From assembly GCF_007830065.1 (NCBI RefSeq), contig NZ_VLKK01000002.1:186001-250000 (forward strand): a stretch of 64,000 nt of DNA, read 5' to 3'. Under the pieces are notes generated by a model. That model saw nothing but the letters and a program-made list of their open reading frames with translations, was not told the DNA's origin and did no database searches. Origin of the DNA: Sphingobium wenxiniae (GTDB lineage: Bacteria > Pseudomonadota > Alphaproteobacteria > Sphingomonadales > Sphingomonadaceae). The position numbers were made by a program, and so were the translations under genes. The stretch's first letter is position 1. Each line of letters begins with the position of its first letter. Below are positions 1 through 64,000 of this stretch, in pieces.

Positions 1-116
1 AATGGTTCAACATTGAATACACAAGGGCGTCACTGCCCGGCCGGTGCCGCATTCGTCGACGGATGTGCCCTGACAAATCGGAGCATCGACACATGACCCG
101 ACTGGGGGAGGTATAC

Positions 117-980
117 TCAATCCTGGCGGTCGATGGCGCCTTCCGCTTGCATGTGCGAGCGGCTCCCGTTCCGCAGGCCATGTGTCCATTCGGCAGGCTT
201 CATCGGCGCGAAGGCGTCGTCGGCCCAATGCGGCGATTCCCCGGGAATCCCGTAGCGGAACGGTCGGCCCTTGGGGATATAGAGCGTTCCGAACATCCAG
301 TCGTAGATGGCCAGCATGATGCCATAATTCCGGAAATTACCACCGTCACGCCCATAGCCATGATGGCTGTGATGCACGCCGGGCGATATCAGCACATGTT
401 CCATCGCGCGAAACGCCGTTCCGACACGCGGATGCGCGCGAATGGCGTCATCCCAGCGGAAGTCGGCATGGGTTATGATGCCCCACAACATGAACAGGGT
501 CACGGCGAAGCCGGCGGGCAGGGCCAGCCCCAGATAGAGCGACAGCGCGAGGACCCACGAAAGCCCCCCGACCAAAGTCCAGAACAAGCTGGTGCGGAAG
601 TTCAGCAGCACATTCACATATTTGCCGGTGTGATGCGTGCGGTGCATCCGCCAAAGCCAATCCATATGGCGCGCGCCCTTGAACTGGTGGGACAGGCGAT
701 GAACCCAGTAGTTGGCGAACTCGCCGAGCAGCACGATCGCTATCAACGACGGCAGGAATGGCGCACCGGCCAGCGCGCCTTTCCATTGCGGCAGCAACGC
801 CGCGAGCACGGACGCGATCGCTGCAGCGCTGAGCGGCCTCAACAGCAGACCGAAAAGGATGCAGATGGTGTTAACGAACCAGTCGTTACGGCTGTAAATC
901 CCCCGATGGCGGCCCACGACAAGCTCTGCGATGAAGATGACGCCGGTCACGGCGAATACCCAGTGGATCAGATTACCCAT
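117..980 (-). CDS. sterol desaturase / fatty acid hydroxylase family protein
   Basis: A 287-residue integral membrane protein of the di-iron fatty acid hydroxylase superfamily. The three histidine clusters that bind the two irons are visible: HRLSH near residues 94-98, HRTHH near 113-117 and HHSHH near 203-207. Hydrophobic segments lie before and between them (about 5-20, 36-62, 75-92, 130-168). Family members hydroxylate or desaturate lipids, sterols or carotenoids; the substrate here cannot be told. The start at 980 is chosen over an upstream in-frame ATG because a GGGAGG ribosome site lies about 5 nt before it. It is transcribed away from the LysR gene next door, which is the usual layout for a regulator and its target. 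Confidence 0.88.
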   Translation of the reverse strand: MGNLIHWVFAVTGVIFIAELVVGRHRGIYSRNDWFVNTICILFGLLLRPLSAAAIASVLAALLPQWKGALAGAPFLPSLIAIVLLGEFANYWVHRLSHQFKGARHMDWLWRMHRTHHTGKYVNVLLNFRTSLFWTLVGGLSWVLALSLYLGLALPAGFAVTLFMLWGIITHADFRWDDAIRAHPRVGTAFRAMEHVLISPGVHHSHHGYGRDGGNFRNYGIMLAIYDWMFGTLYIPKGRPFRYGIPGESPHWADDAFAPMKPAEWTHGLRNGSRSHMQAEGAIDRQD

Positions 981-1054
981 ATATACCTCCCCGACTGCTA
1001 TCCGCCGGCTGGAATCATATTTCCAATACATCGTAACCGGTTTATTGATAGCAG
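981..1054. promoter_or_regulatory. divergent promoter region with LysR-type dyads
   Basis: This 74-bp gap separates the hydroxylase gene from the divergent LysR gene. It holds TGGAA (1010-1014) and TTCCA (1021-1025) separated by 6 bp, which fits the T-N11-A dyad bound by LysR regulators. A second perfect inverted repeat, CTGCTATC (995-1002) with GATAGCAG (1047-1054), spans the whole gap. The dyads are read directly; that the neighbouring regulator binds them is an inference from the family and the layout. Confidence 0.5.
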
Positions 1055-1945
1055 ATGACTATGATAGATATTTCCGTGCTCCGCTATGTCGTGACGCTCG
1101 CCCGCTGCAACACCTATGCTGAGGCGGCTGAGGAACTGCGGATTTCGCAGCCATCGCTGACCCGGGCGGTGCAGCAGTTGGAGCGGCATTATGGTGTCCG
1201 CCTGTTCGACCGGGGCCGTAATGGCGCATCGGTGACGGCCGAGGGGCGCAATCTGATCGAAGGAGCGGCCGGGCTGATCGCACACGCCGAAAATCTTGAG
1301 CAGCAATGGGCGAGCATCGCTTCAGGTGTAGCGGGGATCGTCCGTTTCGGGATCGCGCCGATGCCTGCGCGAGCCCTGCTTGCCGACGTGCTCGCCGAGC
1401 GGATGAGGGCCTATCCGGAGGTGCGGAACGAGGTTGCGGTCGGCAATGTCGACCGGCTGGTGCAGCTTCTGACGAGCGGTCGGATCGAGTTCTTCATCGC
1501 CGCCGAAGGACAGATAGAGTCGGCCCCACATCTGTCCAGCCGGCCCCTCGGTGAGTTTCCGGTGGACCTGATCGTCCGGGCGGGCCACCCATTGACGCGA
1601 CCGGATGCAAAGCCGGGTCCCTATCCATTGCTCATGTCGAGCAGGACGGGTCTTGCGCTGGCCGCGGAGATGGCGCGAATGGATGTCGGGCGTCCCCACG
1701 TCATCGACGACTTCAACGTGCTTGTCGAACTGACCTTGGAGAGCGATGCCATACTGCAAACCTCGGCCTACACAGTCGCAAAGGAGTTGCGATCCGGCAC
1801 TCTGACGCGGCTCGATTGGCAGAGCGGCGTCAGCTCGCGCATCATGTTCTATTCCATGGAACGGCGCAGCCTTTCACGCATGGCCGCGACACTCAAAGCG
1901 ATGTTCCAGTCTCGCATCGTTGCTCTGCGCGATCAAGCATCCTAG
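1055..1945 (+). CDS. LysR family transcriptional regulator
   Basis: A 296-residue LysR-type regulator. The winged helix-turn-helix occupies roughly residues 5-65, with the typical segment AEELRISQPSLTRAVQQLE and the FDR step that follows it. The remainder is the periplasmic-binding-protein-like effector domain (about 95-290), and the length is normal for the family. Such proteins usually activate a divergent gene on binding a small effector and repress their own gene. The divergent target here would be the fatty acid hydroxylase gene. The ATG at 1055 is followed by a second ATG at 1061, so the exact start is uncertain. The effector is unknown. Confidence 0.9.
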   Translation: MTMIDISVLRYVVTLARCNTYAEAAEELRISQPSLTRAVQQLERHYGVRLFDRGRNGASVTAEGRNLIEGAAGLIAHAENLEQQWASIASGVAGIVRFGIAPMPARALLADVLAERMRAYPEVRNEVAVGNVDRLVQLLTSGRIEFFIAAEGQIESAPHLSSRPLGEFPVDLIVRAGHPLTRPDAKPGPYPLLMSSRTGLALAAEMARMDVGRPHVIDDFNVLVELTLESDAILQTSAYTVAKELRSGTLTRLDWQSGVSSRIMFYSMERRSLSRMAATLKAMFQSRIVALRDQAS

Positions 1946-2543
1946 AGCAGTATCCGATCATTCCGGTTCATATCCCGCAGCGGTGAAGGGGCCGGCGCGT
2001 GCACGCCCTCGTGAGGTCACTCGCGTCGTCCGGCTCGTCTTTCTCGATCCCGCCATCGCCAGCGCGGATTGTCGACGGAAAGATGCCCCCGCACATCGAC
2101 ACCAACGGCTGATGCAAACAGACGCCATTGCGTTAAGCTGAACCGAGCAACCTATACTTCTCGGGATATCGCAACGGCGTTAATCGCGATGAGACACCGG
2201 GGCGGTCCTTGGCGGCACCCAGCCCGCCTCCATCAGCGCCGCGTCTTACGCACCGCTGGAACGAGCAAATCGCCGTGTTAGGGATGTGATCGATCTCAGC
2301 CCGTCACGATACCAGCGGCGCTTCGGTGTCGCTTTGCGTTGCAGGGCCAATAAAAAGCGGCCGTGCTGCCATGTCACTCCCTACCGTCAAAATGGGCGAC
2401 AGAGAAAAGGCCGTCGGAGCGGCCAAATGTTGCTCCAGATACGCTCTCTGCAGACCGGACCATTTCCACAAACGGCGCGGAACTGCGCCACTTTCCGAGA
2501 TATTTTCCTTTTATATCAATTACTTAGAAGATAATGGCGGTGG
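1946..2543. other. non-coding stretch, possible left border of an island
   Basis: About 600 bp with no supportable gene on either strand; the short frames here lack family features and ribosome sites. GC falls toward 2.50 kb, where an AT-rich run (about 2500-2535) includes GATAAT at 2530-2535 that could be a -10 box for the operon starting at 2655. This is the junction between ordinary chromosomal genes and the defence-like operon. I found no repeat here matching the tRNA-Ser end near 39.96 kb. Confidence 0.4.
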
Positions 2544-2630
2544 GAGAGAGCTTGCGGACGAACTCTCTCGTCGAAGCCCTGAGCAAGCCTTCGTTTCCAG
2601 TCGTTGCATCGATGGCTAAATTAGCTAAAT
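2544..2630 (+). promoter_or_regulatory. candidate operator/leader of the Phd-led operon
   Basis: Two signals lie just before the Phd-like gene. GAGAGAG (2544-2550) and CTCTCTC (2563-2569) form a 7-bp inverted repeat. GCTAAAT occurs twice, at 2615-2621 and 2624-2630, with a TTAGCTAA palindrome between the copies. Phd/YefM antitoxins autoregulate by binding short palindromes near their promoter, so the second element is a plausible operator. The repeats are seen directly; their function is inferred. Confidence 0.35.
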
Positions 2631-2654
2631 CTCTCCGAAGGGCGGGAGATTCGT

Positions 2655-2828
2655 ATGCGCACCTTTACGGCTGCAGAGGCAAAGAACAAATTCGGTGAAA
2701 TGGTTGATCAGGCGCGATCCGCGCCGGTCGCCATTACCAAGTACGATCGGCCTGTGTTGGTCGTCATGGCGTTCGAGGAATTCGAGCGGTTGCAGGCTCT
2801 CGACAGTGCCCCCCGGAGCTCCAAATGA
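2655..2828 (+). CDS. Phd/YefM-type antitoxin-like protein (no toxin partner)
   Basis: A 57-residue protein too short for most gene callers. It matches the N-terminal Phd/YefM pattern: TAAEAKNKFGEMVDQAR followed by a PVAITKYDRPVLVVM strand, the DNA-binding half of these antitoxins. The long C-terminal tail that neutralises a toxin is almost absent. A GGGAG ribosome site lies 6-7 nt before the ATG. No toxin gene follows; instead its stop overlaps the start of a DNA methyltransferase gene (ATGA). It may therefore act as the transcriptional regulator of the operon, although a remnant of a toxin-antitoxin pair is also possible. Confidence 0.8.
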   Translation: MRTFTAAEAKNKFGEMVDQARSAPVAITKYDRPVLVVMAFEEFERLQALDSAPRSSK

Positions 2829-5581
2829 ATCCCGTAGAGATCGAAGAAGCCGTATCCAACCTTGCGCTCGAGCCCTTTGACCAGGCCGAGTTTCCTTTCC
2901 AGTTCCTGCGGGCCTTCGGACAAAAGGATACCGCGCTGACGAGGCTGCGGGCGGGTAACACCAACCAGTCCGATGTGCCGGGAGCAATTCTCCAGCGTGG
3001 GAACATCCATATCGCCGCCTGCGATCCCGGCAGGGTGGACGAAACTCTGAAGGCTCTGCGCGAAAGCCCCAAGACCACATCGCAGAAGGCCAAGTTCATC
3101 CTTGCCACTGATGGCGAGGCCTTCCAGGCCGAGGACATGAACGGCGGCGGCACCGTGGCCTGCGCCTATTCCGAGTTTCCCGACCACTTCGGCTTCTTCC
3201 TGCCGCTCGCCGGGATCACCACGGTCGAGCAGATCCGGGAAAGCTCGTTCGACATCAAAGCCACTGGGCGGCTCAACAAGCTCTATGTCGAGCTGCTGAA
3301 GGACAACCCGGACTGGGCCCGCCGCTCGGCAGACATGAACCACTTCATGGCGCGGCTGATCTTTTGCTTCTTTGCCGAGGATACCGACATCTTCCTGGGT
3401 GAAGGGCTGTTCAGCAAAACGATCGAGCAGATGAGCGCGCGGGATTCGTCCGACACGCACATAGTGATGGCCGAGATATTTCGGGCGATGGACACCAAGC
3501 CCGAGACCCGCGAGGCGGCTAGCATCAAGCCGTATGCCCGAAAGTTTCCCTATGTGAACGGGCAGCTGTTTTCAGGCAGCACGGAGTGCCCGCGCTTCAC
3601 TAAGATCGCCCGGTCCTACCTGCTGCACATCAGCAGCCTCAACTGGAAAAAGATCAACCCAGACATCTTCGGTTCGATGATCCAGGCCGTGGCGGACGAT
3701 GAAGAGCGCGGCGCGCTCGGCATGCACTACACCTCCGTACCCAACATCCTGAAGGTGCTGAACCCGCTGTTCCTGGACGATCTGCGCGAAAAGCTGGAAG
3801 AGGCGGGGGACAATGGCCGCAAGCTGCTGAACCTTCGCAATCGGATGGCGAAGATCCGGGTGTTCGATCCGGCCTGCGGATCAGGCAACTTCCTGGTCAT
3901 CGCCTACAAGGAAATGCGGGCGATTGAGGCAGAGATAAACAAGCGGCGTGGCGAGCCTGATCGGCGCAGCGACATTCCGCTCACCAACTTTCGCGGCATC
4001 GAACTGCGGGATTTTCCGGCCGAAATTGCACGGCTGGCATTAATCATCGCCGAATACCAATGCGACGTGCTCTATCGCGGCCAACAAGAGGCGCTGGCGG
4101 AGTTCCTGCCGCTCGACAGCCAGAACTGGATCACCTGCGGCAATGCGCTGCGGCTGGACTGGCTGAGCATCTGCCCGCCGACCGGGACTGGGGTGAAGGT
4201 GCAGGCCAACGACCTGTTCGAGACGCCACTGGATCAGGCCGAGATCGATTTCGAGAACGAAGGTGGCGAGACGTACATCTGTGGCAACCCGCCTTATCTT
4301 GGCTCTACGTGGCAGGATGCCGAGCAAAAATCTGATCTTGAGCGCATTTTCGGTCACCGTACCAAGAGTTGGAAGTCGCTCGATTATGTGGCTGGTTGGT
4401 TCATGAAGGCGGCGGATTACGGGCTGCAAACTCGGACCGTAGCGGCCTTCGTGTCAACCAACTCCATCTGTCAGGGGCAACAGGTTCCCATCCTTTGGCC
4501 TCTGGTCTTCTCGGCAGATCACGAGATCGGCTTCGCTCACACCAGCTTCAAGTGGGCCAATCTCGCCAGCAACAAAGCTGGTGTGACAGTTGTGATTGTT
4601 GGCTTGCAACGCAGGCGATCGTCCGCGCCAGTGCTGTTCCAAGAGGCCGACGACGGCTCTACGGTCGCTCGCGAAGTCGACTGCATCAACGCTTACCTCT
4701 GCGCAGCGCCCCGCACGGAAGTGCAACAAGCGCGGGCACCTCTGAATGGGTTGCCCTCGATGGTTCGAGGCAACATGCCCTATGATGGCGGGCATCTTTT
4801 GCTGACCTTGGATGAGGTGGAACGCCTTTCACTTTCGGACGATCAGCGCGCAAGGTTCATCAGGAAGAACTACGGCGGCGCGGAGTTCATACGGGGAATT
4901 GAACGCTACTGCCTCTGGCTTGACGATGTGGACTTGGAAGAAGCACTCTCAAACCCAGCCATTAAAGGGCGGGTTGAGGCTGTCAGAACCATGCGGCTGG
5001 CTAGTCCCGATAAGGGGGCCAACGAAATGGCCAAGCGCGCGCATCAGATGCGTGAAATGAACATTGGCACGAACCACACCATTGTTGCGGCTGCCATATC
5101 TTCGGAGAACCGTCCTTTTCTCCCGTGCGGAGTGATCGACAACCGGACGACCATCAACAATAAGAATTATGCGCTTTATGATGCGCCCCTTTGGACGATG
5201 GCCCTGATAGCTTCACGCTTACACTGGGTCTGGGTCGGCACGGTGTGTGTGCGTCTAGAAATGCGGTTCTCCTACTCGAACACCCTCGGCTGGAACACCT
5301 TCCCGATTCCCACACTGACCGACCAAAACAAGGCAGACCTCACCCGCTGTGCTGAAGATATCCTTCTCGCTCGCGAGGCGCATTTCCCTGCGACGATCGC
5401 CGACCTCTACGATCCGGAGAAGATGCCAGAGGACCTGCGCGCAGCGCATGACCGCAACGACGAGGTGCTGGAGCGCATCTACATCGGCCGGCGGTTCCGC
5501 AACGACACCGAGCGGCTGGAAAAGCTGTTCGAACTCTACACCAAGATGACGGCCAAGAGTGGCAGGGGGAAAGCCGCATGA
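2825..5581 (+). CDS. MmeI-like class I DNA adenine methyltransferase
   Basis: A 918-residue protein with the architecture and length of MmeI-type (type IIL) enzymes: a degenerate N-terminal nuclease region (about 1-120), a helical linker (about 140-330), the methyltransferase core and a C-terminal target-recognition part. The AdoMet motif DPACGSGNF is at 348-356 and the catalytic GNPPY at 487-491, which points to N6-adenine methylation. The D...ExK nuclease signature expected near residues 55-100 of MmeI-type enzymes is not visible: the aligned stretch reads RGNIHIAACD. It probably marks self DNA for the operon, with cleavage left to another protein. It overlaps its neighbours by 4 bp on each side. 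Confidence 0.88.
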   Translation: MNPVEIEEAVSNLALEPFDQAEFPFQFLRAFGQKDTALTRLRAGNTNQSDVPGAILQRGNIHIAACDPGRVDETLKALRESPKTTSQKAKFILATDGEAFQAEDMNGGGTVACAYSEFPDHFGFFLPLAGITTVEQIRESSFDIKATGRLNKLYVELLKDNPDWARRSADMNHFMARLIFCFFAEDTDIFLGEGLFSKTIEQMSARDSSDTHIVMAEIFRAMDTKPETREAASIKPYARKFPYVNGQLFSGSTECPRFTKIARSYLLHISSLNWKKINPDIFGSMIQAVADDEERGALGMHYTSVPNILKVLNPLFLDDLREKLEEAGDNGRKLLNLRNRMAKIRVFDPACGSGNFLVIAYKEMRAIEAEINKRRGEPDRRSDIPLTNFRGIELRDFPAEIARLALIIAEYQCDVLYRGQQEALAEFLPLDSQNWITCGNALRLDWLSICPPTGTGVKVQANDLFETPLDQAEIDFENEGGETYICGNPPYLGSTWQDAEQKSDLERIFGHRTKSWKSLDYVAGWFMKAADYGLQTRTVAAFVSTNSICQGQQVPILWPLVFSADHEIGFAHTSFKWANLASNKAGVTVVIVGLQRRRSSAPVLFQEADDGSTVAREVDCINAYLCAAPRTEVQQARAPLNGLPSMVRGNMPYDGGHLLLTLDEVERLSLSDDQRARFIRKNYGGAEFIRGIERYCLWLDDVDLEEALSNPAIKGRVEAVRTMRLASPDKGANEMAKRAHQMREMNIGTNHTIVAAAISSENRPFLPCGVIDNRTTINNKNYALYDAPLWTMALIASRLHWVWVGTVCVRLEMRFSYSNTLGWNTFPIPTLTDQNKADLTRCAEDILLAREAHFPATIADLYDPEKMPEDLRAAHDRNDEVLERIYIGRRFRNDTERLEKLFELYTKMTAKSGRGKAA

Positions 5582-7650
5582 CAACTAGCAAGCCCATTCC
5601 TGCCGTCAGCTTCCAGACGGCGCGTACCGGCGTTTCCGCCAAAGCCAACGCTCTCGGCATGCGCCCGATGCAGGAACGCGCCTATAACAAGCGTGGCGAG
5701 CAGTATCTGCTGATCAAGTCGCCCCCGGCCTCGGGCAAATCCCGCGCGCTCATGTTCATCGCGCTCGACAAGCTGGCCAATCAGAGCCTGAAACAGGCCA
5801 TCATCGTCGTCCCGGAAAAGTCGATCGGCGGCAGCTTTGCCGATGAACCGCTCAGCCAATACGGCTTCTGGGCAGACTGGGTGGTGAAGCCGCAATGGAA
5901 CCTGTGCAATGCGCCGGGGCTGGACGAGGAAAGGGTCGACCCGTCCAAAGTCAAAGCCGTGGGCCAGTTCCTAGGCAGCGATGACAAGGTGCTCGTTTGC
6001 ACCCATGCCACCTTCCGCTTTGCCGTCGATGCGCTGGGCGTTGAGGCCTTCGACGACCGGCTGATCGCGGTCGATGAATTTCACCACGTTTCCGCCAGCC
6101 CGGACAACCGCCTGGGCGCGCAGCTCGCCGCATTTATCGCGCGCGACAGGGCCCACATCGTCGCAATGACCGGTAGCTACTTCCGGGGTGATGCCGCTCC
6201 GGTTCTAACGCCAGAGGACGAGGGCAAGTTCGAGACTGTCACCTACACCTATTACGAGCAGCTCAACGGGTACGATCACCTGAAGGCGCTCAACATCGGC
6301 TATTTCTTTTATACCGGCCGCTATCTCGAGGCGATCGAGCACTGCCTCGATCCCAGCCGCAAGACGATCGTTCACATTCCGTCGGTCAATGCGCGCGAGA
6401 GCACGAAGGACAAGGTGACCGAGGTCAACGAGATCCTCCACTATCTCGGCAAGTGGACCGGGGCTGATCCGGTAACAGGTTTCGAGCTGGTCGCGCAGCC
6501 CGATGGCCGGGTGCTGAAAATCGCAGACCTGGTAGATGACAGCGATCCAGCCCGCCGTGCCCGCGTGCTGGCGGCGCTGAAAGATCCGGCGCACAAGAAC
6601 GACCGCGATCATGTCGACATCATCATTGCGCTGGGGATGGCCAAGGAAGGGTTCGACTGGATCTGGTGCGAACATGCGCTGACGGTTGGTTATCGTTCCA
6701 GCCTGACCGAGATCATCCAGATCATCGGCCGCGCCACCCGCGATGCACCGGGCAAGGAGGTCGCCACCTTCACCAACCTGATCGCCGAGCCAGATGCGTC
6801 GGAAGCCGCAGTGGCGGATGCAATCAACGATACGCTGAAGGCGATCGCCGCCAGCTTGCTGATGGAACAGGTGCTGGCACCACGTTTCACCTTTACCCCC
6901 AAAAACAAGGGGCCGCTGCCGGACTTCGACTATGGCCCGGAAGGCTATCAGGAAGGCAAGACCAACGTCGGCGTCCGGGAAGGAACCGGGCAACTCCACT
7001 TCGAGATCGGCGGCCTAGTCGAGCCCAAGAGCCCCGAGGCCAGCCGGATCGTGCAGGAAGACCTGAATGAGGTGATTGCCGCCTTTGTCCAGACCAAGGC
7101 CGTTGCCGAGCGCGGCATGTTCGACGAAGAAACCCCGCCGCAAGAACTGACCCAAGTGGCCATGGGTAAGATCGTCCGCGATCGGTATCCCGAGCTTTCC
7201 GCCGAGGATCAGGAATCGGTGCGCCAACACGCGATAGCAGCGCTGAACCTCACCCAGAAAGCCAAGGGGCTCGTGATGGCGGCGGCTGCCGATGAGGATG
7301 GCGAAATCCGCGCCAACACGGCCTTACTGGATGGGGTGCGCCAGTTCGCAATGGATGTACGCGAGCTCGACATCGACCTCATCGATAGCATCAACCCATG
7401 GCAGGCCGCCTATACCGTTTTGGCCAAGGCCATGGACGAAAACACCCTCAAACAGGTGCAGGCTGCGATTGCTGCCAAGCGGACCAAGATCACGCCCGAG
7501 GAGGCCAAGGAACTGGCCGGGCGCGCGGTTCGCTTCAAGAAAGAACGGGGACGCCTGCCTTCAATAACCTCCACCGATGCCTGGGAGCAGCGGCTGGCCG
7601 AAGGCGCTGCCGCGTTCATGCGCTACAAGGAGGAAGGCCGCTATGAGTGA
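5578..7650 (+). CDS. DEAD/DEAH-type superfamily 2 helicase
   Basis: A 690-residue SF2 translocase or helicase. Walker A is SPPASGKS (about 48-55), motif II is DEFH (166-169), motif III is MTGSY (about 197-201), and motif VI is IIGRATRDAPG (about 382-392). After the two RecA domains comes a 270-residue C-terminal part of unknown fold. That part ends with GRLPS...D.WEQRLAEG, a pattern that recurs near the N-terminus of the next protein. It starts inside the methyltransferase stop (ATGA) and its end overlaps the next gene by 8 bp, so the genes are translationally coupled. It is likely the ATP-driven motor of the system. Confidence 0.9.
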   Translation: MTTSKPIPAVSFQTARTGVSAKANALGMRPMQERAYNKRGEQYLLIKSPPASGKSRALMFIALDKLANQSLKQAIIVVPEKSIGGSFADEPLSQYGFWADWVVKPQWNLCNAPGLDEERVDPSKVKAVGQFLGSDDKVLVCTHATFRFAVDALGVEAFDDRLIAVDEFHHVSASPDNRLGAQLAAFIARDRAHIVAMTGSYFRGDAAPVLTPEDEGKFETVTYTYYEQLNGYDHLKALNIGYFFYTGRYLEAIEHCLDPSRKTIVHIPSVNARESTKDKVTEVNEILHYLGKWTGADPVTGFELVAQPDGRVLKIADLVDDSDPARRARVLAALKDPAHKNDRDHVDIIIALGMAKEGFDWIWCEHALTVGYRSSLTEIIQIIGRATRDAPGKEVATFTNLIAEPDASEAAVADAINDTLKAIAASLLMEQVLAPRFTFTPKNKGPLPDFDYGPEGYQEGKTNVGVREGTGQLHFEIGGLVEPKSPEASRIVQEDLNEVIAAFVQTKAVAERGMFDEETPPQELTQVAMGKIVRDRYPELSAEDQESVRQHAIAALNLTQKAKGLVMAAAADEDGEIRANTALLDGVRQFAMDVRELDIDLIDSINPWQAAYTVLAKAMDENTLKQVQAAIAAKRTKITPEEAKELAGRAVRFKKERGRLPSITSTDAWEQRLAEGAAAFMRYKEEGRYE

Positions 7651-8833
7651 CCTCGACCTTGATGAATTGGCTGGCGAACTCGCGGACTTCGCGCCGGCGA
7701 AGAAAAAGCAGGCCACCTATACCCCGCGCGAAGAGCGGATCATCGCCGGGTTCGAGGATATCGAACGCTTCTATGAAGAGCATGGGCGTCTGCCCGTGCA
7801 TGGCGAGGATCGGGATATTTTCGAACGGCTTTATGCCGTGCGGCTGGACCGGCTGCGCGAACTGGAAGAATGCCGGACCTTGCTGACGTCGTTCGACAAG
7901 CATGGCTTGCTCGATCGGGTTGAAGCGGCTGGCCCCGAGGCAGAAGAGCTCGATCCCGATGACCTGATGGCTGAACTGGCTGGTCTTGGCGAAGGCGATG
8001 ACATCACCCATCTCCGCCATGTCAGGTCGGCCGAAGAAAAGCGGGCAGCGGAGGAGATCGCCCGGCGCGACAAGTGCGTCGATTTCGCGAAGTTCGAGCC
8101 ACTGTTCAAGCAAGTGAAGGACGAACTCGCGAACGGCACTCGCGTAACCCGTCCATTCGAACTGAAGGCCGAAATCCGCCCTGGCGCTTACTTCATTGTC
8201 TTCGGCCAAATTTGCTATGTTGCCGAAATGGGCGAGATTTTCACCAACCCTCAAGGCCGGACCGATGCGCGTTTGCGGGTGATCTTCGACAATGGCACCG
8301 AAAGCGGGATGCTGATGCGGTCCCTCCAGCGCCAGCTCAACGAAGATGATGCGGGCCGCAGGGTTACAGACCCGTCACCAGGGCCCTTGTTTGCGGACAA
8401 GGCGGAAGACGGGGAGACCGAGACCGGGACGATCTATGTCCTGCGCAGCAAGTCCGATCATCCAGTCGTCGCCGAACACCGCGCGGTCATGCACAAGATC
8501 GGCGTAACGAGCGGCGCAGTTGAAACCCGCATTGCTGCCGCGGAGAAGAGCTCGACCTACCTGCTGGCAGGGGTTGAAGTGGCCGCGACCTACAAAGTCT
8601 ACGGCGTGAACTGCCAGAAGCTGGAGAACCTGCTGCACAAGGTGTTTTCTGCGGCCCAGATCAACCTGTCGATTCCCGATCGGTTCGGGCACATGGTCAA
8701 ACCGCGTGAGTGGTTCCTCGTGCCCCTGAACGTTATCGACGATGCCGTGAAAAGGATCCGGGACAGGTCGATTCTTGAATATCGATACGATCCACAAAGC
8801 GCCTCGCTGGTTCGCCACGGAGAGGCAGAATGA
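7643..8833 (+). CDS. GIY-YIG nuclease family protein (T5orf172-like)
   Basis: A 396-residue protein whose C-terminal half carries a T5orf172/MUG113-type GIY-YIG nuclease: GTIYVL near 262-267, HKIGVTS near 284-290, then R in VETRIAAAEKSS and E in KLENLLHKVF as the expected catalytic Arg and Glu. The N-terminal half is acidic and helical; residues 37-70 contain GRLP...D..ERL, like the end of the upstream helicase. The start at 7643 follows an AGGAAGG ribosome site and is preferred over a frame extension to 7577. It is the most likely DNA-cleaving subunit of the operon, because the methyltransferase seems to lack nuclease residues. Confidence 0.85.
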   Translation: MSDLDLDELAGELADFAPAKKKQATYTPREERIIAGFEDIERFYEEHGRLPVHGEDRDIFERLYAVRLDRLRELEECRTLLTSFDKHGLLDRVEAAGPEAEELDPDDLMAELAGLGEGDDITHLRHVRSAEEKRAAEEIARRDKCVDFAKFEPLFKQVKDELANGTRVTRPFELKAEIRPGAYFIVFGQICYVAEMGEIFTNPQGRTDARLRVIFDNGTESGMLMRSLQRQLNEDDAGRRVTDPSPGPLFADKAEDGETETGTIYVLRSKSDHPVVAEHRAVMHKIGVTSGAVETRIAAAEKSSTYLLAGVEVAATYKVYGVNCQKLENLLHKVFSAAQINLSIPDRFGHMVKPREWFLVPLNVIDDAVKRIRDRSILEYRYDPQSASLVRHGEAE

Positions 8834-9549
8834 CCGAAGCGCGGATTTACAACGTCTACTGCGACGAGAGCTGTCATCTCGAACACGACGGCGTGCCTGT
8901 GATGGCCTGGGGTGCAGTCTATTGCCCCACAGATGCGATCCGCGCAGTCACCGACAACATCCGAGCACTAAAGTCTGCCTATGGCATGGCCTCGTCCTTC
9001 GAGGCAAAATGGACGAAGGTCTCACCCGCCAAGAAAGACTTCTATCTGGCGCTCATCGACCTTTTCCTTGCCGATGATCGACTCCGATTTCGTGGTCTGG
9101 TGGTCCCTGACAAGGGGCTATTGGATCATGCGCGCTTCGACCAGTCCCATGATGACTGGTATTACAAAATGTATTTCACCATGCTCAGCAAGATTTTTTG
9201 TGCGCCGCATCGGTATCGCATTTATCTCGACGTGAAGGATACGCGCGGTGGGCCAAAGACCCGCAAGTTGCACGATGTGCTGGCCAACAGCCTCTACGAC
9301 TTCAGCCGGGAGTCCATTGAACGCGTGCAGCAGGTGCGCAGCCATGAAAGCGAACTGCTACAGCTGGCCGACCTACTGATCGGGGCGCTCACCTATGCCA
9401 ACCGTGGCCTTGCGAGTAGTCCAGCGAAAACTGCGATTATTGCCCGACTCCAGGAGGCCCTTGGGCCGGATGCTCTGACTCGCACATCCACCTTCGCTGC
9501 CACCAAGTTCAACATCCTGCACTGGCGTCCGCGGGAGACGGCTGGATGA
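8830..9549 (+). CDS. DUF3800 domain-containing protein
   Basis: A 239-residue protein matching DUF3800. An acidic YCDES motif sits on the first strand (residues 10-14), a RIYLDVKDTR strand lies in the middle, and the C-terminal conserved LQLADLLIGAL follows. DUF3800 is generally viewed as an RNase H-like fold with carboxylates in place, and it turns up often beside defence genes and in mobile DNA; its reaction is not established. It overlaps the GIY-YIG gene by 4 bp (ATGA). Within this operon it could be a second nuclease or a processing factor. Confidence 0.85.
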   Translation: MTEARIYNVYCDESCHLEHDGVPVMAWGAVYCPTDAIRAVTDNIRALKSAYGMASSFEAKWTKVSPAKKDFYLALIDLFLADDRLRFRGLVVPDKGLLDHARFDQSHDDWYYKMYFTMLSKIFCAPHRYRIYLDVKDTRGGPKTRKLHDVLANSLYDFSRESIERVQQVRSHESELLQLADLLIGALTYANRGLASSPAKTAIIARLQEALGPDALTRTSTFAATKFNILHWRPRETAG

Positions 9550-10097
9550 CGCCACCCGATTTGATCCCGTTCACCGCTTTTGGCGGCGATTGGGCACGCT
9601 ATGAGAACGAACTCTACAACGTCTTTATCAATGAGATCGCGCGCGGCGGTCTCACGTTTCGGGATGCTCGGGTTACTTGCCGTCGATCGCCAGAAACTGC
9701 GGGGCGATGGGCCGCTTTCTGGCACCTGGTGCAAGAAGGACGCGTGGAGGACGATCGCACACCGGACCTTCGGCGTTGCGAACGTATCCGCTGGGTGCGC
9801 TGGATGATTGAAAATGCGCCGAGCCACGACGAAATCGACGAATGGCAAAATACTCGCGGTACCGTGGTCAACACGCTACTATGGTATCGTGAGGAATATC
9901 TGGTGGTTTTGGCGCAGCGCCAGGATCACTGGCTATTGCTTACGGCCTACTGCACTGAGAAGAGCGGCCGGATCAGGCAGCTTCGAAAGGAGCGCGATGC
10001 CTTTCGTCGGGTCAATCTGCCGTATGCTCTAAAACGGCTGAAGCCGCCCAAGCTAGCCCGGGCGGCCTCGAATGCTCCTCCTACGCATGGCAGGTGA
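9546..10097 (+). CDS. unrecognised protein, last gene of the defence-like operon
   Basis: A 183-residue soluble basic protein overlapping the DUF3800 gene by 4 bp. I do not recognise it with confidence. It has a central RRCERIRWVRWMIENAP segment, then LVVLAQRQDHWLLLTAYC, and a Lys/Arg-rich C-terminus. That order (FWH..., R..RI.W..., VVL..R..., LLTAY) is reminiscent of small RelE/Barnase-EndoU-like nuclease domains found in phages, but no catalytic set can be assigned. Its coupling to the upstream gene makes it part of the same functional unit. It ends 79 bp before the convergent lysis genes of the prophage-like element. Confidence 0.7.
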   Translation: MTPPDLIPFTAFGGDWARYENELYNVFINEIARGGLTFRDARVTCRRSPETAGRWAAFWHLVQEGRVEDDRTPDLRRCERIRWVRWMIENAPSHDEIDEWQNTRGTVVNTLLWYREEYLVVLAQRQDHWLLLTAYCTEKSGRIRQLRKERDAFRRVNLPYALKRLKPPKLARAASNAPPTHGR

Positions 10098-10175
10098 GAC
10101 AACCGCTAGATCGAACTTTTCGGCTCCGATGTCAAGAAAATCCGAAATCGGCTCCGTTGCAGGGTCAGTTTGAGA

Positions 10176-10370
10176 TCACCCAATCCGCGCCTTTGCCGTC
10201 TTCCGAAATACCACGCTGCCGATGCCGGTCAGCGCCAGCACGACGGTCAGGACGTCGGCCTGGGTCAGCCCTTCGGGCAGAATGCCGAGCGCAGCGGCCA
10301 CGCCCCACAGGCTGCCGATTACACCGGTCCAGATGGCCTTGGATGCCCACCAGGGCTTCAGTTCTTCCAT
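10176..10370 (-). CDS. small phage membrane protein, holin-like
   Basis: A 64-residue protein with two predicted membrane segments (about 14-31 and 40-56) and a short basic C-terminus (KTAKAR). It lies directly downstream of the endolysin gene, the normal place for a holin or holin accessory protein in compact phage lysis modules. No catalytic motif is present. Its 3' end faces the 3' end of the defence operon. The holin role is inferred from size, topology and position. Confidence 0.65.
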   Translation of the reverse strand: MEELKPWWASKAIWTGVIGSLWGVAAALGILPEGLTQADVLTVVLALTGIGSVVFRKTAKARIG

Positions 10371-10435
10371 GTCATTTCTCCACAAAAGAGCCCGCGAAAG
10401 TCGCGGGCGGACGGGTTGTTGATGGTAGTGGCCGG

Positions 10436-10972
10436 TCAGGCCTCGTTGGTGGACAGGACGCCGCTGGCCGCCAGCTGAACCGGCTTCGCGCTCGCAGGTG
10501 CCTTGCGGTAGGCCGGCCGACGGATAGCAATGCAGCGGTCCCGCGCGATCCGGGTGATGGTCACACCGTCGGACTGATTGCCGCCCAGCACGTGGAACGC
10601 GCCGTAGTCCTCGCCAACATAGAGCCCGACATGGCCGGATCCCTGCGCGCGGCGGAATACCAGAACGTCGCCCAGCTGGGCCCGGTCGGCGGCCTTCCCG
10701 AACTTCGCCCAGTTGCGCGCCCAGAGCGGGCCTTCCACCACTGGCCTGCCCGCACGCTTGGCAACGACTGCCATGAACAGGCCGCACCAGGGGATGGCAT
10801 CGTCGTTGTAGACTCTGGCGAGGCCAGTCTCCTTGGCCCATCCGAGGATCACGGGATTGTCGGCGGGCCCGGCCACCTCGAAGGTGCCGTAGAGCTTGCG
10901 GGCCTCATCCAGCATCCTCGGCAGCGGGCACAGGTCATCGATCCAGCCATAGGCCGGTGGCAGCGGTTTCAT
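10436..10972 (-). CDS. phage endolysin-like peptidase, TIGR02594/CHAP type
   Basis: A 178-residue cysteine peptidase-like protein of the TIGR02594 family, used by many alphaproteobacterial phages to degrade peptidoglycan. The probable nucleophile lies in PWCGLFMAVVAKRAG (about residues 61-75), and the partner histidine in SGHVGLYVGED (about 112-122). No export signal is seen, so it should need a holin, for which small membrane proteins are encoded on both sides. The ATG at 10972 starts 18 bp after the truncated copy of a neighbouring gene end (10990-11058). Confidence 0.85.
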   Translation of the reverse strand: MKPLPPAYGWIDDLCPLPRMLDEARKLYGTFEVAGPADNPVILGWAKETGLARVYNDDAIPWCGLFMAVVAKRAGRPVVEGPLWARNWAKFGKAADRAQLGDVLVFRRAQGSGHVGLYVGEDYGAFHVLGGNQSDGVTITRIARDRCIAIRRPAYRKAPASAKPVQLAASGVLSTNEA

Positions 10973-10989
10973 GGATGTCTCCCGGGAAA

Positions 10990-11058
10990 TTAGCGGCCGG
11001 ACAGGCCTTTGACGGTGGCGTAGAGAACTGCGAGCGCGGTCATCGCGTTTGTCAGGCC
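10990..11058 (-). pseudogene. 3'-end fragment of the small membrane-protein gene, second copy
   Basis: Read leftward this encodes GLTNAM followed by TALAVLYATVKGLSGR and a TAA stop. The last 16 residues are identical to the C-terminus of the intact 74-residue protein encoded at 12169-12393. Over the 50-bp matching stretch (10992-11041 against 12171-12220) the DNA differs at five positions, all third codon positions; the stop codon also differs (TAA against TGA). The 5' part of the gene is missing, and the SDR gene lies between the two copies. It is a footprint of the insertion event. Confidence 0.8.
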
Positions 11059-11157
11059 GGGTCTTGGCGGAGCGCGCGCCCTGCTCTAGCGGAACAGGAA
11101 CTGAGCATGACTGGCGGCTCGCATTACACAGAGATGCGCCGCAAGCGGGGGATTACC

Positions 11158-12162
11158 ATGACCGACACCAGCCACCTGCCCACGCTCGTCACCGGCGGTA
11201 GCGGCTTTGTCGGGAGCCACATCGTCCGGCAATTGGCGGCTCAGGGTCGCAAGGTTCGAGTACTGATGCGCAAGACCAGCAACCAGGAGGCGATCAGCGG
11301 ATTGCCGGTCGAGATCGTCTATGGGGACGTTCTCGATCCTGATTCATTGCGTGTTGCGACGAAGGGGTGCGGCACGGTCTTCTACAGCGTGGTCGATCCT
11401 CGTTTCTGGCTTACCGACACGACACCGATCTATCGCAACAACGTCGACGGTTTGGTCAACGCCATGGACGTGGCGCTGGAATGCGGCATCCAGCGCTTCA
11501 TATTCACCAGCACCATGGGGACGCTGGGGATCAACCCCGACGGTCCCGTGACGGAGGATATCCCGTTCAACTGGCTCGACCGCGCTCCTCCCTATATCCG
11601 TGCGCGCCTGGAGGCAGAGAACCGCTTCCTCGCCTATTGCCGGGACAAGGGGCTGCCGGGTGTGGCGATGTGTATTGCCAACACCTACGGACCCGACGAT
11701 TACGGCCCGACTCCACACAACCATGCGCTCTGGGAAGTTGCCAGCGGCAAGATGCCGATCAACTTTGATGTTGGCCAACCCACCGTAGACATACGCGACG
11801 CCGCTCAAGCGGCCCTGCTTGCGGAACGCCATGGCCGGGTGGGCGAGCGCTACATCATCGCCAACGAGTATGTTCGCAACCGCGACTTCTTTACGATGGC
11901 AACCGAGATGTGCGGCAAGAAGCCGCCGCTGTTCCTGCCCTACCGGCTGTCCTATGCACTGGCCTGGGCCATCGAAGGCGTGATGAAGCTGCTGCGCCGC
12001 AAGGACTACCTCGTCAGCACTGACGCCGTGTTTCTGTCGGACGTGTTCGGCGAGCTCGACAGTGCCAAGGCCCGACGCGAACTTGGCTGGAACCCGCGCC
12101 CCCTGCGCGAAACAGTGCGCGATGCGATCGCATGGTTTTCAGAACGGGAAGGCAAGCACTGA
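11158..12162 (+). CDS. NAD(P)-dependent SDR/epimerase family protein, inserted cargo
   Basis: A 334-residue extended short-chain dehydrogenase. The nucleotide-binding motif TGGSGFVGSH is near residues 13-22, GDVLDP near 61-66, and FTSTMG marks the catalytic Ser region (about 118-123). The expected YxxxK reads YIRAR, so the catalytic Lys is replaced by Arg. The closest type is the 3-beta-HSD / dihydroflavonol reductase-like group; the substrate is unknown. It is the only rightward gene in the leftward late arm and splits the lysis module, flanked by two copies of a phage gene end. An alternative ATG at 11107 with AGGA before it would add 17 residues. Confidence 0.88.
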   Translation: MTDTSHLPTLVTGGSGFVGSHIVRQLAAQGRKVRVLMRKTSNQEAISGLPVEIVYGDVLDPDSLRVATKGCGTVFYSVVDPRFWLTDTTPIYRNNVDGLVNAMDVALECGIQRFIFTSTMGTLGINPDGPVTEDIPFNWLDRAPPYIRARLEAENRFLAYCRDKGLPGVAMCIANTYGPDDYGPTPHNHALWEVASGKMPINFDVGQPTVDIRDAAQAALLAERHGRVGERYIIANEYVRNRDFFTMATEMCGKKPPLFLPYRLSYALAWAIEGVMKLLRRKDYLVSTDAVFLSDVFGELDSAKARRELGWNPRPLRETVRDAIAWFSEREGKH

Positions 12163-12168
12163 TCTGCG

Positions 12169-12393
12169 TCAGCGGCCGGACAGGCCTTTAACGGTTGCGT
12201 AAAGGACGGCGAGCGCGGTCGCGAAGGTCGACAGCCATTTGACGAACCGGACCATGCCGGTCGCCGTGTTCCAGGCCTGGAGCAGGTCCTTCAGCTCCTT
12301 GCGGACGGCCTTCAGGTCCTCCTGCATGGCCTCGAGATCCGCTCGGATCAGGGCAATCTCCACGGCGGGATCAAGTTGGGGATTGGGGGCCAT
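12169..12393 (-). CDS. small phage membrane-anchored protein, lysis region
   Basis: A 74-residue protein: an amphipathic, charged N-terminal coil (about 10-40, rich in Glu/Lys/Leu heptads), one membrane segment (about 50-66) and the C-terminus VKGLSGR. Its ATG shares one base with the stop of the upstream gene. The type is common next to endolysin genes and may be a holin, antiholin or spanin-like accessory. The last 16 codons are duplicated at 10990-11041 on the far side of the inserted SDR gene, so it was probably once directly adjacent to the endolysin gene. Confidence 0.65.
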   Translation of the reverse strand: MAPNPQLDPAVEIALIRADLEAMQEDLKAVRKELKDLLQAWNTATGMVRFVKWLSTFATALAVLYATVKGLSGR

Positions 12394-12701
12394 CAGCGCA
12401 GCCTCCCTACGATGGTAATGTCGCCCGGGGCCGCATCGAGGGTATGCCCGGCCGTCAGATCGAAATCCGTCTGCTTCTGCCGCACACCGGTCGCATAATG
12501 GGCAAACAGCGCCTCGCGAGCGAGCTCGGACGTCCCGGTCAGGACCTCGAAGTGGTACTGCACGCACGGCGTCCGCCGGAACTTCTGCACGACGCAGCAC
12601 AGCGTGAAATCTTCGTGGAAACGCCGGGTGAACTCGCCAGCCGGCAGGTAACCGCCCCCGTTCTCGACATTATGGAATCCGGGCGTCCAGCGCTGGGTCA
12701 T
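12393..12701 (-). CDS. phage hypothetical protein after head-closure gene
   Basis: A 102-residue soluble protein with no family I recognise. It begins MTQRWTPGF and has Cys residues in FTLCCVVQKFRRTPC; it overlaps the following gene by one base. Position 48 bp after the head-closure gene is where tail terminator, tail tube and tape measure genes normally begin in HK97-like phages, yet this single small protein is all that is present before the lysis genes. It could be a structural connector or tail-attachment factor, or a late gene left by a tail-module deletion. Confidence 0.6.
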   Translation of the reverse strand: MTQRWTPGFHNVENGGGYLPAGEFTRRFHEDFTLCCVVQKFRRTPCVQYHFEVLTGTSELAREALFAHYATGVRQKQTDFDLTAGHTLDAAPGDITIVGRLR

Positions 12702-12748
12702 GAGCCCTGTCGTATATGCCGCAGCACAAGTCTGACGATCCGACCGCG

Positions 12749-13099
12749 TCAGGGCTCTTGCCCTTCGGTGCTCAGCTCTTCGGCCATGAACTCGACGCCT
12801 TCCCGGAAGCCCAGCTCGGCAGGACCGGCGATAATGCGCAAGGTTCGCTCCCCGATTTTGAGGCGCATGCTGCTGTCGAGATCACTGCGGTAGCGGATAC
12901 GAACCCGGCAGGGTCGGCTCGAGATGCTGATCCCGTCCGCGATCTGCTCACCGCGGCTCGGGAGCTTGTCCTGCACGTTTGCCCAGACCGTCGCGAAGTC
13001 GGCCCAGCCATAGATCGGCGTGCCGTAGATCGGATCGGTCTCCGTCACGGTGCGGTGCGTGAATGTGACGCGCCGGTTGAGGTCGCCCGCGCTCAGCAT
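12749..13099 (-). CDS. phage head closure / head-tail adaptor protein
   Basis: A 116-residue protein of the SPP1 gp16 / HK97 gp7 type head-closure family: the LNRRVTFTHR start, a GWADFATVWANVQ core strand pair, RYRSDLDSSMRLKIGERTLRIIAG and a short C-terminus. These proteins form the ring that closes the filled head and provide the docking surface for a tail. It overlaps the upstream connector gene by 7 bp. It is the last recognisable morphogenesis gene of the element. Confidence 0.88.
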   Translation of the reverse strand: MLSAGDLNRRVTFTHRTVTETDPIYGTPIYGWADFATVWANVQDKLPSRGEQIADGISISSRPCRVRIRYRSDLDSSMRLKIGERTLRIIAGPAELGFREGVEFMAEELSTEGQEP

Positions 13100-13653
13100 G
13101 GAAACATCCGGTGATTTGCCAGAAGCGATTCTACGCCATGGGGTATGTCCGCTACCTCGCGAGCGCCGGCCTCGCGGTACTTGTGCCAGTGACCGATCAG
13201 CAAAAGCATGGCGTGCCTGATGTCGTCGGGGAGCGTCGCATAGCCGACCGTCGCCGTCACCGTGATCCGGGAGCCAGGCTGGATCGTTGGCCAGGACCGG
13301 CCATATTGGAGCACGATCGAAGCGGTAAGACCATCGGAGCGCAGCTCATATAAATCATCTGACAGCGTCTGCGTCCCGGCAGCCGTTTCGAGATAGGTGA
13401 TCGACGAGATGGTCGAGACCGGCGCCAGCGGAAGAACAGCGAAGTCTTGAAAGTAGTCGCACTTCACCGCCACGGTGCGGCTCACCAGCGGTGTGCCGCA
13501 ATAGGCTTCGACATATGCGCGGGCTGCAGCGATCGTATTGTTCAGCGATGTGTCGTCATCATTCCCATCGACGCGGGTGTGAGCCTTGGCCTCTGCCAGA
13601 GAAACCGGCTCATCAGCCGCCGCAACGATGACCACCGGCGGATACCAGGTCAT
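13093..13653 (-). CDS. phage head-tail connector protein, gp6-like
   Basis: A 186-residue protein of the HK97 gp6 / YqbG connector family. It has the typical helical N-terminus VSLAEAKAHTRVDGNDDD, AARAYVEAYCGTPL, a beta region, and the closing DIRHAMLLLIGHWHKYRE helix. It forms the ring between the portal and the head-closure protein. It overlaps the gene before and the gene after by a few bases, as expected in a late structural operon. Confidence 0.88.
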   Translation of the reverse strand: MTWYPPVVIVAAADEPVSLAEAKAHTRVDGNDDDTSLNNTIAAARAYVEAYCGTPLVSRTVAVKCDYFQDFAVLPLAPVSTISSITYLETAAGTQTLSDDLYELRSDGLTASIVLQYGRSWPTIQPGSRITVTATVGYATLPDDIRHAMLLLIGHWHKYREAGAREVADIPHGVESLLANHRMFPC

Positions 13654-13832
13654 GCGCTGCGCTGCTCCGCCGGCTTTCTGGCGATCGCGCGCTCGATTTT
13701 GTCCGGAACGACAGGCACGGCATAGCCGGCTTCGATCAGCGCCGCAGCCTCGTCCTGGGAAAAATCATGCTCATCGCCGGGCGACAGGCAGATGGCCGGC
13801 CCAGAAAGGCTGACCAGCATCTTCAGTTTCAT
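13650..13832 (-). CDS. small phage protein between capsid and connector genes
   Basis: A 60-residue protein starting MKLKMLVSLSGP. Its pattern, a leading beta strand then SPGDEHDFSQDEAAALIEAGYAVPV, is shared by many small proteins encoded between the major capsid and connector genes of alphaproteobacterial phages, with no defined role. The start at 13832 follows AAGGAAAT and is preferred over a longer frame. It overlaps the connector start by 4 bp. Confidence 0.65.
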   Translation of the reverse strand: MKLKMLVSLSGPAICLSPGDEHDFSQDEAAALIEAGYAVPVVPDKIERAIARKPAEQRSA

Positions 13833-13906
13833 AAGGAATTTCCTTCGTCGGAATGGGTCGGTGACGGTGACAAATCGGGCGGGCACGACGGCCGGCCCGT
13901 CCTGGC

Positions 13907-15172
13907 TTACGAAGCCTTCGTGATCAGGTGTTTCACGGCGGCGGTGTCGCCCAGCTCGCCATCGAAACGGATCAGACCAGCGATGCCCATGTCGGGCCAG
14001 AACCGCTCGCGAAGCACGCCGATCACCGGCGAACCGACCTTGCGGACGTAGTATTTTCCGAGATCGCCAAAGATCGCGACGCGGGTTGCCGCCGCGGACG
14101 CAGGGATCGAGCCCATCGCCTGATTGACGTGGTAGTTATATCCCAACAGGCTGCCGGGCACCCCCTGCTGGACGTTGCCCATCTGCCAGAGATAATTGCC
14201 CTCGCCATCCTTCAGCTTGCGAATGGCCTTCAAGGTGGCGTCATTGAACATAAACCCGACCTTCGGACCGGTGCGGTAGGCTGGATCGACCGAATGAACG
14301 AGGTCGATCAGTTCGTCTGCGGCGATCGCGGTCGCTGAGGCGGTGGTGACGCCAAGGCTGGAGGCGGTGACGATGCCGTTCGGATCGCCGCTTCCATCGC
14401 CAATCGTCAGTTCCTGGTTGGCGATACGGCCAAGGCGCTCGCCGAGCAGTTCACCGAGCAGCGCTTCCATGCTGAAGATGGAGTCCTGATCGAGCTCCCA
14501 GCTCCAGCGAATGAACTCGGTGTCGTATGCATAGGCATCGAGCGACTTTTGCCCAAAGGTCACGTCCGAGCCGCCGTCGTCGGTCAGGGCGTTGGCTTCG
14601 GTGTGCTTCACCGCCGGCACCGCGGTGTCATCAACGGTCGGGATCTTGATGGGATTGCCGCTGGCGGTGACCATCTCGGTAGTGACGCCAGGGTCGTACA
14701 TCGGCCCCCACGCCAGCATCGACTTGACGATCTGGCCCGACAGCTCGGTGGGGACCGTAAAACCGCCCGCAGTGGTCGTGCCCGCCGTCTGCGCGCGAAA
14801 CTCGGCGCGTCCGTTGTGCAGGATGGCCCGCTCTTCCGCAGTCAGGTCTTCCAGCGGGCCGCAGATCGCTTTCGCGAATGCCATGCGGTATTCGACCTTT
14901 GCCCCGTCGTCCTGGCTGCGTGCTTCGGCGTCGTCGGGGATCGGGCGCAATCGCGCGCGCGACTCCTCCGCGCGCTGCTCGAGGCGGATGAGATGCTCCT
15001 CGCGCGTGATCTGCTTCTCGAGCCGGTCGTATTCGGCCATCGCCGCATCGTGCTGGGTTTCCAGTTCGGCGGCCCGGGACTCATCGGTGGCGGCATTGAT
15101 CTGGTCGAGACGCTCGCGTGCTTCGGCAACGATCTGCTCCTGGCGACCGCGAAGCTCTTTCAGTTGGGACAT
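13907..15172 (-). CDS. phage major capsid protein, HK97 fold
   Basis: A 421-residue HK97 gp5-type capsid protein. Residues 1-80 are a charged coiled coil (the delta or scaffolding domain removed by the prohead protease). The capsid fold begins around residue 110 with TAGGFTVPTELSGQI and ends with IAGLIRFDGELGDTAAVKHL. The start at 15172 is preceded by GGAAGGAAG in the mRNA. It is encoded directly after the protease gene. With portal, protease, connector and terminase it makes a full procapsid and packaging set. Confidence 0.93.
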   Translation of the reverse strand: MSQLKELRGRQEQIVAEARERLDQINAATDESRAAELETQHDAAMAEYDRLEKQITREEHLIRLEQRAEESRARLRPIPDDAEARSQDDGAKVEYRMAFAKAICGPLEDLTAEERAILHNGRAEFRAQTAGTTTAGGFTVPTELSGQIVKSMLAWGPMYDPGVTTEMVTASGNPIKIPTVDDTAVPAVKHTEANALTDDGGSDVTFGQKSLDAYAYDTEFIRWSWELDQDSIFSMEALLGELLGERLGRIANQELTIGDGSGDPNGIVTASSLGVTTASATAIAADELIDLVHSVDPAYRTGPKVGFMFNDATLKAIRKLKDGEGNYLWQMGNVQQGVPGSLLGYNYHVNQAMGSIPASAAATRVAIFGDLGKYYVRKVGSPVIGVLRERFWPDMGIAGLIRFDGELGDTAAVKHLITKAS

Positions 15173-15241
15173 CAAATCTTCCTTCCAACAAAAAAGCCCG
15201 CGCAAATGGCGGGCCGTTCAATTGGGCTCGAGGCTTTCGCC

Positions 15242-15838
15242 TCAAGCTTTACTCACCAGCCTGCGGGCACGCAGGTCGATGGAAACCTTGCGGGCGAGCA
15301 CGCGATTGGCGGCGGCCCGGAAGTTGTGCTGGCGCTTTTCCCGCCGGGCGGATTCAAGAGCGCGCAAGGCGATCGAGGTGCCGTCATAAGCCGGGAACGC
15401 CACGGCACTGACTTCGCGCAGATCAACAGATTGAATGGTGCGGACCGGCATATCGCCGGTTTCGTCCCACTGCTGGCGGGTGACGATGAACCCGAACGAC
15501 ATGCCCGATATGTCCCCCCGGGCGATCAGCGTCGCGAGGTCGCGGCCGTCCTGCGTCTCAGGCAGGTCGATTTCGACCGCAAGGCCCAGATCGTCCTCGA
15601 CGAGACGCAGCGTGCCTGCCGTGGTGCGCCCGATGACCCTGCCGCTGTCATGATCGATCAGCGCGCGTACATCGCCGCCGATGGTCTCCCGGAACGCACC
15701 GGGCGCAATGATCTCGCGGAACTGGCCGCCAATATCCGCGGGATTGCCGAATACCGCCGCGTAACCGACAACGGTGCGCTGCTCGGCCTGCTCACGCACA
15801 TCGAGCGGCCGAACCAGCGCGCGTCGTTCCATGATCAT
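15242..15838 (-). CDS. HK97 family prohead protease
   Basis: A 198-residue serine protease (peptidase U35 type) that removes the capsid delta domain during maturation. The typical features are GYAAVFGNPADIGGQFREII at the N-terminus, the catalytic His in RALIDHDSGRVIGRT (about residue 63), and the Ser in GDISGMSFGF (about 111-115). It overlaps the portal gene stop by 4 bp. Confidence 0.92.
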   Translation of the reverse strand: MIMERRALVRPLDVREQAEQRTVVGYAAVFGNPADIGGQFREIIAPGAFRETIGGDVRALIDHDSGRVIGRTTAGTLRLVEDDLGLAVEIDLPETQDGRDLATLIARGDISGMSFGFIVTRQQWDETGDMPVRTIQSVDLREVSAVAFPAYDGTSIALRALESARREKRQHNFRAAANRVLARKVSIDLRARRLVSKA

Positions 15839-17064
15839 GCTGTATCTCCGTTCGATGCCGTATCGGCGGCCGCGACATTGCTGCCGAGCGGCACGGTCGC
15901 GCCCTGGATATAGAGTTGATCCCCTTGCGGCCGCGGCGGCCGGTTCTCGAGCGCCCGGGCTTCATCGGGGGTCAGGATCGCGTTCTGGATACCCTGAGCG
16001 AGCCCCGCCATACGCGCGGCAAAGTCGCCCCGCATGAGGCCATCGAGATTGTGCTCGACATACCGATTGGTCGCTCGCGGCCCGAACAGCTTGAGGTTGA
16101 GTTCCTCTTCAAAGGCTTTCGCCCACTGCGCGATCAGATGTTTGACCAGGTGCAGGTCCTGCTGCTCGGAGTTTGAATAGGTCCCGTGGGTCAGGTCCTG
16201 CAGAAATACCGGCGGCAAATTATAGACCCGGGCAATCTCCTCGATCTGGAAGCGCCGGGCTTCTGTCATTTGCCCCTTGGCGGGATCGAACCCGACCTGT
16301 TTCAGGTCATGGCCCGGAGGCATCGGGAACACCGGCTTGCGGCTTGCCTTGGCAGCCTCGATGGCGCGGTGGATATCGCCCATCGCCCGCTTCATTGCCT
16401 CGGGCCCCTGCGGCAGGGGACCCGAGAGGGCGAGCGGGGGCACCCCGCCTCCGGCAAAGAAGTCACCGGCATAGTCGCCCATCGCCAGCGCCAACGCGAT
16501 CGCCTTGGCGCCGTTTGCAATCGGGCTGTAGGAACCGAGCTGATCGCGCTTCAGAAGATAAGGGACGTCGATGACGTCGGCGGCCGGATAGGCTGCCGCC
16601 TTGCCCTCGAAGGCGTAGAACTTGCGGCCACCGATCCGTTTTACGGCGGTCGCCACCGGATCCATCGGCCAGATCGCGACGATACTGGTGCCGCTGCGCT
16701 CGATCCACGATACGCCGCGTCCGCCGGTAAAGACCTGCTGCCACATGTACTTGCGCCAGCCGAAGCTGGTCCATTCCGGATTCGGCGCTTCATTGAGCAG
16801 ACGCTGGATGCCGCCGCGGATGCGCTCCGAGCCTTCCCCTTTCACCCGGAAGGCATGGAGCGGCAGGTTCGCCATGCTCGAGGAAAGGAAGGTCACGGCC
16901 GCCGAGACCGCTGGTACCGTGAGCGCGCTGTCGATGGTCACGTGCGGCAGATTGCCGGACTGGACGCCGAAAAGCGCCAGGAAGTTCTCCGAGCTGACCG
17001 GAACAGTCGGATTCTCGATCGAGGATCGCTGCTCCAACCCGAGCCAGTCGCGCCAGCCCATCAC
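15835..17064 (-). CDS. phage portal protein, HK97 family
   Basis: A 409-residue portal protein. It starts MGWRDWLGL, contains AVSAAVTFLSSSMANLPLH near 50-70 and the wing/stem region ARVYNLPPVFLQDLTHGTYSN near 270-290, both typical of HK97 gp3-like portals. The portal dodecamer sits at one capsid vertex and is the channel for DNA entry. Its start overlaps the stop of the large terminase gene by 4 bp, and its end overlaps the protease start. Confidence 0.93.
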   Translation of the reverse strand: MMGWRDWLGLEQRSSIENPTVPVSSENFLALFGVQSGNLPHVTIDSALTVPAVSAAVTFLSSSMANLPLHAFRVKGEGSERIRGGIQRLLNEAPNPEWTSFGWRKYMWQQVFTGGRGVSWIERSGTSIVAIWPMDPVATAVKRIGGRKFYAFEGKAAAYPAADVIDVPYLLKRDQLGSYSPIANGAKAIALALAMGDYAGDFFAGGGVPPLALSGPLPQGPEAMKRAMGDIHRAIEAAKASRKPVFPMPPGHDLKQVGFDPAKGQMTEARRFQIEEIARVYNLPPVFLQDLTHGTYSNSEQQDLHLVKHLIAQWAKAFEEELNLKLFGPRATNRYVEHNLDGLMRGDFAARMAGLAQGIQNAILTPDEARALENRPPRPQGDQLYIQGATVPLGSNVAAADTASNGDTA

Positions 17065-18914
17065 GCCATCAGCCTGAAGTCGGGATCGTCCCAGGGCGAC
17101 ACCGGAACGGGCACAAAGCTGCCCATTGCAGCCCCCATAGCCATGCAGAGCGCCACAGCGCAGTCGATCTTGTTCACGGCGCGTTCCTTCGTCAGCCAGT
17201 GATTGCCCCAGCGGTCCTCATCGGTAACCGCCGACATGATTGCAGAAACCAGCACCGGGCTTCGCCTCAGCCGAAGCCGCCGCTCGAGAAGCGCTTCCTC
17301 GACCAGCCGCACCGAGCCCGGCATCCACAGCCCTTCGCTCATTCCGTCTGCCGGCTTGCCGCGCTTGGTGCCGCCCTGCGGGTGTTCAACAAAGGAAATC
17401 GCGAGCCCCAGCTCCGCGACCTCCTCCTCCAGCCGGCGGAAGGCATAGCGGTCGTAGGCGGCGGCACTGATCTCGAACATTCGGTTATAGTCGGCGAGCG
17501 CCTGGGCCACCTGCCGCAGGCTGATGTTCTCGCCTCTGGGGGCATGCAGGAACCCGTCTCGCACCCATGTTGCATAGGGCGCCTTGTCACGCAGCTCGCG
17601 CGCGGCAAGCGTGCTGCCCGGCGTCCAGGCCTCCACCCAGCCATCGAACAGCGGTTTGCCGGCGTGCTCGCCAGACTCCACCACGCCCGTTTGCACCACC
17701 GCCGCAAGCGCGGTGATGTCGCGGTTTTGTGAGAGGTCGATCCCCAGCGATATCCGGGCACCGGCATGATCGGTAATCTCGAAATCGGCGAGCGCCGGTT
17801 CCACGGTCGCCCGGGTCATCCAGGCCGTTTCGGCATCGGTCCACACGCAGAAGTGCAGGCGCAGGATCCCGTTGAGCTGCCCCGGGATCGCTTTCGCCTG
17901 CGCCACTGTCTCGGCGAGATATTCCTTGGTGATCGTAATACCCAGCAGCGGGTTCGCCTTGATCCAGCAGGACGGATCGGTGAGCGGGTCATCGCCTTCG
18001 TCGAGCGCACAGACATAGGAGAAGGTTGTGTCGTCGATGATCTCGCCGACGTATGTCGGGTCGGTCACCGCATCGATATTGCCGGCCGCGACCTTGATCG
18101 CATGCTCGTGCTCCTCCCAGGCGACACTGTTCCGGTCGGAACCGGAGTTCGTGATCATGAACAGCAGCGGGTCGCGGCGGAACTTAAAGCCGCGCTCCAG
18201 CATCTCGATGATCGAGCGGTCCGGCAGTTCGTGGATCTCGTCGGCCAGAACGAAATAGGGCCGCGGCCCCGAACCGGTCCTGCCGGTGTCCCGCGACACG
18301 GGACGAAAGAAAGATCCGGACTCGTGATGGGCGATGTTGAACTCGCGTCCCGCACCACCCGAGAATTCGAGGCGCTTTGCCAGTGCCGGTGACTGCCGCA
18401 CCATCTTGACCGCATCGGCGAATAGGATGCCCGCCTGCTCGCGCTTTGCCGCCGCGGCATAGATCTGCGCGCCGGCTTCCCCGCAGGCGGTCATCCCGTA
18501 AAGACCGATGCCGCCCGCCACCGGGCTTTTGCCGTTTCCCTTGCCCTGTTCGATATAGGCCCGGCGGAAACGTCTGCGGCCATCCTTGCGCTTCCAGCCG
18601 AAGACCGAGCCGATGATGAAGGCCTGGGATCCTTCCAGCCGGAAAGGCTGGCCCTCGAACTGGCCTTCGGAAAGTTTCAGCACGTCCTCGAAGAAGCCGA
18701 AGGCGTGAGCTGCTGCCGCGGCATCGAAGCGGATACCGTCCGTGCGCTTCAGGTCATCCAGGTGCCGGCGGCAAGCATTGCGGACGTGCGGACCGGCAAC
18801 AATCTCACCGGCAATAACGGCACGAGCGTAAGCGGTGGTGCGATCAGCCGAAGAAACGATCGGCGGGATCTTCGCTTTCCGCTGGCGTTTCGGCGGCGAT
18901 GCGGGTTCTGGCAC
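17061..18914 (-). CDS. phage terminase large subunit
   Basis: A 617-residue packaging ATPase-nuclease. Walker A GKGNGKS is at about 124-130, Walker B VLADEIHE near 225-232, and the nuclease domain begins with the acidic strand SLGIDLSQNRDI (about 405-416). It cuts concatemers and pumps DNA into the procapsid. The ATG at 18914 makes a 71-bp overlap with the small terminase gene, longer than usual; I see no later in-frame ATG near that stop. Confidence 0.93.
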   Translation of the reverse strand: MPEPASPPKRQRKAKIPPIVSSADRTTAYARAVIAGEIVAGPHVRNACRRHLDDLKRTDGIRFDAAAAAHAFGFFEDVLKLSEGQFEGQPFRLEGSQAFIIGSVFGWKRKDGRRRFRRAYIEQGKGNGKSPVAGGIGLYGMTACGEAGAQIYAAAAKREQAGILFADAVKMVRQSPALAKRLEFSGGAGREFNIAHHESGSFFRPVSRDTGRTGSGPRPYFVLADEIHELPDRSIIEMLERGFKFRRDPLLFMITNSGSDRNSVAWEEHEHAIKVAAGNIDAVTDPTYVGEIIDDTTFSYVCALDEGDDPLTDPSCWIKANPLLGITITKEYLAETVAQAKAIPGQLNGILRLHFCVWTDAETAWMTRATVEPALADFEITDHAGARISLGIDLSQNRDITALAAVVQTGVVESGEHAGKPLFDGWVEAWTPGSTLAARELRDKAPYATWVRDGFLHAPRGENISLRQVAQALADYNRMFEISAAAYDRYAFRRLEEEVAELGLAISFVEHPQGGTKRGKPADGMSEGLWMPGSVRLVEEALLERRLRLRRSPVLVSAIMSAVTDEDRWGNHWLTKERAVNKIDCAVALCMAMGAAMGSFVPVPVSPWDDPDFRLMA

Positions 18915-19326
18915 TGGGCGTCATCCCGAATTCTGCAGCGTAGCGCATCATGTCCGCCGCGGCCTTGTTGGCGGTGCCGACGAGCGGGTTCTGGATGGCG
19001 TTGCCGTTGCTGGTCTTGATCATCAGCCCGCCGGTGAGCTGGTCCTTTTCGGCCATCTTCGCGATGGCTCGTTCGGCCTGGACCCAGCGACCATAGGCCT
19101 GCGCGTAGGCGGCGAGCGCCGCGCGATCGACTTCGGACAGCAGGCCGATCCGGTGCAGCCAGACTGCCACCCTGTTCCATTCCTCCAGCGCATCAGCGGT
19201 GAGATGCGGCGGGGCTGATGGGAGCGCCGGAGTAGTTTTCGGCTCCTTCTGGTTCATTGCCCGCTTGCCGCGGTTGCCCTCGATCAGCTTGAGCGATGTC
19301 GGCTTGGGTTTGGTGCCGGGTTTCAT
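18844..19326 (-). CDS. phage terminase small subunit, P27 family
   Basis: A 160-residue P27-type small terminase. It has the family opening GTKPKPTSLKLIEGNRGKRA, the PPHLTADALEEWNRVAVWL helix, and a C-terminal EFGMTPSARTRI segment. It recognises phage DNA and delivers it to the large subunit. It is the first gene of the packaging block; the nuclease-like gene upstream lies on the other strand, so the promoter for this block must lie in or beyond that gene. Confidence 0.92.
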   Translation of the reverse strand: MKPGTKPKPTSLKLIEGNRGKRAMNQKEPKTTPALPSAPPHLTADALEEWNRVAVWLHRIGLLSEVDRAALAAYAQAYGRWVQAERAIAKMAEKDQLTGGLMIKTSNGNAIQNPLVGTANKAAADMMRYAAEFGMTPSARTRIAAETPAESEDPADRFFG

Positions 19327-19344
19327 GGCGCATGTCCTTCAACT

Positions 19345-19824
19345 ATGCGTCGCGATCCATTCCCTCCATTTTCGACACCAGGGGCCACGACGATTTTCAG
19401 TTTTCTGCTCTTTGCCGCCGCCGCCGCCGCGCCCTCGGGCCAGTCTTTCACTTGCACGCCGACCCGGGTCTGGGACGGCGACGGGCCGATCTGGTGCGCC
19501 GAAGGACCGCGCATCCGCCTGTCCGGCATTGCTGCGCGCGAGATGGATGGCAGCTGCCGGCCGGGACACCCGTGTCCGCGCGCCACAGCCGAAGAAGCCC
19601 GCGATGCGCTGGTCAATCTCATCGGGCGTCCGGTCGGGATGGCCCGCGAGGGGCATATTCTGGTCCAGGGTCCGGCGATGACCTGCCGTTCCGAAGGCAG
19701 CGGCGGCGGCGCGCGGACGGCGGCCTGGTGCGTTTCACCTCGGTCCGGTGATCTGTCCTGCGCAATGGTCAGGGGCGGCTGGGCTCTGCGGTGGGATCGG
19801 TACTGGCGCAATCATCGCTGCTGA
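19345..19824 (+). CDS. thermonuclease (SNase)-like protein
   Basis: A 159-residue SNase-like protein on the strand opposite to the late genes. A hydrophobic Ala-rich segment (about 17-30) resembles a signal peptide or anchor. RVWDGDGPIWCAEGPRIRLSGIAAREMDG (about 41-69) matches the SNase core, with the Asp pair and the GIxAxE-like turn, but the family IDAPE reads IAAREM. It overlaps the convergent methyltransferase gene by 56 bp at the 3' end. It could process nucleic acid outside the cytoplasm. Its activity is uncertain because not all catalytic residues can be aligned by eye. Confidence 0.7.
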   Translation: MRRDPFPPFSTPGATTIFSFLLFAAAAAAPSGQSFTCTPTRVWDGDGPIWCAEGPRIRLSGIAAREMDGSCRPGHPCPRATAEEARDALVNLIGRPVGMAREGHILVQGPAMTCRSEGSGGGARTAAWCVSPRSGDLSCAMVRGGWALRWDRYWRNHRC

Positions 19825-21055
19825 CTATCCCGGCGATTTCATTGAAGGTCCGTTCGTCGGCTTCGAGCGTTGCGGCCTGTCCGGTGAAGTCCTGCCAGCG
19901 CTTGATGATCACGTCGCAGTAGCGCGGATCCAGTTCCATCAGCCGCGCGATGCGGCCGTTCATCTCGGCGGCGATCAGCGTGGTGCCGGACCCGCCGAAG
20001 CTGTCGAGCACGATATCGCCGCCCTTGGTGTTGTTGAGCATCTGGTATTCGAACAGCGCGACCGGTTTCATGGTCGGGTGCTCGCCATTGCGCGAGGGCT
20101 TGTCGAACTTGAGGATGGTCGTCTGCTTGCGGTCGCTGGCCCACAGGTGCCCGGCGCCGTCCTTCCAGCCATAAAGGCAGGGTTCGTGCTGCCAGTGATA
20201 ATCCTGCCGGCCCAGTGCCAGAGATGATTTCTCCCAGATCAGGCATTGGCGGATCTTCCAACCGGCATCGATCGCCGCGCCCCGGAAATTGTAGCCCTCG
20301 CTGTCGGCGTGCCAGATGTAAAACACCGCGCCCGGTTTCATCACCGTGCTGGCCGTGACATAGGCATCGCGCAGGAACTGACGAAACTCGTCGTCAGCCA
20401 TGTTGTCGTTCTGGATGGTCAGCTTGTCCTTGGTGCCGCCCTCATAGGCAACATTGTACGGCGGATCGGTGAGCCACATGTCGACCATCTGACCGGCGGT
20501 CAGCTTTTCCATGTCATCGACACTGGTGCTGTCGCCGCACATCAGCCGGTGCTTGCCCAGCAGCCAGACGTCGCCCGGGCAACTCACCGGAATTTCCGGA
20601 GGGTTGGGAGCCTCGTCGGGATCGGTCTGGCCCTCGGTTTTTACCGCAGTCAGCGCAGCCAGCTCGTCATCGGAAAAGCCGGTGAGCCCCAAATCGAAGT
20701 CGAAGGCCTGCAAATCGGTCAGTTCGACACGAAGCAATTCCGCGTCCCAGCCAGCGTTCAGCGCCAGTTTGTTGTCGGCCAGCACATAGGCCCGCTTCCG
20801 GGCTTCGGTCCAACCTGCCGCGACCATGACCGGGATCTCGGTCAAGCCCAGCTTGCGCGCCGCCAGCACTCGTCCGTGGCCTGCGATCAGGCCGCCATCT
20901 TCATCGACGAGCACCGGCACCGTCCAGCCCCATTCGCGGATGCTGGCGGCGATCTGGGCCACCTGTTCCTCGCTGTGGGTCCGAGCATTGCGGGCATAGG
21001 GCACCAGTGCCGAGACGCTCTTGCGCTCGACCTTGTCTGCCGGCCAATCCATCAT
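19769..21055 (-). CDS. ParB-like domain / DNA adenine methyltransferase fusion
   Basis: A 428-residue protein in two parts. Residues about 10-110 are a ParB/sulfiredoxin domain (ARNARTHSEEQVAQIAASI and GGLIAGHGRVLAARKLG). Residues about 165-400 are a beta-class methyltransferase with LTDPPYN near 194-200 and the AdoMet motif DSFGGSGTTLIAAEM in the C-terminal part. Such fusions are frequent in phages, where they protect virion DNA from host restriction or mark packaging DNA. The gene lies between the HNH and terminase genes of the leftward arm. Confidence 0.9.
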   Translation of the reverse strand: MMDWPADKVERKSVSALVPYARNARTHSEEQVAQIAASIREWGWTVPVLVDEDGGLIAGHGRVLAARKLGLTEIPVMVAAGWTEARKRAYVLADNKLALNAGWDAELLRVELTDLQAFDFDLGLTGFSDDELAALTAVKTEGQTDPDEAPNPPEIPVSCPGDVWLLGKHRLMCGDSTSVDDMEKLTAGQMVDMWLTDPPYNVAYEGGTKDKLTIQNDNMADDEFRQFLRDAYVTASTVMKPGAVFYIWHADSEGYNFRGAAIDAGWKIRQCLIWEKSSLALGRQDYHWQHEPCLYGWKDGAGHLWASDRKQTTILKFDKPSRNGEHPTMKPVALFEYQMLNNTKGGDIVLDSFGGSGTTLIAAEMNGRIARLMELDPRYCDVIIKRWQDFTGQAATLEADERTFNEIAGIVSSDDCASTDPTAEPSRP

Positions 21056-21151
21056 GTGACCCCCGGTCGCTAACTCGCGGTCGTGAAAAGTTTGGGCCAG
21101 GCGCGGTTTCCCCTCCCAAGGCCCCAGAGTTTCGACTTCCCCCCGGGGGGA

Positions 21152-21418
21152 TCAGCCGATCGGCCAGCCATCGAGCCCAGTGCCGACCGTGCGACGCAGC
21201 CCGAACTGCTCGGCCGTGCGGGTGCGGTGGCACTCGGCGCAGAGGCAGCGGATGTTGCTGTCATCGTCGCTGCCACCCTTGGTGAGCGGAACGATGTGGT
21301 CGGGGACGGTGGCCTCGCGGACGATGCCCCTGGCAGCGCAGTCCCGGCAGAGCGGTTCGGCACGTAATCGTCGCAGACGCTGCGCAACTGCGCGACGTCC
21401 CCGTTGCCGTTCAGCCAT
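21152..21418 (-). CDS. HNH endonuclease
   Basis: An 88-residue HNH nuclease. Two Cys pairs (EPLCRDCAARG and RCLCAECHRTRT) hold a structural zinc, and VPDHIVPLTKGGSDDDSNI carries the catalytic DHI and the N. Small HNH proteins beside the terminase genes of HK97-like phages are needed for cos cleavage and packaging. The start at 21418 is taken as MAERQRG; an ATG 15 bp earlier is possible. Confidence 0.88.
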   Translation of the reverse strand: MAERQRGRRAVAQRLRRLRAEPLCRDCAARGIVREATVPDHIVPLTKGGSDDDSNIRCLCAECHRTRTAEQFGLRRTVGTGLDGWPIG

Positions 21419-21584
21419 GCACAACGCCTGCAACGAGAAGCGCCCGGAAACCGTCAGGCCCCGGGCGCAATTCGCATCTCTATATTTCGGAAGCTACAGC
21501 AACGACCAAGATTGGTCAATGAAAATCCAACAATACTATAATAGATTCAGTTTGTTACTTCACTTGATGGGCGGGTTAATCTGA
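21419..21584. promoter_or_regulatory. AT-rich leader of the leftward late genes, with stem-loop
   Basis: A gap between the HNH gene and the next gene upstream on the same strand. It contains a perfect 8-bp inverted repeat, GCGCCCGG (21440-21447) with CCGGGCGC (21461-21468), and an AT-rich stretch around 21520-21550 that stands out against the GC-rich surroundings. Read leftward, TTGACC and TATAGT-like hexamers occur there. It is a reasonable late promoter or attenuation site, but no promoter can be proven by eye. Confidence 0.35.
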
Positions 21585-22166
21585 TCACGAACTGTCACTG
21601 CCGATGCGGAACAACCGGCACAAGGCGTCAAGGCCGTGACAGAGGTTCCGCAGGTCAGCCTGTCCCCACATTGTGGCGTCGGTCTCGTAGCACGCAATCG
21701 CATGCACGAGGATGCTCGGCTTGCGCCCCGACGACGCCGGTGCATCGCTGTCTGAGGTCCTGACCATCAGAATTGCTGCTGCTGCCCGCCGGCGGACCTT
21801 TTCCACAAACTCGGGTTCGTGCACGTTCGTGTTCTGGCCGAAAATGCCTTCATCCAGCATCAACCCAGCAGCGGAATGCGGGTGGATCCGCGGTAGCCCC
21901 ATGACCCCGCGGTTGCGCGCCATGAGATCCCCGTACAATTCACCTGCGGCCAACTGCTCTGCTGTGATGGCCCCTGCAAACGCCAGCCGTCCCAGCGCCG
22001 TACCCAGCCGCTCATCTTTGGCCTGCCTGGCCGTCACACCGTAATGGCGCTGACGAGCCTCAAGCACGGTCGCGGTCGCCTCGCGCTGGGTTTCGGCTTT
22101 CCCGGGCTGGACCAGTTTACCGGATGGATGGCGGCGGCCCGCCTTGCGCTTACGACCGCGAGCCAC
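21585..22166 (-). CDS. phage hypothetical protein, possible late regulator
   Basis: A 193-residue protein with a strongly basic N-terminus (RGRKRKAGRRHPSGK) and no family I recognise. The GTG at 22166 is chosen because GGAGA lies 7 nt before it; an ATG at 22193 is the alternative. It overlaps the end of the DUF6378 gene. It is the last gene before the AT-rich gap that precedes the HNH and packaging genes, which is where phages often encode a late regulator or antiterminator; that role is a guess from position and charge. Confidence 0.6.
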   Translation of the reverse strand: MARGRKRKAGRRHPSGKLVQPGKAETQREATATVLEARQRHYGVTARQAKDERLGTALGRLAFAGAITAEQLAAGELYGDLMARNRGVMGLPRIHPHSAAGLMLDEGIFGQNTNVHEPEFVEKVRRRAAAAILMVRTSDSDAPASSGRKPSILVHAIACYETDATMWGQADLRNLCHGLDALCRLFRIGSDSS

Positions 22167-22419
22167 GGATAATCTCCGGAATGAGCGCCGCATAGCCGAT
22201 CACGTCGATCGGACCGTCAGCATAGTTGGGGTCGTGGGCGAGCCGTGCCAGCTTCAGGTCGATCATGCACAGCGCAACCTGCTGCGCCGTCACGGGCGTG
22301 CCCAGGGTGATCGACCAGCGCCGGGCGATGGCCTCCATCTGGGTTTTGGGATCGCCGTAGGCAGCGCCGCGATCTTCCAGTACCTGCGCCACGCGCTTCA
22401 GCAAACCGGCCGCGCTCAC
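22150..22419 (-). CDS. DUF6378 domain-containing protein
   Basis: An 89-residue protein with the DUF6378 pattern: DRGAAYGDPKTQMEAIARRW, then VTAQQVALCMIDLKLARLAHDPNYADGPIDVIGYAAL. The family is common in phage replication regions; the spaced Glu/Asp residues and the helical pattern recall MazG-like nucleotide-processing folds, but no activity is known. It overlaps the genes on both sides. Confidence 0.8.
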   Translation of the reverse strand: MSAAGLLKRVAQVLEDRGAAYGDPKTQMEAIARRWSITLGTPVTAQQVALCMIDLKLARLAHDPNYADGPIDVIGYAALIPEIIRGSRS

Positions 22420-23006
22420 CGGACACCTCCACGGGTCTCGATAGCCCAGAGCAGGATGGCGATGGCATCAGCCTCGTTGTCGTCGGCAGGCGCAAAGCCC
22501 TGTGTCTGGACGGCCGCGATGACAGCCGCCTTGTCGGCATTGCCCTTGCCGGCGATGAACCGCTTGATCGTGCCGACAGGAACGCCCTGATACGCAACCA
22601 GATGTTCCTCGCACCATGCGGTCAGCACGGCCAACAGCCCGCCATAGACATGGGCTGCATCGGTGCCGACGTGGCGACGCACTTCCTCGAAGTAGATCGC
22701 CTTGATGGGGCCGGCATCGAGATCCAGCTGCTCGAGCCAGCGACGGAAGCGCAGATAGCGCATGCCGCCACCGTCGTAGCGGGTGTGCTTCAGCGACACC
22801 GTCCCGGTGCTGATGTGGCCGTCGGGCGACCGGAAGGCCCAGCCGGTACTGGTGCCGAGATCGAGGGCAAGGACAGCCCCGTGACGGATAGTGACGGATG
22901 TGACGGGTTCCCTATTATCACCTCCAGAGGCGCGCGCGTGTGCGCGTGTAACGCTTATAAGGGGACGATCCGTCACATCCGTCACCGATGTTGATTTTGC
23001 TGGCAT
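22416..23006 (-). CDS. RuvC-like Holliday junction nuclease
   Basis: A 196-residue RNase H-fold nuclease. The catalytic carboxylates are visible in LALDLGTSTGWAF, YFEEVRRH and DDNEADAIAILLW, the order seen in RuvC. The first 45 residues are extra and low in structure, so the real start may lie further in. Phages use such enzymes to resolve replication and recombination branches before packaging. The gene begins 3 bp after the primase stop. Confidence 0.85.
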   Translation of the reverse strand: MPAKSTSVTDVTDRPLISVTRAHARASGGDNREPVTSVTIRHGAVLALDLGTSTGWAFRSPDGHISTGTVSLKHTRYDGGGMRYLRFRRWLEQLDLDAGPIKAIYFEEVRRHVGTDAAHVYGGLLAVLTAWCEEHLVAYQGVPVGTIKRFIAGKGNADKAAVIAAVQTQGFAPADDNEADAIAILLWAIETRGGVR

Positions 23007-23009
23007 TTT

Positions 23010-25388
23010 TCAAAACTCCATCGGGCTGGTCTGGGGTTGGGCCTGACGCAGTGCGAGCCCCCGGAAACCTCGGGCTTTGCTGGTGTTGGCGCGCGCAAAT
23101 CCGCGATTGGCGAGGGTCTCGGAGAACCGCTTGTTCGATCCGGGGAATTCGCCGTTCGCATCCGCCCAGCTCTTCCAGTCAGCGTAGAGCCGCTGGGAGG
23201 TGTCCTGCAGATGCGCAGCTTGGTCGCAGCGCTCCTCGAGCCACCGCCCCAGAGCATCCTCGGCCTCAAAATATTCCTCGGTGGCGGCAAGGACCGATGC
23301 GGGCGGTTTCAGACCTGTCCGCTGCCATTCCAGACAGCCCTGCAGCGCCCATGCGAGAATGCCGTCGCGTTCCGCCAGGAGCCGATCCGGCAGACGCTTG
23401 TCGCGTTTGTGGGCCGGAATAGTCACCGTGAACGGGATCATGTGCAGGCGCCGCCGCATTGCCTCGTCGACATTGCGGATCGATGGCTTGTGGTTGCCGA
23501 CCACCAGCAGCTTGAACTGGGGCATGAACTCGAAGAAATCCTGCCGCATGAACCGGGCGGTGATCTTGTCGCCGCCGGTTAATGCCTTCAGCTTGCTCTC
23601 GGCCCAGCGGCTGCCCTGTTCAGTTTCGATGGCGGAGACGACCCGCGCGCCCCGCAGGCCCGCCATATCAGTCGGGTGGCGATCGCCGTGGCTCGCCATG
23701 AACATGTCCATCGCTGCGACCGTTGCGTAATCACCCGTTATCGCAGTCAGGGTGTTGGCGAACACCGACTTGCCGTTGGCGCCCGTGCCATAGAGGAAAA
23801 ACAGGGCATGCTCGGTCGTGACACCGGTCAAGCAGTAGCCCGCCATGCGCTGAAGGTAGCGCTGCAGTTCGACATCGCCGCCGGTGACGGTATCAAGGAA
23901 CTCCAGCCAGACCGGACAATCTCCCTGCGGTGACGCGCTGGTGATCTTGGTCATGTAGGCCGGGCGGTCATGCGAGCCGAGAAGCCCGGATTGGAGATCG
24001 ACGATCCCTGCCGGCGTGTTCAGCGCCCAGGGGTTGCGATCCCAGACCTCGGTGGTCTCGGCATGGCGGCGATCCGCCCGAGCGATACGTTCGACGGCTG
24101 CAATAGTGGATGCCGACGACAGCTTGGCTTTCAGCTTGGCGCTCGCCGCCTTGCGGGCTGCTGCCCGGCAGATCTGCCGCGACAGGTCATAGGCCTGCAG
24201 CGTGTCCTCCTTCCGCCAGACCGTGCCCGACCAGTTCAGCCACTGACCCCAGGCCGCGACGTATCGCCAATCCTCCGCATGCTGGTCGGTGAACGCCTCA
24301 GCCAAGGCATCTTCGGTCAACTGGACTGGAGCCGAACTCCCGCCGCTGTGGCCGCCACCTTGGGGTGGTCCGCTACCGGGATCTGCATCAAGATAGTCCT
24401 CGCCGTAGTTGGCGCTGTCGAGCTTCCATATCTTCTCGGCCTCGTGCCGAAGGCGCGATTCCTCCCAGGGCGGATCGATGCGGGCGCTGTTGTAATCGAC
24501 AATTTCAGCCCACGCTTGGGCCGCGGTAACATGGCCTTCGCGGCACCGACGGATCCAGTAACCAATGATCCGCGACAGGGCCTCGAAGCGGGTGGTGCCG
24601 TCAACGCCGCCTTCGCGGACAACATGGCTGAACAGCTCAGTCACCGCTCCGGAAGTCACGCCAGCGTTGTTGAAATCGAGATCTGACGGAACTTCCCCCT
24701 CTAGCGGAGGCATGGCCATCACAGCTTCGACCAGGTCGCCGAGATCATGATCCCGCGTCCGGCAGTGGAGGATTTCAACCAGCCGCTGCGTGCCGGATTT
24801 TGCGTGTACAGAACCTGCCACCCGGATCGGCTGGTGCGGCGAGCGGAACGATGGGTCACCGCCAACCTTGCAGGCAATCATGTGCCGGGCACGGCAGACG
24901 GTGGTTATATCATCGCCCTCGGCCGGTTCGGACAGTCGCCAGTAGAGGTGCAGCTTGCGCTGGCCCTCTGGCGTGATGCCGCCCGATGCAACCTCGAGAC
25001 TGGGTTCACCCAAATACCGCGCCAGGTGATCTCGTTTGGCGCCGATGTCGCCATGATCGAGATCGACCAGCACCACCTGGGTCTGGGCAATATGCTCGGC
25101 CTTGGCTTCACCAGCCGCCAGCACAGTCCCCGGGACCACGAACAGGGCCATGCCATTGTCGGCCGCCCAGCTGGCCTGGACCGCCAGCTTCCCCGCCAAT
25201 TCGGCATCGTTTTCCATGAAAGGGGTGTGAGGCATGTGATCGCCGCCGCCTTTTTCGGCAAGCGCGCGGACGGGGACGAAATGCTCGCAATAGCCCAACA
25301 CCATGTCGGTGAAGGTCGCGATCATTGCGGCGTCTGGTTTGACGGGCGGCTGTACCGCTTCGTTGTCAGCCGCCATCATGACCAGCAC
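23010..25388 (-). CDS. phage/plasmid primase-helicase, D5/P4 family
   Basis: A 792-residue replication protein. The N-terminal part (about 60-230) is primase-polymerase-like, with VVLVDLDHGDIG and ...HQPIRVAGSVH. The C-terminal half is the D5 helicase with Walker A YGTGANGKS (533-541), the superfamily 3 segment ARVVSAIETEQGSRW, and LLVVGNHKP. It probably opens and primes the element's origin. It overlaps the next gene upstream, encoding a PD-(D/E)XK nuclease, by 13 bp. It is typical of both temperate phages and phage satellites. Confidence 0.9.
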   Translation of the reverse strand: MLVMMAADNEAVQPPVKPDAAMIATFTDMVLGYCEHFVPVRALAEKGGGDHMPHTPFMENDAELAGKLAVQASWAADNGMALFVVPGTVLAAGEAKAEHIAQTQVVLVDLDHGDIGAKRDHLARYLGEPSLEVASGGITPEGQRKLHLYWRLSEPAEGDDITTVCRARHMIACKVGGDPSFRSPHQPIRVAGSVHAKSGTQRLVEILHCRTRDHDLGDLVEAVMAMPPLEGEVPSDLDFNNAGVTSGAVTELFSHVVREGGVDGTTRFEALSRIIGYWIRRCREGHVTAAQAWAEIVDYNSARIDPPWEESRLRHEAEKIWKLDSANYGEDYLDADPGSGPPQGGGHSGGSSAPVQLTEDALAEAFTDQHAEDWRYVAAWGQWLNWSGTVWRKEDTLQAYDLSRQICRAAARKAASAKLKAKLSSASTIAAVERIARADRRHAETTEVWDRNPWALNTPAGIVDLQSGLLGSHDRPAYMTKITSASPQGDCPVWLEFLDTVTGGDVELQRYLQRMAGYCLTGVTTEHALFFLYGTGANGKSVFANTLTAITGDYATVAAMDMFMASHGDRHPTDMAGLRGARVVSAIETEQGSRWAESKLKALTGGDKITARFMRQDFFEFMPQFKLLVVGNHKPSIRNVDEAMRRRLHMIPFTVTIPAHKRDKRLPDRLLAERDGILAWALQGCLEWQRTGLKPPASVLAATEEYFEAEDALGRWLEERCDQAAHLQDTSQRLYADWKSWADANGEFPGSNKRFSETLANRGFARANTSKARGFRGLALRQAQPQTSPMEF

Positions 25389-26119
25389 CGCTGCTTCCAG
25401 TCACACCACGTGCATTCGAAATGATCGGGATCAGCCGCGACGCGTGGGAGCCATTCACCGGCGTCGCATGCCTGCAGGATCCGCACGGCCTTATCGCTGC
25501 AGGCCTGCGCCAACGCGCCGTTGAACGGCACCAGCTCATGCCAGAGCTCGCAGGTGTCCTTGTTGATCGCGGTGAATACGGCCGGATGGTCCGTGAGGCC
25601 GAGATAGGCTTGGTAGAGCGCGATTTGCGCAGCGTAGACGGGCTTCGAGACAGCCACTCCGCGCTTCACGATGTCTCGCCAGTTCTTCGCGTTGGCGGAC
25701 TTGCACTCCCACAACGCCGGGACGGCCAGGTCGTCCGGACCTGCCACGATGACGCCATCGATGTGCCCCCGAACCCGGCCGTCCGCGACGGCAAATCCGA
25801 ACTGGTCGCCCGATGAATTGCGCGTGCGCAGGTCGTATCCGGCCTTAGTCAGCCAGTCGACAGCAAGGTCCTCGAACACGTGGCCCACCGCGAAAATCCG
25901 CAGGGTCTTGCCATTGAACTCCCGTTCGGGATCGCGCGGGACCTTCAGATATTCATACTGCAGCTTACGGGCGCAGCTTTCGCCAAGCCTGCTGCCGCCA
26001 AGGTATGCCCGCGGTTCGCGCGTGCTGTTTTCCAAGGTGAGCGCGGTGTCGATCCGGGCGTTCACCACATCGACGAACTGGGGAGGTTTCTCCCGGTGGT
26101 TGAAATCGAGCGGGTCCAT
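25376..26119 (-). CDS. PD-(D/E)XK nuclease, RecB/Cas4-like
   Basis: A 247-residue nuclease. The catalytic core reads GHIDGVIVAG and, about 20 residues later, WECKSAN, giving the D...ExK signature. A Cys near residue 30 (ESCARKLQYEYL) together with FECTWCDWKQRCW at the C-terminus could bind an iron-sulfur cluster as in Cas4 and AddB-type proteins. Such exonucleases act with annealing proteins in phage recombination. The start at 26119 shares one base with the stop of the preceding gene. Confidence 0.85.
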   Translation of the reverse strand: MDPLDFNHREKPPQFVDVVNARIDTALTLENSTREPRAYLGGSRLGESCARKLQYEYLKVPRDPEREFNGKTLRIFAVGHVFEDLAVDWLTKAGYDLRTRNSSGDQFGFAVADGRVRGHIDGVIVAGPDDLAVPALWECKSANAKNWRDIVKRGVAVSKPVYAAQIALYQAYLGLTDHPAVFTAINKDTCELWHELVPFNGALAQACSDKAVRILQACDAGEWLPRVAADPDHFECTWCDWKQRCWS

Positions 26120-26313
26120 CAGAACGGCACCTCCGGTGCGCTCTCCCACATCGACCGCTGGAAGCCGTCGACGGCTGCTTCGGCAAGGGCGGCCGCCTGT
26201 TGGTCGGTCAGTTCGTTGAAGCGCCGGTGCCAGCCGATCCCAGCCATTGCGCTGCCCATGCTTTTCATCGCGGCGATGAGGGCCGCGCGTTCGCGATCGC
26301 CGGGATTATCCAT
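26119..26313 (-). CDS. small phage protein, DUF6511-like
   Basis: A 64-residue protein ending near GWHRRFNELTDQQAAALAEAAVDGFQRSMWESAPEVPF. The GW...L..L....V..L...AV.GFQ..M pattern is that of DUF6511, seen in alphaproteobacterial phages without a known role. It is the first gene of the leftward arm and its start faces the divergent control region at 26.3-26.6 kb. Confidence 0.7.
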   Translation of the reverse strand: MDNPGDRERAALIAAMKSMGSAMAGIGWHRRFNELTDQQAAALAEAAVDGFQRSMWESAPEVPF

Positions 26314-26637
26314 GGCCGGCCATCCCGGTCAGGACCACCAGCGTTAGGGTGGGCAAATGATTCGCTGCTGCGACGGCTCCGACCACCAGAATGGTCGGGT
26401 CTGTGGAGCGATTTATGTGGATAGCCAGTTGATAGCTGGCGACCCGGGATCGGACACGTAGTCCGCTAAAAATCCTCAGAAAACGGTGCATTTGACAGGA
26501 CTCCAGATGGTCCTGTCACTTACCGGCGCGCCCTTTGGACTGTCGGGAGAACAGAAAAGGAACTTACCCCCTTGGCAAGTGCATCACGGGCGATAAATTT
26601 GTTGGTGACGCCATCCCCCAAACAGCCCGGAGCCTAC
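26314..26637. promoter_or_regulatory. divergent early control region with a perfect dyad
   Basis: The 324-bp gap between the leftward replication arm and the rightward two-gene cassette. It contains a perfect dyad with 9-bp arms, TGACAGGAC (26493-26501) and GTCCTGTCA (26510-26518), separated by 8 bp. A smaller one has arms GCCAG (26424-26428) and CTGGC (26436-26440). Divergent phage early promoters are usually controlled by a repressor bound to such dyads, yet no CI-like repressor gene was recognised. A short membrane-like frame at 26306-26491 on the minus strand is not convincing. Confidence 0.5.
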
Positions 26638-27786
26638 ATGCCGACATTCAATCCTCGTCTATTCACCAAAGCCGATCGCCTGAAGAACATCTCGGCCGCC
26701 AACCTTGTGGCTCTATTCAGTCCGTGGTCCGAGTATCTAGCCGGGCGCGGTGTCGAACTGATCGACGACGAGGATGAGTTTCCGTTCGACCGGCTGAGCA
26801 GCGTGTTGATGACGCCGACCGACGAAACCCCGACCGAACTGGTCGATGCGCTCTATTTCATCCACGAATCCGCTAGCGATCTGCGGATCGAGGACCTGCT
26901 CAATATGGCGCGGACAAACGGGCTCGATCTGGCGCACAGCGACGACGCGACACCGGCCGACGTGGCTGTGCAAATCTGGCTCCTGCGTCCGGATCTGCTT
27001 CGTGATTCCCATAACCGTGCCGTTGTCTTCAATCAGAAGAAGTTCGAATATTTCAGCGGACGCACGGCAGAACCGCAGCCGTTCCCCGAGGTGTCAGAGG
27101 GCCAGACTCTCGAAATCCAGGCCACTTTCGACGAATGGTTCTCCAGCAAGCGCAAAGGGCGAGGCACGCGGTTCCTGACCTTTCGCCGCGATCATCGGGT
27201 CTGGATGCTCGTCCGCCACGGTCTTCCTATGCGGCGGGAAGGCAAACATCAGGATAGCGGCGAAACCGCGACCGAACTCTATCGCCCCCAGCAGCATGAC
27301 GTTCTGGTCTACGATGAAAATAGTGGTGAGATCGGGGTCCACACTTCGACCAAGGGTGAGACGGATCTTTACCTGCATACTCTGGGGTTTGTCCTCTTCA
27401 ACGACCCGGACCATTTCGGGAAAGGCGCCAAATACAACTTCGACCCGCTCCTCAATCATGGTCCCGATGCTCTTGCCTGTGACGATATCGAGGGGATCGA
27501 TCGCGTTGTTCTGGTCGAAGTGCAGAAATATTGGGGCGGGTTTGCCGAACGGGAAATTCGCAAGGCTGATGACATTTTTGCCGCTTTCGCCGACAAATGG
27601 CCTGAACGGCTGCGGAGCGGAAAGATCACGAGCGTCGGTTTCAAGGTACGGTTTGCCAATTCGTCGAAGGACAGGTCGGTCACGATCCGGTTGCCCAACA
27701 TTGCCCGTTACGACCGGGACGATGATAGCGATCTGATCGAACAGTGGCTTGCTGCTCGTGGATTCTGCTCGGCAGGAGATGAATGA
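26638..27786 (+). CDS. unknown protein A of a two-gene cassette
   Basis: A 382-residue soluble acidic protein with no family I recognise. Visible are an N-terminal helical part (about 1-110), RGTRFLTFRRDHRVWMLVRHG near 163-183, and a C-terminal half with HDVLVYDENSGEIGVHTSTKGE and VLVEVQKYWG. GGAG lies 8 nt before the chosen ATG. Its stop overlaps the start of the next gene (ATGA), so the two are co-translated. Base use resembles the defence operon rather than the structural genes. Position beside the early control region suits an accessory (moron) function such as immunity or defence; this is inference. Confidence 0.7.
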   Translation: MPTFNPRLFTKADRLKNISAANLVALFSPWSEYLAGRGVELIDDEDEFPFDRLSSVLMTPTDETPTELVDALYFIHESASDLRIEDLLNMARTNGLDLAHSDDATPADVAVQIWLLRPDLLRDSHNRAVVFNQKKFEYFSGRTAEPQPFPEVSEGQTLEIQATFDEWFSSKRKGRGTRFLTFRRDHRVWMLVRHGLPMRREGKHQDSGETATELYRPQQHDVLVYDENSGEIGVHTSTKGETDLYLHTLGFVLFNDPDHFGKGAKYNFDPLLNHGPDALACDDIEGIDRVVLVEVQKYWGGFAEREIRKADDIFAAFADKWPERLRSGKITSVGFKVRFANSSKDRSVTIRLPNIARYDRDDDSDLIEQWLAARGFCSAGDE

Positions 27787-28889
27787 TCACGGTGCGGAAA
27801 CTAACCAACTTCTGGGAAACGCTCGACATGCTGACGGATATGGGCATGCCCGCCATCAGCTGGCGTGGTGGTCATCCCGGCGAATGGGAGGTTGTAAGGC
27901 CGCTACTGGTCAACACAGGCCGACGTGCAGCCTCGGTTGATTGTCCGTCCGGTGCCGGAGAATTTTGCCCCCGCAAGGTCATCGAATTGTCCGGTGGCCG
28001 GATGATCGCGGAATGCCAGGATATCCCGGCGGTCTGCGATACCCTTGAGGTTACGCTCGCGGACATCCAAATGCAGCGTGTCGATCGCGCGAAATTTGCC
28101 GCGATGATCTGCGATACGCTGAACCTCACGCCTGCGCAGCAAAAGCCGCTTCCAGGGGGGCTGTTTGCGATCGGCAGCCGCGGCGTCGTGGCGGGCCGCA
28201 GCGTCACCGTGTTCGGCCTTTTCCAAGGTGGTAGTCAGCCAGAAAGGGGGCTGGCGGTATTCGATCTGCTGCAGGAAGTGGCTCAACCACAGCTGCTTCT
28301 GGTGCCGACAGCGCACACCCTGTCCGAGGACCAGAAACGACATCTGGCCCGCATCGGCACCGAGTATCGGGCCCTCGATGATGCTCTCTTGGCGGACGAT
28401 GCCCACAATGTTTGTGCGGCTGCCGTTGTAACGGATCTGCTGGCCAAGATGGAGAACGCCATCAGCCAGTCTTTGCAAAGCCCTGCCTCTGAATTGCTCT
28501 GGCAGCTGCCCCCCGATGCTACATGGCCCAAGATGAAGATCGTTTTTCAGTCTGACGAAGTGATCAACATAACCTACGGTGGCGATACGAAACGATTTGA
28601 ACCCGCCCAGCTGGGCATGACGAAAGCCAATAGCGGCAAGCCCACCAATCAATGGGTGATGCTAAAGGCCATCGCGATCGGGCGCGGGACAATCCCTTTT
28701 CCCTCCGAGGCAAAACTGCAGAAACAAAAGCAGGCGCTCTCCAAAAAGCTGATCGCAGCATTCGGCATCAAGGATGACCCGATTGAGGTCAGAGACGGTT
28801 CCTACGTCGCGCTTTACGTCACGAACGCCGATGGCCTGAAGCAGGGACGTCAAGGCGCACACCAACGAAATTTCGTTGACGACGACTGA
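27783..28889 (+). CDS. unknown protein B of a two-gene cassette
   Basis: A 368-residue protein with no assignable function. The N-terminal 110 residues contain repeated Cys (VDCPSGAGEFCPRKVIEL, AECQDIPAVCDTL), a possible zinc-binding module. The middle has LLLVPTAHTLSEDQKRHL. The last third, beginning KMKIVFQSDEVINITYGG and ending before the acidic tail FVDDD, has a basic KQKQALSKKL helix. It is coupled to gene A by a 4-bp overlap and followed by a strong terminator at 28920, so the pair is an independent transcription unit. Confidence 0.7.
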   Translation: MITVRKLTNFWETLDMLTDMGMPAISWRGGHPGEWEVVRPLLVNTGRRAASVDCPSGAGEFCPRKVIELSGGRMIAECQDIPAVCDTLEVTLADIQMQRVDRAKFAAMICDTLNLTPAQQKPLPGGLFAIGSRGVVAGRSVTVFGLFQGGSQPERGLAVFDLLQEVAQPQLLLVPTAHTLSEDQKRHLARIGTEYRALDDALLADDAHNVCAAAVVTDLLAKMENAISQSLQSPASELLWQLPPDATWPKMKIVFQSDEVINITYGGDTKRFEPAQLGMTKANSGKPTNQWVMLKAIAIGRGTIPFPSEAKLQKQKQALSKKLIAAFGIKDDPIEVRDGSYVALYVTNADGLKQGRQGAHQRNFVDDD

Positions 28890-28919
28890 CTTTTTTCGAG
28901 TTTTTTCTTGCCAACCCAA

Positions 28920-28955
28920 CCGCCGGAAACCGCCATTTTCCGGCGGTTTTTCTTT
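28920..28955 (+). terminator. rho-independent terminator after the two-gene cassette
   Basis: A perfect 10-bp stem, CCGCCGGAAA (28920-28929) with TTTCCGGCGG (28937-28946), a 7-nt loop, then TTTTTCTTT. It closes the cassette at 26638-28889. A 16-bp palindrome CAACGAAATTTCGTTG overlaps the end of the cassette at 28863-28878, and 13 bp of it recur at 28982-28994. Confidence 0.9.
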
Positions 28956-29048
28956 GTCTGAAGCAGCCGAAATTGGGGCCTCAACGAAATTTCGCCGTCA
29001 CCAGCATTCCAGCCTTCGAGCTGGTCCGCTGGATCAAGGCGAAACCCC

Positions 29049-29660
29049 GTGGAGTATCAGAACCGTTACGATGGAGTCCCATCACGAGTAGTGCGAAATA
29101 TCCGGCATCATGCCCGCAGGCTGGCCCGCAGTGGCCGTTTGCCAGGCATGGATCAGGCCGACATCGAGCAGGAGCTGATGCTCGATCTCCTGCAGCGGCA
29201 GGTCCATTTTGACCCGGCGCGCGCGTCATTCGAAACCTTCGCAGACCGCATCATCAACCACCGTGTCGCATCGCTGATGGCCCCCACCGCACGGTTGCGC
29301 GCCGAGCGGATCATGATTTCCATCGACGTGCATCTGTCGGCCGACGGCGACGAAGATGCCGAAACGATGGGCGCCAGCATCCCAGAAGCCGACGGACTGT
29401 ACGCCGAGCCGTACCTGCCTGCTGAAATCCGCATCGGCCTGGCGCGCGATGTCGGCCGGTTTCTGGGCAGCCTGTCTCCGGTGCTGCGTCGCTACGCCGG
29501 TATTTTCGCCGCCGACAATGTCAGCGCCGCCGCCCGTGACGCCGGTCTGCACCGTTCCACCATCTACGAGCGGATGCACCAGTTGCGCGCGGACGCCGCG
29601 GTCGCGGGTTTGCAGGAATATCTGGGCGGCATCCCGACAGTTCATTCCGCCCGCCGGTAG
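29049..29660 (+). CDS. phage sigma-70-like factor
   Basis: A 203-residue protein with sigma-70 layout. Region 2-like helices lie in ADIEQELMLDLLQRQVHFDPARASFETFADRII (about 37-70). A region 4-like helix-turn-helix lies in NVSAAARDAGLHRSTIYERMHQL (about 157-180). A GTG start at 29049 gives the full region 2. Such factors occur in alphaproteobacterial prophages at the head of the rightward recombination genes and may direct transcription of the late genes. Binding to RNA polymerase is inferred, not seen. Confidence 0.72.
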   Translation: MEYQNRYDGVPSRVVRNIRHHARRLARSGRLPGMDQADIEQELMLDLLQRQVHFDPARASFETFADRIINHRVASLMAPTARLRAERIMISIDVHLSADGDEDAETMGASIPEADGLYAEPYLPAEIRIGLARDVGRFLGSLSPVLRRYAGIFAADNVSAAARDAGLHRSTIYERMHQLRADAAVAGLQEYLGGIPTVHSARR

Positions 29661-29840
29661 GTGACCAGCAGAGGACGACGGCAAGCGCCGGTCGCCACCT
29701 CGCAAGATCATGCCGGGCCTTCGGGCGAATAGAACACCCCCTCGGGGGAATAACCCGACCGCGTGCTCCAGGGCGGCGTCGGGCCCGGCAGATGACTACC
29801 TGACGAACCCTGGTCCCTTTGACGAAACAAGGTGACCAAC

Positions 29841-30131
29841 ATGTTTACTCCGCCTCTCAAGCGCCTGCGCAAGTCCCTCTGGCTGCGCGATGTCCCTGAA
29901 ATCCTGACCGTGCCCGCGATGGGTGATGACCCCGCAGCCTACATTCCTACCGAGGAAGCCACGCTCGACGAAGTGGCTTTCGCGGAAGTGGCGATCTCCC
30001 GTCAGGCCAGCGCTCTCAACAGCATCGCTTACGGGCTGGCGGAAATCGTCAAACGTGCCCGGCGCCAGGGCGCCCATGGCTACGACAATGCGGTCGCGGC
30101 CGCCCTGCGTGATCTGGAGAGCGGCAAGTGA
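29841..30131 (+). CDS. phage hypothetical protein upstream of Sak4-like ATPase
   Basis: A 96-residue protein with no recognised family. The first 40 residues are basic and then Pro/Asp-rich; a long helix follows (AISRQASALNSIAYGLAEIVKRARRQ). The ATG at 29841 is preferred over GTG at 29832 because AAGGTGA sits just before it. It overlaps the ATPase gene by 4 bp and is likely co-expressed with the recombination proteins. Confidence 0.6.
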   Translation: MFTPPLKRLRKSLWLRDVPEILTVPAMGDDPAAYIPTEEATLDEVAFAEVAISRQASALNSIAYGLAEIVKRARRQGAHGYDNAVAAALRDLESGK

Positions 30132-31015
30132 GCGCCGCCTTCAGCAGCGCCCCGCTGCAGATCATCACCGCCGACGAACGGATGCGCGAGCGCCGCGGGA
30201 TCAAGGGCGTGCTGACCGGCATCTCCGGGATCGGCAAGACCTCCCAGCTCTGGACTCTCAACCCGGACACCACGCTGTTCATCAACCTCGAGGCGGGTGA
30301 ACTGGCCGTGCAGGGCTGGCCCGGCGATGAGATCCGGATCCGCGACTGGAATCGCGCGCGGGATCTGGCCTGCTGGATCGGCGGCCCCAATCCCGCGATG
30401 CGCGACGATCAGACCTACAGCCGGGCCGACTATGCCCGGGTGTGTAATGCCTTCGGTCCGCCGAACATCCTCGACAAGTACGACACGATCTTCGTCGACA
30501 GCATCACGGTCGCCTCGCGCCTTTGCATGCAATGGGCAAAGGGGCAGCCGCAGGCCATGTCCGATCGCAGCGGCAAGGCCGATATGCGCGGGGCCTACGG
30601 CTTGCTCGGTCAGGAGATGATCGGGTGGTTGACCCACCTCCAGCACACGCCGGACAAGAATGTCTGGCTCGTCGGTCTGCTCGACAAGCGGCTGGATGAT
30701 TTCAACCGGCCGTATTTCTCGCTGCAGATCGAGGGCAGCAAGACCGGCCTGGAACTGCCTGGCATCGTCGACGAGATCGTGACCCTGGCGGACATCCGTC
30801 CGGCCGAAGGTGCACCGTACCGGGCTTTCGTCTGCACGACCCTCAACGAGTTCGGCTTTCCAGCCAAGGACCGGTCCGGCCGCCTGACCGCGATCGAGCC
30901 GGCCCACCTGGGTCGCCTGATGGACAAGATCCGTGGCCCGCTCGCTGGCCCGCCGGCAGCCCGGCTCGATTTCGAACTCCCCACCAATCCTGACACCACG
31001 CAGCCCGGAGCCTGA
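30128..31015 (+). CDS. phage ATP-binding protein, Sak4/RecA-like annealase type
   Basis: A 295-residue RecA-fold ATPase. Walker A GISGIGKTS is near 30-38, the Walker B-type strand KYDTIFVDSI near 117-126, and KNVWLVGLLDKR follows. This matches the Sak4-like group of phage single-strand annealing or nucleotide-binding proteins. GTG start. It is followed immediately by a putative single-strand-binding partner and a helicase, a standard phage recombination set. Confidence 0.8.
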   Translation: MSAAFSSAPLQIITADERMRERRGIKGVLTGISGIGKTSQLWTLNPDTTLFINLEAGELAVQGWPGDEIRIRDWNRARDLACWIGGPNPAMRDDQTYSRADYARVCNAFGPPNILDKYDTIFVDSITVASRLCMQWAKGQPQAMSDRSGKADMRGAYGLLGQEMIGWLTHLQHTPDKNVWLVGLLDKRLDDFNRPYFSLQIEGSKTGLELPGIVDEIVTLADIRPAEGAPYRAFVCTTLNEFGFPAKDRSGRLTAIEPAHLGRLMDKIRGPLAGPPAARLDFELPTNPDTTQPGA

Positions 31016-31019
31016 CACC

Positions 31020-31622
31020 ATGACCGATATGGATTTCAACACCGCCGACACCCAGGACTCGGCCTTCGCCCTCATTCCGGCCAACACACTCGCCAAGGTC
31101 TGCCTGACCATCCGCCCCGGCGGTGCAGGCCCCGAAGGCTGGCTGACCCAGAGCCGCAGCAGTTCCGCCCTTTATCTCAACAGCGAGGCGGTCATCGCTG
31201 ATGGCCCGAATGCGCGTCGCCGCATTTACACCCGCATCGGGTTTCGCGGCCGCAATGCCGGTACGGGTGCCGAAGACACCTATGCCAACCGGGGGCGCGC
31301 GTTGCTGCGCGGCATCCTCGAATCCGCGCATGGTGTCCGCTCTGACGACACCTCCGAACAGGCCCGCGCCAAGCGCAGCATCCGCAGCTTCGGTGACATG
31401 AGCGGGCTGACGTTCATCGCCAAGATTGGCATCGAGCGCGACAAGAACGATCCGAATGATCAGGGCCGCAACGTAATCGTTGCCGCCATCGGCCCCCAGC
31501 ATCCCGAATACGCGGCCCTCATGGGCACCGCGCCCGCCGCCTATGCCGCAGCGCCTGCAACGGCTCCTGCCACGTCGCCCAACACTTCCCCGAACGGCAA
31601 CGCGCCGTTCTGGGCCCAGTAA
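31020..31622 (+). CDS. putative phage single-stranded DNA-binding protein
   Basis: A 200-residue protein whose order (IPANTLAKVCLTIRPGG, SSALYLNSEAVI, SGLTFIAKIGIERD, NVIVAAIGPQHPEY, then a Pro/Ala-rich tail ending FWAQ) matches small proteins conserved beside Sak4-like ATPases in alphaproteobacterial phages. The low-complexity linker and short C-terminal tip resemble the layout of SSB proteins. The ATG at 31020 begins a few bases after the ATPase stop. The ssDNA-binding role is inferred from fold pattern and neighbours. Confidence 0.65.
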   Translation: MTDMDFNTADTQDSAFALIPANTLAKVCLTIRPGGAGPEGWLTQSRSSSALYLNSEAVIADGPNARRRIYTRIGFRGRNAGTGAEDTYANRGRALLRGILESAHGVRSDDTSEQARAKRSIRSFGDMSGLTFIAKIGIERDKNDPNDQGRNVIVAAIGPQHPEYAALMGTAPAAYAAAPATAPATSPNTSPNGNAPFWAQ

Positions 31623-31636
31623 CGGGAGCAATCACC

Positions 31637-33319
31637 ATGATCCCCAGGGACTACCAGCGGGCGGCAGTTGATGCCGCCCGGTCGCGGACGGCTGCCCATG
31701 GCAATACCATCCTGATGCTGCCCACCGGCGCCGGCAAGACGGCCGTGGCCGGGTTCTATATCGGCGAAGAGGTCGAAGCCGAACGCAATGCCCGGGTGCT
31801 GGTGCTCCAGCATACGGATGAGCTGGTCCAGCAGAACCTTGCCGCCATCACGGGCATTACGGGCCTGCGGTCGTCGATCGTCAAAGCCTCCCAGAACGAC
31901 TGGTCCGGGCAGCTCATTTTCGGCAGCGTCCAGACCCTCGCGCGGGCTGGCCGCCGCGCCGATCTTGGGCATGTCTCTCACCTGATTATCGACGAATGCC
32001 ACCGCGCCGCAGCTTCCGGCTACCTCGACATCGTCAGGGACATTCGTCGGATCAATCCCGACGTGAAGATCCTCGGACTGTCGGCAACGCCCAGTCGCGG
32101 TGATGGCCGGTCGCTCCGCCAGACCTTCGACAACATCGGCTATCAGCTGAAAATCGGCACGCTGATTGCACGCGGCATTCTTGTCCCGCCCAGGACCTAC
32201 ACCATGGATCTGGGCGTGAACGACGAGCTCGCCGGGATCAATTCCATGGCTGGTGACTTCGACATGCGCCAAGCCGACAAGGTGCTGAACCGGTCAGTGC
32301 TCAATGACGCAGTGGTGCAGCACTGGCGCGAGAAGGCCGGTGACCGGCGCAGCATCTTCTTCTGCTCCACTGTCGATCATGCTGACGCCGTGGCCGCCGC
32401 CTTCCGCTCTGCGGGAATCACTGCCGAGACCATCTCGGGCGACATGGCCGGCGCCGACCGCGCCGATCTCATTGCCCGCTTTGATCGCGGCGAAGTACAG
32501 GTCCTGACGAACTGCATGGTGCTGACCGAAGGGTTCGACAGCCAGCCAGTCGGGTGCATCGGCATCCTGCGGCCAATGCTGCACAAGGGCACCTTCATTC
32601 AGGCCATCGGGCGCGGGCTGCGCAAGGTCGACCCCCAGCGCTATCCCGGCATCATCAAGACCGACTGCGTCATTCTCGACTTTGCCGGCGCGGCGATCCG
32701 TCATGGCTGCCTCGAACAGGAAATCTCGCTCGACGATGATGACGGACAGCCCGGAGAAGCGCCCTACAAGTCCTGTCCTGACTGTCAGGCGGAAATCCCG
32801 CTGGGCGCAGGAGAATGTCCTTTCTGCGGGCACACCTTCGCCCGCGAAGTTGGCGAAAAGCGCCTTCTGACCGACTTCGATCTGCTCGAAATCGATCTGC
32901 TCAACCAGTCTCCGTTCCAGTGGTGCGATATCCGGGGTGATGGGGAGTCGCTGATCGCGAGCGGCTTCGATGCCTGGGCCGGTGTTTTCCACGATGGCAC
33001 CTTGTGGCACGCACTCGGCGGACCGAAGGCCGGTGCGCCGCGCAAGATCGCGATCGGCACTCGTGTCCAGGCGCTGGCGGAAGCGGATGATTTTCTGCGC
33101 TCGGCCGAAAGCAGCCTGGCAGCGGCCAAGAGCCGGCGTTGGCTGAAGGAGCCGGCATCCGCAAAGCAGCTCGGCTGCCTGCGCCGGGCCGGGATCGAGG
33201 TGTCGCCGATGGACTTCGGCTATTCCAAATACGACGCCAACTGCCAGCTGAAGTTCCACTGGAACCGTGATGCCATCATTCGGCTGGTATCCGGAGCACA
33301 GCCGAGGGTCGCGGCATGA
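31637..33319 (+). CDS. phage DEAD/DEAH helicase (UvsW/SSL2-like)
   Basis: A 560-residue SF2 helicase: Walker A PTGAGKTAV (about 30-38), motif II DECH (about 117-120), motif III SATPSRGD, and motif VI AIGRGLRK (about 325-332). A four-Cys zinc ribbon, CPDCQAEIPLGAGECPFC (about 380-397), follows. The last 130 residues hold a domain that often ends phage helicases of this group. It probably remodels forks or recombination intermediates. It overlaps the next gene by 4 bp. Confidence 0.9.
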   Translation: MIPRDYQRAAVDAARSRTAAHGNTILMLPTGAGKTAVAGFYIGEEVEAERNARVLVLQHTDELVQQNLAAITGITGLRSSIVKASQNDWSGQLIFGSVQTLARAGRRADLGHVSHLIIDECHRAAASGYLDIVRDIRRINPDVKILGLSATPSRGDGRSLRQTFDNIGYQLKIGTLIARGILVPPRTYTMDLGVNDELAGINSMAGDFDMRQADKVLNRSVLNDAVVQHWREKAGDRRSIFFCSTVDHADAVAAAFRSAGITAETISGDMAGADRADLIARFDRGEVQVLTNCMVLTEGFDSQPVGCIGILRPMLHKGTFIQAIGRGLRKVDPQRYPGIIKTDCVILDFAGAAIRHGCLEQEISLDDDDGQPGEAPYKSCPDCQAEIPLGAGECPFCGHTFAREVGEKRLLTDFDLLEIDLLNQSPFQWCDIRGDGESLIASGFDAWAGVFHDGTLWHALGGPKAGAPRKIAIGTRVQALAEADDFLRSAESSLAAAKSRRWLKEPASAKQLGCLRRAGIEVSPMDFGYSKYDANCQLKFHWNRDAIIRLVSGAQPRVAA

Positions 33320-33522
33320 GCAGAGGAAACGGCATCTGTCCGTCCACGATGACCGCCGAGGCTCGCATCGCCGAGTTGGGGCGCATCGTTGCCGCCGGCG
33401 TCCTGCGCCTGCGCGAACAGTCCAGTTCTATATCTGCCCACGGTGGAGATAGTTCACTCGCAATCTCGCCGGCCAAGAGCGTCAGTCGTCCCCGGGCAAA
33501 GGCCCGGAACGGAGGACGATAA
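33316..33522 (+). CDS. small phage protein of unknown function
   Basis: A 68-residue protein, Ser- and Arg-rich after residue 30 (AKSVSRPRAKARNGGR), with one helix (AEARIAELGRIVAAGVLRLRE). It overlaps the helicase end by 4 bp and the DUF2924 start by one base. Coupling to both neighbours supports a real gene. No family recognised. Confidence 0.5.
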   Translation: MSRGNGICPSTMTAEARIAELGRIVAAGVLRLREQSSSISAHGGDSSLAISPAKSVSRPRAKARNGGR

Positions 33523-33983
33523 TGCAAAAACAGGATGACAAAGCGCAGGTGCTGGCCCGGCTGGCGGCGCTGAAGGAGATGTCGGTCAAACAGCTGAAGG
33601 CCGAATGGGCAAAGCTGTTCGAGACAGAAGCGCCCAACAACAGCCGCTCGTTCCTCGAGCAACGGCTGGCCTACCGGATCCAGGAGCTGACCTTCGGCGG
33701 CCTGTCGAAGCCGGTGCGCCAGCTGCTCGATGCCTTGGCCGACGAGGTCGAGGGCAAGAAGGTGCGGAAGTCGGTCATCGCCGACCCGCGCAACCCGGTG
33801 ATCGGCACCCGACTGGTGCGGGAATGGGACGGGACTGAGCACGTCATCACCGTGCTGAAGGACGGGTTCGACTGGCAGGGTCGCCGTTACAAATCGCTGT
33901 CGGCGATCGCCCGGGACATCACCGGCACCCAGTGGAACGGCTACCGCTTCTTTGGCCTGCGGGAACGGAAGGACGCAGCATGA
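33522..33983 (+). CDS. DUF2924 domain-containing protein
   Basis: A 153-residue protein with the DUF2924 signature: helical N-terminus MSVKQLKAEWAKLFETEAP, SFLEQRLAYRIQELTFGG, then the beta domain with PVIGTRLVREWDGTEHVITVLKDGFDWQGRRYKSLSAIARDITGTQWNG. It is nearly always encoded directly before a large serine recombinase in alphaproteobacterial elements, as here (ATGA overlap). A role as recombinase helper or directionality factor is plausible but not shown. Confidence 0.88.
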   Translation: MQKQDDKAQVLARLAALKEMSVKQLKAEWAKLFETEAPNNSRSFLEQRLAYRIQELTFGGLSKPVRQLLDALADEVEGKKVRKSVIADPRNPVIGTRLVREWDGTEHVITVLKDGFDWQGRRYKSLSAIARDITGTQWNGYRFFGLRERKDAA

Positions 33984-35299
33984 CCGATACGGCACCCCGG
34001 CGGCGCCTGCGCTGCGCCGTCTACACCCGCAAGAGCTCCGAAGAGGGGCTCGATATGGAGTTCAACAGCCTCGACGCCCAGCGCGAGTCCTGCGAGGCCT
34101 ACATTGCCAGCCAGCGTGCCGAAGGCTGGGCGTGCATGCGCGAACGCTACGATGACGGCGGGTATTCCGGCGGGTCGCTCGAACGCCCCGGTCTCAAGGC
34201 CCTGCTGGAAGACGTCGAGGCCGGTCTCGTCGACGTCATTGTCGTCTACAAGATCGACCGCCTGTCACGCTCGCTGATGGATTTTGCCAAGCTGGTCGAG
34301 GCGTTCGACCGCAACAACGTGACGTTTGTATCGGTGACGCAGGCGTTCAACACCACGACCAGCATGGGTCGGCTGACGCTGAACATCCTGCTGTCATTTG
34401 CCCAGTTCGAGCGCGAGGTCACCGGCGAACGGATCCGCGACAAGTTCGCTGCCAGCCGTGCAAAAGGCATGTGGATGGGCGGGTTCGTGCCGATGGGTTA
34501 CGATGTCGTTGATCGGAAGCTGGTCATCAACGAGGCCGAAGCCGCCACGATCCGGCACATGTTCCAGCGCTTTGTCGAACTGGGATCGGCGACCCTGCTG
34601 ACCCGGGAACTGGTGGCGGGCGGCACCCTGAACAAGCGGGGCAAACTTATCGACAAGGGGTTCCTGTACAAGCTGTTCCGAAATCGACTCTATCTCGGCG
34701 AGGCCGTGCACAAGGGCACCAGCTATCCCGGCGAGCATCAGGCCATCATCACGCCTGAGCTGTGGGATCAGGTCCATGCCATCCTGCAGGAAAGTCCGCG
34801 CCAGCGGGCGGCCAACACCCGCACCCAGACCCCGGCGCTGCTCAAGGGACTGATTTTCACGGATCGCGGCATCGCCATGACACCGACGGTGACAAAAAAG
34901 GGTAGTCGGCATTACCGCTACTACACCTCGATGGATGCCATTCGGAACCGGGCGTGTGAGGGCCGCGACAGCTTTGTCCGATTGAATGCCGGCATGGTGG
35001 AAGCAGCCGTAGTCCAACACATCCGGTCGCTGCTGCGCACGCCGGAAATCGCGGCGCGGGCGATGGAGGCAGCACGCCGGAACGATCCGGACATCGACGA
35101 GCAGGACGTGGTCACCGCCTTGTCGGGCTTTGATAGTCTCTGGGAATCGCTGTTCCCGGCCGAGCAGGCCCGGATCGCCCGGCTGCTGATTGAGCGGGTC
35201 ACGGTCAGCGCCGACGGCCTTGCGGTCGATCTGCGCACCGAAGGTCTCGGGTCGGTGATCCGGGAAATGGTCACCCCCGAACGGAGACAAGCAGCATGA
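33980..35299 (+). CDS. large serine recombinase
   Basis: A 439-residue serine recombinase, the only integrase-like protein in the element. The catalytic domain begins AVYTRKSSEEG with the nucleophile at about Ser19 or Ser20, and continues YDDGGYSGGSLERPGLKALL and VYKIDRLSRSL. A recombinase domain (about 180-280) and a C-terminal part with a weak zinc-ribbon region follow. It would integrate or excise the element at att sites next to the gene or elsewhere. It lies inside the rightward arm, not at an obvious end. DUF2924 precedes it and an HTH-like protein follows, each with 4-bp overlap. Confidence 0.92.
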   Translation: MTDTAPRRRLRCAVYTRKSSEEGLDMEFNSLDAQRESCEAYIASQRAEGWACMRERYDDGGYSGGSLERPGLKALLEDVEAGLVDVIVVYKIDRLSRSLMDFAKLVEAFDRNNVTFVSVTQAFNTTTSMGRLTLNILLSFAQFEREVTGERIRDKFAASRAKGMWMGGFVPMGYDVVDRKLVINEAEAATIRHMFQRFVELGSATLLTRELVAGGTLNKRGKLIDKGFLYKLFRNRLYLGEAVHKGTSYPGEHQAIITPELWDQVHAILQESPRQRAANTRTQTPALLKGLIFTDRGIAMTPTVTKKGSRHYRYYTSMDAIRNRACEGRDSFVRLNAGMVEAAVVQHIRSLLRTPEIAARAMEAARRNDPDIDEQDVVTALSGFDSLWESLFPAEQARIARLLIERVTVSADGLAVDLRTEGLGSVIREMVTPERRQAA

Positions 35300-35682
35300 G
35301 CGCATCCACCACCATGCGGGTGTTCATCCCGCTCACCATTCGCAAGCGCAACGGACGGCCGAAGATCGTGCCGCCAGCCGACTTGGTGCCCGACACCGGC
35401 GGCGGGATCGACCCGCACGTGCTGAAGGCGGTCGCGAGAGCGTGGAGCTGGCGGCGGAAGCTGGAAAGCGGGGCAGTTTCCACATTGTCGGATATCGCCG
35501 AGGCCGAAGGCGTCACGCCCGCGTTCATCAGGCGCACGATGAAGCTGGCCTATCTGGCCCCGGCTGTGCTGGAGCAGATCCTGATTGCGCGAAGGTCACC
35601 GTCGGTGTCTCTGAAGGATATGTCGGCGATCGCGGAACAGCCTTGGGTGGTGCAAAAGGGAATCGTATTCTCGGCGGAATAG
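35296..35682 (+). CDS. small HTH-like protein linked to the serine recombinase
   Basis: A 128-residue protein. TLSDIAEAEGVTPAFIRRTMKLAYLAP (about 62-88) has a helix-turn-helix pattern, preceded by a conserved opening VFIPLTIRKRNGRPKIVPP. This protein regularly follows DUF2924 and a recombinase in alphaproteobacterial mobile DNA. It may be the recombination directionality or regulatory partner; that is inferred from the conserved trio. Confidence 0.75.
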   Translation: MSASTTMRVFIPLTIRKRNGRPKIVPPADLVPDTGGGIDPHVLKAVARAWSWRRKLESGAVSTLSDIAEAEGVTPAFIRRTMKLAYLAPAVLEQILIARRSPSVSLKDMSAIAEQPWVVQKGIVFSAE

Positions 35683-35732
35683 CTCTCGGCGCAATCTGGC
35701 GAGATTGTGGTCCGGTGGTATAGGGCAATGCC

Positions 35733-36377
35733 ATGCCGCCCAAGTTCAAATCCCCGACTGAGAAAACCGTATGCGACCTGCTCGACAGATATGCATGCCC
35801 AGTTCCCTATCACGAAGTTCGTACGCGGTTTCTGGGTGGGATTGCCTCTCCGATCATAGAGTCGTCCCCGCTGCCGATTGTAGAAGGGCTTTGGGGCGGC
35901 GAATTTCCGCCCTTCGACTCAATTGAGGACCTGAACGAACTGATCGATGTGCTGGTCAATGGCTTGTGGAACAGCCTGACCAGGCACAATAGCCGCTCTG
36001 TCCCGTTCCGCTTGCAACGCCTTGCGCTGGAGCCATCAGCCCAGAATCTTGCCAGACTCTCCCAGGTCCGCCGGCAGGAACTCGAGGGCTTTGTCGAAGG
36101 CCTGTTTAATGGCCAAGACCGGGTAGACCTGCCGGAACGCGCTCACAGGGCGCTCGGGCACCTTGGGGAACTTCGCGCCATGATGGCTGGGATCGAAGAT
36201 CTCGTGGCTCGCGATATCCAAGCAGAAAACCGAACTCAGCTGGAGACGACATTCAGGCACGTAAGCGAACTGACAAAGATCATGGAGGCCGAGATCCATG
36301 AGGCCGTGATGTCTTGCGCGCGAGCGCGGCGGCAGATGCTGGCGGGCATCGAACTGCCCCGGTCTTCCTTGCACTGA
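35733..36377 (+). CDS. unknown protein upstream of RecD2
   Basis: A 214-residue mostly helical protein of unrecognised family. The C-terminal half is rich in charged helices (LRAMMAGIEDLVARDIQAENRTQ...VSELTKIMEAEIHEAV) and may form a coiled coil. It follows the recombinase trio after a 50-bp gap and is followed by two more rightward genes with short spacing, so these form one operon with RecD2. Confidence 0.65.
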   Translation: MPPKFKSPTEKTVCDLLDRYACPVPYHEVRTRFLGGIASPIIESSPLPIVEGLWGGEFPPFDSIEDLNELIDVLVNGLWNSLTRHNSRSVPFRLQRLALEPSAQNLARLSQVRRQELEGFVEGLFNGQDRVDLPERAHRALGHLGELRAMMAGIEDLVARDIQAENRTQLETTFRHVSELTKIMEAEIHEAVMSCARARRQMLAGIELPRSSLH

Positions 36378-36385
36378 TCGTCGCC

Positions 36386-36823
36386 ATGCAATCCGAAGAC
36401 CGCCTGCGACAAAAACTCCGCAAGATCGAGGCGCTTTACGCTGGTGCCTCCACGGCCGGCGAAAAGGCCGCTGCCGGCGCTGCGGCTGAACGCATCCGCA
36501 AACAATTTGAATCGGCCAGCCGGAACGAAAGCTCCGAGGAGTTCAAGTTTTCGATCCCAGATCCTTGGTCGCGCCAGCTCTTCATCGCCCTGTGCCGCCG
36601 CTACGGCGTCCGACCGTTCCGCTATCCGCGTATGCACCGCCAAACCGTTCTGATCCGCGCTCCCGCGAGTTTTGTGCAGCAGGTCCTGTGGCCCGAGTTT
36701 GAGGAGCTGAGCGATGCGCTGACCTCGCATCTTCTGGAAATCACCGAGAAGATCATCCGTGAGGAGGTGCACGAGGCAACCCAAGACGCGGATGAGGTCG
36801 CGGAGCCTCGGCGCTTGCGATGA
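36386..36823 (+). CDS. unknown protein, DUF2786-like N-terminus
   Basis: A 145-residue protein. DRLRQKLRKIEALYAGASTAGEKAAAGAAAERI (about 5-37) resembles the N-terminal helix pair of DUF2786 proteins. The remainder contains WSRQLFIALCRRYGVRPFRYPRMHRQTVLIRAP and a helical acidic C-terminus. It overlaps the RecD2 start by 4 bp, which suggests a joint role in DNA processing. The family call is tentative. Confidence 0.6.
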   Translation: MQSEDRLRQKLRKIEALYAGASTAGEKAAAGAAAERIRKQFESASRNESSEEFKFSIPDPWSRQLFIALCRRYGVRPFRYPRMHRQTVLIRAPASFVQQVLWPEFEELSDALTSHLLEITEKIIREEVHEATQDADEVAEPRRLR

Positions 36824-39021
36824 ACCACCCGGCTGCCCCAACGTCTGAAGTGCTCGTGGGCCATGTGGAACGGGTGACGTTCCATAGCGATGAAAGTGGC
36901 TTTTGCGTCCTGCGGGTCAAGGCACGCGGGCACCGCGACTTGGTCACGACCGTAGGGCATGCAGCGATGATTTCCGCCGGGGAATGGATCACCGCTTCGG
37001 GCGAATGGACCAATGATCGGAACCATGGCCTGCAGTTCCGGGCCCGGTTTCTGAAAACCTCGGAACCCTCCTCGATCGAGGGCATCGAGAAGTATCTCGG
37101 CTCCGGCATGATCCGCGGAATCGGCCCTGTTTACGCCAAGCGGCTCGTGAAGATGTTCGGCAAAGACGTATTCGATGTCATCGAAGCCACCCCCGAACGG
37201 CTGCGTGAGGTCCAGGGCATTGGCCCCATGCGCGCTGCCAAGATCACTGCGGCCTGGGCGGATCAGAAAGTCATTCGCGAGATCATGGTGTTCCTGCACA
37301 GCCATGGGGTCGGAACAGCGCGCGCCGTGCGCATCTTCAAGACCTACGGCGCCGATGCCGTTCAGGTGATGAGCGATAACCCTTATCGCCTGGCCAAAGA
37401 TATCCGCGGGATCGGCTTTCGCACAGCCGACACGATCGCGGAGAAGCTGGGCGTCGAGAAGACGGCCATGGTACGGATTCGCGCTGGCATCTCCTTCGCC
37501 CTCACCGAGGCCATGGGCGAAGGGCACTGCGGACTGCCCGTGACCGAATTAAAACAGCTGGCTGCCAAGCTGCTCGAGGTTGATGGCGCGCTGATCGAGA
37601 CGGCGCTGGCGCTGGAACTGGATGAACGGACGGTAGTGGCCGACACGGTCGGCGACATCGACTGCATCTTCCTTGGCGGGCTGTATCACGCCGAAAAGGC
37701 CATAGCAGACCGGTTAAGATCGCTGCTCAATGGACAGCTGCCGTGGGCTGCCATCGACACGGATAAGGCCCTGCCGTGGATTGAGGGGCGCACGGGCCTG
37801 ACCCTTGCGCCCAGTCAAAGGGAAGCCGTGTCACTTGCCTTGCGATCCAAGGTAACAGTGATCACCGGCGGGCCCGGTGTCGGCAAGACCACCATCGTCA
37901 ATTCCATCCTGCGCATCCTGGCGGCCAAGTCCGTCAATCTTCTTCTGTGCGCACCCACAGGGCGCGCCGCCAAGCGTATGACCGAGGCGACGGGCATGGA
38001 GGCCAAGACGATACATCGCCTTCTGGAATTCGACCCCAAGGCGTTCGGGTTCAAGCGCGGCGAAGACAACCCTCTCGAATGCGACCTGCTGGTCGTCGAC
38101 GAAAGCTCGATGGTCGATGTCATGCTGATGCAGTCGCTGCTGAAGGCTGTGCCGGATACCGCCGCACTGTTGATCGTCGGCGACATCGACCAGTTGCCAT
38201 CGGTCGGGCCTGGGCAGGTCTTGGCCGATATCATCCAGTCGCATGCTGTCCCGGTGGTCCGACTGACCGAGGTTTTCCGCCAGGCTGCCCAAAGCCGGAT
38301 CATCACCACCGCGCACCAGATCAACCGCGGCCGCATCCCTGATTTGGGCAAAGTTGAAGGTGATACCGACTTCTACTTCATGCCGGCCGCTGATCCGGAG
38401 CAGGCCGTACCGCGGATCATCGATCTCGTCGGCAAGCACATCCCACGCAAGTTCGGGTTTGATCCTGTGCGCGAAGTCCAGGTGCTATGCCCCATGAACC
38501 GCGGCGGGGTTGGCGCGCGGTCGCTGAACATCGAGCTGCAGGCCGCGCTGAACCCCAATCCGACGGCCAAGGTGGAACGCTTTGGTTGGACCTTCGCCCC
38601 CGGTGACAAGGTCATGCAGATCGAGAACGACTACGACAAAGACGTCTTCAACGGCGACATTGGCTACATCCAGTCCGTCGACACCGACGACGGCGAACTG
38701 CTGGTCGACTTCGATGGCCGCGAGGTCAGCTATCAGTTCGGCGAACTCGACACGCTGGTCCCCGCCTATGCAGCGACGATCCACAAGAGCCAGGGCTCGG
38801 AATACCCCGCCGTCGTGATCCCGGTCATGACCCAGCATTACGCCATGCTGCAGCGGAATCTCCTCTACACCGGAGTGACTCGCGGAAAGAAGCTCGTGGT
38901 GCTGGTCGGCCAATCCAAGGCTATCGCCATCGCGGTCAAGAATGAGTCCGGGCGGCGGCGGTGGTCAAAACTCGATGAGTGGCTTCAGGCGGCCGAGGAC
39001 GTCATACTGCGCTCCGCGTGA
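36820..39021 (+). CDS. recD2: SF1B DNA helicase, RecD2 type
   Basis: A 733-residue RecD2-like 5'-3' helicase. The N-terminal part has the OB and helix-hairpin-helix regions (GMIRGIGPVYAKRLVKMFG, VQGIGPMRAAKI). Walker A GGPGVGKTTI lies near 349-358, motif II VVDESSMVD near 427-435, motif III GDIDQLPSVGPG, and the C-terminal motif AATIHKSQGSEYP. It is distinct from RecBCD-linked RecD. In mobile elements it probably helps replication or recombination; its length is standard. Confidence 0.93.
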   Translation: MNHPAAPTSEVLVGHVERVTFHSDESGFCVLRVKARGHRDLVTTVGHAAMISAGEWITASGEWTNDRNHGLQFRARFLKTSEPSSIEGIEKYLGSGMIRGIGPVYAKRLVKMFGKDVFDVIEATPERLREVQGIGPMRAAKITAAWADQKVIREIMVFLHSHGVGTARAVRIFKTYGADAVQVMSDNPYRLAKDIRGIGFRTADTIAEKLGVEKTAMVRIRAGISFALTEAMGEGHCGLPVTELKQLAAKLLEVDGALIETALALELDERTVVADTVGDIDCIFLGGLYHAEKAIADRLRSLLNGQLPWAAIDTDKALPWIEGRTGLTLAPSQREAVSLALRSKVTVITGGPGVGKTTIVNSILRILAAKSVNLLLCAPTGRAAKRMTEATGMEAKTIHRLLEFDPKAFGFKRGEDNPLECDLLVVDESSMVDVMLMQSLLKAVPDTAALLIVGDIDQLPSVGPGQVLADIIQSHAVPVVRLTEVFRQAAQSRIITTAHQINRGRIPDLGKVEGDTDFYFMPAADPEQAVPRIIDLVGKHIPRKFGFDPVREVQVLCPMNRGGVGARSLNIELQAALNPNPTAKVERFGWTFAPGDKVMQIENDYDKDVFNGDIGYIQSVDTDDGELLVDFDGREVSYQFGELDTLVPAYAATIHKSQGSEYPAVVIPVMTQHYAMLQRNLLYTGVTRGKKLVVLVGQSKAIAIAVKNESGRRRWSKLDEWLQAAEDVILRSA

Positions 39022-39657
39022 TCAATCATTCGCAGGCTTGATGATGCGCTTGGCAGCCGCGTTGCGACGGGCAGCAATACGGCCAAGCGCAACCTCGATC
39101 GGGAACACGTCCAGTTCTTCGGGGTCATAGCCATCGAGCCATTCAACGACGTCCGCATGGTCTGGGTGCTTGGGGTCGACCCGTGCTTCAAGCATCTCGT
39201 AGAAACCGGGGATGCCGCCACAGTCCTCTGGCGGGCAGTCGCGCTCGCCGGCAATGAAGCGGGGATAGCCAGTTCCGGGCGCGCCTGCGCGGACATCGCT
39301 GACAACGAGGCTGTGCTCCCAGCTGTCGCCGAAATCGTAGATGTAGTCGATCCGGGTGGTGTCGCCTGTCAGCACATCACGCAAGCGAACCCGATCTGCC
39401 ACCTTCCGGGGCGCGGTGCCAAAGTCCTCGTCCATCGGCAGGCCGTAGGTCTTCCCGTCGATCACCATCTCCCAGAGGTGATAATCGCACCAGCCCATCG
39501 AGACCTGAACAATGTCATGCAGCACCTTGAGGGTGATGGACGTGGGCACCTCGACTACCCGCCAGATCAGCGGATCGGACCCCCTGAGTTCGATGCGCAG
39601 GGTGGTGATTTCGGTGAAGCTGTCGATGGCGCTGCGGGTCGTCATGATGGGAACCAT
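39022..39657 (-). CDS. plasmid pRiA4b ORF-3 family protein
   Basis: A 211-residue protein of PF07929, first noted on Agrobacterium rhizogenes plasmid pRiA4b and as an IS1096 passenger. Typical parts are LRIELRGSDPLIWRVVEVPTS, MGWCDYHLWEM, YIYDFGDSWEHSLVV and CPPEDCGGIPGFYEML. Its function is unknown; it is widespread on mobile DNA. It is convergent with RecD2, with no gap between the stops. Start 39657 or 39645; neither has a clear ribosome site. Confidence 0.88.
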   Translation of the reverse strand: MVPIMTTRSAIDSFTEITTLRIELRGSDPLIWRVVEVPTSITLKVLHDIVQVSMGWCDYHLWEMVIDGKTYGLPMDEDFGTAPRKVADRVRLRDVLTGDTTRIDYIYDFGDSWEHSLVVSDVRAGAPGTGYPRFIAGERDCPPEDCGGIPGFYEMLEARVDPKHPDHADVVEWLDGYDPEELDVFPIEVALGRIAARRNAAAKRIIKPAND

Positions 39658-39737
39658 AGCAGACCGCGCGGCTTTTGGCTCATGCTGCGGGTAAATACCA
39701 CCAGTTGCATTCCCGTTCGCCTGCCGAGATTGGGCGC

Positions 39738-39893
39738 AAAAGGTTCGGTTGAACGAAAGCCAGAAAACCTTGGATTTACGTCGTTTCTGGAGACCGAACC
39801 TTTTCAGCAGGGGTTCGGGTGAAAAGAGACAAAAGCCGATCGGAGACCGATTTCGACGTTTTCGGCAGTCTCTGAGGTTCGGTCGCGATCGGC
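39738..39893. repeat. nested inverted repeats beside the tRNA gene
   Basis: A 300-bp non-coding gap before tRNA-Ser contains AAAAGGTTCGGT (39738-39749) and its exact inverse at 39793-39804. Inside these is CCAGAAA (39760-39766) with TTTCTGG (39784-39790). The core GGTTCGGT appears again at 39876-39883, and GCCGATCG (39835-39842) pairs with CGATCGGC (39886-39893). The arrangement could be an origin, a recombination site or a hairpin-forming RNA. No gene is seen in the gap. Confidence 0.6.
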
Positions 39894-39961
39894 AAAACCG
39901 CGCGGAAGCTGGGGATTTTCTGGCCCCATGAGGCCCATCTCATTGATTCGCATTGAGATTA

Positions 39962-40052
39962 TGGCGGAGCGGGAGGGATTCGAACCCTCGATACGCTTTT
40001 GACGTATACTCACTTTCCAGGCGAGCGCCTTCGACCACTCGGCCACCGCTCC
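39962..40052 (-). tRNA. tRNA-Ser, anticodon GGA
   Basis: Read on the minus strand, a 91-nt class II tRNA. The acceptor pairs GGAGCGG with CCGCTCC, then discriminator G and an encoded CCA. The anticodon loop TGGAAA gives GGA, the long variable arm is GTATACGTCAAAAGCGTAT, and the T loop is GGTTCGAATC. It marks the edge of the core chromosome. Its 3' end points toward the accessory region, a common insertion target, but no partner repeat was found. Confidence 0.96.
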
Positions 40053-40631
40053 GCATGCGCTGAAAGGCGCTCCCTATCGCGGAGCGTCAAAAGAGGCAAG
40101 GGCATCGGCCTGACTTTATTCCAATCTGACGTTGGGTAAAAAAAGGGACGGCGGCGCGATAGGCGCATGCCCGCGAGTGTGACCGGAAACCACCGGAAAA
40201 TGACAGCCATATTCAGCTGACCGCGGGTCGGCAGCAGGGAGTAAAACGGCACGCCCATTTCCGCCGCCTGGTCCAGGAAGTACCGCGGCGTTTTTTAGGT
40301 CGCGGCGCGGGCATCGATTTTGTAATGACCGGCAGGCGCTAGCTTGGTCGAGCTTCGCCATGCGGACAACCCGGTCATTTCAAAATGCGGACATCTAACC
40401 GCCTGCGCGGCAGCCCCGTGCCGCCGATGACCTTGCCGCCATGGAAGATGTCATAGTCGACGGCCATCCGCTGCTCCCGGCGATCTGCGCATCGCGGCGC
40501 TGGGCCGGGAGCGATAATCCAATAGAATAAAATCAGTGTGCGATGCTTAAGAGGCATCAGTCAGGCGGTCCGCCGTGCCCGAGCAGGGCAAGCGCGGTCG
40601 GCCTGCGGAAGTTACACTTGTCTATCCCTGG
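40053..40631. other. non-coding stretch between tRNA-Ser and ssb
   Basis: About 580 bp in which I see no supportable gene. Short minus-strand frames (for example 40375-40557 and 40010-40258) have no family features. The notable content is the long inverted repeat at 40317-40386, listed separately. The ssb gene ends at its right edge. Confidence 0.5.
40317..40386. repeat. 70-bp hairpin with 16-bp inverted arms
   Basis: ATTTTGTAATGACCGG (40317-40332) is repeated in inverse at 40371-40386 with a single mismatch, around a 38-bp spacer. It could be a miniature element with terminal inverted repeats or a structured RNA. No gene overlaps it. Confidence 0.6.
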
Positions 40632-41198
40632 TCAGAACGGCACTTCATCGTCCAGATCATTGTCGAAATTCGGCCCGCCCGCGCTGCCGCGCCCGCTGCC
40701 CTGCGACGAGCGCCCCGCGCCGCCGCCGAAGTTTCCGCCGCCGCCGAAATCGTCATAGTCGCCGCCGCCAAAGCCGCTCGACCCGCCCGACCAGTCGCCG
40801 CCGGCCTGCGAGCGGCCACCGCCACCGCCCTGGCCGCCACCGCCCGGTGCGCCGTCCAGCATGGTCAGCACCGCACCCGGGCCTTGCAACACGACTTCCG
40901 TGGTGTAGCGGTCATTGCCCGATTGGTCCTGCCATTTGCGGGTGCGAAGCTGTCCCTCGACATAGATCTTCGATCCCTTGCGGAGGTAGCGTTCGGCCAC
41001 GCCTGCCAGCCCTTCCGAAAAGATCGCCACATTATGCCATTCGGTGCGCTCCTTGCGCTCGCCCGAATTGCGGTCCTTCCAGCTTTCGGACGTGGCGATG
41101 CGGATGTTGCACACCTTGCCGCCATTCTGGAAGCTGCGGACTTCCGGGTCCGCGCCCAGATTGCCGACCAGAATGACCTTGTTCACCGAGCCCGCCAT
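40632..41198 (-). CDS. ssb: single-stranded DNA-binding protein SSB
   Basis: A 188-residue SSB. The OB fold (about 1-115) opens with [21 protein letters not shown] and includes [25 protein letters not shown] Gly-rich linker follows (about 120-175), and the protein-interaction tip is DLDDEVPF. It protects single-stranded DNA and recruits repair proteins through the acidic tip. GGAGG lies just before the ATG at 41198. This is the chromosomal copy, distinct from the phage protein encoded at 31020. Confidence 0.96.
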
Positions 41199-41259
41199 GA
41201 TCCCTCCAAAGCGTCCAAAGCCCGTCCTTATAGAGCGCGGCGCGGCGGGGTAAAGCGCT

Positions 41260-43122
41260 CTATGACAGCCCGATGGCCGTTGCCGTCCAATATGTGGCCC
41301 CCGCCGCCAGATAGGCCAGCACGAACAGATATCCGACCATGAACAACGGCCATTTCCATCCATTGGTTTCCCGCCGCGTCACCGCTATGGTCGAAATGCA
41401 TTGCGGCGCGAAAATGAACCACGCCAGGAAGGCGAGCGCGGTCGGCAGCGGCCACTTATCCTTCAGCCGGTCGCCCAGGCTCTGCTCCAGTTTCGCTTCA
41501 TCGTCGCCTGCGTCGATGGAATAGACCGTGGCCAGCGCGGATACCGCCACCTCCCGCGCCGCCATTGCCGGGATCAACGCCAGGCTGATGTCGCGGTTGA
41601 AGCCTACCGGTTCCAGCACGACGTTGAGGCCTCCCGCGATCCGTCCGGCGATGCTGTGATCCACCTGGCTGGCGGGGCTGTCCTCCGGCACGCGGGGGAA
41701 GCTGAGCAGCACCCACAGGATGACGGTGGAGGCGAAAATGATCGTCCCCGCGCGCTTCAGGAAGATGACGGCGCGCTGCCACAGGCCCAGCACTATGTCC
41801 CGCGGACGCGGCCACTGATATTTCGGCATCTCCATCAGGAATCCGCCGCTCTGCCCCTTGGTGACGGTGCGGCGCAGCACCAGCGCCACCAGCATCGCCC
41901 CCACGATCCCCGCGACATAGAGCAGGAACAGCACCAACCCCTGCAAGCCGATGCCCAGACCCACATCCCGCGCCGGAATGAAAGCGCCGATGATGACGGC
42001 ATAGACCGGCAGCCGCGCGGAACAGGTCATCAGCGGCGCGATGAGGATGGTCGTCAGCCGGTCCTTGGGATCGGAGATGGTCCGCGTCGCCATGATCCCG
42101 GGCACCGCGCAGGCAAAGGAGGAGAGGAGCGGGATGAAGGCCCGCCCCGACAACCCGACCTTCGCCATCAGCCCGTCCATCAGGAACGCGGCGCGGACCA
42201 TATAGCCCGTCGCCTCCAGCATCAGGATGAAGAAGAAAAGGATCAGAATCTGCGGCAGGAACACCACCACCGACCCGACGCCGTTGATGACGCCATCCAC
42301 CAGGAAGGATCGGACTATGCCGCCCGGCAAGGCGTCGGTCGCGGCATTGCTCGCGGCTTCCGCCCATCCCTCGATCATGGCGATGGGCGCTTCCGACCAG
42401 GCATAGACCGCCTGGAACATGACGAAGAGCAGGCCCAGCAGCAGCAGCAGCCCGAATACGGGATGCAGCGCCACCCGGTCCACCGCCGCCGTCAGCCGCC
42501 GCGACGGCGTTTCCCGCACGATGGCCGCCTGCGCGATCCGGCGCGCTTCGCTCCGTAGCGTGTCGAAATCGCGCCCTGCCGGAGAGGGACGCGCCTTCGG
42601 CGCCGCGTCGTCGATCAGCCCTTCCAGCGCGGTCCGTAGAGGCTCCAGCCCGCGCTTGCGCACCGCGACCGTGGGGATGACCGGCACGCCCAGTTCCCGC
42701 GACAGCACCTCCGCATCCAACTCCAGCCCATCGCGCGTCGCCAGGTCCACCATGTTGAGCGCCACCACGGTCGGCAGGCCCAGCGCAATCAGTTCCAGCG
42801 CGAACCGCAGATGATTGTCGAGATTGGAGGCGTCGACCACCACGACCAGCGCGTCGGGTCGCTTTTCGCTCCGCTGCTTGCCCAGCACCACGTCGCGCGT
42901 CACCTGCTCGTCGGGACTGGCGGGGGAAAGGCTGTAGGTGCCGGGCAGGTCGACCAGTTCCACCGGCCGCCCGTCGGACAGCGACAGCCGCCCGGCCTTG
43001 CGCTCCACGGTGACGCCCGGATAGTTGCCCAGCTTCTGCCGCGCCCCGGTCAGGGCGTTGAACAGAGCGCTTTTCCCGGCATTGGGATTGCCGACCAGCG
43101 CCACCAGCGGCAGCATGCTCAT
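41260..43122 (-). CDS. feoB: ferrous iron transporter FeoB
   Basis: A 620-residue inner-membrane Fe(II) transporter. The G domain carries GNPNAGKS (about 12-19), DLPGTYS (about 57-63) and NMVD (about 119-122). About eight membrane segments follow from residue 225, with the conserved [14 protein letters not shown] gate region. It is translationally coupled to feoA by a 4-bp overlap (ATGA). The Fur-like site upstream of feoA fits iron repression of the pair. Confidence 0.96.
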
Positions 43123-43394
43123 GCCGTCTCTCCTTCGGCGCCGGTGCGGACCGTGACGGCTTCGGCATGGTTGCGGCGCATCGCGATGGTCATGCGCCCG
43201 ACCTTGCAGGCGATGGGTCCTCGCCCGAACAGACCGCCGCGGTGCAGCGCTTCCACGCTCGCGCCTTCGCACAGTCCGAATTCGCGCAGGCGCTGTCCCT
43301 CTGCCGCTGAAAGGGCATTCCAGTCAATCACATCCACATAGGCAGGCTGTCGCAGCGGCAGGTCGGTCAGGCGCAAGGGAAAGCTACTCGTCAC
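43119..43394 (-). CDS. feoA: ferrous iron transport protein FeoA
   Basis: A 91-residue SH3-like FeoA: LRLTDLPLRQPAYVDVID, LREFGLCEGASVEALHRGGLFGRGPIACKVG and MTIAMRRNHAEAV. It assists FeoB at the cytoplasmic face. The start is GTG at 43394 with no clear ribosome site, so translation may be leaderless or begin slightly later. A Fur-box-like sequence lies directly upstream. Confidence 0.92.
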   Translation of the reverse strand: MTSSFPLRLTDLPLRQPAYVDVIDWNALSAAEGQRLREFGLCEGASVEALHRGGLFGRGPIACKVGRMTIAMRRNHAEAVTVRTGAEGETA

Positions 43395-43400
43395 AAGGTT

Positions 43401-43420
43401 TTGCGAGTGACTATCAATTA
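43401..43420. promoter_or_regulatory. Fur-box-like site upstream of feoAB
   Basis: TTGCGAGTGACTATCAATTA lies 6 bp before the feoA start and resembles the Fur consensus core TTGCGAATGATTATCAAT seen before iron genes. The match is by eye. Repression of feoAB by Fur under high iron is the expected consequence. Confidence 0.55.
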
Positions 43421-43443
43421 CGATTGAAAAAGGCCAGCGCGAA

Positions 43444-44103
43444 TCAGATCGCGGGATAACGCAGCCGCCCGATGAAGCGCGAAAGGCTCAACCTTTCGCC
43501 GCCGCCCACGCCCTTGAACCGGGCCTTGGTGCGTTCGAAGCGCATCACATCCTCTATGCGCCGGGCCAGGAAGGCGCGGCTTTCCGCATGGCCGTCGCTT
43601 TCGTCGTCAAGGAACACCAGCAGGGTCGCGGCATAGACTCCCGCCAGCGTCATGCGCTTGCTGTAATGGCTCAAGTCGGCAGCTTCGTCGCCCGCCGCGC
43701 GCCACATCATGTCGGCGGCGCGCCAGCCCAGCTTCGCGGCGCGGGGGCTGTTCCGCGGCATCGCCATGATCGCGACCGCGCGGCGCAGCGCCTCGCGATC
43801 GGGAGCCAGCAGGGCAAGGCGCGTTTCCACCAGAGCCGTGATCCGCGCGCGAATCGACATGGCGGCGAGCGAGGAGGACGGCAGCGCCTCCATCATCCGC
43901 GCGTCGATGCTGGCGAACCATGCGTCGATCATGTCCATCGGTCCATCGGCGAAGGCCAATCCGGCGATGTCCGCATCCACGCCCTTTTCGGCGGCGGCCA
44001 TGGCGACCGCTTCGGGTTTCCAGCCGTCGAAGGCCGCATGGCGCGGCAGCAACGGGGCGAGCGCGCAGCGCACTTCGTCCAGGGTCATGTCTTGCGTGGT
44101 CAT
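43444..44103 (-). CDS. COQ9 family protein, ubiquinone biosynthesis
   Basis: A 219-residue COQ9-type protein. These share a TetR-like helical fold that binds isoprenoid lipids and helps the hydroxylation step of ubiquinone synthesis. Visible are GWKPEAVAMAAAEKGVD, the MSIRARITALVETRLALL helix and the C-terminal WRAAGDEAADLSHYSKRMTLAGVYAATLLVFLDD typical of the family. It lies just upstream of feoA, with about 50 bp between. Confidence 0.88.
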   Translation of the reverse strand: MTTQDMTLDEVRCALAPLLPRHAAFDGWKPEAVAMAAAEKGVDADIAGLAFADGPMDMIDAWFASIDARMMEALPSSSLAAMSIRARITALVETRLALLAPDREALRRAVAIMAMPRNSPRAAKLGWRAADMMWRAAGDEAADLSHYSKRMTLAGVYAATLLVFLDDESDGHAESRAFLARRIEDVMRFERTKARFKGVGGGERLSLSRFIGRLRYPAI

Positions 44104-44135
44104 GCCGCCATATTAGAGCATTGGCGGGTCTTCCG

Positions 44136-45029
44136 CTAGGCGGCCCGTTTCGCGCCCCAGGGCAACCGCACGAGGATCAGCGCCACGGCGACCGCCGTCA
44201 TGGCCAGCATGTCGGCCGCGCTCATCCCCTCGTTGAAGAGCAGCTTTCCGAAAATCGCGGACACGGCCGGCTGGATCATGAGGCTCAGCCCCAGAACCAG
44301 TGGGGAGAACCAGCCGATCGCATAGGTGAGCAGCCCCTGGCCGATCAGCTGGCTCGACAGGGCAAGGGCGATCAACGGCGTCCAGTCCGTCGGCATGAAC
44401 CGTTCCCCCATCGCCAGCGCCGCGATCAGGAGCGCCCCCGCGCCCGTGAGACTGGAGACGGCGAGGATGGACCAGCTATCCAGCCGCTTCCGCCCATCCT
44501 GCACGCTCACCAGATAGCCTGTATAAAGCAGCCCCGCCAAAAGGCAGAGCAGGTCTCCCCGCAGATAGCGGGGCGAAAGCTCGTAGCTGCCGCCCATCAG
44601 GACGCCGCCGCCCGCTATCGCCAGCAGCAGGGCGAAGAGTTGCGGCCGATGCAGCGGCAGCCGCAGCACCAGCAGGCCCCACAAGGGCAGCGCCAGCGCG
44701 CTCACATTGCCGAACAGCGTGGCGTTGGCCACCTTCGTAAAATGGATGCCCAGATGCCAGACGGCAAGATCGGCGGCGAAGAACAGGCCCGCCACGATCA
44801 TCAGGCTCCACTGCCTCCCGTCGAGCGCCGCGCCGCGCAGGCGGGGAAGGGCCAGCAGAAAGAGGAAAGGCACGGCCAGCGCCAGCCGCCAGAAGGCGGC
44901 CGCGACCGGCCCCACATCGCTCAGCCGGACCAGCACCGGCCCCATCGCCAGAAAGACATTTGCAAGGACCAGCGCGGGAAAGGCGAAGGCGGGCATAGGC
45001 TTTTGGAGAGGAGGGATGGAACTTGCCAT
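44136..45029 (-). CDS. DMT family (EamA) transporter
   Basis: A 297-residue inner-membrane protein with ten membrane segments in two EamA repeats (for example FPALVLANVFLAMGPVLVRLS at the start and LVLGLSLMIQPAVSAIFG in the second half). It probably exports a metabolite or amino acid; the substrate cannot be told. It is in line with the COQ9 gene but separated by about 30 bp. Confidence 0.88.
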   Translation of the reverse strand: MASSIPPLQKPMPAFAFPALVLANVFLAMGPVLVRLSDVGPVAAAFWRLALAVPFLFLLALPRLRGAALDGRQWSLMIVAGLFFAADLAVWHLGIHFTKVANATLFGNVSALALPLWGLLVLRLPLHRPQLFALLLAIAGGGVLMGGSYELSPRYLRGDLLCLLAGLLYTGYLVSVQDGRKRLDSWSILAVSSLTGAGALLIAALAMGERFMPTDWTPLIALALSSQLIGQGLLTYAIGWFSPLVLGLSLMIQPAVSAIFGKLLFNEGMSAADMLAMTAVAVALILVRLPWGAKRAA

Positions 45030-45214
45030 GACGGCTCCCTAACCGTCCTGCACACCCATGTCCCGTTTCGAAACGGCCATTTTCTGACATTTGCGTCCAC
45101 CGTCACCCTGAAACAAGTGCAGCATGACGACCGGTCATGGCGCAATCCGCCAAACCCTGCCTCAGGATTTGGGTGTGCAAACTTCATGACCGCCAGTCGA
45201 ATCGGGCGGCGGCG

Positions 45215-45589
45215 TCATTTTTCGCAAGAATAGCGTTCGTTGAGCGCGACGCTGACAAGGACGGAGGCGGGGGCCTTGCGCTGGTCGGGATAGCGTTCCA
45301 GATAGGTGACGACGAGGCGGCGCACCTCTTCGCCCTTCATCTGGGCGGGCCAGCAATTGGGGCGGGCGCGGCCGAGGAACACGTCCTTCTTGATGCCGTC
45401 CACCGCGCCGACGATGTAGGCGGTGCAGGCCAGCGCATATTCGGGGGCCTTGTTCCGGCACTTGGCGAGCAGGGTGGCGCCGGTTTCGAACATGAACGCC
45501 TGTCCGGGCGCGGCATCGGGCGCCGCGAAGGCAGGCATCGCCGCCGCGCCGCACAGGGCGGCCGGGATCATCATCCACTGTCGGAACAT
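45215..45589 (-). CDS. Rap1a/Tai family immunity-like protein
   Basis: A 124-residue secreted protein. A signal peptide (about 1-22, ending FAA) precedes a small domain with ALLAKC-type opening (TLLAKCRNKAPEYALACTAYI), DGIKKD and an ending NERYSC. It has the Cys pattern of the Rap1a/Tai family, periplasmic immunity proteins against type VI secretion amidase effectors. No effector or secretion gene is nearby, so the family fold may serve another periplasmic role here. Confidence 0.8.
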   Translation of the reverse strand: MFRQWMMIPAALCGAAAMPAFAAPDAAPGQAFMFETGATLLAKCRNKAPEYALACTAYIVGAVDGIKKDVFLGRARPNCWPAQMKGEEVRRLVVTYLERYPDQRKAPASVLVSVALNERYSCEK

Positions 45590-45693
45590 GTGGCGAACAT
45601 TATACTTTTACGCGTTGCTGTCCAGCCGGATCGGCGATGGACGGCAACGGTTCGTCGCAGGAATATTCTTGGTAAATGACTGATAAACAATGA

Positions 45694-47202
45694 TTATAGG
45701 GAAAGGCGCCAGTCCCAGCGGAGCGGATCGCCGTCCATCACCTCCACGCCGCGCGCGATCAGGGCGTCGCGGATCCGGTCGGACAGGGCGAAGTCCTTGT
45801 CCTGGCGGGCGCTCTGGCGGCGGTCGAGGTCCGCTTCGATCTGGCCGGGCGCGATCTGTGCGGCCTTGGGCTGGAGGCGCAGGTCGGCGCGGGTCAGGCC
45901 GAGCAGGTCGAGGCCGAGCGCGGCGTCGAAGGCCGCGATCAGGCAGAGCTTTTCGTCGGCCGGCACCTTCTTCATCGCTATGGCTTCCTCCAGCAGGGGA
46001 AGGGCGCGGGGCGTCATCAGGTCGTCGCTGAGCGCGGCGTCGAACTGTTCGAGCAGGGGGATTAGCCGAGGATGCAGGTTCGCGCGCAGGAAATCGAGGC
46101 GCGGGGACTGCCATGTGACGCCCTCCGCGCGCGATTTCAGGCTCTCCACGCCCATGATGAGGCGCTTCAAGCGCGTGAGGGCCGCGCCGACGCCCTCCGC
46201 GCTGAATTCCAGCTCGCTGCGGTAATGCGCGCCAAGGCAGAGCAGGCGATAGGCGAGCGGATGCACGCCCGCGTCGATCAGGGAAAAGAGCGTGGTGAAG
46301 CCGCCCTTCGACTTGCTCATCTTGCCCTGGCGGTCGACGAGGAAGTTGTTGTGCATCCACCAGCGGGCGCCGGTGAAGCCCGCTGTCACGGCGTCGCCGC
46401 AGCAGGCCGAACGGAACGCCTGATTCTGGGCGATCTCATTGGGGTGGTGGATTTCGCGATGGTCGATGCCGCCGGTGTGGATGTCGAATGGCTGGCCGAG
46501 CCGCGCCTGGCTCATGACCGAGCATTCCAGGTGCCAGCCCGGCGCGCCCCTGCCCCAGGGGGAGTCCCATTCCATCTGGCGCTGCTCGCCGGGCGGGGAC
46601 TTGCGCCAGATGGCGAAGTCGGACGGGTTGCGCTTGCCCGCGACGGGATCGATGCGGGCGTGGGCGGCGTCATCGCGGCCGCCGGCCAGCGCGCCATAAT
46701 CGGGGACGGTGCTGCTGTCGAAATAGAGGCCGGTTTCCAGTTCGTAGCAGTGATGCGGGGCGATTTTCTGCGCGAAGGCTATCATCTGCGGGACGTAATC
46801 GGTCGCGACCGTCCATTCGGTCGGCTCCATGATGTTGAGCGCGGCGATATTGGATTTGAAGGCGTCGGTATAATGGGCCGCGATGTCCCATATGCTCTTT
46901 GCCTGCGCGCGGGCGGCGGCCTCCATCTTGTCGTCGCCTGCGTCCGCGTCGCTGGTCAGGTGGCCGACATCGGTGATGTTGATGATGTGCGTGACGGCAA
47001 GGCCCTTCCACAGCAGCGTGCGGCGCAGCGTGTCGGTGAAGACATACGCGCGCAGGTTGCCGAGATGGGCATAGTTATAGACCGTGGGACCGCAGCTATA
47101 GACGCGGGCATGACCCGGCTCGATCGGCGCGAACGGCTCGACCGTGCGGGTGACGCTGTTGAACAGGCGCAGCGGCGCGGCGATATGCTGGTCTTGGGAC
47201 AT
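45694..47202 (-). CDS. cysS: cysteinyl-tRNA synthetase
   Basis: A 502-residue class I synthetase that charges tRNA-Cys. CGPTVYNYAHLGN (about 33-45) carries the zinc Cys and the HIGH-type signature, GWHLECSVMS and the HHPNE segment complete the zinc site, and KMSKSKG is the second ATP motif. The start at 47202 (MSQDQH) is taken over an upstream ATG. It is a single gene; the Bax-inhibitor gene is divergent. Confidence 0.96.
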   Translation of the reverse strand: MSQDQHIAAPLRLFNSVTRTVEPFAPIEPGHARVYSCGPTVYNYAHLGNLRAYVFTDTLRRTLLWKGLAVTHIINITDVGHLTSDADAGDDKMEAAARAQAKSIWDIAAHYTDAFKSNIAALNIMEPTEWTVATDYVPQMIAFAQKIAPHHCYELETGLYFDSSTVPDYGALAGGRDDAAHARIDPVAGKRNPSDFAIWRKSPPGEQRQMEWDSPWGRGAPGWHLECSVMSQARLGQPFDIHTGGIDHREIHHPNEIAQNQAFRSACCGDAVTAGFTGARWWMHNNFLVDRQGKMSKSKGGFTTLFSLIDAGVHPLAYRLLCLGAHYRSELEFSAEGVGAALTRLKRLIMGVESLKSRAEGVTWQSPRLDFLRANLHPRLIPLLEQFDAALSDDLMTPRALPLLEEAIAMKKVPADEKLCLIAAFDAALGLDLLGLTRADLRLQPKAAQIAPGQIEADLDRRQSARQDKDFALSDRIRDALIARGVEVMDGDPLRWDWRLSL

Positions 47203-47588
47203 GGCGAAGAGCCATGCGGCCAAGCGCGGCGGGCGTCAACGGGGGATCGGCAAGGCCGGCCGTTCGGGCGGCTGGCGGACGTTGCAGAGGCCCCTCTGGC
47301 ATGACGGATATGGGATGGCGAAAAATGGCCGGAAGCGGGCGGGCAGGCATCCTCCTTTGTAACAAAGTGTTGCTTGCTGGAGCGCCCCTTGCGCTTCCCG
47401 CTTCGGTTCCCGATATGGCCTGTGCGGGCCGGGCCCCTCTGGCGGTTGGACATGTCCAGCCGTGATGTCGGACCGCATCGAGTGTGCTCGGTGCAGGTTC
47501 GGGGATTGCGATCCCCCTCCAATCCACCGAAGACCGCGCGCCGGGCCGCTCGATCCTGTAGAGACCTGAAGGATGGAGTTTTAACGCC
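47203..47588. other. intergenic region between cysS and the Bax-inhibitor gene
   Basis: A divergent 386-bp gap without a supportable gene. It contains the perfect palindrome CTTTGTAACAAAG (47355-47367), a likely regulator or promoter element for one of the two flanking genes. Nothing else stands out. Confidence 0.4.
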
Positions 47589-48299
47589 GTGAACAATCCC
47601 GTTCGTATGCCGGGCTATGGCGCCAGCCAGACGGCGCAGACCGACGCCGGGCTGCGCGCGCACATGCTGGGCGTTTTCCGCAATATGGGTATCGGGCTGG
47701 TCGTCACCGGCCTCGTCGCCGCCTTTGTCGGCAACACGCCCGCGCTGGCCGCCGCGATCTTCGGCACGCCGCTCAAATGGGTGGCGATCTTCGCGCCGCT
47801 GGCGTTCGTGTTCTTTTTCAGCTTCCGCATCGACAGGATGACGACCGCAGGCGCGCGCATGGCGTTCTGGGCCTTTTCCGCCGTCATGGGCGTGTCGCTG
47901 GCCAGCGTCTTCCTGATCTTCACGGGCGGCAGCATCGCGCAAGCCTTCTTCTCCGCCGCCGTGATGTTCCTCGCCATGGCGCTGTGGGGCTATACGACGC
48001 AGCGCGACCTGACGAAGGTCGGCTCGTTCCTCATCATGGGCCTGATCGGCATCCTGGTCGCGAGCCTCATCAACCTGTTCATCGGGTCGTCGGCGATGGC
48101 GATGGTGATTTCGATCCTGGGCGTGGTGATCTTCACGGGCCTGACCGCCTGGGACACGCAGCGCATCAAGTCGGAATATTTCCATTATGCGGGACATGAG
48201 GTCGCCGAGAAGATGCAGGTCATGGGCGCGCTGTCGCTCTACCTGAACTTCGTCAACCTGTTCCAGATGCTGCTCCACCTGACCGGCGAGCGGGAATAA
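47589..48299 (+). CDS. Bax inhibitor-1/YccA family membrane protein
   Basis: A 236-residue protein with seven membrane segments. The family pattern runs from RNMGIGLVVTGLVAAFVG to the C-terminal GLTAWDTQRIKSEYF and ALSLYLNFVNLFQMLLHL. Relatives modulate FtsH proteolysis or act as pH-gated calcium leak channels. GTG start at 47589 with GGAG upstream. Followed after 4 bp by a zinc-ribbon gene, so the two are co-transcribed. Confidence 0.92.
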   Translation: MNNPVRMPGYGASQTAQTDAGLRAHMLGVFRNMGIGLVVTGLVAAFVGNTPALAAAIFGTPLKWVAIFAPLAFVFFFSFRIDRMTTAGARMAFWAFSAVMGVSLASVFLIFTGGSIAQAFFSAAVMFLAMALWGYTTQRDLTKVGSFLIMGLIGILVASLINLFIGSSAMAMVISILGVVIFTGLTAWDTQRIKSEYFHYAGHEVAEKMQVMGALSLYLNFVNLFQMLLHLTGERE

Positions 48300-48303
48300 G
48301 CGA

Positions 48304-48588
48304 ATGCGCGACGCACAGGCCGTGTCGGCCATGCTCTGCCCGGTCTGCCATGTCGGATTGGCGATGACGGACCGGCAGGGGGTGGAAATCGACTATTGCC
48401 CGCAATGCCGGGGCGTGTGGCTGGACCGGGGCGAACTGGACAAGATCATCGAGCGGTCGGGGCGGGAGACGGGCGCGCCCGCCGCGCTGAGCCAGCCGAG
48501 CTATCGCCCGGACCGGGATTATCGGGACGACGGGCGATATTATCAGAAGAAGCGGAAGAAGAGCTTTCTGGAAGAGCTGTTCGATTGA
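48304..48588 (+). CDS. TFIIB-type zinc ribbon domain protein
   Basis: A 94-residue protein. CPVCHVGL (about 12-19) and CPQCRGVWLDRGELDKII (about 32-49) give the four Cys of the zf-TFIIB ribbon. The C-terminus is Tyr/Arg/Lys-rich and ends FLEELFD. The role is unknown; nucleic acid or protein binding is usual for the fold. It is the last gene before a terminator. Confidence 0.88.
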   Translation: MRDAQAVSAMLCPVCHVGLAMTDRQGVEIDYCPQCRGVWLDRGELDKIIERSGRETGAPAALSQPSYRPDRDYRDDGRYYQKKRKKSFLEELFD

Positions 48589-48593
48589 TGGGG

Positions 48594-48621
48594 AAGGCCG
48601 GTTGTGACGACCGGCCTTTTC
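48594..48621 (+). terminator. rho-independent terminator between convergent genes
   Basis: A 9-bp stem, AAGGCCGGT (48594-48602) with ACCGGCCTT (48610-48618), followed by TTC TTTT. It ends the Bax-inhibitor/zinc-ribbon operon. Confidence 0.85.
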
Positions 48622-48674
48622 TTTTGCGCTGCGCCCTGGATTTTTCCGTTACAGTTGCTTCTTCCAGCGCATCG

Positions 48675-51473
48675 TCAATGCGCCGCGCCCCAGCTTGGTC
48701 CCGTGCCGATTTCGACGCCCAGCGGGACGGAGAGCTTCACCAACGGTTCGGCGGCGGTTTCCATGACGCGGCGAATGATGGGGCTGGCGCGCTCCACATC
48801 GGTTTCGGGGAGTTCGAAGACCAGTTCGTCGTGGACTTGCAGCAGCATCTTCACCTGATCCAGACCCTCGGCGGCGAGGGCGGGGCCGATGCGGGCCATG
48901 GCGCGCTTGATGATGTCGGCGCTGGTGCCCTGGATCGGGGCGTTGATCGCCGCCCTTTCCGCGCCTTGCCGTTCGTGCTGGATGGGCGCCCGGATGCGGG
49001 GGAACCATGTCTTCCGGCCGAAAAGGGTTTCGGTGTAGCCGCGTTCCCGCGCCTTCTCGATCGTCTCGTTGATATAGATGCTGATGCCGGGGAAGCGTTC
49101 ATAATAGCGGACGATCATGTCCTGCGCCTCGTCCGCCGTGATCTCCAGACGGGAAGCGAGGCCCCAGCGGGAAATGCCGTAGAGGATCGCGAAGTTGATC
49201 GTCTTGGCGCGGGCGCGGGTGTCGCGGTTGACCTCTCCGAACAATTGCTGCGCGGTGGCGGCGTGGATGTCCTCGCCGTTCGCGAAAGCCTGCTTGAGCG
49301 CGGGCACGTCCGCCATATGCGCGGCGAGGCGCAGTTCGATCTGGCTATAGTCCGCCGCGAGGATGAGATTGCCCGGTTCCGCGACGAAGGCATGACGGAT
49401 CTGGCGGCCGACTTCGGTGCGGATCGGGATGTTCTGGAGGTTGGGATCGGTCGAGGACAGGCGGCCGGTCTGCGCGCCCGACAGCGAATAGCTGGTGTGG
49501 ACGCGGATGGAATCCTTGTTGATCTGCGCCTGGAGCGCGTCGGTATAGGTGGATTTGAGCTTGGAAAGCTGCCGCCAGTCGAGCACCTTGCCCGCGATTT
49601 CCGCGCCCTGCGCCTTGAGCTGTTCGAGGATAGTGACGTCGGTGGAATAGGCGCCGGACTTGCCCTTGCGCCCGCCCTTGTAACCCAGCTTGTCGAACAG
49701 GATCGCGCCAAGCTGCTGCGTCGAGCCGATGGCGAAGGGCTGGCCCGCGAGCGCGTGGATTTCCGCCTCCAGCGCCGCGATCCCGGCGGTGAATTCGGCG
49801 GACAGGCGGGAGAGCGCCTCGCGGTCCACCTTGATGCCTTCATGCTCCATCTTCGCGATGACGGCGACGAGCGGGCGGTCGACCAGTTCGTAGATGCGGG
49901 TCGCGCCCTCGTTCGCGATGCGGGTCTTGAAGAGTTTCCAGAGGCGCAGGGTGACGTCCGCGTCCTCGGCGGAATATTCGGTTGCCTTGTCGAGCGGCAC
50001 TTCGGCGAAGCTGATCTGCTTCTTGCCCGTGCCGGCTACGTCCTTGAAGCTGATGCAGGTGTGACCCAGGTGGACCTTCGCCGCTTCGTCCATGCCATGC
50101 CCGGCGAGGCTCTGGCCCGCGTCGAGGTCGAAGCTCATGACGATGGTGTCGTCATAGGGCGCGATCTCTATGCCGTGGCGGCGCAGGACGGTGATGTCAT
50201 ATTTGAGGTTCTGGCCGACCTTGAGGACGCTGTCGTCCTCCAGCAGGGGCTTGAGCCTGGCGAGGACGAGGTCCCTGGGCAACTGCTCCGGCCGTTCGGC
50301 GAACATGTCCTGCCCCTGATGGCCGACGGGAATGTAGCAGGCGCGGCTGGGGCCGGTGGCGAGGCTGACGCCGACCAGCGCGCAGGACACGCAGTCGAGC
50401 ATGTCGGTTTCCGTGTCGACCGCGACCACGCCCTCCGCCCGCGCCGCCGCGATCCAGCGGTCGAGCGCGTCCTGCGTCACGACCGTTTCGTAGAGGCTGC
50501 GGTCGATGGGCGGGTCTTCCTCCGCCCTGGGGGCGGGGGGCAGCGTGTTTTCGCTGATGGCGGCTGCGGCCGCGGCGACCGCCACGGCGGCGGCCGGCGC
50601 GCCGAGGCGGGCGAGCAGGGACTTGAAGCCGTGGTGCGACAGAAACGCCTGCAAGGGTTCGGGCGGAATGCCCTTCAATGTCAGGTGGTCGAGCGGTTCG
50701 GGCAGGTCCATCCCGTCATGCAGCGTCACCAGCTTGCGCGACAGGCGGGCCATATCCGCATGGGCGATGAGGTTTTCCTGCATCTTCGACTTCTTCATCG
50801 ACGGCGCGGCGTCGAGCGCGGCTTCGAGCGAGCCATATTCGGTGATGAGCTTCGCCGCCGTCTTGGGACCGATGCCGGGGACGCCGGGCACATTGTCCAC
50901 GCTGTCGCCCATCAGCGCGAGGACATCGCCCAGTTGTTCGGGCCGGACGCCGAACTTCCCCATCACATAGTCCGCGCCGCGCCGCTCGTTCTTCATCGTG
51001 TCGTACATGTCGACGCCGGGCTGGATGAGCTGCATCAGGTCCTTGTCGGAACTGACGATGGTGACTTTCCAACCCTGGGCGACGGCCGCCTTCGTGTAGG
51101 TGGCGATGATGTCGTCCGCCTCGAACCCGTCCTCCTCGATGCAGGGGAGGGAGAAGGCGCGCGTCGCGTCGCGGATCATCGGGAACTGGGGGACCAGATC
51201 CTCCGGCGCGGGCGGGCGGTTGGCCTTGTACAGGTCGTACATGTCGTTGCGGAAGGTGTGGCTGCCCTTGTCGAGCACCACGGCCAGATGCGTGGGGCCG
51301 TCCGCATTGCCCAGCTCCGTCGCCAGCTTCCAGAGCATGGTGGTGTAGCCATAGACCGCGCCGACCGGCTGGCCGTGCTGGTTGGTGAGCGGCGGAAGCT
51401 GGTGATAGGCGCGGAAGATATAGCCGCTGCCGTCGACCAGATAGAGATGATTGGCGCTTTGATTCTGGGACAT
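48675..51473 (-). CDS. polA: DNA polymerase I
   Basis: A 932-residue polymerase with all three domains: 5'-3' flap nuclease (about 1-290, VDGSGYIFRAYH and FEADDIIATY), 3'-5' exonuclease (about 330-530, VAVDTETDMLDC) and polymerase (about 540-932, ADYSQIELRL, RAKTINFAILYG and LQVHDELVFE). It removes Okazaki primers and fills repair gaps. Length and motifs are standard. Confidence 0.97.
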   Translation of the reverse strand: MSQNQSANHLYLVDGSGYIFRAYHQLPPLTNQHGQPVGAVYGYTTMLWKLATELGNADGPTHLAVVLDKGSHTFRNDMYDLYKANRPPAPEDLVPQFPMIRDATRAFSLPCIEEDGFEADDIIATYTKAAVAQGWKVTIVSSDKDLMQLIQPGVDMYDTMKNERRGADYVMGKFGVRPEQLGDVLALMGDSVDNVPGVPGIGPKTAAKLITEYGSLEAALDAAPSMKKSKMQENLIAHADMARLSRKLVTLHDGMDLPEPLDHLTLKGIPPEPLQAFLSHHGFKSLLARLGAPAAAVAVAAAAAAISENTLPPAPRAEEDPPIDRSLYETVVTQDALDRWIAAARAEGVVAVDTETDMLDCVSCALVGVSLATGPSRACYIPVGHQGQDMFAERPEQLPRDLVLARLKPLLEDDSVLKVGQNLKYDITVLRRHGIEIAPYDDTIVMSFDLDAGQSLAGHGMDEAAKVHLGHTCISFKDVAGTGKKQISFAEVPLDKATEYSAEDADVTLRLWKLFKTRIANEGATRIYELVDRPLVAVIAKMEHEGIKVDREALSRLSAEFTAGIAALEAEIHALAGQPFAIGSTQQLGAILFDKLGYKGGRKGKSGAYSTDVTILEQLKAQGAEIAGKVLDWRQLSKLKSTYTDALQAQINKDSIRVHTSYSLSGAQTGRLSSTDPNLQNIPIRTEVGRQIRHAFVAEPGNLILAADYSQIELRLAAHMADVPALKQAFANGEDIHAATAQQLFGEVNRDTRARAKTINFAILYGISRWGLASRLEITADEAQDMIVRYYERFPGISIYINETIEKARERGYTETLFGRKTWFPRIRAPIQHERQGAERAAINAPIQGTSADIIKRAMARIGPALAAEGLDQVKMLLQVHDELVFELPETDVERASPIIRRVMETAAEPLVKLSVPLGVEIGTGPSWGAAH

Positions 51474-51587
51474 GGAGCGGAGATAGCGGGTTATGCCTCC
51501 GCCCTCCAGTGCCGGGCGGCGGGAACCGGAAGAAGCGCCGTTTATTTCTGTTTTGTTTCCTATATGGCTGCCGGAAGAGGGGGATAT

Positions 51588-52406
51588 ATGAGGGGCTTAG
51601 GCGGATTGTGTCTGGCATCGGTGGTCCTGCTGGCGGCGCTTGCGATCGGAAGCGGCGCGCGGGCGCAGGAGGAGCGGGAATTCTGCGCCGACCGGCCGGG
51701 CATCGGGACGCCCGCCTGCACCATGGCGCCGGGCCGGGTGCAGGTGGAACTGGGGCTGGGCGACTGGACGCGGGAAAAGGACGCGGCAGCCCGGACCGAC
51801 AGCGTGGAACTGGGCGAGGCGCTGGTGCGCGTGGGCGTGACCGGCAGCATGGAGGCGCAGATCGGCTGGACGGCGTTCGGCCATGTGCGGGAGAAGGATC
51901 GCATCACGGGCGCCGTGACGAAGGACAGCGGCGTCGGGGACGTGACGCTGGCGATCCGGCAGAATCTGCGCAATCCGGATGGATCGGGCTTTTCGGTGGC
52001 GGTCATGCCCTATGTGACGCTGCCCGGCGGAGGAACGGCCATCGGCGCGGGCGATTGGGGCGCGGGGCTGCTGCTGCCCATGTCCTTCGATCTGGGGAGC
52101 GGCCTGTCTCTCGAAGTCATGGGAGAGATGGATGCCGCGGTCGACGAGGATCGGGACGGGCGGCATCCGGCCTATGGCGGCGTGCTGGGGCTGGGCTTCG
52201 ATGTTGGCGAAGCGGTGTCGGCGATGGTCGAGGCGTCGGTGCTGCGGGACGAGGACCCGGCGGGCCATGCGACGGAGGCGCTGGCGGGCCTGTCGCTGAC
52301 GTGGCAGCCGTCCGACGCCATGCAGATCGACATCGGCCTTAATGCCGGGCTGAACCGGGACAGCCCCGACAGCGAGGTCTATCTGGGGATCTCGCGGCGG
52401 TTCTGA
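51588..52406 (+). CDS. secreted beta-barrel-like protein, phenol MetA-type
   Basis: A 272-residue exported protein. The signal peptide spans about 1-25 (LASVVLLAALAIGSGARAQ). The rest has alternating beta strands and ends in Phe (YLGISRRF), as outer-membrane barrels do. CTMAPGRVQVELGLGDWTR resembles the MetA-pathway phenol degradation / transporter family. The frame is open for a long way upstream, so the start rests on GAGGGGG before the ATG and the signal peptide. Confidence 0.75.
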   Translation: MRGLGGLCLASVVLLAALAIGSGARAQEEREFCADRPGIGTPACTMAPGRVQVELGLGDWTREKDAAARTDSVELGEALVRVGVTGSMEAQIGWTAFGHVREKDRITGAVTKDSGVGDVTLAIRQNLRNPDGSGFSVAVMPYVTLPGGGTAIGAGDWGAGLLLPMSFDLGSGLSLEVMGEMDAAVDEDRDGRHPAYGGVLGLGFDVGEAVSAMVEASVLRDEDPAGHATEALAGLSLTWQPSDAMQIDIGLNAGLNRDSPDSEVYLGISRRF

Positions 52407-52415
52407 CGGCGGATA

Positions 52416-53564
52416 TCATCGCTTCTGGTGGTTCGCAGCGACTGCCTTCGCCACGGCCTGCATCAATTGCCAGCGGACCGGGATCGGCTCGGTCGTGCTG
52501 CCGATCATCACCGCCACGGCATAGCTGGTGCCGTCCGGCGCGGTCATGATGCCGATATCGTTGAAGCCGGTCGAGCGCGGCGCCAGATCCTGTCCCGTCC
52601 CGGTCTTGTGCAGATAATGCCAGCCCGGCGGAACGCCGCCCTTGATCCGTTGCGGGCCTGTCTTCGCCTCGCCCATGATGGAAAGGAGCGTGGCGGTGGA
52701 GGAAGCGGAGAGCATGTCCCCTTCCTTGAGCTTCGCCAGCGCCTGCACGATGGAGGCGGGGGCCGCGCCGTCCGGCGGATTGGCGAGATAATTGTCGAGC
52801 GCCTTCTTGCGGACCGCCATGGGCAGCTTCGCGCGGGCGGCATAGAAATTGCGGCCGATCGAATAATCCTGCCGCCAATCGAGGCCCGCCGTCGCCGATT
52901 GCAGCAGCCGTTCGCCGGGACCGAAGCGGATATTGCCGATGAAGCGCCGGGCCAGGAAACCGCGCACCGCGTCAGGCCCGCCGACCGCGCGGAGCAGCGC
53001 GTCGTTGCAGGTGTTGTCGCTCTGCGTCATCGCGCGGTTCATGAGGTTGCCGTAGGTCGTCGTCCAGCCGGTGGCGCCCACCATGGCGGCGCTCGGCTGG
53101 TGGAAGAGGGTGAGGTCCTGCCGGGTGATCGTGGCCGTGTCGGTCAGGCGCAGCTTGCCCCGGTCCACCGCGTCGAGAAAGGCCATGGACACCCAGAGCT
53201 TCGACACGCTCTGCTGCGGGAAAAGCTGGTTGCCGTTATGAGCGACGGTCCAGCCCGCGCCAACGCGGCGGACGGCGATGCCGACATGGCCGTTGAAGCT
53301 CTGCCCCAGATCGCGGATCACGCTGACGAGGGCGGGCGGCGGCGCTTCGCGCTGGTCGACGTCCTGATAGGGGCGCGGCGGATTGGCGACCGGACGGATC
53401 GGGAAAGTCGCTGTCGTGGGCTGGGGCCTGGTGGCGCGGGCCTGGGCGGGGGGCGGCTGGGGCGCGCTCACGCAAGCGGACAGCGCCGCGATCAACAGAA
53501 CCAGCTTTGCGGAAATGATGCCGCCTTCAGGCCGCCTGCCTGGCCTTTTATCCTTCAAATTCAT
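52416..53564 (-). CDS. class A beta-lactamase-like serine hydrolase, lipoprotein
   Basis: A 382-residue protein with a lipobox-like LSAC (about 31) after a hydrophobic segment, then a Pro-rich linker. The penicillin-binding fold has SVSK (SxxK), SDN (in TQSDNTCND) and KTG (in LHKTGTG). The ExxLN omega-loop motif with the deacylating Glu of true class A lactamases is not evident, so it could be a cell-wall peptidase-like hydrolase rather than a resistance enzyme. Its 3' end faces the barrel gene. Confidence 0.82.
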   Translation of the reverse strand: MNLKDKRPGRRPEGGIISAKLVLLIAALSACVSAPQPPPAQARATRPQPTTATFPIRPVANPPRPYQDVDQREAPPPALVSVIRDLGQSFNGHVGIAVRRVGAGWTVAHNGNQLFPQQSVSKLWVSMAFLDAVDRGKLRLTDTATITRQDLTLFHQPSAAMVGATGWTTTYGNLMNRAMTQSDNTCNDALLRAVGGPDAVRGFLARRFIGNIRFGPGERLLQSATAGLDWRQDYSIGRNFYAARAKLPMAVRKKALDNYLANPPDGAAPASIVQALAKLKEGDMLSASSTATLLSIMGEAKTGPQRIKGGVPPGWHYLHKTGTGQDLAPRSTGFNDIGIMTAPDGTSYAVAVMIGSTTEPIPVRWQLMQAVAKAVAANHQKR

Positions 53565-53734
53565 GAACGTCCCCGCAATCCAGGGCATTATCTAGGCACC
53601 CTCCATCCCATCGGCCGCAAGAATCATGCGACGAATGATTCCACAATTGCGATGTAAGGAGCCTGAACGGGGAACCCTTTGCCGCGCGCCGCTGCTCAGT
53701 TGCGGTTCAGGCCGGGGCCGCGATACATGGGAAC

Positions 53735-54571
53735 ATGATCGACAGACGGACATTGTTGCTGGGCGGGGGCGCGCTGCTGGCCGGTTTGGGCGCGGGCGGC
53801 GGCGCGGCGGCGGCGGTGGCTTTCGCTTCGCGGCGGATCGCCGTCACCGTTCGCGGCAGCGGACGGGACGTGCTGCTGATCCCCGGCCTTGCGAGCGGAC
53901 CCGGCATCTGGAACGGCGTGGTGAGCGGTGTGGCGGGCTATCGCTGGCACCTCATCCATGTGCGCGGCTTTGCGGGGCTGGCGGCGGAGGACAATGCGAG
54001 CGGCGCGGTGGTGCAGCCGGTGGCGGACGAGATCGCGCGCTATGTCCGCGCGCAGGGGCTGGAGCGGCCAGCGCTGGTGGGGCACAGCATGGGCGGCACG
54101 CTGGCGATGATGCTGGCGCTCAAAGGCATCGGCGGCCGGGTGATGGTGGTGGACATGCTGCCCGCGGGCGCGGCGATGGTCGGCGGCACGGCGGGGGGCA
54201 TGGGCTATCTGGCCGATCAGCTTGGGCAATATTTCACCGGGACGAAGGCCGGGCGGGCCTATCTGGCGCAGATCGTGGCGCAGGCGCCGGGCGCGAAGGG
54301 GAGCGATCCGGGCGTGATCGCGGGCGCCCTGCGCGATCTGGCCAATGTCGACCTTGGCCCGCAACTGGCCCGCCTGCCGGGGCCGCTGGAAGTGATCTAT
54401 GCGGTGGGGAGCGACGCGGCGCAGGCCAAGGAGATCGGCGCGCGATTCCGCGCCGCCTATGCGCCGAGCAAGGACGCGCGGCTGGTGCCCATGGGGCCGA
54501 GCGGCCATGTGGTGATGGCGGACCAGCCCGCGCGCTTCCAGGCGACGCTTCGGGCCTTTCTGATGCGGTGA
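53735..54571 (+). CDS. alpha/beta hydrolase, Tat-type signal
   Basis: A 278-residue hydrolase. The N-terminus DRRTLLLGGGALLAGLGAGGG looks like a twin-arginine signal. The nucleophile is in GHSMGG (about 114-119), the oxyanion strand is LLIPGLASGPGIW, and the His lies in GPSGHVVMADQP near the end. Substrate unknown; exported esterases of this sort are common in sphingomonads. Confidence 0.85.
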   Translation: MIDRRTLLLGGGALLAGLGAGGGAAAAVAFASRRIAVTVRGSGRDVLLIPGLASGPGIWNGVVSGVAGYRWHLIHVRGFAGLAAEDNASGAVVQPVADEIARYVRAQGLERPALVGHSMGGTLAMMLALKGIGGRVMVVDMLPAGAAMVGGTAGGMGYLADQLGQYFTGTKAGRAYLAQIVAQAPGAKGSDPGVIAGALRDLANVDLGPQLARLPGPLEVIYAVGSDAAQAKEIGARFRAAYAPSKDARLVPMGPSGHVVMADQPARFQATLRAFLMR

Positions 54572-54588
54572 GGGCAGGTTTCGGCCAT

Positions 54589-54656
54589 CCCGGCGAAGCC
54601 GGGATCTCACTTAGGCGGGGGCGCCTAAGAAAAGAGATGCCAGCTTTCGCTGGCAT
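54589..54656. repeat. three consecutive hairpins, intergenic palindromic repeat
   Basis: CCCGGC/GCCGGG (54589-54603), CTTAGGCG/CGCCTAAG (54610-54629) and ATGCCAGC/GCTGGCAT (54637-54656) follow each other in the gap between convergent genes. The unit resembles dispersed palindromic repeats of sphingomonads and may end transcription from both sides. Confidence 0.7.
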
Positions 54657-54707
54657 GACGGAAATGGCCAATAACAGATATCGCGCGGTCCACCATAACC
54701 GTTCGCG

Positions 54708-56312
54708 TCACGGCGCCAGCACGGTGTCGACCGCCTGCGGCAGCATGTCGGGATAGTCGAGCGTATAGTGCAGCCCCCGGCTTTCCTTGCGGTGGAGCGC
54801 GGAGCGGACGACGAGGCGGGCGACTTCCAGCAGGTTGCGAAGCTCGATCAGGTCCGGCGTCACGCGGAAATTGCCGTAATAGTCGTCCACCTCCTGCGCC
54901 AGCAGGGCGACGCGGTGCTGGGCGCGTTCCAGCCGTTTCGTGGTGCGGACGATGCCGACATAGTCCCACATGAAGCGGCGGATTTCCTTCCAGTTGTGCT
55001 GGACGATGACTTCCTCGTCGCTGTTGGTGACGCGGCTTTCGTCCCATGGGCGGATCGGCGGCGGGGCGGGGAGTTCGTCCCAATGGGCGCGGATGTGCTT
55101 GGCCGCCGCCTCGCCGAAGACGAAACATTCCAGCAGGGAGTTTGAGGCGAGGCGGTTCGCGCCGTGCAGGCCGCTTTCGGTGACTTCGCCCGCCGCATAG
55201 AGACCGGGCAGGTCGGTGCGCCCGTCAAGGTCGATGACCACGCCGCCGCAGGTGTAATGCTGGGCAGGGACGACGGGGATCGGCTCCTTCGTGATGTCGA
55301 TGTCGAGGTCCAGCAGGCGCGCATGGATGGTCGGGAAGTGGTGCTTCACGAATTCCGGCGGCTTGTGGCTGATGTCGAGATGGACATAGTCGAGGCCGAG
55401 GCGCTTGATCTCATGGTCGATGGCCCGCGCCACGATGTCGCGGGGGGCGAGTTCGGCGCGGGGGTCGAAGCGGGGCATGAAGCGCTCGCCGCCGCCGGGG
55501 ACGCCGGGGGGGAGCTTCAAATGCCCGCCCTCGCCGCGCACGGCTTCGGTGATGAGGAAATTCTTGACCTCCAGATTGTAGAGGCAGGTCGGGTGGAACT
55601 GGTTCATCTCCATGTTGGAGACGCGGCAGCCCGCGCGCCACGCCATGGCGATGCCGTCCCCGGTCGCGCCGCGCGGGGCGGTGGAGAAGAGATAGGTGCG
55701 CCCCGCGCCGCCGGTGGCGAGGATCGTCGCCTTGCCCAGCAGGGCGTCGACATGGCCGGTCTTCTTGTTGAGGGCGTAGACGCCCCAGACATGGCCGTCG
55801 CCCGAATATTTCTCGCCATGGCGCGAGGTGATGAGGTCGATGGCGATCAGGTCCTCGACCAGAGTGATGTTGGGATTGGCGCGGGCGGCCTTGAGCAGCG
55901 CGGCCTGCACCGCATGGCCGGTGGCGTCGTCGACATGGACGATGCGGCGGTGGCTGTGGCCGCCCTCGCGCGTCAGGTGCCAGCGTTCGCCGAAATCCTC
56001 GCCGGCGTTGAAGGGGACGCCGAGCGCGGCGAGACGCTCGATGGCGGCGGGGGCTTCGGAGACGACGAACTCCACCGTCCCGCGATTGTTGAGGCCCGCG
56101 CCCGCGATCATCGTATCCTCGACATGGGCGTCGAAACTGTCGCCCGCGTCGAGCACCGCCGCGATGCCGCCCTGCGCCCAGTTGGTCGAGCCGCCGTCGA
56201 GCGCGCCCTTCGCCAGCACCACGACCTTGCGGTCCTGCGCAAGATCGATCGCGGCGGTCAGGCCCGCCGCGCCGGAGCCGATGATGACGACGTCATGGGT
56301 GGTTATGGGCAT
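54708..56312 (-). CDS. nadB: L-aspartate oxidase
   Basis: A 534-residue FAD enzyme that oxidises L-aspartate to iminoaspartate, the first step of de novo NAD synthesis. The dinucleotide motif is IGSGAAGLTAA (about 11-21). The succinate dehydrogenase-like core has GSTNWAQGGIAAV and HPTCLY, with HYTCGGVVIDLDGRTDLPGLYAAGE near 345-370. nadA and nadC are not adjacent in the window. Confidence 0.95.
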   Translation of the reverse strand: MPITTHDVVIIGSGAAGLTAAIDLAQDRKVVVLAKGALDGGSTNWAQGGIAAVLDAGDSFDAHVEDTMIAGAGLNNRGTVEFVVSEAPAAIERLAALGVPFNAGEDFGERWHLTREGGHSHRRIVHVDDATGHAVQAALLKAARANPNITLVEDLIAIDLITSRHGEKYSGDGHVWGVYALNKKTGHVDALLGKATILATGGAGRTYLFSTAPRGATGDGIAMAWRAGCRVSNMEMNQFHPTCLYNLEVKNFLITEAVRGEGGHLKLPPGVPGGGERFMPRFDPRAELAPRDIVARAIDHEIKRLGLDYVHLDISHKPPEFVKHHFPTIHARLLDLDIDITKEPIPVVPAQHYTCGGVVIDLDGRTDLPGLYAAGEVTESGLHGANRLASNSLLECFVFGEAAAKHIRAHWDELPAPPPIRPWDESRVTNSDEEVIVQHNWKEIRRFMWDYVGIVRTTKRLERAQHRVALLAQEVDDYYGNFRVTPDLIELRNLLEVARLVVRSALHRKESRGLHYTLDYPDMLPQAVDTVLAP

Positions 56313-56370
56313 CTTCTCGGTTCTTTTCTATCGGTCGTTCGTGCCGGGCAGGATCGGCGCGCCGAAGTCC

Positions 56371-56436
56371 CGTATCGAAGCGGCTATCCTTCGATACGCC
56401 GCTTCGACAAGCTCAGTGGCTACTCAGGATGAACGG
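56371..56436. repeat. sphingomonad-type intergenic repeat with hairpin
   Basis: CGTATCGAAG (56371-56380) and CTTCGATACG (56389-56398) form a perfect 10-bp hairpin. The following GCTTCGACAAGCTCAG and TACTCAGGATGAACGG are a sequence I associate with dispersed sphingomonad intergenic repeats. It lies between nadB and the ABC transporter gene. Confidence 0.65.
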
Positions 56437-56460
56437 GAATGAAAACCCCTCCAGGCGGAA

Positions 56461-57390
56461 TTACGCCGCCGCCGTCAGGTGGAGGAACACATCTTCCAGA
56501 TCCGGGTCGCGCGTCACTACATCGACGATGGAAAGGCCGCTCGCCTGGACGGCGGAGAGCACCTGTCCCGCATTGGCGCGGTTCTTCATATAGGTGATGG
56601 TGAGCGTGCGCGGGTCCGACAGTTCGACCTTTTCGAAACAGGCGGCGTCGGGGGCGGCGTCCAGATCGCGGTCCACCGTCACCTGCACCACCTTTTCCTG
56701 CGCCATGGCGATGAGTTCGCGGGTCGGCTTGTCGGTGATGAGGCGGCCGTGGTTGATAATGCCGATGCGGTCGCACAGCTCCTCGGCTTCCTCCAGATAG
56801 TGGGTGGTGAGCACGATGGTCACGCCCTGCGCGTTCAATTCGCGGACATAGGCCCAAAGCTGCTGGCGAAGCTGGACGTCGACGCCCGCGGTCGGTTCGT
56901 CGAGGACGAGGATGGGCGGGGAATGCACCATCGCCTTGGCGACCAGCAGGCGGCGCTTCATGCCGCCCGACAGGGTGCGGGCATAGGCGTTCGCCTTGTC
57001 CTCCAGATGAACGGCGCGCAGCAGTTCCATGGAGCGGCGGCGGTCCCTGGGCACGCCATAATAGCCGGCCTGATTTTCCAGCGTCTCAAAGGGCGTGAAG
57101 AAGGGATCGAAGACGATTTCCTGGGGCACGATGCCGATGCTGTTCTTGGCGTTGCGGGGATTCTGGTCGATGTCGAAGCCCCAGATGCGTGCGGTGCCGC
57201 TGGTCTTGTTGACCAGCCCCGCGAGGATGTTGATCGTGGTCGACTTGCCCGCGCCGTTCGGCCCCAGCAGGCCGTAGATTTGTCCGCGCGGGATGGCGAG
57301 GGAGATATTGTCGAGTGCGCGCTTGCCGCCCGCATAGACCTTGGTGAGGTTGGTGATCTCGATGGCGGGCTGGGAGGAAAGGTCGGTCAT
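56461..57390 (-). CDS. ABC transporter ATP-binding protein
   Basis: A 309-residue ABC ATPase: Walker A GPNGAGKST (about 43-51), signature LSGGMKRR (about 142-149), Walker B ILVLDEPTAGVD (about 162-173). The C-terminal extension is typical of ABC-2 exporters of the CcmA/NodI type. No permease gene is adjacent in the window; nadB and purN flank it, so its partner is elsewhere. Confidence 0.9.
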   Translation of the reverse strand: MTDLSSQPAIEITNLTKVYAGGKRALDNISLAIPRGQIYGLLGPNGAGKSTTINILAGLVNKTSGTARIWGFDIDQNPRNAKNSIGIVPQEIVFDPFFTPFETLENQAGYYGVPRDRRRSMELLRAVHLEDKANAYARTLSGGMKRRLLVAKAMVHSPPILVLDEPTAGVDVQLRQQLWAYVRELNAQGVTIVLTTHYLEEAEELCDRIGIINHGRLITDKPTRELIAMAQEKVVQVTVDRDLDAAPDAACFEKVELSDPRTLTITYMKNRANAGQVLSAVQASGLSIVDVVTRDPDLEDVFLHLTAAA

Positions 57391-57432
57391 GGCGCTCCAT
57401 ATGGGGGATCGGGCGGCGCGGCGCAAAGGGGT

Positions 57433-58386
57433 TCAGAACTGGTCGGCGGCGTCCAGCAGGGCGGTGAGCTTCTTCGGGGCGACGGTGCGCCAGCTTCGCT
57501 GGAGGCGGTTCTCCACCAGATCCCAGTCCACCTCGCCAAGGTCGAGGCGGATGCCGACCCAGCCCGCCGGGCCGAGATAGGCGGGGCGGTAATAGAGATC
57601 GGGATCGCTGTCGATCAGCATCGCCTGTTCTTCTGGCGCGCTGGTCTTGACCAGCAAGGCGACGTTGCCGTCGCCATGATGATCCTGCGTGAAATAGGCG
57701 AATTTCTTGCCCTTCTCGATGCCGAAGCTGGACATTCCGTGGGACATGCCTTCGTCCGACCGGGGAAGGGCGAGGGCGCGCCGGCGGACCTGATCGAGCA
57801 GCCAGTCGGGGGAGCGTTCGCGCGTCACGAAGTCGGCGAGGACGCGGGGGTAAAGCTGATGCTCCGCGAAAAGGGTGCGGGCGGCGAGGCTCTCCGCCGT
57901 GTCGCCGGGGAGGATCGCGACCTGCGTTTGGCCCAGGACCGGGCCGTCGTCGAGGTCGGCGGTGACGATGTGGATGGAGCAGCCGCCATGGCGGTCGCCC
58001 GCGTCGATGGCGCGCTGGTGGGTGTCGAGGCCCTTATATTGGGGGAGCAGGCTGGGGTGGACATTGAGCATCCGGCCTTCCCAGCCCGCGACGAACTCCG
58101 GGGAGAGCAGGCGCATATAGCCCGCGAGCGCGACATATTCCGCCCCGGCCTTGCGGAGTTCGCCGTCGATGAGGGCGTCGAAGTCGGCGCGGTTCAAGCC
58201 CTTGTGGCTGTGGGCGAAGATGGGGACGCCCTCCGCCGCCGCGAGGGCGAGGCCGGGCGCTTGCGGGTTGTTGGAGGCGACCAGCACGACCTCATAGGGG
58301 CAGGCCGGATGCTTGGCCGCATAGAGCAGCGCCGCCATGTTCGAGCCGTGCCCGGAAATGAGGACTGCGACTTTGGCCTTGTGCAT
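57433..58386 (-). CDS. purN: PurN fused to a MmcQ/YjbR-like domain
   Basis: A 317-residue protein in two parts. Residues about 1-195 are glycinamide ribonucleotide formyltransferase: ISGHGSNMAAL, MLNVHPSLLPQYKG with the catalytic Asn/His, and LDDGPVLGQ with the catalytic Asp. Residues about 197-317 match MmcQ/YjbR (DQVRRRALALPRSDEGMSHGMSSFGIEKGKKFAYF...). Standalone PurN is about 200 residues. No stop separates the parts. The start at 58386 follows GAGAGGAG. It lies just downstream of purM, which catalyses a later step of the same pathway. Confidence 0.9.
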   Translation of the reverse strand: MHKAKVAVLISGHGSNMAALLYAAKHPACPYEVVLVASNNPQAPGLALAAAEGVPIFAHSHKGLNRADFDALIDGELRKAGAEYVALAGYMRLLSPEFVAGWEGRMLNVHPSLLPQYKGLDTHQRAIDAGDRHGGCSIHIVTADLDDGPVLGQTQVAILPGDTAESLAARTLFAEHQLYPRVLADFVTRERSPDWLLDQVRRRALALPRSDEGMSHGMSSFGIEKGKKFAYFTQDHHGDGNVALLVKTSAPEEQAMLIDSDPDLYYRPAYLGPAGWVGIRLDLGEVDWDLVENRLQRSWRTVAPKKLTALLDAADQF

Positions 58387-58426
58387 GAGGACTCTCCTCT
58401 CGCTTGCGGGAGGGGGACTTGATGGC

Positions 58427-59521
58427 TCAACCCAGATGCGTTGCTTTCCAGTCGGCCTTGGCGCTCCATGTTTCGGTGGAGCCTTTGACCGTGCAGCCCT
58501 TCTCGCCTGCTTCGACCGCGCCGATGCGCAAGACGGTTTCGCCCGCCGCTTCGAGGGCGGCGGTGACGGCGGCGGCTTCGCCTCCATCGACGGCCAGCAC
58601 CATGCCGACGCCGCAGTTGAAGGTGCGCGCCATTTCGCCCGGCTCGATATTCCCCTGCGCCTGGAGGAAGGCCATCAGGCGCGGCTGTTCCCAGGCGTCG
58701 GCGTCGACGAGCGCGTGAGTGCCTTCGGGCAGGACGCGGGGGATGTTTTCCAAGAGGCCGCCGCCGGTGATGTGGGCGAGGGCGTTGATCCTGCCTTCAC
58801 GAACGAGGGGAAGAAGCGACTTCACATAGATGCGCGTCGGCGCCATCAGCGCGTCGATCAGCAGCACTTCATTGTCGAACAAAGCGGGGCGGTTCAGCTT
58901 CCAGCCCTTGTCGGCGGAGAGGCGGCGGACCAGCGAATAGCCGTTGCTGTGCACGCCCGAGGAAGCGAGGCCCAGCAGCACGTCGCCCGCCTTCACCCTG
59001 TTGCCGGTCAGCGCCTTCGACCGCTCCACCGCGCCTACGCAGAAACCGGCGAGGTCATAGTCGCCGTCCGCATACATGCCGGGCATTTCGGCCGTCTCGC
59101 CGCCGATCAGCGCGCAGCCCGCCTGACGGCAGCCCTCCGCGATGCCCGCGATCACGCGCTCGGCGACGCCGCTCTCCAGCTTGCCGGTGGCGTAATAGTC
59201 GAGGAAGAAAAGCGGCTCCGCCCCCTGCACGATCAGGTCGTTGGCGCACATGGCGACCAGGTCGATGCCGACGCCGTCATGCCGGTCATGGTCGATGGCG
59301 AGCTTGAGCTTCGTGCCCACGCCGTCATTGGCCGCGACCAGCAGGGGATCGTCATAGCCCGCCGCTTTCAGGTCGAAGAAACCGCCGAAGCCGCCAAGCT
59401 CCGCGTTCGCGCCGGGGCGGCGGGTGGACTTGGCGAGGGGGGCGATGGCGCGGACCAGCGCATTGCCCGCCGCGATGTCGACGCCCGCCCCGGCGTAGCT
59501 GTAGGATTCGTTGTCGCTCAT
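58427..59521 (-). CDS. purM: phosphoribosylaminoimidazole synthetase
   Basis: A 364-residue AIR synthetase, step five of purine synthesis. The opening [16 protein letters not shown], the central [12 protein letters not shown] and [11 protein letters not shown] loops, and the [15 protein letters not shown] segment are family hallmarks. It is followed by purN on the same strand after 40 bp, a common purMN pair. Confidence 0.96.
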
Positions 59522-59611
59522 ATCCGCGCGACTAGAGCAAAGCGCGGGAAAACGGAACGGGAAATGGGTTGCCGCTTGGCATATCGGGCAAATCCCGCCA
59601 AAAGGGCGCGC

Positions 59612-60898
59612 GTGAGCCTTACCCTTGCCCTTCGTCGTTGGACTGTATCGCCCCAACGCCTGCTTTCGTTCCTGTCGCGCCCCGCGCAGATCGTGGGAGC
59701 CATCGCGCTCGGCCTCGCGGCGGCGGCGCTTTTCGCGCAGATGGAGGGGGAACGCGGCGTTCCGCCCATCGCCAGCGGCGGCGATTTCGAGGTGCGCGAC
59801 GTCAAGGTGGACGTCGCCGCCAAGGATGCCGACAGCGCCCGCAAGGCCGGGTGGCGGCTGGCGCAGCGGCAGGCGTGGAAGATGCTCTGGGCGCGCACCC
59901 ATGGCGGCGCTGGCGCGCCGGGACTGTCCGATTCGCAGCTTGAGGGCATGATCTCCGGCATCGAGATCGAATATGAGCAGATCGGCCCGACGCGCTATGT
60001 CGCGACGCTGGGCGTACTGTTCGACCGCGCGCGGACCGGGCAGTTGCTGGGGGTCAGCGGCCATGTGATGCGGTCGCCGCCCCTGTTGGTGATCCCCGTG
60101 CTGTGGGACGGCGGATCGGCCGTGTCCTATGAACGGATCAATGCGTGGCAGGAAGCATGGGCGCGCTACCGCACCGGGGAAAGCGCCATCGACTATGTGC
60201 GCGTCGCGGGATCGGTGGCCGACCCCATCCTGCTGAACGCCGGGCAGACCGGGCGGCGCGGGCGGCTGTGGTGGCGCGTGCTGCTGGACCAATATGGCGC
60301 GGCGGACGTGGTGATCCCCATCGCGCGGCTGGAACGGCAATGGCCGGGCGGGCCGGTGCTGGGCAGCTTCGCGGCGCGCTATGGCCCGGACGACAGCCTG
60401 ATCGGCAGCTTCTCGCTGCGCGCGTCCAATGACAGCGCGATCCCCAGGATGCTGGACGAAGCGGCGCGGCGGATCGATGCGCTCTATACCGCGGCGCTGA
60501 ACGATGGCCGGCTGCGGCCCGACCCGTCGCTCATCATCGAGGAGCCGGTCGATCCCGATGCGCTGGCGATCGAGAATGCGGTCGACCTGCCGATCGAGAC
60601 ACTCGATGCCCCGGTGGAGAGCGGCATGGCCACGTTCGCGGTGCAGTTCGACACGCCCGATGTCGGATCGGTGGCGCAGGGCGAATCGCTGATGCGCGCC
60701 ATTCCGGGCGTGCGCTCCGCCTCTACCAGCAGTCTGGCGCTGGGCGGAACGTCGGTGATGCAGGTGAATTTCGTGGGCGGCGCCGATGCGTTGCGCGCGG
60801 CCTTGCAGGCGCGGGGCTATACCGTGGCGGCGTCGGGCAACACGATCCGCATCCGCCGCGCCGCCGTGCCCGCCGCCGGAGCCGCCAGCGCCCCATGA
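59612..60898 (+). CDS. DUF2066-like exported protein
   Basis: A 428-residue protein. A hydrophobic segment (about 25-42) near the N-terminus anchors or exports it. The body resembles DUF2066, with [36 protein letters not shown] near 58-93. Function unknown. It is divergent from purM and overlaps hdaA by 4 bp, a gene pair kept in sphingomonads. The GTG start at 59612 is a choice; an ATG at 59564 is the alternative. Confidence 0.75.
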
Positions 60899-61521
60899 GC
60901 CAGATCAGCCTGCCGTTCGATTGGGCGGGCCGGGGGAAGGGCGAGGATTTCCTGGTCAGCGACGCCAATCGCATCGCCGTCCGCCATCTGGAAAGCTGGC
61001 GCGAATGGCCGCTGTCGGTCAGCGTGCTGACGGGGCCGCCCTTGTCGGGCCGGTCCACGCTGGGACGGCAGTTCGCGGCGATGAGCGGCGGCACGGTGAT
61101 CGACGACGCGCAGGGACAGGACGAACACAGGCTGTTCCATGCCTGGAACGAGGCACAGACGCAGCGGCGGCCCCTGCTGATGATCGGCCATGAGGCGCCC
61201 GTGCAATGGCCGGTGGCGCTGCCGGACCTGCGATCCCGCCTTGCCGCCGCGCCGCATGTCGCCATCGCGGAGCCGGACGAGGCGCTTGCCCGCGCGCTGA
61301 TCGAGCGGTCGCTGGCGAGCGCGGGGGCGAGCTACGCCGCCGACCTGCCCGACTGGCTGCTGCGGCGGATCGAGCGCAGCTATGCGGGAATCGCGGCGGT
61401 CACGCGCCTGCTGGATCGGGCGGCATTGTCATCCGGGCGTAAGATTTCCGTCGCAATGGCGAAAGAGGCTCTGCAAGGGGCCGGTTTTCTGCCTATACTT
61501 CCGCCCGACCCTTCCCACTGA
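60895..61521 (+). CDS. hdaA: DnaA regulatory inactivator HdaA
   Basis: A 208-residue DnaA-related protein. SQISLPFDW at the N-terminus fits the clamp-binding motif (QxxLPF), [15 protein letters not shown] is the Walker A region, and the remainder is the AAA lid with [15 protein letters not shown]. With the sliding clamp it promotes ATP hydrolysis by DnaA and limits re-initiation. It lacks the DNA-binding domain of DnaA. Confidence 0.88.
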
Positions 61522-61538
61522 TCCCATGCGAGACTTTT

Positions 61539-63680
61539 GTGGCCGAAGCTGATCCCTCCGCCAGCCTTACCCTGCCCGGCGACCGCTATTTCAACCGGGA
61601 GCTGAGCTGGCTGGGCTTCAACCAGCGGGTGCTGGAAGAAGCGATGAACCGGGCGCATCCGCTGCTGGAACGGCTGCGCTTCCTGTCGATTTCGGGCGCG
61701 AATCTGGACGAGTTCTTCAGCGTGCGCGTCGCGGGCCTCAAGGGGCAGCAGTTGCAGGACGTGGACATGCGTTCCGCCGACGGGCTGACCCCGGCGCAGC
61801 AACTGGCCGCGATCACCGATGAAACGGCGCGGCTGATGGCGGCGCAGCAGAAGGTATGGGGGGCGCTGCATGGCGAACTGACGCAGGTGGGAATAGAGGT
61901 GATCGGCCCATCCTGTCCGCTGGACCCCCATTGCGAAAGCTGGCTGCGCCATCATTTCCTGACGCAGATCTTCCCGATCCTGACGCCGCAGGCGCTGGAC
62001 CCGGCGCATCCTTTTCCCTTCATCCCCAATCAGGGGCTGTCGATCGTCTTCGATCTGGAGCGCCTGTCGGACAAGCAGCCGATCCGCGAACTGGTGATGA
62101 TCCCCTCCTCGCTCGCCCGCTTCGTCCGCCTGCCCGGCGATCCGGCGCGCTACATGGCGCTGGAGGCGGTGATCCGGCGCTATTCCGCCGACCTGTTCCC
62201 CGGATATCGCGTCCGCAACAGCGGCGTGTTCCGCATCATCCGCGACAGCGATATCGAGATCGAGGAAGAGGCGGAGGATCTGGTCCGCTATTTCCGCAGC
62301 GCGATCAAGCGGCGGCGGCGCGGGCGCGTGATCCGCATGGAGATAGAGGAACGCATCCCCGAGCCGGTCGAGGAGATGTTGCAGGACATGCTCCAGGGGC
62401 ATGAGGCGTTCATCGCGGAGGTCGAGGGGTTCGTGGGCATCGGCGACCTGTCGGGCATCGTCGACGAGGACCGGCCGGATTTGAAGTTCGAACCCTATGC
62501 GCCGCGCTTCCCGGAACGCATCCGCGAATATGGCGGGGATTGCTTTGCCGCGATCCGGGCGAAGGATATCCTTGTCCACCATCCCTATGAAGCGTTCGAC
62601 GTGGTCGTTTCGTTCCTGAAACAAGCGGCATCCGACCCCGATGTGGTGGCGATCAAGCAGACGCTCTACCGCGCGGGCAAGCAGTCCGCGATCATCCGCG
62701 CGCTGATCGACGCGGCGGAGGCGGGCAAGTCGGTGACGGCGGTGGTGGAATTGAAGGCCCGTTTCGACGAGGAGCAGAACCTGATGTGGGCCGACGCGCT
62801 GGAACGCGCGGGCGTGCAGGTGGTCTATGGCTTCATCGACTGGAAAACCCATGCCAAGGTGTCCATGGTCGTCCGGCGCGAGAGCGAGCAGTTCCGCACC
62901 TATTGCCATTTCGGCACGGGCAATTATCATCCGGTGACGGCGCGCATCTACACGGATCTGAGCTTTTTCACCGCCGATCCCGCTTTTGGCCGGGACGCCG
63001 CGGCGCTGTTCAACTACATCACCGGCTATGTAGAGCCGCAGAGCCTTGAAAAGCTGGTGATGTCGCCGCGCGACCTGCGGAACCGCCTGTGCGACCTGAT
63101 CGACGCGGAGATCGAGCATGTCCGCGCCGGGCGGCCCGGCACGATCTGGGCCAAGATGAACTCCCTGGTCGATCCGGCGATCATCGAAAAACTCTATGCC
63201 GCCAGCAATGCCGGGGTCGAGATCGACCTGATCGTGCGGGGCATATGCTGCCTGCGGCCCGGCGTTCCGGGCATGTCGGAGAATATCCGGGTCAAGTCGG
63301 TGGTGGGGCGCTTCCTGGAGCACAGCCGCATCACCGTGTTCGGCAACGGCAAGGCGCTGCCCAACAACGGCGCGAAAATCTTCATCAGTTCGGCGGACTG
63401 GATGCCGCGCAATTTCGACCGGCGGGTCGAGTTCCTTGCACCCATCGAAAATCCGACGGTGCATGACCAGATCCTTGATCAGGTGATGGTCGCCAATCTG
63501 ATCGACACCGAGCAAAGCTGGGAATTGTCGAGCGACGGCCACTATAGGCGGGTCGAGGCGGGCGACCGGCCCTTCAACCTGCACCGTTATTTCATGACCA
63601 ATCCGTCGCTGTCTGGGCGCGGCGCGGCGCTGGACAGCGAGGCGGTGCCGACGCTGCGGCTGCGCGCGCGGGCAGGCTGA
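61539..63680 (+). CDS. ppk1: polyphosphate kinase (PPK1)
   Basis: A 713-residue PPK1, which makes polyphosphate from ATP and in alphaproteobacteria can associate with the RNA degradosome. The N-terminal domain has NRELSWLGFNQRVLEEA and FLSISGANLDEFF. The catalytic part has the autophosphorylated His in CHFGTGNYHPVTARIY (about 450) and SRITVFGNG. GTG start at 61539. It lies between hdaA and an exopolyphosphatase gene. Confidence 0.95.
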   Translation: MAEADPSASLTLPGDRYFNRELSWLGFNQRVLEEAMNRAHPLLERLRFLSISGANLDEFFSVRVAGLKGQQLQDVDMRSADGLTPAQQLAAITDETARLMAAQQKVWGALHGELTQVGIEVIGPSCPLDPHCESWLRHHFLTQIFPILTPQALDPAHPFPFIPNQGLSIVFDLERLSDKQPIRELVMIPSSLARFVRLPGDPARYMALEAVIRRYSADLFPGYRVRNSGVFRIIRDSDIEIEEEAEDLVRYFRSAIKRRRRGRVIRMEIEERIPEPVEEMLQDMLQGHEAFIAEVEGFVGIGDLSGIVDEDRPDLKFEPYAPRFPERIREYGGDCFAAIRAKDILVHHPYEAFDVVVSFLKQAASDPDVVAIKQTLYRAGKQSAIIRALIDAAEAGKSVTAVVELKARFDEEQNLMWADALERAGVQVVYGFIDWKTHAKVSMVVRRESEQFRTYCHFGTGNYHPVTARIYTDLSFFTADPAFGRDAAALFNYITGYVEPQSLEKLVMSPRDLRNRLCDLIDAEIEHVRAGRPGTIWAKMNSLVDPAIIEKLYAASNAGVEIDLIVRGICCLRPGVPGMSENIRVKSVVGRFLEHSRITVFGNGKALPNNGAKIFISSADWMPRNFDRRVEFLAPIENPTVHDQILDQVMVANLIDTEQSWELSSDGHYRRVEAGDRPFNLHRYFMTNPSLSGRGAALDSEAVPTLRLRARAG

Positions 63681-63685
63681 TCCCC

Positions 63686-64000
63686 ATGAATTCCATGCTG
63701 AGCCGCGTCAGGGAGGTTGCCCAAACCATGGTGACTTCTCCAGAACCTGCCACCGCGCGGACGGCGATCATCGACATCGGGTCCAACAGCGTGCGCCTGG
63801 TCGTCTATGACGGGCCGCGCCGCATCCCCTTCACCCTGTTCAATGAAAAGGTGATGGCGGGACTGGGCGCGTCGCTGGCGAAGACCGGGCGGATCGAACC
63901 GGAGGCGATGGAGCGCGGGCTGCGGGCCGTGGGGCGTTTTGCCCATCTGTGCCGCGAAATGAAGGTCGCCACCATACGCTGTGTCGCGACGGCGGCGGTG
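63686..64000 (+). CDS. Ppx/GppA phosphatase, N-terminal part (cut by window end)
   Basis: 105 codons of an open frame running off the window. AIIDIGSNSVRLVVYDG (about 28-44) is the phosphate-binding strand of Ppx/GppA phosphatases, and FNEKVMAGLGASLAKTGRI follows. It hydrolyses polyphosphate or pppGpp. The gene begins 5 bp after the ppk1 stop, so polyphosphate synthesis and breakdown are co-transcribed. The start could also be the ATG at 63728. Confidence 0.92.
   Translation, partial: MNSMLSRVREVAQTMVTSPEPATARTAIIDIGSNSVRLVVYDGPRRIPFTLFNEKVMAGLGASLAKTGRIEPEAMERGLRAVGRFAHLCREMKVATIRCVATAAV

Follow-up and report, generated by a model that had tools for sequence, protein, structure and literature searches.

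The question raised by this locus is whether six overlapping genes of Sphingobium wenxiniae form one defence system or join parts of separate origin. The window, which is the whole stretch of DNA analysed here, comprises 64,000 nt of the forward strand (GCF_007830065.1, NZ_VLKK01000002.1, positions 186,001-250,000). Six open reading frames on the + strand span 2655-10097 (Table 1), with junction overlaps of 4, 4, 8, 4 and 4 bp in order from gene 1 to gene 6. This layout agrees with an earlier sequence-only reading, which had described six coupled genes with all five junctions overlapping by 4-8 bp and had taken them for a single, undescribed defence system. The gene names given in that reading also agree with Pfam (Phd_YefM, the MmeI domains, a weak helicase, T5orf172, DUF3800 and no family for the 183-residue protein). 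Each of the six genes has relatives with an open frame. The overlap between phd and the methyltransferase gene is also present in the second copy in this genome (L007) and in L057, and four plasmid copies are annotated with an overlap between the helicase and nuclease genes. Counts of promoter-like sites (1 vs. 2.0 in shuffles) and terminator-like sites (12 vs. 8.3 in shuffles, s.d. 3.2) over 1940-11000 are not clearly above the shuffled background. The operon is probably a fusion of two modules, a mobile methylation-based restriction cassette (2604 to about 8796) and an rlfAB pair (from 8829), acting by the mechanism proposed below.

Table 1 Features of the operon, with positions in the window and the basis of each assignment
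Feature	Position	Strand	Basis
Presumed operator ATGGCTAAATTAGCTAAATCTC	2612..2633	+	Near-constant across the three loci with this phd
Phd/YefM-type antitoxin-like protein, 57 aa	2655..2828	+	Pfam PF02604, 48 bits
MmeI-like (DnmA-type) adenine-type DNA methyltransferase with TRD, 918 aa	2825..5581	+	Pfam, PADLOC, family profile
SF2 helicase (YeeB-type), 690 aa	5578..7650	+	Pfam, 6-row alignment
GIY-YIG (T5orf172, YeeC-type) nuclease, 396 aa	7643..8833	+	Pfam T5orf172
Seam between restriction cassette and phage-side rlfAB module	8797..8828	+	L007 homology ends 8796, L074 homology starts 8829
RlfA-like DUF3800 protein (PDC-M04A), 239 aa	8830..9549	+	Pfam DUF3800, PADLOC
RlfB-like protein (PDC-M04B, phrog_16230), 183 aa, predicted RelE/colicin-D-like fold	9546..10097	+	PADLOC, structure model

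Autorepression is typical of the Phd/YefM family. The presumed operator contains an inverted repeat, GCTAA-A-TTAGC, at 2615-2625 and the palindrome TTAGCTAA at 2621-2628. The string ATGGCTAA[A/C]TTAGCTAA is retained in the window, L007 and L057. Across the presumed operator, L057 shows one A/C difference and L007 one A/G difference, and the bases upstream diverge. The Phd-type protein is presumed from the sequence to be the autorepressor of the operon, binding the palindrome ahead of its own gene and restraining the genes behind it. Assignment to a Phd/YefM toxin-antitoxin module was rejected, as no toxin gene directly adjoins phd in the window, L007 or L057, where the methyltransferase gene is the next one downstream. 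A Phd of this kind was detected by tblastn in 2 of the 48 other helicase-anchored loci described below. Upstream of the restriction genes, L001 has an annotated VapC-like gene with a FitA-like partner, L059 a VapC-like gene by reading, and L031 and L034 an HTH antitoxin-like gene. The operator core contains TAGCTA, which is the RptR site of PMC12255303; the part of that text consulted is silent on Phd and YefM, and no link to RptR is claimed.

The methyltransferase shows the MmeI N, spacer, MTase, TRD and C domains in Pfam and a Type IIG match in PADLOC (940 bits), and its family profile matches the MmeI structure 5hr4 with 590 bits. The MmeI nuclease requires D70, E80 and K82 (PMC4833311). 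Within residues 1-115 of the window protein no [DE]xK is present, and a phmmer search with the N-terminal 170 residues did not recover MmeI. Among the 34 rows of the family, [DE]xK occurs anywhere in residues 1-115 in eight and starts at 45-75 in two (L048 and L070, both divergent). Membership of Type IIL/IIG (MmeI), which unites methylation and PD-(D/E)XK cleavage in one chain, was rejected with the nuclease motif absent. The TRD is the most variable part of the protein by sequence comparison, having a mean pairwise identity over the 34 methyltransferases of 40% vs. 64-77% for the N, spacer, MTase-N and C parts; the value for residues 485-628 is 49.5%. The enzyme would read an asymmetric site through the TRD, and adenine methylation would protect the host DNA.

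The helicase matches the DEAD/ResIII families of Pfam weakly, under the curated cut-offs, and its GKS, DEFHH and QIIGRATRD motifs are invariant in a six-row alignment. A match to PMBR (pseudomurein-binding repeat) just under the cut-off was judged spurious. PADLOC gave weak matches only for the helicase and the nuclease, and a sequence search of solved structures with the helicase returned nothing convincing. The structure model of the nuclease has a pTM of 0.41, so only single domains were read; its matches are dominated by a middle SH3/tudor-like part (about 166-244). As the methyltransferase no longer has a nuclease motif of its own, it is proposed to be assisted by the helicase and the GIY-YIG nuclease in the way that HsdR assists HsdMS, with these two translocating on and cutting unmethylated DNA.

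Genes 2-4 are a conserved and widespread methyltransferase-helicase-nuclease triad. The six window proteins were compared by tblastn (E 1e-5) with 48 other helicase-anchored stretches, of which 19 come from other members of the family, one is the second copy in this genome, 4 are on plasmids and 24 are viral contigs; the set is redundant (L054 and L073, and L050 and L051, are alike), and a few stretches are cut by contig ends or broken. The methyltransferase or a part of it lies upstream on the same strand in 41 of the 48, six have no room for it, and one broken remnant (L049) is without it. Downstream of the helicase, the nuclease or a part of it is present in 46, with one stretch lacking room and one lacking the gene. 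Neither the DUF3800 protein nor the 183-residue protein was detected by tblastn in any of the 48. The gap between the methyltransferase and helicase genes is below 100 bp in 18 of 41 loci and 242-5576 bp in 23. For part of these 23 the genes in the slot were named, including a zeta-toxin-like gene (L034), a DUF1016/YhcG nuclease or PADLOC PDC-S02 (L036), GmrSD_N (L037) and SLFN_AlbA_2 (L001). Some slots hold small pairs whose resemblance to toxin-antitoxin genes was judged by reading alone. With a threshold of E 1e-50, helicase matches came from 17 of the 149 genomes of the family and 23 of the 398 of the phylum, both counts including this genome, and from 184 plasmid records, 151 of which cover at least 80% of the query; the phage collection gave two partial matches. 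Plasmids of Vibrio and Ligilactobacillus carry the triad in the same order at 29-45% identity.

The triad had been regarded as part of an undescribed system, and it is in fact the published DnmA-YeeB-YeeC arrangement by content, order, strand and missing motif, with B. subtilis compared by Pfam families (this control genome matches the PF20473 and PF10544 profiles). A Bacilli plasmid (L139) encodes all three proteins at 29-43% identity. In the parts consulted, PMC7261158 describes MmeI homologues that lack the nuclease motif and have yeeB- and yeeC-like genes as flanking neighbours (with reference to Morgan 2009) and suggests a Type I-like system, and PMC9973331 places a helicase at position 1 and a T5orf172/GIY-YIG protein at position 2 downstream of DnmA homologues. 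The same parts of PMC9973331 state, citing Piel et al., that deletion of the dnmA or yeeB homologue made Vibrio crassostreae more sensitive to some phages.

A second copy of the triad in this genome, L007, adjoins a CBASS cyclase and a phospholipase and lacks genes 5 and 6. The window DNA is homologous to this copy over 2604-4590 and 5211-8796, and both copies keep all three frames open. The two methyltransferases are 45% alike in the TRD, which has been swapped from one copy to the other, 78% in residues 324-628 and 88-99% elsewhere. Judged from the sequences, the TRD divergence fits selection for new specificities. These comparisons bear on the explanation that the locus is a decayed restriction system, retained as an orphan methyltransferase that regulates genes, the role suggested for DnmA of B. 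subtilis. The B. subtilis homologue indeed showed no restriction or anti-phage activity in the published tests, leaving transformation unaffected (PMC7261158) and giving no phage protection (PMC9973331), as far as the consulted parts of both report. However, the open frames of both copies, the invariance of the helicase and nuclease motifs in the aligned rows and the TRD divergence make this explanation unlikely here. The core is most likely a Type I-like restriction system; methylation-based defence, formerly ascribed to all six genes, is likeliest for this core and is not supported for a single six-gene system. Two near-identical copies that differ in the recognition domain are a natural experiment for the restriction system suggested in 2009, according to the citation in PMC7261158.

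Genes 5 and 6 were identified by PADLOC as PDC-M04A (DUF3800 protein, 293 bits) and PDC-M04B (183-residue protein, 195 bits), adjacent to each other as the PDC-M04 model demands; we take the label PDC to mean 'phage defence candidate'. Thus, this part of the operon was not undescribed either. The two proteins are 46% (RlfA) and 41% (RlfB) identical to those of phage P1, the records of which label rlfA and rlfB as possibly associated with lytic replication and locate them behind the operator of the phage repressor C1. D12, E13, E58, D134 and D181 of RlfA are invariant in 10 of 10 aligned rows. None of eight RlfB members has a Pfam match, and sequence searches of solved structures with the DUF3800 protein and RlfB returned nothing convincing. 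The predicted fold of RlfB bears a weak likeness to RelE/colicin-D-type RNases (the BECR group of RelE, HigB, YafQ and colicin D/E5).

The pair occurs as a unit of its own. A DUF3800 gene adjoins the RlfB gene in all 30 other loci fetched (10 phylum genomes, Sphingopyxis sp. LK2115, P1 in two records, Bifidobacterium phage Bbif-1, a Rhizobium plasmid found via DUF3800 and 15 viral contigs). The 10 phylum loci represent 10 of the 11 other genomes that match PDC-M04B (G346 was left out), and seven of them are weak matches missed by tblastn with the window RlfB; the profile has matches in 12 of the 398 genomes of the phylum, the present genome being one of the 12. Viral contigs L104-L113 show identity at the level of P1, whereas L101 and the window share 9265 bp at 100% identity. 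Type I hsd genes lie near rlfAB in five of the 10 other phylum loci (L087, L088, L089, L090 and L092), a DrmMI/IIG-like methyltransferase in L091, and in the near-identical viral contigs L102 and L103 the pair is placed between hsdS and hsdR. Seven queries detected no hsd-type genes near rlfAB in L093-L096, and no hsd match was found near it in L074, L099, L100, L114 and L115. Since rlfAB adjoins methyltransferase, specificity or HsdR genes of Type I systems, its coupling to restriction genes is recurrent. This recurrence, together with the overlap of all five junctions, speaks for the six genes as a true new defence system whose restriction machine would include RlfA and RlfB as constitutive parts. 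However, such a system is very improbable: the pair is missing from the 48 triad stretches and from the second copy in the same genome, this RlfB is found in only one of the 149 family genomes (this genome itself), and the Sphingopyxis genome carries the pair but gave no match to the helicase. The earlier claim that the six genes are one system is thus not supported.

The junction between the two modules can be placed narrowly. The window DNA is homologous to a contig of Sphingopyxis sp. LK2115 (L074) over 8829-11041, which covers rlfAB and a prophage lysis end and begins at base 161 of the LK2115 contig, and a helicase profile found no match in the LK2115 genome, an empty result that is weak by itself. 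The TGA stop of the nuclease gene overlaps the ATG of rlfA. As homology to the second copy ends at 8796 and that to LK2115 starts at 8829, the overlap at 8830-8833 joins two histories. The prophage-like element that had been noticed beside the operon is supported, and rlfAB may have been attached via its end. A direct-repeat search for prophage attachment sites gave no convincing pair. Partial matches to the left flank occur in 11 of 40 further Sphingobium genomes, the best reaching 71% over 759 bp, and none of the 40 has a match spanning both flank genes. The right-flank search gave pieces only. ARAGORN detects a single tRNA in the window, tRNA-Ser at 39962-40052, which is 30 kb from the operon, so the defence position beside a tRNA that had been proposed is not supported.

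There is also a serious possibility, short of probable, that rlfAB is prophage cargo serving replication or superinfection exclusion for the phage and came to overlap the nuclease gene merely by the chance of how the two parts were joined. The pair recurs with a prophage lysis end in L074, starts viral contig L101, is carried by P1 and Bbif-1 and has its P1 location behind a phage repressor operator. However, a pure replication role does not explain the occurrence of the pair in and beside Type I restriction genes. Moreover, both rlf genes are non-essential in P1 in a CRISPRi screen (PMC10695390), and P1-like plasmids vary in the rlf region or have it deleted (PMC9603915, PMC6906374), each according to the parts consulted.

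Under the preferred fusion, the RNase H-like DUF3800 protein and the protein with the predicted BECR-type fold would possibly add a second, RNA-directed layer when restriction is overwhelmed or blocked. A broader and rather doubtful proposal is that RlfAB is a restriction-embedded RNase module of P1 relatives and of several unrelated restriction operons (Type I and DnmA-YeeB-YeeC), which would kill or stall the infected cell when restriction is blocked, as an independent counterpart of PrrC-type guarding. Given the recurrence of the pair among restriction genes and the predicted resemblance of RlfB to RelE/colicin-D-type RNases, two P1 genes whose records offer no more than a possible association with lytic replication gain a testable role. 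The restriction core was already known. The fusion with rlfAB, the identity of rlfAB and the possible restriction-embedded RNase layer are new, as is the apparent link, drawn from sequence likeness, between P1 rlfAB, PDC-M04 and restriction operons. A limited literature search found no print record of this link and no paper on PDC-M04 or on MmeI with GIY-YIG, helicase and DUF3800 together.

Comparison with established systems showed no full match of the six proteins, and the earlier statement that the gene set fits none of BREX, DISARM and Type ISP stands. BREX combines PglZ, BrxC and further Brx proteins with PglX; among the PADLOC matches listed, there are weak local PglX-like matches to the methyltransferase and none to the other five proteins. 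DISARM consists of DrmA, DrmB and DrmC with a methyltransferase, and PADLOC matched DrmMI alone, to the methyltransferase. Type ISP enzymes carry nuclease, helicase, methyltransferase and TRD in one polypeptide, whereas these functions are on separate genes here. For Type I systems (HsdM, HsdS, HsdR), no specificity- or restriction-subunit match to the six proteins is among the PADLOC matches listed, and helicase and nuclease are separate genes in this operon.

The remaining systems share parts of the operon. MmeI (Type IIL) has the same spacer, methyltransferase, TRD and C-terminal domains; however, its PD-(D/E)XK motif was not found here, which leaves any cutting to the helicase and the GIY-YIG protein. 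PDC-M04 and P1 rlfA/rlfB likewise have a DUF3800 gene followed directly by the RlfB gene, but elsewhere the pair lies behind repL or among hsd genes, whereas here it is frame-overlapped to a GIY-YIG restriction gene. PrrC is a nuclease embedded in a Type I restriction operon. By analogy, the present operon resembles the PrrC type in having an extra RNase-like gene inside or behind the restriction genes; in contrast, the genes here encode a DUF3800 protein and a predicted BECR-like fold, and any guarding role would be speculative. The closest counterpart is DnmA-YeeB-YeeC, which shares the nuclease-motif-less MmeI-like methyltransferase, the helicase and the T5orf172/GIY-YIG protein in the same order and strand, with defence genes nearby. 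Relatives often have foreign genes between methyltransferase and helicase. The operon of the window differs in its Phd-type regulator with a presumed operator ahead, in rlfAB fused behind and in the two copies present in this genome.

The second copy of the restriction cassette (phd, methyltransferase, helicase and nuclease) is adjoined in its locus, L007, by a CBASS cyclase/patatin pair and also by an HTH-peptidase gene, which is RmrA-like according to PADLOC. In four other loci with related methyltransferase-helicase-nuclease triads (L035, L041, L042 and L046), the slot between the methyltransferase and the helicase is occupied by proteins of 327-406 residues with a GIY-YIG-like end. Judged by reading, these slot proteins look like one family; searches of Pfam with the L035 protein and of PADLOC with those of L035 and L041 returned no match.

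Positions of the additional features in the window and in related loci
Feature	Location	Strand	Remarks
Phd-like frame	L102 and L103, 1707-1850		52% to window Phd over 48 residues
Epimerase-like gene	window, about 11042-12170		within prophage; region 10992-12220
phd-methyltransferase-helicase-nuclease, copy 2	L007 (G000:C22:28000-45750), 4968-11140		same genome as window
Prophage ParB-like/DNA methyltransferase protein	window 19769-21055		phrog_498, 590 bits
Two neighbouring ORFs, 404 and 368 aa	window 26572-28889	+	GC dip at site

In Sphingopyxis sp. LK2115 (contig L074, 1-165), as in the window, rlfA starts with a 4-bp overlap onto the stop of an upstream reading frame; this stretch, at which the contig ends, showed no match to the window GIY-YIG gene. 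Two 50-bp direct repeats (90% alike) flank the epimerase-like gene of the window prophage, and the phage sequence of L074 is unbroken at the corresponding position. Searches of Pfam and PHROGs with the 404- and 368-aa ORFs gave no match at E 0.001.

The Phd-like frame of the near-identical viral contigs L102 and L103 lies directly upstream of hsdM in the rlfAB-containing Type I operon. The paper on RptR (PMC12255303) draws no relation between RptR and Phd. The site that it gives for this restriction regulator is TAGCTA, a motif located within the presumed Phd operator (window 2621-2628).
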